A stretch of DNA of 32,877 bases from a virus: the IMG/VR virus record IMGVR_UViG_3300047157_000101, positions 1 to 32,877 of that record; one strand, given 5' to 3'. This document shows positions 1 to 32,877 of the stretch, piece by piece (within the stretch, counting starts at the first letter, position 1; each line of letters begins with the position of its first letter). The position numbers and the translations under genes are program-made. Below the pieces are notes generated by a model. That model made no database searches. It saw nothing but the letters and a program-made list of their open reading frames with translations, and was not told the origin of the DNA.

Positions 1-976
1 TAATAGTCGCTGTAGGTGATCTGTATTCTCCACCATACAATTTAAATTTTCCACCGGAATATACTAAGTTTCCAGCAAGTGAAGAAAGTATAGTTTCTAT
101 ATTATCTTGAAAAGAACTAGCTGTATCTAATACACCGTTACAGGTATATCTTTTTTGAGTTGAACCATCATCTAATGTGACTAACTCATCACATAAATTA
201 GCAGCTGAACTAAATGTTGTATCATCTATTCTTGCTGTTGAAACACCTAATCCATATTGTGTATTAGTTAGATAATCTCTTAAAGCTAAAGCTGGATTAT
301 CACTCCATGCTGTAGTGTTGTTTCTAGGATCAAAAACTTTAGCTCCTTTAACTTTTACAGTTAAATTTGGAATACCATTTACATAAATTTCCTGATTGTA
401 GCCAAGAATCATAGGCACACACGCTATTCCTTTAAAAGTATCTGATGCTGTTAAATCAGTATAGGTAACAAAATTACTGTTTTGTGTTTGTCCTGTTTGT
501 CCTCTCATAGATGAATCTATATTAGCGTATCTATCACTAGAAGATGGATTTGGATTATATCTTGATGGAGCGTCTACTTGTCCATTAACTATAGTTAATT
601 CTTCACCATCAAAATAAAATTTTTCAAATTCTTCTACTTCGTGTCCAGCTATACCTAGCAAAATATAAAGATTACCTCTATCTATATTTCCAGCTATTTG
701 ACTTTCAGAAATATATAAGATTGTGCCACCCATTACAGCACTTCCATATACTATTTTTCTACTTTGAATAGGACTTCTAATAGTATCAGTTCTACCCATC
801 ATAGTGGCCATTTTAGGCATCATAGCTTGAGCTGCAAAGAATAAAGGTACACCAGTAATTATTGTTGTAGCTGACCAAACTACAGCGTTATAAATTGCCG
901 TTCCTTTTGTTAAACCAAGAGCAGTACCAGCTATCCATTTAGCTGCGTCTGCTATAGCTAATCCAATCGCTTCCAT
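1..976 (-). CDS. Tail tip / host-specificity protein J, N-terminal 325 codons (continues across the window ends)
   Basis: This is the N-terminal part of a gpJ-like central tail-tip protein, the baseplate subunit that contacts the host and closes the tail tube. Start is ATG at 976, preceded by AAGGA six bases upstream and one base after the stop of the NlpC-like gene. The N-terminus holds a short hydrophobic stretch (about residues 25-50), followed by the conserved J-type fold with motifs such as YGSAVMGG and GEEFEKFYFDGE-like text. The frame has no stop before base 1, where one base of a codon is left over. Joining it to base 32877 gives a Thr codon and then ITEDDIVG, which is the usual continuation in this family (…TITEDDLVG…). 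Together with 32183-32877 this makes a 556-residue protein. The family call is confident; the length is short for J because the C-terminal part is encoded separately (30660-31625). Confidence 0.88.
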   Translation of the reverse strand, partial: MEAIGLAIADAAKWIAGTALGLTKGTAIYNAVVWSATTIITGVPLFFAAQAMMPKMATMMGRTDTIRSPIQSRKIVYGSAVMGGTILYISESQIAGNIDRGNLYILLGIAGHEVEEFEKFYFDGEELTIVNGQVDAPSRYNPNPSSSDRYANIDSSMRGQTGQTQNSNFVTYTDLTASDTFKGIACVPMILGYNQEIYVNGIPNLTVKVKGAKVFDPRNNTTAWSDNPALALRDYLTNTQYGLGVSTARIDDTTFSSAANLCDELVTLDDGSTQKRYTCNGVLDTASSFQDNIETILSSLAGNLVYSGGKFKLYGGEYRSPTATI

Positions 977-977
977 G

Positions 978-1391
978 TTAAATCCTTAAACTTCTTACGT
1001 TAAAAAAATGCTCTCCAACATCTAAATCAAATGTCTTTAATCCTTCTTTTGAAGGAGCTAATAATTTATTTTTATAATAAACTAATGATATGTCTTTAAA
1101 GCTATCATCAACTCTAGCTATAGTAGATGTAACAACATCACCATCTTGTAATTTATTTAAATTGGTATGTTGTCTAAATCGAACATCAAAAATATCAAAC
1201 ATTGATTTATATTTTAGTTTTACCATTAATTTTTTTACACTATCCACGTCATGCCATTTTCCAATGCCTTTAACATGATTAATACCAGTAGCTATTTCTA
1301 CAGCTTCATTAGCAAATAAGATACAATCATTAGCACCCCATTTAAAAGGTTCTTGTAATTTACGTTCTACAAAATCGTCTAAAATATTCAT
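978..1391 (-). CDS. NlpC/P60-like tail assembly protein (gpK-like, DUF6950 type)
   Basis: A 137-residue protein placed between the tail hub gene and J, the position of lambda gpK, a cell-wall-peptidase-like component acting during tail tip assembly or DNA entry. The N-terminus carries the WGANDCILFAN motif (residues 18-28), where Cys23 matches the catalytic Cys of the NlpC/P60-like family in its small DUF6950 form. A His later in the chain (His128 in GEHFF, or His94 earlier) could complete the site, but I cannot fix it. The Shine-Dalgarno (SD) sequence is weak, so it is probably translated by coupling to the gene just upstream (four-base gap). It may equally act as a purely structural plug. 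Confidence 0.65.
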   Translation of the reverse strand: MNILDDFVERKLQEPFKWGANDCILFANEAVEIATGINHVKGIGKWHDVDSVKKLMVKLKYKSMFDIFDVRFRQHTNLNKLQDGDVVTSTIARVDDSFKDISLVYYKNKLLAPSKEGLKTFDLDVGEHFFNVRSLRI

Positions 1392-1395
1392 TTAA

Positions 1396-2364
1396 TTAAT
1401 AAACAATTCCTCTTTTTATAATATCTTCTATTTGTTGATCTATCTCAGCTTGAGTAGGTGTTTTAACAACTTTAGCAACTTGTGAATAAGGAATACCCCA
1501 TAATATCTCTTTATTTTGTAAATCAGCGACATACCGCAAAGAAACATCTCCAGTATGAAGGTTTTGCTGGTCTTCGTCTGTGAATCTACTAATCCGTGTA
1601 CGTTTTAAGTTAATTAATGAAGATTCTACATTTAATGTAATGTTAGAAGTATCACCATTTTGTGTAATATTCATTGTGTCCATTAAACCAGTAAATATTT
1701 CATAAGGTGTTACTGTTAATTGACCATTAACCAAACATCCAAAATAAATTGTACAATCCCTATTTTGATATGTCTCGTAAAGTGCGCTAGTCATTAAATT
1801 AGATGGAATACCACTTAAAGATAATGTAATACCTTTAGCTTCAACTTTATTTGATTCTCCAATAGATGAAATACCACCTAGTTGGCCTGCTCCTACATAC
1901 GTTTCAGAATCAATCGTTATATTACCATACCCAGTCCATAATCTTACAGCTGGATCAACAACTCTAACTTTTGCACCCATACCACTATGATTAGCACATT
2001 TATACCATACTTCATCAGGTGCATTAGATGGTACAGTCCATGTATTTTTTGCTCCAGTAGTTCCAGCAGTACCACTATAAATTTGTCCACCTACTAGAGT
2101 AGCGCCATCTTCGCTTGTTACAATAAATAATGGATGATTACTGTTAGAGTTATCAGACTGATCAAATATAACAGTATTTCCCCTAGCTACTGTAAAATCA
2201 TATTGCTGTAATCCATCTACCTGATATTTATTTCCATTACCAGTTGTCATTACTTTAGTATTAAAAGTTCTTGTTACGATTCCTGAAAAGTCACAATCAA
2301 CAGCATAAAATGGCTCTACTACATCACCAGCGATCTGAGATGAAAAGTTAATATTTCTAGACAT
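1396..2364 (-). CDS. Tail hub protein (gpL-like position) with an inserted cupredoxin-like domain
   Basis: A 322-residue tail-tip protein. Residues about 14-32 and 138-290 form one domain typical of phage hub proteins: the text RLWTGYGNITI, then GISSIGE, LSLSGIPS and a final EILWG block follow the usual family order. Between the two parts, residues about 38-137 form a separate beta-sandwich-like insert that resembles a cupredoxin: His77 in SNHPLF, then WYKCANHSGMG at 120-130, giving Cys123, His126 and Met129 in a C-x2-H-x2-M pattern like a type-1 copper site. I see the ligand pattern; copper binding is not shown and some phage copies of this fold may be purely structural. The start has AGGAAG seven bases upstream and overlaps the small basic gene before it by eight bases. 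Confidence 0.75.
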   Translation of the reverse strand: MSRNINFSSQIAGDVVEPFYAVDCDFSGIVTRTFNTKVMTTGNGNKYQVDGLQQYDFTVARGNTVIFDQSDNSNSNHPLFIVTSEDGATLVGGQIYSGTAGTTGAKNTWTVPSNAPDEVWYKCANHSGMGAKVRVVDPAVRLWTGYGNITIDSETYVGAGQLGGISSIGESNKVEAKGITLSLSGIPSNLMTSALYETYQNRDCTIYFGCLVNGQLTVTPYEIFTGLMDTMNITQNGDTSNITLNVESSLINLKRTRISRFTDEDQQNLHTGDVSLRYVADLQNKEILWGIPYSQVAKVVKTPTQAEIDQQIEDIIKRGIVY

Positions 2365-2527
2365 AGAGATGCTTCCTCATTTCTTCTATTTTAATTTGTT
2401 TTTTTCTTTTTTTACGTTGTGATTTATGACCTTGAATAAACAACTCAGGATATAATTCTTTCATCCATAATACTTGACCTTTCATTCCTCTATGACTCCT
2501 TTTACCATGTGGATTTTTGTCTTTCAT
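2357..2527 (-). CDS. Small basic protein, function unknown
   Basis: A 56-residue, lysine- and arginine-rich protein (for example KSQRKKRKKQIK) located between the moron terminator and the hub gene. I chose the ATG at 2527 because GGAG lies six bases upstream; an in-frame ATG four codons earlier (2539) sits directly on the T-tract of the terminator and has no ribosome site. The last eight bases overlap the start of the hub gene, so the two are probably translated together. The basic tail could bind nucleic acid, but there is no family I recognise. Confidence 0.6.
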   Translation of the reverse strand: MKDKNPHGKRSHRGMKGQVLWMKELYPELFIQGHKSQRKKRKKQIKIEEMRKHLYV

Positions 2528-2539
2528 TATTTTCTCCAT

Positions 2540-2567
2540 AAAAAAAGGAGAGTTAAAAAACTCTCCT
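2540..2567 (-). terminator. Rho-independent terminator ending the moron unit
   Basis: On the minus strand a nine-base perfect stem (AGGAGAGTT paired with AACTCTCCT) with a four-base loop is followed by seven T. It lies 29 bases past the stop of the 61-residue moron gene and just before the small basic gene. It closes a unit that begins with its own promoter at about 2830. Because tail genes continue downstream on the same strand, late transcripts must read through it or resume beyond it. Confidence 0.85.
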
Positions 2568-2595
2568 CTTAATTTTATATTTTAATGTATATTTT

Positions 2596-2781
2596 TTAAC
2601 ACCATCTTTGTATATCAGCTGGTGTGTGTTCTTTAGTTAATTTTTTCATAAAATATTCAGCGTGTTTTTTTAACTCATAAAAATCTACAAATAAAACACT
2701 TTCATATTCAGTATTTACATCTTGTTTTAAAACTACTTGGTAAAGATCGTTTGTTGTTTTTTTCATTGTTAAAGTTTTCAT
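2596..2781 (-). CDS. Moron-type small protein with its own early promoter
   Basis: A 61-residue protein with no family I recognise: lysine-rich, with an aromatic centre (SVLFVDFYELKKHAEYF) and a C-terminal Trp-Cys. I chose the second of two adjacent ATG codons because AGGAG then lies six bases upstream, the same spacing as in the early gene at 23044. The leader CATAAACAGGAGATTA is identical over 16 bases to that of the 23044 gene. With a promoter and operator upstream and a strong terminator downstream, it is an autonomous unit set inside the tail operon. Such units often act on the host or exclude other phages; that role is inference. Confidence 0.7.
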   Translation of the reverse strand: MKTLTMKKTTNDLYQVVLKQDVNTEYESVLFVDFYELKKHAEYFMKKLTKEHTPADIQRWC

Positions 2782-2804
2782 CATAATCTCCTGTTTATGA
2801 TTTT

Positions 2805-2832
2805 AAGATATCACATTGACAACAGGTGTCAA
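2805..2832 (-). promoter_or_regulatory. Moron promoter with 17-bp operator palindrome
   Basis: Leftward promoter: -35 TTGACA (2827-2832), 16-base spacer, -10 TATCTT (2805-2810). The -35 box is one arm of a perfect palindrome, TTGACACCTGTTGTCAA (2816-2832, minus strand). The same TTGACA-N5-TGTCAA pattern overlaps the -35 box of the promoters at 26980 and 23097, so a common regulator is likely. Confidence 0.75.
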
Positions 2833-2865
2833 CAATAAAAAACATTTTATTTAATTATTTTTTAT

Positions 2866-3495
2866 TTACGTTATAGACTCAATAGCTGTAAACCCTAAAC
2901 CATAGAGAGATGCTTGATTTACGTTATAATTCATCTCATTACTTGCCATTCTAAATATACCAGTAGCATTAGTTGTTGTTATAGCTTCTGAGCCTGTTAG
3001 GTTCGTTCTAAGAGCTGGATATATATCTAATACCACATTACCACTAGAATCTGTATTTGCGTTTGTAAGCACCTTTAAAAGTTGTCTACTACTACCAGTT
3101 AAAATACTAATAAAATCACCTGCCTTTAGCCAATTTGTCGTTGAAGCAGTTGCACCTGTTACTGATAAAGATTGAGAGTTAGCCGAATGAGAACCATTGA
3201 CTGTTGGAGTACCGCCACCATTTCCTTGAGGAGTTAAACTATCAGGATTAGGTTGCATATAAAACGTACCTTGCATACCTCTTAAAGAAGTTAACCATGC
3301 TATCCATGTTTCAGCGTTTTCACGTTTTAATGGAATAAGTCTGACATCAGCTTCCCAAGTCTCTCCACTCCATTTATAAATTTGTTGTTGATAAGTAAAA
3401 GGAGAAATATTGATGCCATTGGTCGATCTTGCTGTTAAGGTTACGGATTGAAAAGATGTTGTATCAGGTAATGTTAAAGGATAGGTAATAGTCAT
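2866..3495 (-). CDS. Minor tail / distal tail protein (gpM-like position)
   Basis: A 209-residue protein directly downstream of the tape measure, where lambda places gpM and related phages a distal-tail protein that joins tube and tip. The N-terminal half has the typical layout in which the chain crosses to a block of the type WEADVRLIPLKRENAETW, then LTSLRGMQGTFYM. The middle (residues about 88-115) is a Gly/Ser/Thr-rich linker; the end has the short beta stretches seen in this family. The start has GGAG six bases upstream and lies one base after the tape measure stop. It is the last tail gene before the moron unit. Confidence 0.7.
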   Translation of the reverse strand: MTITYPLTLPDTTSFQSVTLTARSTNGINISPFTYQQQIYKWSGETWEADVRLIPLKRENAETWIAWLTSLRGMQGTFYMQPNPDSLTPQGNGGGTPTVNGSHSANSQSLSVTGATASTTNWLKAGDFISILTGSSRQLLKVLTNANTDSSGNVVLDIYPALRTNLTGSEAITTTNATGIFRMASNEMNYNVNQASLYGLGFTAIESIT

Positions 3496-3496
3496 T

Positions 3497-5131
3497 TTAT
3501 CTCCTCAGTTGTGCGTCTTGAACAGCACCTTTAGATACTTGTGCAATAGCTGGTAATAATTGTAAAACTTCACTTCTTACACTAGCTTGAATACCGGTAG
3601 CAAAATTAATGTTTTGTTCAATGGTAATACCACCACCTGATCCTAATTTATTATTAGGAATAATAGCACCATTTGTTGATGGCACAAATAATTCAGGTTG
3701 TCCATTTTCTCCCACCATATAAGGTCTACCACCAACTACATTTCGGCCTACTACACCACCTGCCGGCTTAGTAAATCCTAATCCATCTAAAAAACCACCA
3801 AATGCACCTGTAATTGGTGCCATTATAGCCCTAGCTACAAACATTTTTACTATTTGAGCTAAAATAATTTTACCTAAATCTCTAAAAGCATCACCAGCGT
3901 TTTTAGTTCCCATTATTATATCTTCAAATGCTTTACCCATAGATGTAGATATAGTTACAGCTAAAGTATCAAATTGATCTGTCATATTTAAAGAGTCTTT
4001 TCTAAGTTTACTTAATTTAAGAAAAGTTTGTTGCCATCCTCTATTTTTTTCTTCTTGACTTCGTTGCCAAGCCTTCATGTGTTCGTCTTGTTGATTTGCT
4101 TCTTGTTCTCTATCAAGTTTTCTTTGTGCTTTGTAATCTAATAACGATTGTAGTTGTTTATTACTAAAATTATTCATAGAAACTAACATTTTATCAATGG
4201 TTTTTTCAAATTCATCAACGTCAAATAAATCAGTAGTACCAAAGGTAAACACTTTAACCATTTTTCTAAAAGCTAATGCTAATTTTCTAAAGACTAAAAC
4301 AAAATTAATTGAAAATGTTGTTAATGCAATAGTTATATCTAATAATAAATCATATAATCCATTAAAAAAATCATCCATTCCACCATCTTTTATAAAATCC
4401 TTCATAAAATTAGTTAAAGAATCCGTTATTTTTTGCATTGCAGGTGCTAATTCAGCTGTTAAACTGTTTGCTATACCTCTTAACGTAAACTTAAAACTTG
4501 ATAAACTATCGTTAAAATCTTCTATACCTTTAGCTGATGCTGAACTTAGTGCAATTCCTAATTTTAATGCTTCTTCCTGCATTTTTGATAGACCATCACC
4601 ACCAAGATCAAGCATATTGACCATAACCATACCAGCTCTACCAAACAACTGACTTGCTACACCTAATTTTTCAGATTGTGTACTTAAATCAGATATTCTA
4701 TCAGATATTAGTTTTATCTGTTCGTCAAAACTCATAGTCATTAAAGTCTTAGCTTCAAGATTTAATCTATCTAATCCGTAAACAGCAGTTCCTAAATTTC
4801 TACTTGCTTCATATATATTTTTAGATAATTTTTGAAAAGCACTTTGTACTGTTTCGACACTTTCACCAGCTAAAACAGATGCTAATTCATACCCTGCTAG
4901 TTGTTGAGTAGTTAAGCCTAATCTATCTGCTAATTTTTTATTAGCATCAACTAATTTTAAACTACTTCTTATCATTAAGCCAATACCAGCTAAACCAGCA
5001 ACACCAACTAAAGCTGTTTTCATGCTAAATATAGACTTAGTTGCTGTTTTTAAACTACGTCCAAGCGTAAGAAACATACCTTTAGTTTTATCTTTACCGG
5101 TAATTGGAATCTGTACTGGTACTCTTGTCAT
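3497..5131 (-). CDS. Tail tape measure protein (lambda gpH type)
   Basis: A 544-residue protein, the largest in the tail block, directly after the G/GT chaperone. The N-terminus is basic, then a hydrophobic segment at about 39-56 (TALVGVAGLAGIGLMI); a second hydrophobic region lies near 262-290. The centre is long and helical with many Gln, Lys and Glu. The C-terminus (about 400-544) matches the lambda gpH end, with GKAFEDI, ALGF-like and MVGENGQPELFVPS motifs. Its helix length sets tail length; at the usual 0.15 nm per residue a tail of about 80 nm is expected (inference). The start overlaps the GT stop as ATGA and has AAAGGA upstream. Confidence 0.93.
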   Translation of the reverse strand: MTRVPVQIPITGKDKTKGMFLTLGRSLKTATKSIFSMKTALVGVAGLAGIGLMIRSSLKLVDANKKLADRLGLTTQQLAGYELASVLAGESVETVQSAFQKLSKNIYEASRNLGTAVYGLDRLNLEAKTLMTMSFDEQIKLISDRISDLSTQSEKLGVASQLFGRAGMVMVNMLDLGGDGLSKMQEEALKLGIALSSASAKGIEDFNDSLSSFKFTLRGIANSLTAELAPAMQKITDSLTNFMKDFIKDGGMDDFFNGLYDLLLDITIALTTFSINFVLVFRKLALAFRKMVKVFTFGTTDLFDVDEFEKTIDKMLVSMNNFSNKQLQSLLDYKAQRKLDREQEANQQDEHMKAWQRSQEEKNRGWQQTFLKLSKLRKDSLNMTDQFDTLAVTISTSMGKAFEDIIMGTKNAGDAFRDLGKIILAQIVKMFVARAIMAPITGAFGGFLDGLGFTKPAGGVVGRNVVGGRPYMVGENGQPELFVPSTNGAIIPNNKLGSGGGITIEQNINFATGIQASVRSEVLQLLPAIAQVSKGAVQDAQLRR

Positions 5132-5651
5132 TTCTTCATCCTTTTAGATTCTAATGAATAAAAAGCTATCCATTGGTAAAATTCTTCTAAAGTCATATCT
5201 TTAATGGTTTGTAATGGTAAATGTAAGCGATCCGCAAGCTGAAATTGTGCCATCAGTTGAGAATCGCTTATTATTTTTTTTCAGATGCTTCCAAGCTAAT
5301 ATCTTCAGCAAATAATTTTTCTAACATTTGTGAGGAAATGTTGGTAACAAAGTTAATATCCATTCCTAAGAACGCTTGTCTATCACCTTCATCAAATATT
5401 TTTTTGCCTTCTTCGTTTTTAGCTTTTAGCATAATTAAATCTAAGAGAGATGCAAAAGATGGAATATCACCATTCATAATTCTATTGTAAAAATCAGGAT
5501 GTTGTTTTCTTATTCTCTCATCTTCTCTAACAGTCATCTTAGTGAAATAAATGTGCAATGGTTCACCATCTACACCTAACTCAGCAACTTCAATACAGAA
5601 TTTATCTTGATCTTGTTGCAACGCTTTCATGCGATCACTAATTGATGACAT
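5128..5651 (-). CDS. Tail assembly chaperone GT (made by -1 frameshift)
   Basis: The frameshift product of the chaperone gene. Ribosomes reading the zero frame (5271-5651) reach GAA AAA AAA TAA; a -1 slip on A-AAA-AAA leads to ATA ATA AGC and 48 more residues, ending in a TGA that overlaps the tape measure start. The extension contains LADRLHLPLQTI and MTLEEFYQWIAFY, which is the typical end of T-like extensions in lambda-type phages (adrlhlp…I…mt.eEf..W.ayy). The total is 174 residues. GT binds the tape measure and recruits tube subunits during tail assembly. The slip site, the conserved extension text and the position all agree. Confidence 0.88.
5271..5651 (-). CDS. Tail assembly chaperone G (zero-frame product)
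   Basis: A 126-residue, acidic-helical protein between tube and tape measure genes, the position of lambda gpG. It reads through TKMTVREDERIRK and a helical C-terminus ending in SEKK. Its last codons form the slippery run used to make GT. It is made in excess over GT and coats the tape measure before tube assembly. No strong SD is present; the start follows the tube gene by two bases, so coupling is likely. Confidence 0.85.
   Translation of the reverse strand: MSSISDRMKALQQDQDKFCIEVAELGVDGEPLHIYFTKMTVREDERIRKQHPDFYNRIMNGDIPSFASLLDLIMLKAKNEEGKKIFDEGDRQAFLGMDINFVTNISSQMLEKLFAEDISLEASEKK
5274..5281 (-). promoter_or_regulatory. Slippery run for -1 ribosomal frameshift
   Basis: Eight A in a row on the minus strand, read GAA AAA AAA TAA in the zero frame, give a canonical A_AAA_AAA heptamer right before the stop codon. 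A stop directly after the slip site favours pausing. The -1 frame is open for 48 further codons of recognisable GT extension. Confidence 0.85.
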
Positions 5652-5653
5652 TA

Positions 5654-6061
5654 TTAACTAGCTGTAGCTTCTGTTAGTGTACCAGTACCGGTGATGCTGA
5701 CGGACGCTGTAAATACGCCGTTGGCTTCACCATTCCAGCTAATTCCTGAAATTAAACCATTTCCAGTTAAATATTTATCTACTCCAGCTGCTGTACCTTC
5801 ATAATAAAATGATACGGAAACTGCTGCTGAATTACCAACTGCTGCAGCTAAAATTGCTGCTGTTGCTTGATCACTCTCATCATAAAAAATCTCAAGACTG
5901 GCAGTAAAACTGTCAAGAGTGTTAACAAAAGTTTTTGAAGTTGTGCCTATTGCACTAGTTTCTGCATTGTCTACGGTTTTATCTATAGAAAATGCACTAC
6001 ATTGAGTAAGTGTGTCTGAGCCAATTTTAATAACTGCATCAGAACCGGTTGCGTATGCCAT
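5654..6061 (-). CDS. Major tail tube protein
   Basis: A 135-residue protein rich in Ala, Ser, Thr and Gly with many beta strands, placed between gpU-like and G genes, the position of lambda gpV. The text TLTQCSAFSIDKTVDNAETS and the later NGLISGISWNGEANGVFTAS follow the common tail tube fold, in which an early strand pair is followed by a loop that contacts the next ring. It builds the tail tube as stacked rings. It has the best ribosome site of this block (AAAGGAG, six bases before ATG), as expected for an abundant protein. Confidence 0.87.
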   Translation of the reverse strand: MAYATGSDAVIKIGSDTLTQCSAFSIDKTVDNAETSAIGTTSKTFVNTLDSFTASLEIFYDESDQATAAILAAAVGNSAAVSVSFYYEGTAAGVDKYLTGNGLISGISWNGEANGVFTASVSITGTGTLTEATAS

Positions 6062-6072
6062 TTAAATCTCCT

Positions 6073-6516
6073 TTATAATGGTGTTGATGAATTCGTTACA
6101 GTATTCATATAACGAACATTGTACGTGAGTTTACAGATGCCTAATGGCTTTTCACCCTCACTTGTGAAATCAATATCCGTACTGGATAAAAATTGTGTTA
6201 TACATAAGTTGTTTAAAGTTAAATCAGTTCCTAAACTGTTCTCAACTTCACCAGCTATTGTATCTAATGTGTTTTCAATATTTTGATTAGCTTCCGCATA
6301 ACACTCAATTATAACTTCTAGTTCTCTATCAAGAGTTACATTAGGCGCTATTGTAGAAATTTCAGATGTTTCATTTTGTGTATAGACTGCTAAGGCCGGT
6401 AATTCACCTTGTAGGATATTGTATAGCTTACTATCGTAAACATTTGCTCCGGTAGTCGCTAAACCAGTTACATCAGCTATTATTCTGTCTCTTATCTGTT
6501 GTCTAATATGTGTCAT
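6073..6516 (-). CDS. Tail terminator / minor tail protein (gpU-like)
   Basis: A 147-residue protein between the gpFII-like and tube genes, where lambda has Z and U. It starts with IRQQIRDRI, then VYDSKLYNI and ELPALAVYT, a sequence of features typical of gpU-like proteins (an N-terminal helix, a loop with the name-giving LP, then strands). gpU caps the finished tail and joins it to the head. The start overlaps the preceding stop as TAATG, which fits reinitiation. Confidence 0.75.
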   Translation of the reverse strand: MTHIRQQIRDRIIADVTGLATTGANVYDSKLYNILQGELPALAVYTQNETSEISTIAPNVTLDRELEVIIECYAEANQNIENTLDTIAGEVENSLGTDLTLNNLCITQFLSSTDIDFTSEGEKPLGICKLTYNVRYMNTVTNSSTPL

Positions 6517-6839
6517 TATTGTTTTTGTAAATGTATCATAGTTACATTCGTTCCATCACGTTCAATAATTTTTACTTTATATGTTACGTCTACATTGTTT
6601 ATTGGAATAATTAAAAAATCATTTTCTTTTCCGTTTTCAGGAATACTTGATGTTTTTAATGTAAAAGTAGGTTGGCTTGTAGATACTGGTGCATTTAATT
6701 CATCAAAACCAGTAAAGAATTGATTATCAAATATACCAGTAACTACATATTTATCATTATTTGACGCATATCTCCATGTAGCACTTACTGCAAAATCATT
6801 GAGATTAAAAAACGCATCATTAGCTAGATTGAGATTCAT
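6516..6839 (-). CDS. Head-tail joining protein (gpFII-like)
   Basis: A 107-residue protein following the capsid block. It carries the N-terminal FFNLNDFAVSATW, then VVTGIFDNQF and a C-terminal KVKIIERDGTNVTMI, a layout typical of the small FII/attachment family: a flexible N-terminus, a beta barrel with GIFDN, and a strand with DGTG. FII completes the head and offers the surface where the tail docks. It starts inside the end of the 62-residue gene (20-base overlap), so it is cotranslated. Confidence 0.75.
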   Translation of the reverse strand: MNLNLANDAFFNLNDFAVSATWRYASNNDKYVVTGIFDNQFFTGFDELNAPVSTSQPTFTLKTSSIPENGKENDFLIIPINNVDVTYKVKIIERDGTNVTMIHLQKQ

Positions 6840-7008
6840 TTTCTTCTACTTTCTCTTGAGGTTTAGCTTCAGATTGACCTAAATCTAATGTAGCTACATT
6901 ATGATTAACTAATTTATCGGCATAAACACCACCAACATCCACAATATCGCCTTTTTTATAAGAAACGCCTAATATTTCAGTTTTTATTAGTAATTTAATT
7001 TTAGCCAC
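6820..7008 (-). CDS. Small SH3-like protein, second copy
   Basis: A 62-residue protein starting with GTG at 7008 (AGAGGT eight bases upstream). Residues 4-45 resemble the end of the neighbouring 88-residue protein: both have a lysine-rich first strand with LL, a G-D-x-(V/I) turn and end in (V)ATL. The C-terminal tail is acidic and Gln-rich. Small proteins of this kind sit between capsid and joining genes in many phages; they may decorate the capsid or complete the neck. A duplication of the neighbouring gene is likely (inference). Confidence 0.6.
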   Translation of the reverse strand: MAKIKLLIKTEILGVSYKKGDIVDVGGVYADKLVNHNVATLDLGQSEAKPQEKVEENESQSS

Positions 7009-7267
7009 GATTTTTTACCTCTTTAGTAGTAGAAGATTTTAAACCGTCACTTCTATCAGTTTTTTTTTCTTTCTTAGCAGATGATAATGTTGCTACACCA
7101 GTATTAACAAGAAAATTTCCATCTTTTTCAGAAATTTCAATAGTATCACCGGAATTAACTACTTTTCCATCTACTCTAGTTGCTCTAAGTAATGTTATTT
7201 TCATAGTATTCATGGGAGCGGATTTCTCCGCTCCCTTCCCTTCAAATTGTTGTTGAGTTAATGCCAT
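7001..7267 (-). CDS. Small SH3-like head protein, first copy
   Basis: An 88-residue protein directly downstream of the capsid gene. The core (residues about 21-62) has ITLLRATRVDGKVVNSGD followed by the FLVNTGVATL end; it looks like a small beta barrel. The C-terminus is a charged linker (KKEKKTDRSDG) and the stop overlaps the GTG of the second copy by eight bases. The function is not known to me; capsid decoration or neck role is a guess from position. Confidence 0.6.
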   Translation of the reverse strand: MALTQQQFEGKGAEKSAPMNTMKITLLRATRVDGKVVNSGDTIEISEKDGNFLVNTGVATLSSAKKEKKTDRSDGLKSSTTKEVKNRG

Positions 7268-7269
7268 AA

Positions 7270-9573
7270 TTAAGCAGAAACACAGAATGAAACAGGATGT
7301 TTCACGCCAAAGTCAACTGAACTAAGAGCTATAAGTCTTAATCCACCTGAAGTAGCTAAAGCATACGGATCGGATTGAATTTCTAATCCTGCCCATGTTG
7401 CTACTATAAACTCTGAGAAGTCCCCAAGAATTATAGTGTTATTTGTTACCTGCGAACTAATTAAAACTTCTCTACCGTCTACAAAGCCGTCACGTTGAGC
7501 TACAGGAGAACCTGCACCATTTGTGGCTAGTGACTTCATGTAACCATTAAGAGCTGGAGTTGTGATCCAATAAACAGAATTTCCGTCTAATGAAGCATTG
7601 TCTGCAAAGATAGCAGATTCCATAGCAATTAGCTCGGCATAAGTAGGAGCACCAGCTACACCAAATGCAGTTGCATTAACGCCAGCAGTAAACTCAATAC
7701 CTCTAGGTGAAGCAGCTACAGCAGCAGGATTACCAGCTACAGAAGCAGCATCCCATGCAGTACCCATAGCACGTAAAAGATTATTTCTAACCATTTGTTC
7801 TACGCTAAAGCCATCAGTATTTTGTAAAAGACTTCTAGTCATATCGGTAAAGCACCCATTAGTATGTTCAGAAAGTGTAACACTATCTAAAGTCGGATCA
7901 GAAGATGCTACTGCAACGCCTTCTCCAATCCAATTACTAGTTTGAGTAGCTGTAGTTCTAGGAATAGATACATTACCTGTATTATTAGCTAGAATTGTTG
8001 GATTAGCTCTTAAAACTGTTGAAAATGGTGTTAAAGCTCCAATCATATCCTGATAACGTAAATCATTATAGACAACATTTGCACCTGAGCCAGCAGTTGA
8101 TAATGTTCTTTCTGACCATTTATTAGTTACATCTTCAGGTACAAAAAATCCTTTAGATTCTCTACCTAATTTTTGAGCGTATGCTTCAGCAGCTTCTAAT
8201 TCAAAAGCAGCATCTTCACGTGAAATTAAACCAGCTTGTGCTTTTGCAGCTCTAACTATTGAAAATGATCTTGATTCTGTTTCATTTAGACCAATTTCAT
8301 TAGTTTCTAATGGTTTATTTTCAATTTCTTGTAATAAAGCACCTCTAAAAGCGTCTAATGATAGACCTTTAGCAACAGCTTCATCCGCCATTGGTGTTTT
8401 ATTGTGTCTTGAAGCTAAAGAATAGATTTCTGATATATCTTTTTCTCTTTTTTGTACAGCTTCGGTAGATGCAACACGGATTTTTTCTTCAATGTTAACT
8501 TCTACTTTGTTTTCTTCTGTAGTTTTTTCCATAATAGTCTCCTTTGTTATGGTTTGGGGTTGTAAAGATAAAGAACGTCCAATGCCTACGGTTTGATCCG
8601 CACCCATTGATACAATACTTACTTCATGTGGAGTAAAAGCAGCTCTATAGGCTTCTTCTTCTTCATCATCATAGTAAGATTCACGCTCTAAGTTGGTTAT
8701 GGTATATCCAATACTTACTTGTGTACGGATCCCATCTAAGACATCATCAAATACTTCCCTAGCCATAGTAGATTTACCAAATCGTACTGTAGAGTAAAGC
8801 CGTCCCTGACTTTCATCTAGTCTAGTATTTTCTATAACACCTATTTGTTGTCGGCTATCATGGTCAAGCAATAATGGTGCTTTATTATTTAGCCTATTAA
8901 GATCAACGTCACCTGTTCTATGTGAAAGAATTTCCAATCCAAATTCACGCATAACAGGAGATTCAGAAGATACAGACATTGTTATAGTTCTGTTTTCTAC
9001 TTCGTCCCTCTCAAATTCCATAGGAAAAGCTGCTCTATGTTCTACAGTCTTTTCCTCTTTAGTTTCAATTCTAGATTCCTCTAAAACTTCACTATTCTCA
9101 ATAGTTATTTCTTCTGTTTCTTCTTCTGTAACTTCCTCTGTTTCTTCTTCTTCATAAGAATCAGCTTTTAGAAATTTTACAGTATAAGAGTCATCAGTTT
9201 CAATAACTTCCTCAATATGTCTTTTAACTTCTTTATTTTTAGTCATTGACTTCTCCTTCTTCATTTTTTCAACAAGTTTTCGTGACCAGCTAAAGCCTGC
9301 GTCTCCACCCCATAACGCCCAAGCTATTCTGCCGTTAGATGGATAACCTTCTTCACCTTGCTTAAATCCTTCAGCTTTTTTGACACCTTCTTGCCTACTA
9401 AAAAAACTAAACATTCTTTTAACTGTATCATCAGATAGATTTTCACCAGCAATAATTTGTCTAGCCCTAACAGCACCAACTCTAGTACCACCTCTACCAA
9501 ATTCTTCACGCCAAGCAATGCCCTTACGAGCTTCATCTTTCATGCCTGCGTTTGGATAATTACTAACTGGCAT
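7270..9573 (-). CDS. Prohead protease – scaffold – major capsid protein in one frame
   Basis: A 767-residue open frame that joins three parts. Residues about 5-105 form a conserved phage domain (GIAWREEFGRGG, ARQIIAGENL, YPSNGRIAWALWGGD). Then an acidic linker (about 138-180) leads to an S78-type (HK97) prohead protease with LLLDHDSRQQIG (His238), a GIRTQVSIGY block (Ser287) and PHEVSIVSMG. The C-terminal 420 residues hold a helical scaffold segment and the HK97-fold capsid (GFFVPEDV, WIGEGVAVASSDPT, PRGIEF). Two in-frame ATG codons inside (9246 and 8532) have excellent ribosome sites, so protease and capsid are probably also made as separate chains. I set the start at 9573 (GAGG upstream, overlaps the portal stop); upstream codons to 9639 lie in portal coding. 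Confidence 0.9.
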   Translation of the reverse strand: MPVSNYPNAGMKDEARKGIAWREEFGRGGTRVGAVRARQIIAGENLSDDTVKRMFSFFSRQEGVKKAEGFKQGEEGYPSNGRIAWALWGGDAGFSWSRKLVEKMKKEKSMTKNKEVKRHIEEVIETDDSYTVKFLKADSYEEEETEEVTEEETEEITIENSEVLEESRIETKEEKTVEHRAAFPMEFERDEVENRTITMSVSSESPVMREFGLEILSHRTGDVDLNRLNNKAPLLLDHDSRQQIGVIENTRLDESQGRLYSTVRFGKSTMAREVFDDVLDGIRTQVSIGYTITNLERESYYDDEEEEAYRAAFTPHEVSIVSMGADQTVGIGRSLSLQPQTITKETIMEKTTEENKVEVNIEEKIRVASTEAVQKREKDISEIYSLASRHNKTPMADEAVAKGLSLDAFRGALLQEIENKPLETNEIGLNETESRSFSIVRAAKAQAGLISREDAAFELEAAEAYAQKLGRESKGFFVPEDVTNKWSERTLSTAGSGANVVYNDLRYQDMIGALTPFSTVLRANPTILANNTGNVSIPRTTATQTSNWIGEGVAVASSDPTLDSVTLSEHTNGCFTDMTRSLLQNTDGFSVEQMVRNNLLRAMGTAWDAASVAGNPAAVAASPRGIEFTAGVNATAFGVAGAPTYAELIAMESAIFADNASLDGNSVYWITTPALNGYMKSLATNGAGSPVAQRDGFVDGREVLISSQVTNNTIILGDFSEFIVATWAGLEIQSDPYALATSGGLRLIALSSVDFGVKHPVSFCVSA
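8530..8545 (-). promoter_or_regulatory. Internal ribosome site for a separate scaffold-capsid chain
   Basis: AAAGGAG (8539-8545) lies six bases before an in-frame ATG at 8532. Translation from here gives a 420-residue chain: about 100 residues of scaffold-like helix, then the HK97-type capsid. This is one of the best ribosome sites in the late region and fits the need for hundreds of capsid copies per protease. Confidence 0.75.
9244..9258 (-). promoter_or_regulatory. Internal ribosome site for the protease part
   Basis: AAGGAG (9253-9258) lies six bases before an in-frame ATG at 9246 (MTKNKEVKR). This start would omit the N-terminal conserved domain and begin just before the acidic linker and the protease. 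It resembles the nested in-frame starts of lambda C/Nu3. Confidence 0.65.
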
Positions 9574-11056
9574 CATCCTCACCATCTTCATCAAATGGCA
9601 CACCAGTTTGAGCATTAAACTTAGTTCCATAAGGTTCATAAGCTAAATCAATTCCCATTTTAGCAGCTAAACCAGCTTGTGCGTCTAATTCTGAGAAATG
9701 TTGACTTAATTCTTTACCGCTTTGATTTAAAACATCCTGTATTGTAGATAGTCCATTTGTTAAGTTAAGCTGATTAGCTTGTGCTTCTTTTAATGGATCA
9801 ACAGAATGATAACCTCTAGCAGAAAATTCTATTGGATTAGCCCACTTTTCATAACGAGTCATGGGTAAAGGTAAAGTACCTGATATAATAGCCATTTCTA
9901 ACCATTTTTTATAAACTGGTTTACAGAAATGCTCTATAATAAAAGATTGAGAGTGTTTATAGCTGTCTCTCTCGTCCAATAGGCCTACTCTAGCACTACT
10001 ATAACTAGTCTGCGTCAAGTCATTGGAAAGTGACGCATAAGAGACTCCTAGTCCACTAGCTATTGTTCTAAGCATTGCTTTATCAAATTCACCTACACCA
10101 GTATTAGGATGATTCCAATTAGCAAATTCAATATCAGTACCTTGTGGTAAAATATCTATAGTTGCAGGTTCAAAATTCATTGCCGGCATTGTAGCAGCTT
10201 CACCATCTAGATACGCTTCAGTAGTCATTGAATCACCTGCTGGTGTTTTAATAAAAGCCATTTTAGATGCGGCAGCTTTACTAGCTACTAGTTCTGATAG
10301 TCTAAAATCTTGTAACCATTTGATGGCAGTCATTGTAGATGCTAATTTTTTTGGATAACCTCTAGTTTGTCCAAATCTATCAGGACTATAAAGGTGTAAC
10401 ATTTCAGAAGCATCAATTCTATCTTCTTTAGATGGATTACTATAGTTTGCTACAACTGTAGAACTATAAGGATCACGATTTATCCAATACGCTAATGGTT
10501 TTTGAGTGTATTTATCTATTTCTACACCCATTTTAATACATCTACCATTACCTAATTCTTTATTAAGTGTAGAATCAAGATAATCAGGTTCTAAAAAGCT
10601 AAGTTTTAATCCTTCTTTAGTATTTATATAATGACATAATACCTCGCCATCTCTAGCTAAACCTTCTACAATCATATTGTAAATATCAGGCATTGTATAA
10701 GTGTTACTAACTTCAGGACTTTGACACCATTGATACCAACTTCTTTCAATCAAATCATTATCAAAATCATCTAAAGTACCATCATCATTTCTACTATGGA
10801 CTTGAATTTTAAATCCTTGTCCATTTCCTATAGTACCTTGTTTAATTAATTGAAAGTATCTTTGAACAATAGGATTATTTCTAGCTAAGTCTCTACATCT
10901 ATCTCTTAAAATCTTTAGGTTGTTTTCAAGTTCTGCATCAGGACTAGAGCTAGTTGCTTTCCAATCATTAAATAATCTTCCAGCGTTTGCGCCAGTAAAG
11001 TTTCTTTTACCAGTTTTTTTATTCTTTTTTCTTCTAAATCTATCTAAAAAAGCCAT
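9563..11056 (-). CDS. Portal protein (lambda gpB family)
   Basis: A 497-residue portal of the lambda type, the ring at the unique capsid vertex through which DNA enters and leaves. The N-terminus is basic (RFRRKKNKK), then GRLFNDW and LRDRCRDLARNNPIVQRY, the usual beginning; then WCQSPEVSNTYTM, DGEVLCHYI, FLEPDYLD, HLYSPDRFGQTRGYP, and DLTQTSYSSARVGLLDERD near residue 350, all in family order. The length is typical. AAGGA lies six bases before the ATG. The C-terminus ends in acidic PFDEDGEDDAS and overlaps the start of the protease-capsid frame. Confidence 0.94.
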   Translation of the reverse strand: MAFLDRFRRKKNKKTGKRNFTGANAGRLFNDWKATSSSPDAELENNLKILRDRCRDLARNNPIVQRYFQLIKQGTIGNGQGFKIQVHSRNDDGTLDDFDNDLIERSWYQWCQSPEVSNTYTMPDIYNMIVEGLARDGEVLCHYINTKEGLKLSFLEPDYLDSTLNKELGNGRCIKMGVEIDKYTQKPLAYWINRDPYSSTVVANYSNPSKEDRIDASEMLHLYSPDRFGQTRGYPKKLASTMTAIKWLQDFRLSELVASKAAASKMAFIKTPAGDSMTTEAYLDGEAATMPAMNFEPATIDILPQGTDIEFANWNHPNTGVGEFDKAMLRTIASGLGVSYASLSNDLTQTSYSSARVGLLDERDSYKHSQSFIIEHFCKPVYKKWLEMAIISGTLPLPMTRYEKWANPIEFSARGYHSVDPLKEAQANQLNLTNGLSTIQDVLNQSGKELSQHFSELDAQAGLAAKMGIDLAYEPYGTKFNAQTGVPFDEDGEDDAS

Positions 11057-11065
11057 TATATATCC

Positions 11066-11659
11066 TTAAAATCCTGAATTACCGGTAAAATTAGCTCTAA
11101 TAATTTGTCCAGTTTCCAGTCCTTGCTTGGCTCTGTTTTGACGTAATTCAGCTATAACTATACGTTCATACTCATGTTTAGTCTCTATTAACTCTAAAGG
11201 TGTTAATTTTGTAATACTTCTACCGGCTACAGAATAAGATGAAGCGTCATCAACAAAACGTCCTTCTAATAGTGCCTTTATAGCTTCTAATACTTTTTGA
11301 GCGTGGGTTCTTAAATCTTTACCAGTTGACTGGAGATTAAAATCAGGCAGTATTTCTAATTGCCCTTGATAGACTATAAATCTATCATTTCCACTTGTTA
11401 CAAAACCTTGACCTTGATAAATAGCTGGAGCTATATCATCCGTACTTGTAGCTAAGTGATTTACCCTAAAAGTACCATTGTTATTGGTAGCTGTTACGTC
11501 AAAACTATATTTTCCATCAGACGATCTAAAAAAATACTTTAAAGTCCAAGTTGCTGGTGGGAAATTAGATAAATTACGTTCCCATCTCCAAGTTGTACCG
11601 GCATAAACTAAAGTAGGCTCTACAGGTAAATATTCTACACCTAAATCTGAAACACTCAT
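11066..11659 (-). CDS. Connector-type protein: Ig-like N-terminus plus gpW-like C-terminus
   Basis: A 197-residue protein immediately upstream of the portal, the position of lambda gpW. The C-terminal half (about 115-185) reads as gpW-like: helix HAQKVLEAIKALLEG, strand AGRSITKLT, helix LELIETKHEYERIV. The N-terminal half (about 10-105) is beta-rich (TWRWERNLSNFPPATWTLKY) and looks like an Ig-type adaptor domain. gpW plugs the portal and builds the docking site for FII; here it may also hold a fibre or adaptor. The fusion is inferred from text only. It overlaps the next upstream gene by four bases (ATGA). Confidence 0.6.
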   Translation of the reverse strand: MSVSDLGVEYLPVEPTLVYAGTTWRWERNLSNFPPATWTLKYFFRSSDGKYSFDVTATNNNGTFRVNHLATSTDDIAPAIYQGQGFVTSGNDRFIVYQGQLEILPDFNLQSTGKDLRTHAQKVLEAIKALLEGRFVDDASSYSVAGRSITKLTPLELIETKHEYERIVIAELRQNRAKQGLETGQIIRANFTGNSGF

Positions 11660-11961
11660 CTCGGTTGTACTCCTATAGAAAATAACCTAACCATAGTTCT
11701 ACCTTGATCGGTTACAATAGTATTTTTTAAATCATAATAGTACGCATCACGTCCACCTGAAATAAAAACACTTGTTGATGTATTACTAATACTACTAGAA
11801 ACAATAGTAATATCTGTACTAGATGCTGTCCACGTTGAAGTGTTGATAGTTTCTGTACTAGATATTAATGCACTCCAATCTATAGAGTAGTCTAAAGTTG
11901 CACCAGCACTTTTGATAGCGTCAACACTTTGTAGAGCAACATTATATGGTGATTTAACCAT
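11656..11961 (-). CDS. Small Ig-like phage structural / fibre adaptor protein
   Basis: A 101-residue protein with the pattern LDYSIDWSALISSTETINTS, then TWTASS, VFISGG and a late RTMVRLFSIGV. Small proteins of this pattern are common next to portal and fibre genes in marine phages and are sometimes labelled fibre-tail adaptor; I know the pattern but not a proven role. It is preceded by AAAGGAG and overlaps the connector gene by four bases, which suggests assembly together. Confidence 0.6.
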   Translation of the reverse strand: MVKSPYNVALQSVDAIKSAGATLDYSIDWSALISSTETINTSTWTASSTDITIVSSSISNTSTSVFISGGRDAYYYDLKNTIVTDQGRTMVRLFSIGVQPR

Positions 11962-11984
11962 TTTAAGCTCCTTTTATTAAAGTG

Positions 11985-12407
11985 TTATGAAATAGTTGCT
12001 ATTCCGCTTGCAGATGGCGTCACTTGAAACGTGCTATTGCTGCTTGAAACACTACCACCACCAGTATCTAGGTCAACATACGCTAATAAAGCATTAGATG
12101 CTGTTGAACTAAATAATACTAAATATTTAGCGGTAATTGTTACGCTGCTACCAAATGAAATATCAGCTGCATCAAATGTCACCGTGCCACCTGATTCTGT
12201 GAGAGTTACAGAAGCAAGAGTCTGACGGCTATAGTCGCTATCTGTTACTTCATTCGTAATATCAGTAAGGTTGCTTTGAGTAGCTACATTAGGTGTGTAA
12301 CTTGATGTAGTCATTAGTGCAATAAATGTATCGCCATCTAGGTCGATTGCGTTGTCGGCAATTTTTAACTTGCCTGAGTTGTAAAATGTAAATGATCCAG
12401 CTGCCAT
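11985..12407 (-). CDS. Conserved phage structural protein (decoration type)
   Basis: A 140-residue beta-rich protein beginning MAAGSFTFYNSGKLKIAD, then DGDTFIALMTTSSYTP, ESGGTVTFDAADISF and an ending TPSASGIATIS. This order is well known in many phages of environmental bacteria, usually near fibre genes; it looks like a jelly-roll subunit of a head or fibre-base complex, but the exact role is unknown to me. GGAG lies six bases upstream of the ATG. Confidence 0.65.
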   Translation of the reverse strand: MAAGSFTFYNSGKLKIADNAIDLDGDTFIALMTTSSYTPNVATQSNLTDITNEVTDSDYSRQTLASVTLTESGGTVTFDAADISFGSSVTITAKYLVLFSSTASNALLAYVDLDTGGGSVSSSNSTFQVTPSASGIATIS

Positions 12408-12416
12408 GTTAATCTC

Positions 12417-13559
12417 CTATGCTGCTTTAATTGTGACTTTTGGTGTATTTTTGTATGTTCTGAGAACTCTACTATCAGATGCAATTAAAATGCCACCTGC
12501 ACCACCTGAGTCTGTTGTTGCGGACACTTGTTGTCCAGTTATTGTAAGCGTTCCAAGTCCTGTTGTTACGTTTACTGCTATATTAACAGCAACACTTTGT
12601 CCTGTTAAAGTTAATGAACCAGTACCAACTACAATATCGTCACCATCTTGTATTGTAACTTGTTGTCCAGTAATGGTTAAACTACCTGTTTGTGGTTGTA
12701 TATTTTCATTTTCCACAAATGTAGGTTGTAATCCTGTTATGGTTAAAGCACCTGAACCTAATGATATTACATTACCATTATTAATGGATGGTGATTGACC
12801 ACTTATATTTAATGAACCATTAACAGGTTCAGTTTGTATTCCTATACCTAAAGTAACTTGCTTACCATCTATTACAAGTGAAGCTGTAGATGGGAATACA
12901 TCTACATCTACTTTAAATTCAGCTTGTTGACCTGTAATAGTTAAACTACCAGTATTAGTAGCAATATTAGTACCATGACTTACTGTTGGTGTTTTACCAT
13001 CAAGAGTAAGTGTTCCATGTGTAGGTGAAACAAGACCACCAATATTTTCTAATACTTGTTGTCCAGTTATCGTAAGTGAACCAGTATTAGGTGTTACATT
13101 AACACCACTTACAGTTGATACTTGTTTACCATCAATAACTAATGCACCAGCAAATACACCAATATTATCACCATCTCTAACCGCTACTGGTTGACCAGCT
13201 ATAGTTAATGAACCCTGACTAGGTGTTAAATTGTTTCCTTGTACTAAACTAGGTTGCAATCCTGATATACTTAAACTACCTGTTGACGGTGTAGCATTTA
13301 CACCGGAACTTATTGTAGCTTGTTTACCATCAATAGTTAAACTACCAGTATTAGTAGTAATGACATTACCACCTATTACAGCGGCCTGCTTACCACTTAT
13401 TACTAATGATCCAGTTGTAGGTGTAGCGTTAACACCACTATTTGCTGTTGGTTGTAACCCAGTTAAGGTTAGACTTCCAGTACCAGCTGTTAACTCAACA
13501 GCTTGACCAGCTGAAACATCAGAAAATGGTAGTTCACTAAATGTAGTAAACCCAAACAT
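12417..13559 (-). CDS. Repeat protein of fifteen 22-residue beta units
   Basis: A 380-residue protein: 26 residues of N-terminus (MFGFTTFSELPFSDVSAGQ), then fifteen units of exactly 22 residues (27-356) and a 24-residue tail (SDSRVLRTYKNTPK). Each unit follows TGSLTI(T/D/S)G(K/L/Q)Q plus a variable ten-residue loop with Gly, Asn and Pro. The exact length and the alternating strands fit a beta-solenoid or a stack of small beta hairpins, as in phage fibre shafts. It lies within the fibre island between terminase and portal. Role as virion fibre or decoration is inference. GGAG lies upstream of the ATG. Confidence 0.65.
   Translation of the reverse strand: MFGFTTFSELPFSDVSAGQAVELTAGTGSLTLTGLQPTANSGVNATPTTGSLVISGKQAAVIGGNVITTNTGSLTIDGKQATISSGVNATPSTGSLSISGLQPSLVQGNNLTPSQGSLTIAGQPVAVRDGDNIGVFAGALVIDGKQVSTVSGVNVTPNTGSLTITGQQVLENIGGLVSPTHGTLTLDGKTPTVSHGTNIATNTGSLTITGQQAEFKVDVDVFPSTASLVIDGKQVTLGIGIQTEPVNGSLNISGQSPSINNGNVISLGSGALTITGLQPTFVENENIQPQTGSLTITGQQVTIQDGDDIVVGTGSLTLTGQSVAVNIAVNVTTGLGTLTITGQQVSATTDSGGAGGILIASDSRVLRTYKNTPKVTIKAA
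12492..13481 (-). repeat. Fifteen degenerate 66-bp tandem units inside the repeat gene
   Basis: The region encodes 15 units of 22 codons without a single insertion or deletion (15 x 66 = 990 bases). The units are alike in protein but diverged at DNA level, with the strand codons best kept. Such spacing suggests growth by unequal exchange followed by strong selection on length. Confidence 0.8.
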
Positions 13560-13563
13560 TTAG

Positions 13564-13854
13564 TTATTCTCCGTTGTTTTCTTCTAGTCTTGGATCAATC
13601 CAACCTTCAATAGCTACCCATCCATCAACATCATTATAAGAATATTTGTAACCAAAATAATCATCAGGCTCTACAGCGTTTTGATATACGTTAGAATTGT
13701 TACTGTTTACATCACTTATGATTAGTTCAGGATTACCATCACCATCATTTATAGTTGTTTTATCGTTTTCTCTTACTATTTCTTTTGAATCGTCAAATAG
13801 ATAGATAGCAACGCCATCATTATCTGTTGAATCATTCCATGTTATGACTTGCAT
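13564..13854 (-). CDS. Small acidic protein of the fibre island, function unknown
   Basis: A 96-residue, strongly acidic protein (DSTDNDGVAIYLFDD, NDGDGNPE, and an end WIDPRLEENNGE). No family is recognised with certainty; small acidic proteins of this type often lie near fibre genes and could serve as a fibre chaperone or adaptor. AAGGAG lies six bases before the ATG. The gene is 14 bases after the giant fibre gene and four bases before the repeat protein, so it belongs to the same operon. Confidence 0.6.
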   Translation of the reverse strand: MQVITWNDSTDNDGVAIYLFDDSKEIVRENDKTTINDGDGNPELIISDVNSNNSNVYQNAVEPDDYFGYKYSYNDVDGWVAIEGWIDPRLEENNGE

Positions 13855-13867
13855 TTTAGTCTCCTTA

Positions 13868-16800
13868 TTATGATTTAATTAAAATTTTAGTTGATGAAAG
13901 TGCAGTTCCACCTAAAACAGATGGTGTTCCTGCTGTAGTCGACAAAGTACCATCAGTCTGAACGTAGTATTGTGAAGCTGTTGTTAAGCCTGTTTGGTTT
14001 TCATCACTTTGTGATATTACTTTTACTTTTACATCTTCATTATCTGCAACAGTATCTTGAGCAAAGCCAATAAAATTTGTAGCACCAAGATTAAATGTAG
14101 TTATAGAACCTTCAGGAATAATTGCTAATCCTTGTAAATCATGCGCACCATTTTCTTCATATACTGCCAAAGTAGTATAATCACTAGGTTGGTATGCAAA
14201 ACTCACACTATTATTTGAACCAACATCTGTTGAATTATAAGTATTGCTATTAGTTAAAGTAAAACTAGTACCACTAATTGTAGCAACACCACCTTTTAAA
14301 TAATATGGTGAAGCCTGACCTCTATGTGCGTAAGATATACCACCACCATCAGTACCCTGACATCCAAAAAGGTTATCATTACTATCTGTTGAAATAACTG
14401 CTTTAGTACCATGTGTAACTGAAGTACCTGATACAGTTGCTACTATACCATAAAGGTCATTACTGTTTTGGTCATCAGCAAATAAACATAAATGTTTTTT
14501 TGTTTTTGGATCATACGTCATGCCATCAGCACTAATTCTACTTTTATAACTATTAAAAGTGAGATCAGTATTCCAACTAACAGTATTATAATTATCAGTA
14601 ATATTTATAGTATTAAATACACCTTTATTATTATCACTTCCATATGCAACTATCCCAATTTGTGCTTCTTCATCATAACTACTGCTAAAATAATAACAAT
14701 CCGTTTCATTGCTTGGATTTACTACAAAATTTCCTGCTGGTAGATTTGTTCCATCAACATATACTGCACCAACTTGAGCTTTATAATTATCATAAACAAA
14801 ACTTGTTACAATAACAACAGCACCTACTTTACTATCATAATAACAAGAACCTCTATTATTAGTGTTTCCACTATATATTACATTTGCTGTGCCTTCTGTA
14901 GTAGAGCCATCACTAGCTAAAGTAATACATCTAGCAACAAGATAACTACTACTATTTTTATAAATTACAACATGCTTGCTATTACCTACATAACAACTAT
15001 CTAATATTGTTGTTGTGTTTGTGTTAAAGGCACTTCCTGAAACAATATTGCTAATTGTATTATTGCTAACAGTAAATGATTTAGAGTAACCATAATTTGA
15101 CGCATCTTGGTCTCTGTAAACTGCTAAAAAACGATTTTGAACAGTATCATAAGATACGCTGTGCATATCTAACCATCCTGCTGATATTTCTTCTTCAGAA
15201 CCATTAGAATATGCAATAGTTGTAATATTAGCTTTTACTTCTTCAAAATCACCATCCGTTCTTAAAATAACAGGCTTACCTTTAGTAATAGAACCATTAG
15301 CCATACCAACTAATTCTGTTGGTGGCTCAGCTAACTCTAGGTCTGTTCCGCTTCTTGCAGTACCTACAAATTGTGACGCATTTACTGATATTGTTGAGCC
15401 AAAAGATAAAAGCGCACTAACACCTTCATTATTAGTTTGTCTATCAGCAATGACAACACCTTTATTTGTATCAGGATTAAATAATGATGCCTGTGGTTTT
15501 GTTCTATCTGTAGTTGTATTACCTATAGTGTTTGTTGAATCTGTCCAACTTGGAGTTGTTCCTGATATTGTTATAACACCAATTTTACCATAATATTCAG
15601 AAGCACTACTGTCATAAAGTTGATAAGGTACAACACTTTTATTTTGTTCTGTGTCATAATAAGAAGCCATATATCTTGATTTAACACTATTCATAAGTGT
15701 TCTAGTTCCTTTTGTAAAAGTATCACTAGATGCCGTTAATACAGTTGCGTAAATATTTTGGTCAGTTGAGTCATCATCAATGTCCAAATATAACCATTTA
15801 TTATTATCAGGGTCATAATTCATACTTTGATTGCCTTCTGCAAAATTAGCATTTCCAACAGACAAATAATTAGTTGAAGCTGTTATATTTGAACCTGATA
15901 TATTAGCAGTATATATTTTATCATTTCCTGAACCTGAAACATAACTTATAGCTATAACTGTTCTATGTGTATCAGGATCATATCCATTAAACCAATGAGA
16001 ATAAGTGTTAGCTGTAACACTTAAAGTTGCACTATTGCCTACTGTTAATGTCGTTCCACTATTTGTAATAATGTATAATTTAAAATCAGTTGTATTTAAT
16101 TCTTTAGCAATAAAAACAAACTTATTTTCATTTGGATTATAACTAATTGTGCAATTTTCTCTATATAAATCACCACTAAATGGTTGTACTCTCGTTCCTA
16201 TTGTAGCCGAATTTGTACCTGTATAAGTTGCACCAAAAACATAACCTTTAGAGCTTGTTGCATACGTTCCTATAAACGCACCATTACCATAAGTTAATTG
16301 ATAACCTCTTTCATTACCACCATTTCCTGAGTACACAATAACAGGAGTACCCCACGTTATACTGCTACCTGATTCAGTTCCAATAGTTAATCTAGGATAA
16401 TAATCTGCTCCGCCTGTGCCATAATTAAGAACACCAATTTTATCATTTGTAGTATCATAAGCAATGCTTGTTTTAATGCTATTGCCTATTTGAGATGAAG
16501 CATAGGTTATAAAATCAGTAGATGATGGTGTTGTATCAGGTATTGTACTCGTTCTTTCAACAATAGTTCCATCATTTTTTGCGTAATAATCCTTACCTGC
16601 GGTCATGCCTGTTTGGTCGTTGTTAAACGAGCCTGCGCGATTTACTCCAACAGGTTCAGTTGTACTTGCTGTTGTAGATGCGATCCCAAAGTAATTGTCG
16701 TTAGTTAAATTAACATTTGTAGAAAAACCACCACTTCTTACAACTAGATCATAAGTAAAGTCTGTTGAATTAGCATACCAATATGTTAAATATCCTGTAG

Positions 16801-18376
16801 TTTTATCTGTGCTATTGTAAGCTATACCACCTGTATATTTAGAACCAAAATTAGAAGTGTGCAAAGTTGATACTGTTACTGCTGTTGAAGATGGCACAAC
16901 TTTATAAAATACATCATAAGCTGAGTTGTCATAATATTCATTAGCACTTAGGACAAATAGATAACTATTGTTTTCATTAATAAAAGCAAAAGATGGATAA
17001 TTTCTAAATGTAGCTACTTCTGTGCTTGAGTTAACTGTAATTGTTGAGTTTGAATTTATAGTACAATTACTAATATCAGTTTTCCAATTAGCAACTAGAT
17101 TACTACTATTGTCATCTACGTTTCCAATTAATAATCTGTTATTAATAGTGTCATATATTGCACCAATTTGCTTAACATATTTTGGTTGGTTTGTTCCATC
17201 TGAACCTGCTGTATTTGCTTTTATTGTTTGTTTAGCACCCCAACTAACTGACCTTGTGCTACCACCTGTGATTGTACCAACATAAGCATCAACAGATTCA
17301 GTACCTTGTCCTGTTGGATAGCTTCTAATAGATACAATTAAATTGTTATCTGGATCAAAAACTGTTTTTAAACAACTCCCAACACCATAATAACCCCAAG
17401 TAAAATTGCCAAACTTACCTGTCGTAGTATCAATAGCTGTTTCTGAACCAAGAGTAATAGTTGTTCCAGAAAGGGTAAATACTTTAGATTTTATTGAAGC
17501 ACTTGCTATTGTTTCTGTAGAGTTATAACTATAAGTTACTAATCCTGCATCTGCATTGCTGTCATAACCTAAAGAGCAATACATATAATTATAATAATTA
17601 CTTGCACTACTTACCTCTAATTCTGTACCCAAAGTAAATGTTGTTCCAGATAGTGTACCTGCTCTTATATAACCATAAGTAGGATCACCAGAATTATTAC
17701 CATAAGTAAATACTACTGTTGAACCACTTGTTAAAATACCGTCTATTGTATATGAGCCAATACTTTTTAAAGCAACAGGAGTACCAGAAGTAACAGAACC
17801 ATCTGTTGCAACAGTATAAGCAACTATCGTTGGATAACCGTTTGACGCAATATAGCCTGCAACAAATGTATTTTGTGCAGAGCAATAAAAATTAAAAGCC
17901 TGTTTTTCTGAACTACTAGAATCAACAATACCTGCTCCAGTAGTGTTGCTTATTGCTACATCTGATGATGTTGTTGTTGCAACTTGTGAAACTGTATTAT
18001 CAGCGTTTAAGATTAATGGTTTGCCTGCCGTAATACTACCACTAGCTGTATAGTCACGGTTTACGCCAATGTCACGATAGGATGATTTCTCAGCAGGATA
18101 AGTAACAAAGACTGTTGAACCTGTAGCTGATAAAGAGATAGCATTTCCTGAGTTACTACTTTCAAATATAGTATCTCTTGTAAGTGTGTTTGTGTTATAC
18201 GTTCCCTGACCTACTTCAAAATCTGTACCATTAACATCTGTAATTGTGTAATAACACTTTGTTCCATTACCTAACACACTAAACGCTTGAAAGCCTGACT
18301 CAGCTCCAGTAAGCGTTAATGTTCCAGTACCGGTGGTACTCGTCAACTCTTTAATTCTATCCAAACTTTTTAACAT
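13868..18376 (-). CDS. Giant fibre with three beta-propeller-like segments
   Basis: A 1502-residue virion fibre candidate. The N-terminus (about 1-100; DRIKELTSTTGTGTLTLTG, TRDTIFESSNSG, VFVTYPAE) is a conserved anchoring module of phage fibres. Three large segments follow (about 133-565, 612-1000, 1046-1430), each introduced by a small module of the type GSITAGKPLILNADNTVSQV, TAGKDYYAKNDGTIV or GSITKGKPVILRTDG. Inside, a motif Y-D-x-x-x-N-(K/R) recurs about every 45-60 residues (YDTTNDKIG, YNPNENKFV, YDPDNNKWL, YDTVQNRFL), as in blades of a propeller. The C-terminal cap is QYYVQTDGTLSTTAG and SSTKILIKS. It is very large for a genome of this size and lies between terminase and portal instead of the tail end. 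It may bind receptors or host surface glycans from the head or neck; that is inference. Confidence 0.75.
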   Translation of the reverse strand: MLKSLDRIKELTSTTGTGTLTLTGAESGFQAFSVLGNGTKCYYTITDVNGTDFEVGQGTYNTNTLTRDTIFESSNSGNAISLSATGSTVFVTYPAEKSSYRDIGVNRDYTASGSITAGKPLILNADNTVSQVATTTSSDVAISNTTGAGIVDSSSSEKQAFNFYCSAQNTFVAGYIASNGYPTIVAYTVATDGSVTSGTPVALKSIGSYTIDGILTSGSTVVFTYGNNSGDPTYGYIRAGTLSGTTFTLGTELEVSSASNYYNYMYCSLGYDSNADAGLVTYSYNSTETIASASIKSKVFTLSGTTITLGSETAIDTTTGKFGNFTWGYYGVGSCLKTVFDPDNNLIVSIRSYPTGQGTESVDAYVGTITGGSTRSVSWGAKQTIKANTAGSDGTNQPKYVKQIGAIYDTINNRLLIGNVDDNSSNLVANWKTDISNCTINSNSTITVNSSTEVATFRNYPSFAFINENNSYLFVLSANEYYDNSAYDVFYKVVPSSTAVTVSTLHTSNFGSKYTGGIAYNSTDKTTGYLTYWYANSTDFTYDLVVRSGGFSTNVNLTNDNYFGIASTTASTTEPVGVNRAGSFNNDQTGMTAGKDYYAKNDGTIVERTSTIPDTTPSSTDFITYASSQIGNSIKTSIAYDTTNDKIGVLNYGTGGADYYPRLTIGTESGSSITWGTPVIVYSGNGGNERGYQLTYGNGAFIGTYATSSKGYVFGATYTGTNSATIGTRVQPFSGDLYRENCTISYNPNENKFVFIAKELNTTDFKLYIITNSGTTLTVGNSATLSVTANTYSHWFNGYDPDTHRTVIAISYVSGSGNDKIYTANISGSNITASTNYLSVGNANFAEGNQSMNYDPDNNKWLYLDIDDDSTDQNIYATVLTASSDTFTKGTRTLMNSVKSRYMASYYDTEQNKSVVPYQLYDSSASEYYGKIGVITISGTTPSWTDSTNTIGNTTTDRTKPQASLFNPDTNKGVVIADRQTNNEGVSALLSFGSTISVNASQFVGTARSGTDLELAEPPTELVGMANGSITKGKPVILRTDGDFEEVKANITTIAYSNGSEEEISAGWLDMHSVSYDTVQNRFLAVYRDQDASNYGYSKSFTVSNNTISNIVSGSAFNTNTTTILDSCYVGNSKHVVIYKNSSSYLVARCITLASDGSTTEGTANVIYSGNTNNRGSCYYDSKVGAVVIVTSFVYDNYKAQVGAVYVDGTNLPAGNFVVNPSNETDCYYFSSSYDEEAQIGIVAYGSDNNKGVFNTINITDNYNTVSWNTDLTFNSYKSRISADGMTYDPKTKKHLCLFADDQNSNDLYGIVATVSGTSVTHGTKAVISTDSNDNLFGCQGTDGGGISYAHRGQASPYYLKGGVATISGTSFTLTNSNTYNSTDVGSNNSVSFAYQPSDYTTLAVYEENGAHDLQGLAIIPEGSITTFNLGATNFIGFAQDTVADNEDVKVKVISQSDENQTGLTTASQYYVQTDGTLSTTAGTPSVLGGTALSSTKILIKS

Positions 18377-20205
18377 TATATATCCATCCAGTTACCACCA
18401 CGCCTTATAAAAGGATTAGGTTTTTTTGGTTTTTCTTCTTTTGTTTTTTCTGTAGCACGGTTTAGTTTCTCGTGCAGTATTCTTAAATTTACATTTAAGA
18501 TATTGTAAGCTGCGAAGGCATAACATAAACAATCCCACGCTTCATTTCTTGCACGTTTTTTAATCCATTGGCTTCTACGCACACCTCTAACAACTTTCTC
18601 AGTTCTACTTTCACTAGCTAGTTGTCTAAAATATTCTTCATCTAAATGATCAGGTAGATGTATATATCCACTACCTTCTTCAGTTATCTTTAAACGTCCA
18701 TAAACGTGGTTCTTAATAGTATCTGAACCTACTGGATATAAACGAACTTTGCCGGTGTTATTTCTACTAGGCCTACCCACCATTGGTCTACCTTCGCCGC
18801 CTACACCTTTAATAGCAAAATAACGGCGGTCTACTTTCTTTTTTGTATAATCATAAGTTTGCTGTGTAAAGTGACCACCGCTATCTATACAAGCACACTT
18901 AATAGACAACTCAATGCCTTTAGGATGCGCGTATTTTTCTTCTAGTATCTCCGTTAACTCATCCCATAATTGAGGAGTTGAAGGATCACCAAAAATAATT
19001 TTATGATCTATGATATATACTTGTTCATCTCTACAGAAACCAGTAATGGTAATCTCTAATCTATCGTCTTGTACGTCTACCCCAGCTACCAAAAGAACTA
19101 CATCTTCAGGTAAATCTTTACCCCAGTTATAAGCACGTTTTCTTAGTTGGTATTCTTCGACTTTTTCGCCTTCGTTTTCGTCCCAGCTTTCTGCGAGGAC
19201 GGTGTTGACGAACACTCGCAACGTTTCTGGAAGATTTTTTGCTTGAAGGAAATGAGTAGCGATTTCACCCATTGTAGACCAGCTACTATATAACCCATTA
19301 AGATGGAAGCTAGCAGTACCAGTAAATTTACTATTCGCTTTCCAGTAGCCACGCTTAATGTTAGCAAGCCTTTTGCTATCGTCCCAAGCACCTCCACATT
19401 CACTACAAACGTATACAGCTTTCTCAGGTTCGCCTTCATTCCATTTAACATTTTTCCACTCCAACTCTGACTCATGTTCACAATCGTGACATGGTACAAT
19501 AAATTTTCTTTGATCACCTTGTAGGTAAGCGCTTTCTATCTTACTACTACCTTTAGTTGTTGGTGTACTAACTAACGCCACCTTACGATTATAAAAATTA
19601 CTAGTACGTCTTGTACCTAACGCAATTATATCACCTTCTGTAGTTCCTAATACAGAATATCTATCTATCTCATCACACAATAAAATTCTTATTGGTCTAC
19701 TACTAACACTAGCAGCAGAATTACTACCAACTAAATCTAATGAACCACCAGTAAACGATTTAGCATAGATAGTATTATTACTATCTCTTGATCGAGCTGG
19801 TAAAACTTTGTGAGTTAAACTAGCTGTATCACGTATCATTGGACTAATTCTATTCTTACTAAACGTACCTGCCATTTGTAATGTTGGTTGAATCATCAAT
19901 ATAGGTGATGGATCAATATCAATATGAAAGCCTATTATATTTAATAGGAGTTCTGTTTTACCTATCTGACTAGCTGACATTACAACTATACGTTCAACTG
20001 ATGGATCAGTAAAAGAGTCCATAATCTCACGTTGAAACTCTGCTCTATTCGTATTCCATTTACCAGCTTCAGCACTAGCTTCAGAACTTAAATATCTATT
20101 CTTGTCTGACCATTGACTTACCGTGTACTTTGGTGGAGGTCTTAACATCATCATTGCTTGACGTGTTGTCTCTACTATATTCTCCGTTGGCACTTGTATT
20201 GTCAT
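18376..20205 (-). CDS. terL: Terminase large subunit (lambda gpA family)
   Basis: A 609-residue packaging motor and nuclease. The ATPase part has Walker A MSASQIGKTE (76-85) and Walker B ILLCDEID (174-181); a Cys4 zinc site lies near 239-268 (CHDC … CSECGG). The nuclease part has GVDVQDDRLEI, then CIDSGGHFT and ARNEAWDCLCY, with the acidic residues in the expected places. The length is close to gpA (641). The gpA-type enzyme usually cuts at cos sites, so this phage may use cohesive ends (inference). Start ATG at 20205 lies within the small subunit gene (110-base overlap); its stop overlaps the fibre start as TAATG. Confidence 0.95.
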   Translation of the reverse strand: MTIQVPTENIVETTRQAMMMLRPPPKYTVSQWSDKNRYLSSEASAEAGKWNTNRAEFQREIMDSFTDPSVERIVVMSASQIGKTELLLNIIGFHIDIDPSPILMIQPTLQMAGTFSKNRISPMIRDTASLTHKVLPARSRDSNNTIYAKSFTGGSLDLVGSNSAASVSSRPIRILLCDEIDRYSVLGTTEGDIIALGTRRTSNFYNRKVALVSTPTTKGSSKIESAYLQGDQRKFIVPCHDCEHESELEWKNVKWNEGEPEKAVYVCSECGGAWDDSKRLANIKRGYWKANSKFTGTASFHLNGLYSSWSTMGEIATHFLQAKNLPETLRVFVNTVLAESWDENEGEKVEEYQLRKRAYNWGKDLPEDVVLLVAGVDVQDDRLEITITGFCRDEQVYIIDHKIIFGDPSTPQLWDELTEILEEKYAHPKGIELSIKCACIDSGGHFTQQTYDYTKKKVDRRYFAIKGVGGEGRPMVGRPSRNNTGKVRLYPVGSDTIKNHVYGRLKITEEGSGYIHLPDHLDEEYFRQLASESRTEKVVRGVRRSQWIKKRARNEAWDCLCYAFAAYNILNVNLRILHEKLNRATEKTKEEKPKKPNPFIRRGGNWMDI

Positions 20206-20680
20206 ACGATTCTACATCCGTTTCAGATAGTTCAATCAATACTTCATCAACTGAATTTTCTAATGTTGCTCTAACTTCATTTATATTTCTACTAGCAAAT
20301 ACATCACCAGCTACTTTAGATGGTAATGATAATAGTTTAGCTTTTATTAGTCCTGTTATACTTCCCCATACTTGAGATACATGATCTTTATGAACTAACT
20401 CAGATGCTTTTTGAGCTGCATCTAATTCTAATAGTTCAGCTCTTGCCTTCTCTACTCTTAGTTTAGCATTAGCAATATCGGAGTCTGCATCTAGTTCTAA
20501 AGATAACGATCTAAGGTATTTTATATAACCTTGAATAGAACCAACTAAAGGATAACGTCCACGCTTACCATCAATCTTAGGAATGTGGCCGGCTTTCGCT
20601 AATTGTTGTACACGCCTTTCGCTTAAATCAAGTATTAATGCAATTTCTTTGCAAGACTTGTTACTCCCAGTTTTCTCCAT
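20096..20680 (-). CDS. terS: Terminase small subunit (Nu1-like)
   Basis: A 194-residue DNA-recognition subunit. The N-terminus has a winged-helix of Nu1 type: SCKEIALILDLSERRVQQLA then GHIPKIDGKRGRYPLVGSI. Residues about 65-140 form a coiled, charged region for assembly, and the C-terminus is Asn/Ser/Asp-rich and overlaps the large subunit gene by 110 bases. AAAGG lies nine bases before the ATG. It marks the packaging start for the large subunit; the noncoding region directly upstream may hold its binding site. Confidence 0.88.
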   Translation of the reverse strand: MEKTGSNKSCKEIALILDLSERRVQQLAKAGHIPKIDGKRGRYPLVGSIQGYIKYLRSLSLELDADSDIANAKLRVEKARAELLELDAAQKASELVHKDHVSQVWGSITGLIKAKLLSLPSKVAGDVFASRNINEVRATLENSVDEVLIELSETDVESYDNTSANGEYSRDNTSSNDDVKTSTKVHGKSMVRQE

Positions 20681-20818
20681 TTTTTAAAACCTTTTGTTTT
20701 TAAATTTGTTTGAGTTCAAACGAACTCGAACTAAGATTTTCTGTGACTAGCAGAATATCGTTCTCGAGAAATACCCTCTAATTAAACGTCCATAAAGTAC
20801 CTTTTGATAACCCTTGTA
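20681..20818. other. Noncoding region before terminase with hairpins: candidate packaging (cos/pac) site
   Basis: A 138-base gap in an otherwise tightly packed operon. It holds a hairpin with ten-base arms (20708-20717 with 20722-20731, one G·T pair, AAAC loop), a TTCTG…CAGAA inverted repeat (20739-20755), and a ten-base palindrome TTCTCGAGAA (20761-20770). No T-run follows any hairpin, so they do not look like terminators. The position just upstream of the Nu1-like gene equals that of lambda cos. No cut site can be fixed from sequence alone. Confidence 0.4.
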
Positions 20819-21541
20819 TTACCTTACTTTTACTAACTTTAATTTAAATTTCTTGTTAAATTGAAACCTAATTTGTTTTTGTAATTGTTTTTCAAGTATC
20901 TTAGGTATGAATGTACGTGTTAATTTATCAAACGGAAATAATTTATTAATAGTTTGTCTATCAACAAAACTTGCTACCTTTTGTAGTTTAGGACTTTTAT
21001 CATTTGTTGTTGTGCCTAATCTTCTCCATATTCCATTGAATGAACCATTACTAGGTCTACCTTTAGGTGTTCCAAAGAAATATCTTTTCTTGTCTGCTTT
21101 AACTCTCTTAACAAAGTTTCTAGGAAAGTTACCATGTTGATTTAATTCTGAATGAACTGTTGGTATAACTATATACTTTCTATTAGGTGTACGTTCACCA
21201 CCATTAGTCTGCAATCTCATATACTTAATACGTCTATTCGTACCGGAACTATCACCACTAGATTTAATGTTAGGTTCACCTTTAACGCCTACATAAGCTA
21301 TTTTATCATTAACCGTCTTTTGTGAACTCTTTGTCTTTGTATATCCAAATGCACTTGATGTATATTTAACAGGCTTATCAAAAGTTCTATTAGTGTTCAT
21401 GTTATATAACTTCATCATCTTACGTGCTGTATCATTCATAGCAAAGCCTACTGCTTTAGGTAGATCAACACCTTGAAACTTCTTAACTCTTTTAGTAACG
21501 CTTCTTATGTTTGTCTTAACACTTATATCTAATGCTGCCAT
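20819..21541 (-). CDS. Minor tail protein gpZ-like, first gene of the late operon
   Basis: A 240-residue, very basic protein. The N-terminal part has LPKAVGFAMNDTARKMMKLY, then TFDKPVKYTSSAFGYTKT, in agreement with the gpZ-type minor tail family (an ALN-TA helix followed by a Phe-x-x-P-x-x-x-T segment). The C-terminal half is rich in Lys, Arg and Phe. I start at ATG 21541 because GGAG lies six bases upstream; a TTG nine codons earlier lies within the hairpin arm of the leader. gpZ completes the tail-head joint in lambda. Its location before terminase, and not next to gpU, is unusual. The family call is moderate. Confidence 0.55.
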   Translation of the reverse strand: MAALDISVKTNIRSVTKRVKKFQGVDLPKAVGFAMNDTARKMMKLYNMNTNRTFDKPVKYTSSAFGYTKTKSSQKTVNDKIAYVGVKGEPNIKSSGDSSGTNRRIKYMRLQTNGGERTPNRKYIVIPTVHSELNQHGNFPRNFVKRVKADKKRYFFGTPKGRPSNGSFNGIWRRLGTTTNDKSPKLQKVASFVDRQTINKLFPFDKLTRTFIPKILEKQLQKQIRFQFNKKFKLKLVKVR

Positions 21542-21755
21542 ATCATTCTCCAAGTTATGTAGAGTCAATTAATAGATTACTAATGGGAATAAGTAATCAT
21601 GTGAGAAAGCCCAAAATATGAAAAAAGACTCCTATTGACTCTACAGCACTTCGGCTAATCAACTCTTACTATAACGATATTATATAAACAGGGGATGTTC
21701 GTTAATGGTTGACCTATCAAGATAGGATGTTGTGTTTACAACTAACCTCACTTTA
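21542..21755 (-). ncRNA. Structured 5' leader of the late transcript
   Basis: This gene-free stretch between a promoter at 21762-21791 and the gpZ-like start contains several hairpins on the minus strand: GTTGT-AAAC-ACAAC; CCTAT-CTTG-ATAGG (a CUUG tetraloop); a 12-base perfect pair TGTAGAGTCAAT/ATTGACTCTACA (arms at plus 21633-21644 and 21556-21567); and inside that arm pair a smaller GATTACT…AGTAATC hairpin. The outer arm ends shortly before the SD. It may control translation or transcript elongation; no known RNA family is recognised. Confidence 0.5.
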
Positions 21756-21761
21756 TCAAAA

Positions 21762-21791
21762 AATATAGGTTGATTTGTACAAAGTAGTCAA
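21762..21791 (-). promoter_or_regulatory. Putative late promoter with degenerate operator
   Basis: Leftward promoter: -35 TTGACT (21786-21791), 18-base spacer, -10 TATATT (21762-21767). The -35 box lies in TTGACTACTTTGTACAA (21775-21791), a partly symmetric 17-mer like the early operators TTGACA-N5-TGTCAA but with changes in both arms. It lies 20 bases past the stop of the HTH gene and before the long leader and all late genes. It is the best promoter-like sequence in front of the late operon; use in vivo is inference. Confidence 0.55.
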
Positions 21792-21810
21792 CACTAAAAA
21801 AATAAATATA

Positions 21811-22008
21811 CTATATGTTGTTAAAACTAAAGAAATCGTTAGGTGATACACTACCATTAGTAGCAAAGTATATTTTTTCTAAAGCATCCGGTAAAGGTAT
21901 TACCTCACCATTTATGTACCTGTATACTGATCTACTAGATACTTCGATAGTAGCAGCAAAGTCATCATAAGATATTTCTTCTAATTTTAAATAGTCTTTT
22001 AGTTTCAT
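21811..22008 (-). CDS. Cro/XRE-type HTH regulator
   Basis: A 65-residue DNA-binding protein that is one HTH domain: YDDFAATIEVSSRSVYRYIN (residues 14-33) is helix-turn-helix, then GEVIPLPDALEKIYFATNG with the typical ending SPNDFF. Length and pattern match small Cro-like repressors of proteobacterial phages. AGGAG lies seven bases before the ATG. It is the only classic repressor-type HTH in the window and therefore the best candidate to bind TTGACA-N5-TGTCAA; that link is inference. It sits directly before the putative late promoter. Confidence 0.8.
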   Translation of the reverse strand: MKLKDYLKLEEISYDDFAATIEVSSRSVYRYINGEVIPLPDALEKIYFATNGSVSPNDFFSFNNI

Positions 22009-22067
22009 TAGATTGCTCCTAGTCCTACTAATATTAATATAAAAAATATAAACATTATTCCATACAT
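22008..22067 (-). CDS. Possible 19-residue membrane peptide before the HTH gene
   Basis: A tiny frame, ATG at 22067, that encodes one almost entirely hydrophobic segment (MFIFFILILVGLGAI at the end). Its stop overlaps the HTH start as TAATG, and its last codons contain the HTH ribosome site. It has only a weak SD itself. It may be a leader peptide that couples translation, a small membrane peptide, or chance in A+T-rich DNA. Confidence 0.35.
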   Translation of the reverse strand: MYGIMFIFFILILVGLGAI

Positions 22068-22086
22068 AAATAATTCACATAGTAAT

Positions 22087-22314
22087 TTAAAATAAGTAAT
22101 CATCATCATTCTCCATTAGCACTATAGGAGTATCTTCCCCTATCCATGCACCTAATATATTAAAGTCTATCCATTCAATAGACTCTTGTTTATCCATACC
22201 CTGTTGTATAAATACATTCACTAACTTATTATAATCATATACAATCACAGTATCACATCCACATCTGTGACCTAGGCCTATAATAGCTTCATTGCATCCT
22301 GACCACTTTTTCAT
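22087..22314 (-). CDS. Small conserved phage protein (CGCDTVIVYDYNK type)
   Basis: A 75-residue protein with an N-terminal Cys cluster (Cys7, Cys18, Cys20) and the text VIVYDYNKLVNVFIQQGM, then EWIDFNILGAWIGEDTPIV. I recall this order (Cys-rich start, YDYDK, GM, DFNVIGAWVGE) from small early phage proteins without known function. GGAGG lies upstream within the end of the preceding small frame. It belongs to the run of small early genes. Confidence 0.65.
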   Translation of the reverse strand: MKKWSGCNEAIIGLGHRCGCDTVIVYDYNKLVNVFIQQGMDKQESIEWIDFNILGAWIGEDTPIVLMENDDDYLF

Positions 22315-22425
22315 TTAAGATACCTCCAATGTATATTTATAGTTTTGATATGCACAATACCCTACCAATAGATAAACAATCTTCTCATCAGGATGTTCAT
22401 CATTGATGTAAATAGAGTTACCCAT
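22315..22425 (-). CDS. Possible 36-residue small early protein
   Basis: ATG at 22425, with AGGAAG about 14 bases upstream, encodes MGNSIYINDEHPDEKIVY and a Tyr-rich end; the stop is directly before the next ATG (TAA-ATG). The last codons contain GGAGG, which serves the next gene. It fills an otherwise empty gap in a dense early operon. The evidence is the tight arrangement only. Confidence 0.4.
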   Translation of the reverse strand: MGNSIYINDEHPDEKIVYLLVGYCAYQNYKYTLEVS

Positions 22426-22439
22426 AATAGTACATACTT

Positions 22440-22595
22440 CTATGTACCATCTTTATCAGTAAAGTATAAGTAGTCATCAGCTAGTGATGTTATCTCTACA
22501 CCTAATGTACTGGATATAAAACTTACTAAACATACGTCCTGAGTATAGTTATGATCCTTGTACTTCCATTTCTTTTGTAATTCTGAATTATACAT
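22440..22595 (-). CDS. Small early protein (51 residues), function unknown
   Basis: ATG at 22595 with GGGGAG eight bases upstream. The product is a mixed helix-strand protein with KKWKYKDHNYTQDVCLVS, then EITSLADDYLYFTDKDG. It follows the broken frame at 22598-22862 by two bases and precedes another tiny frame. No family is recognised. Confidence 0.55.
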   Translation of the reverse strand: MYNSELQKKWKYKDHNYTQDVCLVSFISSTLGVEITSLADDYLYFTDKDGT

Positions 22596-22597
22596 TG

Positions 22598-22862
22598 TTA
22601 TGCTCCCCATAATTCTAATGCTTCTTTTTCAGCTTCTGAATAATTTTTAAAATTTTTAACTTTTTGTTCTACTGCTTTTTTTCTTTTTCTGCCTAATAAA
22701 TGTGTGCTAGTAAAAGTTTTTTTATCATACGCTCTTAAAATAGCACCCATAGAATATCTAGTAATAGTAGCTAATTTTTTATTATTTTTAATGATGGTAG
22801 TTATAGCTGGGGCTAGATATAAATTCTAAACCTCTCATTGTATGTTTTTTTAAGTTGTTCAT
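22598..22862 (-). pseudogene. Frameshifted small early gene (one extra C)
   Basis: ATG at 22862 (GGAG upstream) opens MNNLKKHTMRGLEFISSP but hits a stop after 24 residues. One frame over, the reading continues for more than 70 codons as AITTIIKNNKKLATITRYSM, then LLGRKRKKAVEQKVKNFKNY to a TAA just before the next gene. Removing one C from the CCCC run near 22813 restores a single 87-residue basic protein. Either the gene is broken, or the run was miscounted in sequencing. A real frameshift signal is less likely as no slippery heptamer is visible. Confidence 0.55.
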
Positions 22863-22864
22863 TG

Positions 22865-23044
22865 TTATACACTCCAATCCATACGTTCATAATTTAATGC
22901 TTTTTCTAATTTTCTAAACACTCTTAAAGCTGCTCTTGAGTGTGTAGTTTTTTCACCAGCATCTTCATAAAATTGTAATATACCTATCATTGAGGTATAT
23001 GTTTCATCTAATTCTTTGTCTGTAAGTTTTATTGTATTAGTCAT
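22865..23044 (-). CDS. Small early protein under operator control
   Basis: A 59-residue protein, TNTIKLTDKELDETYTSM then HSRAALRVFRKLEKAL, mainly helical and charged; no family recognised. ATG at 23044 has the early-type site AACAGGAG-ATTACA-ATG. Directly upstream lies a promoter whose -35 box is inside the TTGACA-N5-TGTCA(T) palindrome. It is the first gene of a sub-operon that runs to the HTH gene, so the operator may control the whole set including the regulator. Confidence 0.7.
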   Translation of the reverse strand: MTNTIKLTDKELDETYTSMIGILQFYEDAGEKTTHSRAALRVFRKLEKALNYERMDWSV

Positions 23045-23067
23045 TGTAATCTCCTGTTTATGTATCG

Positions 23068-23097
23068 AGATTACTACTATATGACATATAGTGTCAA
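23068..23097 (-). promoter_or_regulatory. Early promoter with operator palindrome
   Basis: Leftward promoter: -35 TTGACA (23092-23097), 18-base spacer, -10 TAATCT (23068-23073). The minus-strand operator is TTGACACTATATGTCAT (23081-23097), one change from perfect symmetry. The segment TATATGTCA followed by ATAGTAGTAATCT is shared with the promoter at 26952-26980, so the two promoters are copies of one sequence. Confidence 0.7.
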
Positions 23098-23100
23098 CAC

Positions 23101-23247
23101 CTATTTAATATTAATACATTCTACTTTAGGTATAGGTTCTTGATTAGATGCTTTTATAACGATTACTACAAAGATAACTATAAGCATGATTGATATAGTA
23201 CCTAGTATAGTCATTAGTCCTTTAAACATTTTTTCTATTAGTTTCAT
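23101..23247 (-). CDS. Small single-pass membrane protein (48 residues)
   Basis: ATG at 23247 with AACAGGAG upstream. A short basic start (KLIEKMFKGLM) is followed by one transmembrane helix (about residues 13-31, ILGTISIMLIVIFVVIVI) and a short outer tail with KVECINIK. The charge pattern predicts the N-terminus inside the cell. Small early membrane proteins can act in superinfection exclusion or host membrane change; here the role is unknown. Its stop lies four bases before the operator at 23081-23097. Confidence 0.65.
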   Translation of the reverse strand: MKLIEKMFKGLMTILGTISIMLIVIFVVIVIKASNQEPIPKVECINIK

Positions 23248-23259
23248 ATTTTTCTCCTG

Positions 23260-23676
23260 TTATTCATCATAGACAATCCATGATTTAATTAATGCACCTC
23301 TATAGTTTGATTTAACCGTCCTACGATCACATCTAAACCTTTTAGATAATCTACTCCATGTTCCATACGATCTGTTTGCCATTGATAATGCTACTGACCA
23401 TATCAATTTTCTATCTTCTACTGATAACTTTAAACCAGTCTCTAATGCTTTATCATAATTATCTATTTGTTTTCTACTTGGACTTAACCTTACTTTAGCA
23501 GTTTTATCCCATCCATAAGATGTCCAATCCGGTGGAATATCTAACCAACTATTACTAATCTTTTTTTTAGTTAATGGTGGTAACATCTTGTCTGTTCTAG
23601 CTGCTTCTTTAAATACATAGTCCATGTGTGCTATCTGTTCATCCGTTGCCCATATTTTTTTTCTTTTAATGTCCAT
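23260..23676 (-). CDS. HTH protein of DUF6362 type
   Basis: A 138-residue protein. The C-terminal part (about 75-138) reads KALETGLKLSVEDRKLIWSV, then NRSYGTWSRLSKRFRCDRRT, which fits a DUF6362-type helix-turn-helix region that is frequent in phages of Alphaproteobacteria. The N-terminal half has an unusual run KTAKVRLSPSRKQ. I start at ATG 23676, where AAAGGA lies seven bases upstream; a longer frame reaches into the previous gene. It overlaps that gene by 11 bases. It probably binds DNA; targets are unknown. Confidence 0.65.
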   Translation of the reverse strand: MDIKRKKIWATDEQIAHMDYVFKEAARTDKMLPPLTKKKISNSWLDIPPDWTSYGWDKTAKVRLSPSRKQIDNYDKALETGLKLSVEDRKLIWSVALSMANRSYGTWSRLSKRFRCDRRTVKSNYRGALIKSWIVYDE

Positions 23677-23878
23677 TAGTAGTTCCTTTATCACGTTGCA
23701 TTTCTTTTGATACTTCACATAGATCAGCTATAAGATTTAATATCTGATAACTATCTACTTCTTTAATTAAAACATAACCTTCTTGAGTTCGATCATCAGA
23801 AGCAATATAGATGTGTATACTTGCCTTTTTTTGTTCATATCTAGGCACGATATATATATTGTTTAATTGCTTTTCCAT
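23666..23878 (-). CDS. Small early protein (70 residues), function unknown
   Basis: Begins MEKQLNNIYIVPRYEQKKAS and continues with IYIASDDRTQEGYVLIKEV and a helical end (LIADLCEVSKEMQRDKG). The beta-rich first half and helical second half suggest a compact fold. It starts directly after the stop of the small frame before it (TAA-ATG) and overlaps the DUF6362-type gene, so the three are cotranslated. Confidence 0.6.
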   Translation of the reverse strand: MEKQLNNIYIVPRYEQKKASIHIYIASDDRTQEGYVLIKEVDSYQILNLIADLCEVSKEMQRDKGTTNGH

Positions 23879-24004
23879 TTAGTTATCCACTTTATTCACA
23901 TTTATACACAGATTTTTATATTGACTACTTTTTTTAAACACCTGTATAATTGATTGTACAATCACTTCAAGAGTTGAATTTTTAAAAGTTTGTTTTACTG
24001 ACAT
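23879..24004 (-). CDS. Possible 41-residue early protein
   Basis: ATG at 24004 gives SVKQTFKNSTLEVIVQSIIQ and a basic, polar end (CINVNKVDN). There is no clear SD. A longer version of this frame would begin at 24094 and read through the 23-base palindrome, giving a Phe/Tyr-rich N-terminus that looks accidental. The tight join to the next gene supports the short form. A 14-base palindrome lies inside it (23951-23964). Confidence 0.4.
   Translation of the reverse strand: MSVKQTFKNSTLEVIVQSIIQVFKKSSQYKNLCINVNKVDN
23951..23964. repeat. 14-bp perfect palindrome TGATTGTACAATCA
   Basis: A perfect palindrome whose core ATTGTACAAT resembles the arms of the 23-base palindrome 70 bases away (ATTGTA…TACAAT). 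Both may be sites for one regulator distinct from the TTGACA-type operator. Confidence 0.5.
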
Positions 24005-24032
24005 TGTAATTAAATAGAAATACAAGAATTGG

Positions 24033-24055
24033 AATATATTGTAGTACAATATATT
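24033..24055. repeat. 23-bp perfect palindrome downstream of the methyltransferase gene
   Basis: Arms AATATATTGTA and TACAATATATT (11 bases each) around a single G. It lies in the 76-base gap between the methyltransferase stop and the next small gene. There is no T-run after it, so it does not look like a terminator; a dimeric regulator site or RNA processing hairpin is more likely. Confidence 0.7.
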
Positions 24056-24080
24056 GTAAGCAAAACCATTAAAAAAAAAT

Positions 24081-24620
24081 CTATTCAATCTCATTACCCC
24101 AGCTATCCCATCCCTCTATTTTTTGTCTTGCAAATAATTCTATTCTAGGTAAGTCACCACAAAGTTCTACAATTCTATTTCTAGCTATATCAGGTTTTCT
24201 ACTATGCTCTCTAATAGGATCATAAATTACTTGGTGAACACTTTTTGAAACTCTTTTAGGTTTACCTTTTGTGGCTAGTAAGCAAATTTCATTGTTTGCT
24301 CTAGTCCAATGCCCTAAACCCCAAAACAAACTATCCGCAATTTTATTTTTCTTTATCCAACTAAAACCACAAGTTTTATATGTAAATCCCCACCTATCTA
24401 TTGTTTCTAATCCTTGAGTCAATAAAGGATATGTAACCCATAAAAATAAAATACAGTCTTTATTTGAAATTGTTTCTACAGGTAAATTAAAAATATCATT
24501 ATCATCCATACAATCGTAATGGTTTTCTGCTGACTTTTTTTCTTTGCCTTTACCTGACCAAACTTTATAAGTCCAAGGAGGATCAGCATAAATTATATTG
24601 TATTTTTTATTAGGAAACAT
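24081..24620 (-). CDS. MT-A70 family adenine-N6 methyltransferase
   Basis: A 179-residue enzyme. The catalytic motif DPPW (13-16, in YADPPWTY) is at the N-terminus as usual for the MT-A70 class; the rest follows in order: FLWVTYPLL, NNEICLLATKGKP, HSRKPDIARN, and IELFARQKIEGWDSWGNE. It transfers methyl from S-adenosylmethionine to adenine N6, most likely in DNA. In a phage without a visible restriction enzyme it probably shields phage DNA from host restriction or marks it for other control (inference). It sits in the early leftward operon. Confidence 0.92.
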   Translation of the reverse strand: MFPNKKYNIIYADPPWTYKVWSGKGKEKKSAENHYDCMDDNDIFNLPVETISNKDCILFLWVTYPLLTQGLETIDRWGFTYKTCGFSWIKKNKIADSLFWGLGHWTRANNEICLLATKGKPKRVSKSVHQVIYDPIREHSRKPDIARNRIVELCGDLPRIELFARQKIEGWDSWGNEIE

Positions 24621-24622
24621 AT

Positions 24623-24886
24623 CTATTCCACATTCTTTAACTCAGGAAATTCATTATTTTCTTTTTGTCTTTGTAGCTCTCTATATTTTTTTCTTTGATA
24701 TGCTGTTAAATCACCTCTTAGTAATTCTTTTTCATAATCAATAAAATATCTATTCATGTTCTGTCTGTTATATTGTTCAGTTCTTTTTTTACGTTCATTA
24801 TCAAAATGTTCTTCCGGTATAGAGTTTACTTTATCCATTACCCTATCCAACATCTTATGAAATGACATATCATTCTTAGCTTTCAT
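24623..24886 (-). CDS. Charged helical early protein (87 residues)
   Basis: A highly charged protein (DKVNSIPEEHFDNERKKRTE, YQRKKYRELQRQKENNE) that should be mostly helical. GGGAG lies six bases before the ATG at 24886, which is inside the end of the preceding small gene (11-base overlap). It precedes the methyltransferase by two bases, so it may be a partner of that enzyme; there is no direct proof. Confidence 0.6.
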   Translation of the reverse strand: MKAKNDMSFHKMLDRVMDKVNSIPEEHFDNERKKRTEQYNRQNMNRYFIDYEKELLRGDLTAYQRKKYRELQRQKENNEFPELKNVE

Positions 24887-25055
24887 CCATTGCTCCCATA
24901 CGTGTATTTAAAAATAACTTAATACCATCACCTACTGGTACTTTACCTAACATCATAGCCTTAATAGTTATTAACGGTAATCCACAATTAAACATCAAAT
25001 CATTCTTTGATGTACCAGTCTTAATCATTAATCTCATCATCTCATGGTGGTTCAT
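24876..25055 (-). CDS. Met-rich small early protein (59 residues)
   Basis: ATG at 25055 overlaps the stop of the gene before it (ATGA). The product NHHEMMRLMIKTGTSKNDLM, then ITIKAMMLGKVPVGDGIKLF contains nine Met and looks like a small helical bundle. The middle (TSKNDLMFNCGLPLITIKAM) has the rhythm of a helix-turn-helix, so DNA binding is possible. It is connected by overlaps on both sides. Confidence 0.6.
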   Translation of the reverse strand: MNHHEMMRLMIKTGTSKNDLMFNCGLPLITIKAMMLGKVPVGDGIKLFLNTRMGAMDES

Positions 25056-25273
25056 TTTTGTAGCTCCATAAGTTTACTAAAAATTAAAAACTTAGTAAAA
25101 TTATCAGTTGGTGAAAATTGATCAGATGACTTTTCTTTATCATCTCGATAGATACCATCAGCAAAACCAAAACCATGAACAATATCTAAATCATTTAATA
25201 TACTAATATTAGTATATCTTTTATTTCTATAACTATCATATAAAATTTCAGCTTCTTCTATCATATTTTGCAT
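25052..25273 (-). CDS. Small early protein (73 residues), function unknown
   Basis: First gene after the terminator of the GHKL-zincin gene. It reads MIEEAEILYDSYRNKRYTNI, then VHGFGFADGIYRDDKEK and a helical end FLIFSKLMELQK. There is no strong ribosome site, so the exact start (first Met or the fourth codon) is uncertain. The 57-base direct repeat copy lies 60 bases upstream and may carry its promoter. Confidence 0.55.
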   Translation of the reverse strand: MQNMIEEAEILYDSYRNKRYTNISILNDLDIVHGFGFADGIYRDDKEKSSDQFSPTDNFTKFLIFSKLMELQK

Positions 25274-25332
25274 AATTTAAATTAGACATGATTTGTCTAG
25301 TTTGTAAATATATCTATAAAAATAAAAAAATT

Positions 25333-25389
25333 GACCTTCATATATCGTCATACAGAAGGTTTTAGATAGTAGTTGATAGTAGAGTACCC
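25333..25389. repeat. 57-bp direct repeat, copy A
   Basis: This segment matches 29007-29063 at 45 of 57 positions without gaps. Conserved blocks are GACCTTCATA, TACAGA, TTTTAG, TAGT, TTGATA, TAGA and TACCC. It lies just past the terminator of the GHKL-zincin gene and before the next leftward gene. No known element is recognised. Confidence 0.75.
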
Positions 25390-25391
25390 AT

Positions 25392-25421
25392 AAAAAAACC
25401 CCCAAATTAGATTTGAGGGTT
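25392..25421 (-). terminator. Rho-independent terminator of the GHKL-zincin gene
   Basis: On the minus strand AACCC-T-CAAAT, loop CTA, ATTTG-G-GGGTT (one mismatch) followed by seven T. It lies 21 bases after the stop of the 500-residue gene, which is therefore a single-gene transcript from its own promoter. Confidence 0.88.
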
Positions 25422-25442
25422 CTTAAACTTTATGTGTGATAT

Positions 25443-26945
25443 TTAGATTGTGCTATTATTATCTTTTAAGATAATTAATTTTGCACCAATCTTACAAAGT
25501 CCATCATAATAATTAGTTGATAAATGATCTGATGAATAGTAATGACCAAACTCATGTATCAACAGTTCAAGTATCTCTTGTTTGTTTGTATCTAAGTCAA
25601 ACCATTTACGACCAAGAACATTAAAGAACAACTGCAAGTTCCCACGGCCATAACTTGCTAAAGCACCTGAACCGTCATGTACTGTAACTGATAAACTTCC
25701 AAAGCCTAATTGTTGATGTAAGAACTTTGCATAGTCAACTACTTCTTGCATCTTATCATCAACATTAACTTCTTCTGCTCCACCAGTAAACTCAGGTCTT
25801 GCATATTTACTAATTTGTCCTGATGGTAAAGCAAAATTAGAATACTCCTCTCTTGCTTCTCTGATTTTTACCCAAGCATCTTTTGAAAGTTGGCTACCTG
25901 ATATAACCTGTCTATCATCAGCAAATGCTTTTTTATTTGCTTCAGGATCAGACATATCATATACAACAGCATCTTCACCAAACTTGGCCTCAATAACAGA
26001 TTTAACTGCATCAGAATTAGCTTCTTTTTGCTCTAAGGCTTCTTGTGCAAAAGTTGTTTGCAATTCATCTTCAGATAAATCAGCATGAGTTTCATTTAAA
26101 ACAAATGCTTTTAACTTTTTAAGATAAGCTGGTTTAACATTATCTCTATCTTTAGATAGAGGAACTTTTTGATTAACATTTATTGTAAATGGTATATCAG
26201 TTTCAACAACTGGTATTCCTAATTCACAAATATAGTTTGTGTCTAAAGATTTAAACAATTCAATTTCAGTTAATCTTGAGGTTGGTGTAAAGTTACCTTC
26301 TTCATCAACAGTTACAGTTGGTAAAGTTTCTGTAAATACTGAGTGAGTGTTTGATCTTTTTATTAAATTATTATTAATCACAAACTCAACATTTTTTGGT
26401 GGAATTATAGTTTTTGATAAATCTAATAATTCATCAAACTCAATTTTTTTTAGTTTGATAACACCCTCAAAGATAGAACCTAATTCTGTCTTAGTTCCAG
26501 TTTTAGTTCTAGTACCATCTGATTTAAAAAGTACAGTCCCTTTTGTGCTTTTTATTTTAGCACTTTTAAACATGGCTAATGTAGATTTAGTACCATAAGA
26601 AAAACGACCTCTTTTAGATGTATCACCAGCTTTATAACTTTCATTAAAAAGTGTATAAGCATCAGCTAACTTTTTAAAACCTTCAGCACTATCATCTTCA
26701 ACTTTAATAAATGTACCTTCAGGATTCCAATCAATGATAACATTGCATTTACTAATATTTTCATCAAAAGCATTTGAAACTAACTCTTTAATAATAAAAA
26801 TTTTGTTTTTATCATTTTGATTTTTTCTTAATCCAACTTGATTAACATTAAACCATGTAGAGTTATTGCGAGAAGTTTTGTCTAGAACTTTCTTAGACTC
26901 TGCTTCACCAGTATTACTGGATTTATTTTTTGTCATATTTAACAT
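25443..26945 (-). CDS. GHKL ATPase domain fused to HExxH zincin-type peptidase motif
   Basis: A 500-residue protein expressed from its own operator-controlled promoter. The N-terminal part has the GHKL (Hsp90/MutL/MORC-type) ATP site: N-box KELVSNAFDE (53-62), VEDDSAEGF (82-90; the usual DxGxG is altered to DDSAEG), and RGRFSYGTKS (112-121). A middle region follows (about 200-350). The C-terminus carries LLIHEFGHYYSSDH: His464, Glu465, His468 and His474, the HExxHxxxxxH spacing of metzincin-like peptidases. I know GHKL proteins in phages (such as rIIA-type), but do not recall this combination with certainty. It may be an ATP-controlled protease acting against host defence; that is speculation. 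The mRNA seems leaderless. Confidence 0.85.
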   Translation of the reverse strand: MLNMTKNKSSNTGEAESKKVLDKTSRNNSTWFNVNQVGLRKNQNDKNKIFIIKELVSNAFDENISKCNVIIDWNPEGTFIKVEDDSAEGFKKLADAYTLFNESYKAGDTSKRGRFSYGTKSTLAMFKSAKIKSTKGTVLFKSDGTRTKTGTKTELGSIFEGVIKLKKIEFDELLDLSKTIIPPKNVEFVINNNLIKRSNTHSVFTETLPTVTVDEEGNFTPTSRLTEIELFKSLDTNYICELGIPVVETDIPFTINVNQKVPLSKDRDNVKPAYLKKLKAFVLNETHADLSEDELQTTFAQEALEQKEANSDAVKSVIEAKFGEDAVVYDMSDPEANKKAFADDRQVISGSQLSKDAWVKIREAREEYSNFALPSGQISKYARPEFTGGAEEVNVDDKMQEVVDYAKFLHQQLGFGSLSVTVHDGSGALASYGRGNLQLFFNVLGRKWFDLDTNKQEILELLIHEFGHYYSSDHLSTNYYDGLCKIGAKLIILKDNNSTI

Positions 26946-26951
26946 AAATAC

Positions 26952-26980
26952 AGATTACTACTATTGACATATACTGTCAA
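26952..26980 (-). promoter_or_regulatory. Promoter and operator of the GHKL-zincin gene (leaderless)
   Basis: -35 TTGACA (26975-26980), 17-base spacer, -10 TAATCT (26952-26957). Minus-strand operator TTGACAGTATATGTCAA (26964-26980) is a perfect palindrome with a five-base centre. Only six bases separate the -10 box from the ATG at 26945, so transcription should begin at or next to the start codon and the mRNA has no SD. Confidence 0.75.
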
Positions 26981-27000
26981 CAACTAAATTAAAATAATAT

Positions 27001-27044
27001 TTGACGAATCACTTTGTTACGTTTTACATGGTTATTAATAATAT
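27001..27044 (+). promoter_or_regulatory. Candidate rightward promoter for the recombination genes
   Basis: Upstream of the ERF gene, TTGACG (27001-27006) is followed at 17 bases by the weak box TTACAT; an alternative -10 is TAATAT (27039-27044) with a poor -35. A rightward start is needed because the cluster diverges from the GHKL gene. The operator at 26964-26980 lies 20-40 bases upstream and could act on both directions. Confidence 0.35.
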
Positions 27045-27067
27045 GAAATTATGAACAGGAGAATTAA

Positions 27068-27589
27068 ATGAACATTGAAGATATTGAAAGGGAAATTGCA
27101 CCTTATAGTAATGAACATAATGAGCCGCCATCACTAATTCAATCAGATGAAATTGGTAGTTTAGTATTAGCTTTATCTAAAGCACAAGGTGAGTTTCCTA
27201 TCATTGGTAAAAATCAAACAGCAAAAGCTGGAGCAAGAGTTTATGATTGGGCAGACTTATCAGCAATACACAAAGGTATAAAAGAAATACTAAGTAAGCA
27301 TGAGTTAGCTATAATTTTTACACCAAATAGAGTTGTAGATAAAAATGGTGTTACCCTAATGTTATCTATGAAGTTACTTCACTCCTCAGGTGAATACACA
27401 GAAGGTTCATTGCCTTTAATGTTAGATCAATCTACTTCACAAGCAATGGGATCAGCAATCTCTTACGCAAGACGATACTTAATGTATTGTATGTTAGATA
27501 TTTCTACAGATGATGATGATGGTGTAGCTGCAACAACTAAACCCCCAGTAAAACAGACTAAAGATAACTACAATAATTATGGTCGCTAG
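27068..27589 (+). CDS. erf: ERF-family single-strand annealing protein
   Basis: A 173-residue protein of the Erf family, which anneals single strands for phage recombination. In order: LVLALSKAQGEFPIIGKNQT, then RVYDWADLSAIHKGI, ILSKHELAI, LLHSSGEYTEGSLPL, QAMGSAISYARRYLMYCML and the acidic DISTDDDDGV; all are family features. The C-terminus is a short polar tail. ATG has AACAGGAGAATTAA in front, the early-type site. It starts the rightward cluster and precedes an SSB-like gene, a common pair in recombination modules. Confidence 0.9.
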   Translation: MNIEDIEREIAPYSNEHNEPPSLIQSDEIGSLVLALSKAQGEFPIIGKNQTAKAGARVYDWADLSAIHKGIKEILSKHELAIIFTPNRVVDKNGVTLMLSMKLLHSSGEYTEGSLPLMLDQSTSQAMGSAISYARRYLMYCMLDISTDDDDGVAATTKPPVKQTKDNYNNYGR

Positions 27590-27650
27590 AACTTTAGGTA
27601 GTTCTTTAAATGGTATTAACAATAAAATTTATTTAAGGAGATTAGCAAAA

Positions 27651-28121
27651 ATGCAAGAACAAAATAAAAAGCCACCGGAATATTATAAAAGTAATGAAAC
27701 TTTTTTAGACTTTTATATAAAGCGTAATTTTAGTGAACAAGGTAGAAATATTGGTATTGAATATCAGAGCTGCTTAGTAACTTTAAAAAAAGAACAAGTT
27801 TTAAATTTATTAAAAGCAATGGGAGATAATGAAGAAATTATGTTAACCGGTAAAGGATGGTTAAATGATATAAGTGATCCAAATAAAAGTTCTCTACACG
27901 TTCAATGTGTATCTCATAGTCAGAATGATTTAGATTATTTAGCAAAATATAATGAAAGAAATTTAAACTCTAATTATCAAAGGCCTAATCAATCTACACC
28001 ATCACAATATTTAGAAGCTAAAAATACTCCTAGTGATACTTATGTGACGGAAACAGATTATAGAGCTAATGCTAGTCAAGTTAAGACAACTACGGATATG
28101 GATGATGACATCCCCTTCTAA
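27651..28121 (+). CDS. SSB-like protein with C-terminal DDDIPF tip
   Basis: A 156-residue protein. I start at ATG 27651 because AAGGAG lies ten bases before it; an upstream frame reaches back into the ERF gene. The body (about 10-110) has mixed strands (IGIEYQSCLVTLKKEQVLNL, GKGWLNDI, SLHVQCVSHS) followed by a disordered Asn/Ser/Thr-rich linker and the end DMDDDIPF. This acidic tip equals that of bacterial SSB and docks partner proteins. The body does not look like classic SSB, so it may be a diverged OB fold or another binding fold with a copied tip. It follows ERF by 61 bases. Confidence 0.65.
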   Translation: MQEQNKKPPEYYKSNETFLDFYIKRNFSEQGRNIGIEYQSCLVTLKKEQVLNLLKAMGDNEEIMLTGKGWLNDISDPNKSSLHVQCVSHSQNDLDYLAKYNERNLNSNYQRPNQSTPSQYLEAKNTPSDTYVTETDYRANASQVKTTTDMDDDIPF

Positions 28122-28365
28122 AAATAATGAATTTTTTACATATAAGGGATTTGGTGAGTTACTAACCACTAAGGAGGTATGTTTAATTTGTTGGAATAAA
28201 GATGATCATAAAACGAGAAGTAAACTATATCGTTTAGTTAAGAATGATTTATTTCCTAAACCAAGAGTTGATTTAGGTACAAAGAAACGCCACAAATTTT
28301 ATTTTAGTAATGAAGAAATCTTTAGATTTAATAGATCAGGAGAAATTAATCATGGGAATACTTAA
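28102..28365 (+). CDS. AlpA/excisionase-like small HTH protein
   Basis: An 87-residue protein. The core reads LLTTKEVCLIC, then SKLYRLVKNDLFPKPRVDLG and KKRHKFYFSNEEIFRF, matching AlpA-type winged-helix regulators (ll.kev … tiYrlvk.g.FPkP … W.eseI..w). The start is one of two neighbouring ATG codons at 28102 or 28105 within the SSB-like gene end, so it is coupled. AlpA-like proteins regulate phage or prophage genes; with no integrase seen, a regulator role is more likely than excision. Confidence 0.7.
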   Translation: MMTSPSKNNEFFTYKGFGELLTTKEVCLICWNKDDHKTRSKLYRLVKNDLFPKPRVDLGTKKRHKFYFSNEEIFRFNRSGEINHGNT

Positions 28366-28403
28366 TACTTAGGATTAAATGTCCTAACACTTGTGAGATT
28401 GTT

Positions 28404-28520
28404 TTGAATATATTTTTATTTGCTGTATGCACGTTAAACATAATGGGAAATACAGCTGAGGAACTAAAGTTAGTAAGTCGCAGAAATGGTCAATCTGCTG
28501 ATATAATTGTTAGTGACTAA
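28404..28520 (+). CDS. Possible short peptide with hydrophobic start
   Basis: A frame with TTG at 28404 gives NIFLFAVCTLNIMGNTAEEL, then VSRRNGQSADIIVSD (38 residues). The first 15 residues are hydrophobic like a signal segment. An ATG at 28443 would give only 25 residues. No good SD is present for either start. It fills the 169-base gap between the AlpA-like and nuclease-like genes; it might be real or chance. Confidence 0.3.
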   Translation: MNIFLFAVCTLNIMGNTAEELKLVSRRNGQSADIIVSD

Positions 28521-28534
28521 AACAGGAGATAAAT

Positions 28535-28993
28535 ATGAATAGAGATAATATGCCACCACTACTTTATGAAAGTGAACTAGATAGAATTAATCAACAAAAA
28601 GCCATTGAATATTTAATGACTAAATGGAATTTTACAGCGTATGATTGTCCACCTAATTATCCATTAGACTATCTATGCAAGAGAGATAAAGATACTGTAG
28701 CTTTTGTTGAAGTTAGAGTTAGAACTAATAGAATGAATAAATATCCCACTATGATATGTTCATTAAAAAAATATAAATTTGCTAAAGAAGTTGGTGAATT
28801 ATTTAACATCCCTATTTTGTTCTTAGTTCATTGGACTGGATGCGGAACTACAGCTTTTATAGATATGGTCTCCAATGAACCAAAACTAGACATTCAATTA
28901 GTCGATTACAGGAATGATGTTAGGGATTTAGAACCTATAGTCCATTGGAGTATTGATAGCTTTACTATACTAAATAAAGCAATTCAACACTAA
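28535..28993 (+). CDS. PD-(D/E)XK-like nuclease candidate
   Basis: A 152-residue protein with AACAGGAG before the ATG. The pattern E25 in a first helix, then PLDYL (Asp45), then AFVEVRVRT (Glu59-Val-Arg61) and a following SLKKYKFAKEV helix matches the PD-(D/E)XK nuclease fold, with Arg in place of the usual Lys. Position after ERF and SSB-like genes fits a recombination nuclease or a Holliday-junction enzyme. Fold call is moderate; activity with the changed residue is uncertain. Confidence 0.55.
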   Translation: MNRDNMPPLLYESELDRINQQKAIEYLMTKWNFTAYDCPPNYPLDYLCKRDKDTVAFVEVRVRTNRMNKYPTMICSLKKYKFAKEVGELFNIPILFLVHWTGCGTTAFIDMVSNEPKLDIQLVDYRNDVRDLEPIVHWSIDSFTILNKAIQH

Positions 28994-29006
28994 ATTTTTA
29001 AAATTC

Positions 29007-29063
29007 GACCTTCATAGAAGCTCGTACAGACGTTTTTAGGTAGTCTTTGATACTAGACTACCC
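29007..29063. repeat. 57-bp direct repeat, copy B
   Basis: Partner of 25333-25389 (45/57 identical, same orientation). It covers the space between the convergent nuclease-like and phosphoesterase genes and includes the stop codon of the latter. Copy B also has a GGTAGTC…GACTACC hairpin that copy A lacks. Confidence 0.75.
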
Positions 29064-30161
29064 TATGGATTTAGACCTTTTCCAGTTTAAAAACTCTACC
29101 CCTTCTTCAGGATCACTAAAGCAAGTCACAAAAGATTGCTCTGATTTAGCATCAGGATCAACTACAACAAAGATACTTTCAAAACCTTGTGCATGAGCAT
29201 CAAATTCAAAATTTAACCTTTCATGTGCGTAACTATCCCACCATTTATAACCTTTAGCTCTACAAACCCATACAGTCTCACCACTTTCATCTAAAGGAGT
29301 CTGCATGATGCTACCAGTATGTAAATGACCGGCTATGTATAAATGACATCCACGTCCTTGGCCTAACATAGCAGCTCTTAATACTCCATGTAATTTATTG
29401 TAGATACTTGATCCTTTAAAGTTATGCTTGTTATACATTTTAAATTCCCTACCATTAGGAAATTGAAAATTAACTTTTATACCCCAGTCATCCTCAAGAA
29501 TATTTTTTGGTTTTAACATCCATTTAACTGGATCACCTGATCCTGACCATGCACCATGATTACCGCTAATTGCACAAATAGGATTACATCCTTCTTCAGA
29601 TACTAACCATTGTACTAATTGCCATGCTTGATGAGTAGTTGTCTCAGAATAAGCGTAGTTTCTAGCCAAAAAGCCTATCCAATTATCTAAATGGTCGCCA
29701 ATCATTATACCTCTTACGTGAGGTTTATTGTCTTGTACTACCTTAATATGTTTTAATAATGTAGGTATATCTGCGTGTGGACTATCAATGTGAATATCAC
29801 CAAAGACATTAAATCCTACAGCACCATCAATATTAATTTTTATTTTAGTTTCATCTTTATAAATTTTGTGAGCTTTTTTCTTTTCAAAACTTGTAGCCAT
29901 TTTTTCTAATAGTTGGTCTACCGGTAATTCATCAGATGGTATAAATGGTACTTCAAACGCTTCAAATGGAGATTCTTTTTTTTGTTCTACATTTCCTGAT
30001 TCTTCTAAATCTACTAATGATCTAGCTTGTTTTAAACGTGATTTTAAAGCGTATATAGTTAAACCAAGTTCAGTAGCTAACCCTTGTTGATTTTTTAATC
30101 TTTTACCTTCACCAACATCATCTAGTTGTTGTAAAAGCCTTCTAGCTTCTTGTATTAGCAT
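29058..30161 (-). CDS. Metallophosphoesterase with N-terminal HTH-like segment
   Basis: A 367-residue calcineurin-like enzyme. Residues about 1-50 form a helical, HTH-like segment (NQQGLATELGLTIYALKSRL). The metal-binding motifs follow: GDIHIDSPH (121-129), GDHLDN (155-160), SGNHGAW (199-205), His246, and AGHLHTG (277-283). Such phage enzymes may act as nucleases or phosphatases; the N-terminal segment suggests binding to DNA. It ends the leftward run, overlaps the nuclease-like gene by seven bases at its start, and converges with the rightward cluster. Confidence 0.85.
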   Translation of the reverse strand: MLIQEARRLLQQLDDVGEGKRLKNQQGLATELGLTIYALKSRLKQARSLVDLEESGNVEQKKESPFEAFEVPFIPSDELPVDQLLEKMATSFEKKKAHKIYKDETKIKINIDGAVGFNVFGDIHIDSPHADIPTLLKHIKVVQDNKPHVRGIMIGDHLDNWIGFLARNYAYSETTTHQAWQLVQWLVSEEGCNPICAISGNHGAWSGSGDPVKWMLKPKNILEDDWGIKVNFQFPNGREFKMYNKHNFKGSSIYNKLHGVLRAAMLGQGRGCHLYIAGHLHTGSIMQTPLDESGETVWVCRAKGYKWWDSYAHERLNFEFDAHAQGFESIFVVVDPDAKSEQSFVTCFSDPEEGVEFLNWKRSKSIG

Positions 30162-30457
30162 GATTGGAATCTATTACATTTACCACTTGTTAACATTTTT
30201 TCAGATATACTTTCACCTCCCACCATTATATCAGCAATAATTAAACCACCATCCATTTTAGTCTTAATAGAAAATTTTTGTGGCATAATGCTTGTTAAAT
30301 AATCTTTAGCATCTTCACCAGCTACACCACTAGGACTTTCAATGTTTAAAAGTTTTATTTTCATGTTTTGTAGGATAATACAAAAACCTAAATCTATATT
30401 ACAACGTACAGTATCACCTGAAACAACTCTTATTAAATTAGCTTTATAAATATACAT
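30155..30457 (-). CDS. Degenerate staphylococcal-nuclease-like protein
   Basis: A 100-residue protein that follows the SNase plan: MYIYKANLIRVVSGDTVRC, then DLGFCIILQNMKIKLLNIES. The active-site residues are changed: the usual VxDGDT has Ser13, the RLxGID block has Lys35 for Arg, and the Pro-Glu pair is Pro42-Ser43, so the catalytic Glu is missing; the later GR is absent too. It is probably catalytically dead and may serve as a binding module. Both ends overlap neighbours, so it is part of the operon. Confidence 0.65.
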   Translation of the reverse strand: MYIYKANLIRVVSGDTVRCNIDLGFCIILQNMKIKLLNIESPSGVAGEDAKDYLTSIMPQKFSIKTKMDGGLIIADIMVGGESISEKMLTSGKCNRFQSC

Positions 30458-30660
30458 TACTTTTCTACCATAGTTTGTGTTTCTATATCGTATTTAAAGG
30501 TTTCAGCGTCATAAGATTGATTAGTTGATGCAAAACCAATACAACTTTTTCTAAATTCTAATAGATCGTCCATATTATCTAAATCACCATAGCCTAAATA
30601 ATACTCTAGCAATTCACCATCAGTATTATAAAAATATCCTCTTAATTTTTCAAAAGCCAT
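30457..30660 (-). CDS. Small protein after the J C-terminal gene
   Basis: A 67-residue protein starting MAFEKLRGYFYNTDGELLEY, rich in Tyr and Asp. I chose ATG 30660 because its codon overlaps the preceding stop (TAATG); a longer frame lies in J coding. Possibly a small tail or fibre cofactor, as the YFYNTDGEL style recalls phage tail-linked small proteins; family not recognised. Confidence 0.6.
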   Translation of the reverse strand: MAFEKLRGYFYNTDGELLEYYLGYGDLDNMDDLLEFRKSCIGFASTNQSYDAETFKYDIETQTMVEK

Positions 30661-31625
30661 TATCTTTTTAACTCCGTTACAGTTAATCCACTTCCACCAA
30701 ATATCCAATATTGATCAGTTGTTTCAGTTGTTTCATACAAAAATAAAGCGTATTTAGTTCCGGTAGTACCAGTAACACCAGTAGCACTATCTATAAAGCT
30801 AGTAGAATAATTACCTTGTATGCCTTCCGTAGAACTTTGACTGGTAGCATCACCACTACCTAAAAATGTACAAAAGTTACCACCATCAGTTGCTTTTTCA
30901 TAATAGGAGTTAGATGGTAGTTTTTGTAACACAATAGCATAAGCATATTTACTAGTAGCAATAGTTCTTTTTGAAGCCATTGCATTAGCATTTATTAATA
31001 AACCAGCTACTGTACTAGGAATAGTACCTAAAGTTATTTCATTACACATAAAGCCATTTAACGTAATTACAGATGAACCATTAAAATATGAAATAGAATC
31101 TTGAGTAGTGCTTTCACCAGTAACACTAGAACTTACAACAGAATTAAATACACCTGATACAGCATTTAAAGTAATATCACTTGTATTAACTGAAGCAAAT
31201 GCCGCTGTAACTTCACTTGTATATGATGAAGCAACTGCACTTGTGTTTACAGCTCTAACAGTAAAATAATATGTTTGATTTTGTGAAAAAGTTACGGAAT
31301 CGTAAACAAGATTGTATTCTTGATTAGCTGATCTAACAGCATCAATAGAACCTATAAGATTTTTAGTACCACTTGAAGATGTTGAATAATATATTTCAAC
31401 TGATTTTAAATCTTTATTACTAGGATTAGTCCAAAATAAAGTAATAGCTAATGGATCACTTGAAGCTGATAAACTTGTAGGAGTTGATGGTAGTGAAGTT
31501 GAAGCTGGAACAATTACCTGTTGAGTAGTGTTAAATGTACTGTAATTGCCTGCCATGTTTCTAGCACGAACTTTTACATCTATGGTTTTTCCACTTGTTA
31601 CCGGTGTTAATAATAATTTTGTCAT
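30660..31625 (-). CDS. Detached C-terminal part of tail tip J (half FN3, FN3, receptor end)
   Basis: A 321-residue protein. The first 27 residues (TKLLLTPVTSGKTIDVKVRA, then RNMAGNYS) are the second half of an FN3 domain; the first half is the end of J (32183-32877). Read together they form one complete FN3 unit with …FETVSVLRDV joined to TKLLLTPV…. A full second FN3 follows (about 50-145, with VEIYYSTS and YYFTVRAVNTS), then a Ser/Thr-rich end with a beta-rich tip (YALFLYETTETTDQYW). It should form the receptor-binding end of the tail tip with J. It starts in ATGA overlap with the holin gene and has only a weak SD. Confidence 0.75.
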   Translation of the reverse strand: MTKLLLTPVTSGKTIDVKVRARNMAGNYSTFNTTQQVIVPASTSLPSTPTSLSASSDPLAITLFWTNPSNKDLKSVEIYYSTSSSGTKNLIGSIDAVRSANQEYNLVYDSVTFSQNQTYYFTVRAVNTSAVASSYTSEVTAAFASVNTSDITLNAVSGVFNSVVSSSVTGESTTQDSISYFNGSSVITLNGFMCNEITLGTIPSTVAGLLINANAMASKRTIATSKYAYAIVLQKLPSNSYYEKATDGGNFCTFLGSGDATSQSSTEGIQGNYSTSFIDSATGVTGTTGTKYALFLYETTETTDQYWIFGGSGLTVTELKR

Positions 31626-32011
31626 TTTCTCGCTACACCTTTACTTTTTTCAAAACTTCTACTTGCTGATAATCCTAACATACCCATTAAAACAGGATAA
31701 AGCATTGCTAAGTCAAATTCAGGAAATTTAAAATCCAATCCAAACGCTCTTAATATTACTTCTAAGATAGGTTGTATCATTGCATGATAGGTTATAGCTA
31801 TTCCACAAGACCATCCTATAAATGGTCTCCATCCACTAACAAATAATGAACTATGTTTAGCTTCTTCTTTGTTTACGCCTATTTGTGCTAAATCTAGTTT
31901 TTGTAAACCAGCTAATAATTGATGTTGTAGAGTTATTCTTAAATCTTTATCCTCTACAAACTTATCAAGTGTTTTTGTTATAGATGGTATTAATGCTAAT
32001 AAATTCATCAT
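31622..32011 (-). CDS. Holin, 3-TM gene-transfer-agent type
   Basis: A 129-residue membrane protein. The block SSLFVSGWRPFIGWSCGIAI and YHAMIQPILEVIL is typical of the GTA_holin_3TM family of Alphaproteobacteria; hydrophobic segments lie at about 65-90 and 105-122, with an amphipathic N-terminus. Holins open the inner membrane at the end of infection. The gene lies between the XhlA-like gene and the detached J C-terminus; the stop overlaps the latter start (ATGA). No endolysin gene is adjacent. AGG upstream is a weak ribosome site. Confidence 0.82.
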   Translation of the reverse strand: MMNLLALIPSITKTLDKFVEDKDLRITLQHQLLAGLQKLDLAQIGVNKEEAKHSSLFVSGWRPFIGWSCGIAITYHAMIQPILEVILRAFGLDFKFPEFDLAMLYPVLMGMLGLSASRSFEKSKGVARK

Positions 32012-32015
32012 TTAC

Positions 32016-32183
32016 CTAAAAAAAAGATAGTTTAACTAACAGGCCAATAACTGTAGCTGTTGAGCCTATCATAAGTTGTTCAATTCTTACTAAACGTGCC
32101 TTAATATTGTCATATTTCTCTAAACATAATTTTTCGTGATCGTTTATTTTTTGATCTACTATTGCTACTGTTGGTTTAATCAT
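32016..32183 (-). CDS. XhlA-like small membrane protein
   Basis: A 55-residue protein whose ATG overlaps the J stop as TAATG. Residues 8-37 form a charged amphipathic helix (KINDHEKLCLEKYDNIKARL) and residues about 38-53 one membrane helix (MIGSTATVIGLLVKL). This layout matches haemolysin XhlA-type proteins that act with holins at the membrane. It is followed after four bases by the holin. The two together look like a lysis pair set inside the J gene. Confidence 0.65.
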   Translation of the reverse strand: MIKPTVAIVDQKINDHEKLCLEKYDNIKARLVRIEQLMIGSTATVIGLLVKLSFF

Positions 32184-32877
32184 TATACATCTCTTAATAC
32201 ACTTACTGTTTCAAAATTAGACTGAGTGCTTTCTTTAAAATATACATCATATTCAATAATATGAGGATCATTAGGATCATCCGTTATTGTAACCTCTACA
32301 GCGTCTTGAATAGTTCCATCTTCAGCTGTATTACTAACAATAGATAGTGAAGATACTGGTGTAGCTACATTCATATAATTAGTAGCAACTGGAGCAGTTG
32401 TTTGTGTATATCCAATTTCTTCAGCACTTGTCCATCCATATACTAAAGCGTCTGTTTCTTGTAACATAACAGAAACACCTAAAATATTATCTTGATTTTC
32501 TAAACTCCAACTTACAATTTCAAATGTTTTGTTTTCATATCCAAGTGAAGGTAAAGTTACATTTACCACTTGCATAGGCTCTAACGCAAATTGCTTTAAT
32601 GATAAAAGCATAGTCATGTTGACTTGCCTTCTGTTCTTTTCTAAATAAATTTTAGCTATTCGTTCACAAGCTACAGATGTATTTGTCATTGGTAATGGTA
32701 ATTCTTTTTCTAAAACTTCACCATCTTCAGCGATTGCTGTTGTAGATTTTATAGTTGCATAATCCGCTGGTACATTGTCTGTTTCATCACCCATAAAAAT
32801 ACCTTTTATAGAGTTAAATTGATCTCTACGTGAGTTTTTACTATGTATGTCTAATGTACCTACAATATCATCTTCTG
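32183..32877 (-). CDS. Tail tip / host-specificity protein J, C-terminal part (continues from base 1)
   Basis: The continuation of J from 976-1. The frame enters from the window end as the last two bases of a Thr codon and reads ITEDDIVG, then SKNSRRDQFNSIKGIF, all typical of J. Later text includes EDGEVLEKELPLPMTNTSVA, an EIVSWSLENQDN block and a linker near TAPVATNYMN, then the first half of an FN3 domain (VEVTITDDPNDPHIIEYDVY …). It stops abruptly at TAA (32185-32183) after VSVLRDV, in the middle of the FN3 fold. The rest of that FN3 is encoded at 31625 and down. Confidence 0.88.
   Translation of the reverse strand, partial: EDDIVGTLDIHSKNSRRDQFNSIKGIFMGDETDNVPADYATIKSTTAIAEDGEVLEKELPLPMTNTSVACERIAKIYLEKNRRQVNMTMLLSLKQFALEPMQVVNVTLPSLGYENKTFEIVSWSLENQDNILGVSVMLQETDALVYGWTSAEEIGYTQTTAPVATNYMNVATPVSSLSIVSNTAEDGTIQDAVEVTITDDPNDPHIIEYDVYFKESTQSNFETVSVLRDV

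Follow-up and report, generated by a model that had tools for sequence, protein, structure and literature searches.

In one viral genome, the gene for a tail hub protein of the lambda J type ends partway through an FN3 domain, and the rest of that domain begins another gene, two genes further on. Has J lost its distal part, or is the hub now made as two chains that meet within a single domain? A sequence-only reading of this DNA had noticed the split and put forward both answers. The DNA is the 32,877-nucleotide record IMGVR_UViG_3300047157_000101 from IMG/VR, called the window below. The split itself is confirmed.

Layout of the interrupted J gene

The window is circularly permuted, and the J frame crosses both of its ends. 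On the minus strand, the N chain of J runs in a single frame from 976 to 1 and on from 32877 to 32183, giving 556 aa that stop inside an FN3 domain (Table 1). The sequence-only reading gave the stop and frame correctly, but its start at 32794 does not hold, since the N chain continues across the window ends. The same 556-aa chain is one uninterrupted ORF (3773–5443) in contig L001; the J chains of this contig and of the window are 100% identical. The first part of the N chain matches phrog_5616 (tail fibre protein; positions 6–347, E 9.2e-42) and phrog_31 (central tail fibre J; E 8.4e-36). The N chain is followed by a 55-aa gene, a three-TM holin gene of family PF11351 and a 321-aa C chain, which begins with the remaining half of the FN3 cut in the N chain. 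The TAA stop of J (32185–32183) and the ATG of the small gene have base 32183 in common (TAATG), and the holin stop overlaps the C-chain ATG as ATGA at 31622–31625. The gap between the two chains, read in L001, is 557 nt and not a multiple of three. These coordinates, frames and overlaps are as first reported.

Table 1. Features of the J region, in window positions. Strands of the N half were placed via a model of an undivided relative.
Feature	Position	Strand	Basis
J N chain, first part (residues 1–325)	1..976	-	base 1 lies in the codon crossing the window ends; in frame with 32877..32183
J N chain, remainder, stop TAA at 32185–32183	32183..32877	-	phrog_5616 positions 350–570, E 3.5e-26
N half of split FN3, strands A, B, C, D, last 65 N-chain residues	32186..32380	-	undivided-FN3 profile positions 2–60 (identical in L001)
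Small protein, 55 aa	32016..32183	-	ORF; start codon uses base 32183 of the J stop
Holin, 129 aa, three-TM GTA type	31622..32011	-	PF11351 E 5e-14; phrog_3427 holin E 1.4e-26
J C chain, 321 aa	30660..31625	-	ORF; phrog_32822 virion structural protein E 1.7e-9
C half of split FN3, strands E, F, G, first 40 C-chain residues	31506..31625	-	undivided-FN3 profile positions 67–101 (identical in L001)
Second, complete FN3 of C chain, residues 43–146	31188..31499	-	AlphaFold2 model of C chain
C-terminal all-beta domain of C chain, residues 176–320	30666..31100	-	model; pLDDT ~54–88 per ten-residue block

The two genes in the gap had been described as a lysis cassette of an XhlA-like gene and a three-TM holin. 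Of this, the holin stands: the window protein scores 53.3 bits against PF11351 (GTA_holin_3TM; cut-off 24.8) and that of contig L128 scores 44.2. Five longer holins of relatives all miss this cut-off (L016 23.2, L003 16.6, L018 14, L024 and L028 no match) and match phrog_6637 instead. No endolysin was recognised. The small protein consists, by eye, of a hydrophilic stretch followed by a single hydrophobic stretch, and has no informative family match in Pfam or PHROGs. An XhlA identity found no Pfam support, either for the window protein (E ≤ 1) or for relatives (two at E ≤ 0.5, four at E ≤ 10), in searches whose HMMER filters may miss weak matches of such short proteins; the likeness to XhlA is one of layout only.

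Judged by length and homology, the inserts of related contigs likewise comprise a small protein and a holin. Homologues of the small protein, 52–63 aa long, occupy the same place on the 26 split contigs in which the gap is fully read. The gaps are 518 to 775 nt long and take all three values modulo 3; the earlier remark that the inserted length is not a multiple of three is thus true of the window but not of the group. Each C chain read in the split relatives starts at an ATG within an ATGA overlap.

Two half-domains and the undivided FN3

Undivided J proteins provide a direct comparison. In those of HTVC111P and the Roseobacter phages CRP-406, CRP-821, CRP-811 and CRP-6, the junction region is a continuous FN3, and in one-chain relatives the C-chain profile starts 3–22 residues after the end of the N-chain profile, in the same ORF (4 loci in one scan, 9 in another comparison). 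An FN3 profile was built from 37 undivided relatives only, near-copies included; these were the aligned members of 59 readable fragments, the five named phages and 17 others being left out. Against this profile, N halves match within positions 2–61 and C halves within 64–102, without overlap, in all 25 loci. By median, N halves score 26.2 bits, C halves 22.4 and the two joined 52.4, as against 24.8 with the C half shuffled and 24.7 with the order reversed. The joined score exceeds that of the better single half at every locus (25/25). The break maps to the DE loop in each case: on the model of the undivided FN3 it falls at residues 77–80, with strands at 72–76 and 80–83 on either side. The sequence-only reading had taken the two ends for one FN3 unit, to be abandoned if they did not complete each other. 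They do so at all 25 loci, and undivided relatives carry the same FN3 in one chain.

General Pfam models respond less evenly to the joined halves. The fn3 cut-off (25 bits) is passed by one of the three joins tested, that of L028, at 29.1 bits; the L016 join reaches 23.0, below the cut-off, and that of the window has no fn3 match, just FN3_DSCAM at 17.9, also below cut-off. Alone, none of the three N halves has a Pfam match, and the C halves score 20.0 at best (L028), 14.6 (L016) or not at all (window).

In the C-chain model, the C half by itself forms two short strands only (pLDDT 70–91 per block) and is not a complete FN3. The FN3 that follows aligns with solved FN3 domains over residues 43–145 at a VIA-align Z of ~12–13, and the C-terminal beta domain occurs in two exchangeable sequence types in the relatives' alignment. 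Foldseek ranks lambda gpJ in complex with LamB (8xcj_F, E 1.2e-5) first for the whole C chain; with TM-scores of 0.20–0.25 and an rmsd of 25.5 over a multi-domain chain, this is only a hint, and these structure comparisons hardly reached the C-terminal beta domain.

Recurrence, holin exchange and selection

Scans of viral contigs found the split layout on at least 27 contigs, at least 26 of them non-identical; identical J ends were counted once, and L022, dropped thereby, is the 27th. The same classification gave at least 95 non-identical relatives in which J runs on, and at least eight in which J is cut by a contig end. The counts of 26 and 95 are not a census, because two of the scans yielded the best 80 of 213 and the best 80 of 246 loci. 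An ORF was classed as undivided when it extends at least 60 residues beyond the N-chain match. Of the 95, 59 can be read through the first FN3: their match extends to position 540 or further, with at least 120 residues after it. In the remainder, all that is seen is that J runs on. Among the matches listed, a C chain, full or clipped by a contig end, is present on 26 of the 27 split contigs, and the remaining one ends 148 bases past J.

The split J proteins form one side of a single tree branch with SH-aLRT 100, in a quick tree search restricted by length filters to 24 of the 26 split rows and 60 of the 95 undivided ones. N-chain identity falls to ~41% among the 11 loci compared. The sequence-only reading would have yielded if both parts were always separate and each folded alone. 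Within the clade they are indeed always separate, because no undivided J was seen inside it among the loci listed; folding alone does not apply to the C half, for the reason given above. Split contigs come from many metagenomes, and the phage group is known from environmental DNA only; going by the closest named phages, marine alphaproteobacteria are a first guess for the hosts. An N-chain alignment scan of genome contigs for host prophage relatives gave 62 pattern matches, none confirmed. Neither the C chain (tblastn, 50,697 named phage records) nor the region's DNA matched a named phage. The split is easily missed in annotation, because the C chain has no named-phage match and its PHROGs structural match is weak.

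The half-domains and the holin between them have largely separate histories. Correlation with the N body is 0.71 for the C half (21 loci; 0.74 for 17 dereplicated loci), much lower for the holin (0.28/0.23), and 0.40/0.37 for the remainder of the C chain. For the C half, correlation with the small gene is 0.51/0.48 and with the holin 0.39/0.34, values below that for the N body yet not negligible. These figures leave out L006, L029, L030 and L153 (C chain incomplete) and L138 (C chain absent from the contig). The pairs L017/L018 and L017/L021 have swapped holins, the exchanged stretch ending abruptly at the C-chain start; holin clustering covered 22 loci and its identity table 11. Judged from these comparisons, the holin is exchanged largely independently of both halves, and the C half keeps to its N chain. 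Half-to-half correlation drops to 0.18/0.17 once the N body is controlled for. The link between the half-domains is consequently mostly common descent with the whole N chain, and residue-level co-adaptation beyond shared descent finds no support in these figures.

In close pairs, dN is low relative to dS in both halves. The median dN/dS over all usable pairs is 0.48 for the C half, against 0.34 for the N body and 0.30 for the second FN3, and in the eight closest pairs the ratio is up to ~0.4 for the C half and at most ~0.14 for the N half. Close pairs were given more weight because medians over many pairs suffer from saturation. These ratios suggest that the C half is under somewhat relaxed constraint.

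Origin of the split and its known counterparts

The locus probably reflects an old fission of a lambda-J-type hub, with chains that rejoin as a two-chain FN3 and a C chain that is the receptor-side part. In an ancestor, genes for a small membrane protein and a holin would have arrived inside the hub gene, at the DE loop of the first FN3, by insertion rather than rearrangement, and J would have been in two pieces ever since. The N chain as hub and the C chain as its receptor-side extension (half an FN3, one full FN3 and the beta domain) would be made separately from adjacent, overlapping genes, presumably by termination-reinitiation. The half-FN3s would then pair non-covalently at the tail tip, whereby the hub recovers its distal part, and the C chain would serve in receptor binding. 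Most probably, then, the virion contains one FN3 built from both half-domains. In lambda, FNIII domains help to close the tube and separate on receptor binding (PMC11101478). Given this role of hub FN3s, one speculative idea is that the joint is useful in itself: a two-chain FN3 might act as a release joint that opens under the pull of the receptor on the C chain, and it would allow receptor-side chains to be swapped between phages growing in one cell.

The other answer to the opening question is that J lost its distal part, that the C chain is a fibre or decoration protein in its own right, unpaired with J, and that the half-FN3s are relics. In its favour, constraint on the C half is weaker than on its neighbours, and in T5 a separate hub chain and central-fibre chain abut end to end between whole FN3s (PMC10038345). 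Relics should decay, yet both halves are recognisable at 25 of 25 readable loci and persist though N chains differ as widely as they do. The low dN in close pairs and the closer correlation of the C half with the N chain than with its other neighbours also argue against loss, which we consider improbable. A two-chain FN3 is favoured instead by the complementary ends, by the C chain found on nearly every split contig listed, by low dN relative to dS in both halves and by a C half kept with its N chain across swapped holins.

That the halves fit with almost no missing positions might also point to a single polypeptide, made by removing an intron, by ribosome bypass or frameshifting, or by protein splicing. 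This is very unlikely: the gap is filled by two genes and occurs in all three reading phases, and the C chains read all begin with their own ATG. No RNA family reached the gathering score in the window; at 31500–32300, Rfam returned a single sub-threshold snoRNA at E ≤ 1 and no group I or II intron match in the gap. No intein-like domain was matched in the window's two inserted proteins. Circle closure matters here, as the N chain crosses the window ends, and an assembly or contig-closing error could in principle have created a false gap. L001, however, has the whole region unbroken. Chance and assembly error are excluded because the layout recurs on at least 27 contigs from many metagenomes; error as the cause of the gap is already refuted by these contigs, and its probability is negligible.

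The proposed old fission of a lambda-J-type hub has partial counterparts. HTVC111P, CRP-406 and their relatives share the hub region and the order of the two FN3s, and in CRP-406 and CRP-821 J follows a DUF6950 gene, as it does here. Their J is one chain; here it is cut in the first FN3, with two genes in the cut. The window matches the hub profile of lambda J, but hub and FN3-fibre are not in one chain. The isolates' J aligns poorly with the C chain past the second FN3. Undivided homologues exist, and the inserted genes separate complementary parts, as expected of fission by insertion (at least 95 versus at least 26 contigs). In phage Aeh1, the two chains from the split nrdA gene work together. 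PMC2988022 describes nrdA split by mobE, and a T4 topoisomerase gene by mobA, as critical genes turned into separate coding regions, with a UAAUGA stop-start overlap between mobE and nrdA. The insert is there a homing endonuclease and here a small membrane protein with a holin; moreover, the gene broken here is a virion structural gene, cut inside a single small domain throughout a clade. Mitochondrial cox2 is another split gene (PMC5374615). T5 likewise carries its hub (pb3) and receptor-side extension, the central fibre pb4, on separate chains meeting in a row of FN3s; there the chain border lies between two whole FN3s (PMC10038345), and here within one.

That a cut FN3 can refold is known from engineering. 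A monobody with a cut loop regains its fold from two fragments, with high though reduced target affinity, and its melting temperature falls from ~78 to ~45 °C according to PMC11666773, which cites Dutta et al. 2005 in the context of split FN3s. That cut is in the CD loop and the natural one in the DE loop. The literature searched, with most subscription papers and preprints outside its reach, contained no description of a J split within an FN3.

A structural protein expected to seal the tail is inherited in two pieces, cut within a domain of ~100 residues, across a clade in which J identity falls to ~41%. A holin gene has been exchanged at a slot within a structural gene. If the chains rejoin, this would be natural fragment complementation in a virion, with the chain break placed at the gate of the tail tube.

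Layout of the divided tail-tip gene

The genome in the window is circularly permuted: the tail-tip gene J crosses the two ends and is continuous in frame over 1..976 and 32183..32877. Round the circle, the ORFs left open at the two ends join in frame into a single protein of 556 residues (the N chain), which is uninterrupted as one ORF (3773-5443) in L001, a viral contig with identical J chains. Adjacent stretches of phrog_5616 (6-347 and 350-570; length 873) are matched by the two parts of this chain, and the profile thus extends approximately 300 residues past the chain's stop. Two small genes separate the N chain from a second J protein, the C chain. The gap is 557 nt (read in L001), and the overlaps of stops and starts claimed from the sequence alone are indeed present, as TAATG and ATGA.

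Features of the window
Feature	Position	Strand	Description
J N chain, right part	32875..32183	minus	Frame open at right end of window
J N chain, left part	976..2	minus	ORF open at left end of window
Small gene	32016-32183	minus	55 aa, after J stop
Holin	31622-32011	minus	129 aa, three-TM GTA type; PF11351 5e-14, phrog_3427 1.4e-26
J C chain	30660-31625	minus	321 aa
C-terminal domain of C chain	30666-31100	minus	Two sequence types in an alignment of relatives
Tail protein	1396-2364		phrog_2048 match beyond first ~135 residues; YKCANHSGMG within them resembles, by eye, a motif of blue-copper (cupredoxin) proteins
Tape measure	3497-5131		Matches PHROGs tape-measure families named 'lytic tail protein' or 'lysozyme'
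Predicted protease-capsid fusion	7270-9639		789-aa ORF; matches prohead protease (Peptidase_S78) and major capsid protein (Phage_capsid)
ORF adjoining terminase gene	13868-18376		1502 aa; Pfam cement-protein match sub-threshold only; no PHROG match at E <= 0.001
500-aa protein	25443-26945		GHKL-type ATPase match, weak and under the cut-off (HATPase_c_3, E 0.0021); HEFGH metalloprotease-like motif close to C terminus, by eye

The same order, a protein of 52-63 residues followed by a holin-like protein of 121-151 residues, is found in the 26 split contigs whose gap could be fully read (the start codon of the holin-like protein is uncertain in one, L127). Holins from 22 loci form two BLAST groups: a GTA type, which includes that of the window, and a longer type of 142-151 residues. 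All five of the longer holins tested match phrog_6637, and four match phrog_3427 weakly. In at least 8 of 95 loci with an undivided J, homologues of either group also occur, roughly 0.8-1.8 kb downstream of it; this is a lower bound because many loci stop soon after J. Such genes can therefore be close to the distal end of J without splitting it, and the split may have arisen by insertion or by local rearrangement. The two inserted genes had been described as a lysis cassette. The holin stands and is what that label is based on: of 37 window ORFs compared with PHROGs, Pfam or both, none was identified as an endolysin, leaving aside the tape-measure families with lytic names that match 3497-5131.

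One FN3 domain encoded by two genes

The sequence-only reading also held that J is cut inside one FN3 domain, with chain ends that complete each other, and comparison with undivided relatives bears this out. When the chains are aligned to the undivided J proteins of Pelagibacter phage HTVC111P and Roseobacter phages CRP-406, CRP-821, CRP-811, and CRP-6, the break lies in the middle of one continuous FN3, and the next FN3 is in register. Among undivided viral-contig relatives, the C-chain profile starts 3-22 residues past the end of the N-chain profile, within the same ORF (four loci; nine with broader profiles). An FN3 profile was built from 37 undivided relatives only and then applied to the split loci. 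In all 25, the N half matches within profile positions 2-61 and the C half within 64-102, with no overlap. Median scores were 26.2 bits for N halves, 22.4 for C halves, and 52.4 for the two joined; the control medians were 24.8 bits with the C half shuffled and 24.7 with the order reversed. Pfam support was lower than that of the profile and varied between members: joined halves matched fn3 at 29.1 bits in L028 and 23.0 in L016 (cut-off 25), those of the window gave just a weak FN3_DSCAM match (17.9 bits), and single halves gave no match, or 20.0 bits at most.

The position of the cut was examined in an AlphaFold2 model of a fragment of an undivided relative, L068 (37 rows, mean pLDDT 87.7), which contains two FN3-like strand sets. 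Strands of the first span residues 24-34, 40-49, 56-65, 72-76, 80-83, 91-100, and 109-114, and the junction of 25/25 split loci maps to residues 77-80. The model thus places the cut in the loop that connects strand four (D) to strand five (E). Modelled alone (24 rows, mean pLDDT 77.5, pTM 0.45), the C chain has two short strands only in residues 1-41, a full FN3 at approximately 43-146, a low-confidence stretch at 147-173, and then an all-beta part.

Age of the split and exchange around it

Six viral-contig scans (two represented by their best 80 loci each) and five named phage records provided at least 205 loci, with the same contig repeated in some cases. When identical J ends are counted once, J is split in at least 26, runs on for at least 60 residues past the N-chain match in at least 95 (the first FN3 being fully readable in 59 of the 95), and is cut by the contig end in at least 8. 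The split layout occurs on at least 27 contigs, one identical contig included. The C chain is present on 26 of the 27, and on four of these it is cut short by the contig end; the sequence of the other, L138, ends 148 bases past J. A quick tree search over 84 J sequences, with long branches in some undivided rows, puts the 24 split sequences on one side of a branch (SH-aLRT 100), with one change. No undivided J was seen within the split clade among these split and running-on loci. N-chain identity among 11 split loci falls to about 41%, which indicates that the arrangement is old. Near the split J of L003 (8540-9902) and L005 (7742-9133) are ORFs that, by eye, are integrase-like (tyrosine recombinase), and these two phages may be temperate.

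Related phages have swapped holins inside the split structural gene, and the swapped stretch ends sharply where the next gene starts. L017 and L018 share 93% identity in their N and C chains and 43% in their holins, while L017 and L021 share 99% in their holins, 55% in N chains, and 51% in C chains. In 60-base steps, L017 and L018 keep an identity of 0.78-1.00 as far as the stretch that separates small gene and holin; it falls to 0.37-0.68 over the holin and returns to 0.85-0.93 once the C chain begins, with dips to 0.73 and 0.42 farther along. L017 and L021 have the opposite pattern: 0.92-0.97 in the final 360 bases of the holin and, after a fall to 0.65 where the C chain starts, 0.45-0.75.

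Rank correlations (21 loci / 17 dereplicated loci) were 0.71 / 0.74 for the C half with the body of the N chain (the N body), 0.28 / 0.23 for the holin with the N body, and 0.28 / 0.25 for the C half with the remainder of its own chain. The C half gave intermediate values, 0.51 / 0.48 with the small gene and 0.39 / 0.34 with the holin. C-chain residues 1-40 thus tend to travel with the N chain, while both flanks are swapped more freely. Correlation between the two halves was 0.63 / 0.66, and dropped to 0.18 / 0.17 with the N body held constant, so that co-inheritance is shown, but not residue-level co-adaptation. In the eight lowest-dS pairs per region, dN/dS was ~0 to 0.14 for the N half and ~0 to 0.4 for the C half; medians over all usable pairs were 0.42 and 0.48, above those of the N body (0.34) and the second FN3 (0.30). 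These ratios indicate that both half-domains are kept under selection, the C half less strictly.

Parallels and a working model

We know of no gene fission that involves a holin-block insert in a tail-tip hub gene, cut inside one small domain across a clade, and none was found in the literature searched. By terminase, the nearest named relatives are Roseobacter phages CRP-821, -822, -831, and -823 (~53% identity); a split J is unmentioned in the available part of the description of the CRP-822-type family (PMC12629253). Phage genes divided by an inserted gene include Aeh1 nrdA with mobE and the T4 topoisomerase gene with mobA (PMC2988022), and cox2 fission in wasp mitochondria is described as yielding complementary chains (PMC5374615). 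An FN3 cut in a loop has been reconstituted from two fragments, with loss of stability and affinity (PMC11666773). In T5, the hub and central fibre are reported as separate chains, joining between whole FN3 domains (PMC10038345), and the two FNIIIs of lambda gpJ are reported to help close the tube and to separate upon receptor binding (PMC11101478).

Most likely, the N and C halves work at the tail tip as an FN3 assembled from two chains. The overlaps TAATG and ATGA suggest termination-reinitiation, which would coordinate the output of the four products. The two C-terminal types of the C chain have been swapped between lineages largely independently of other J parts, as expected for a putative receptor-binding part.
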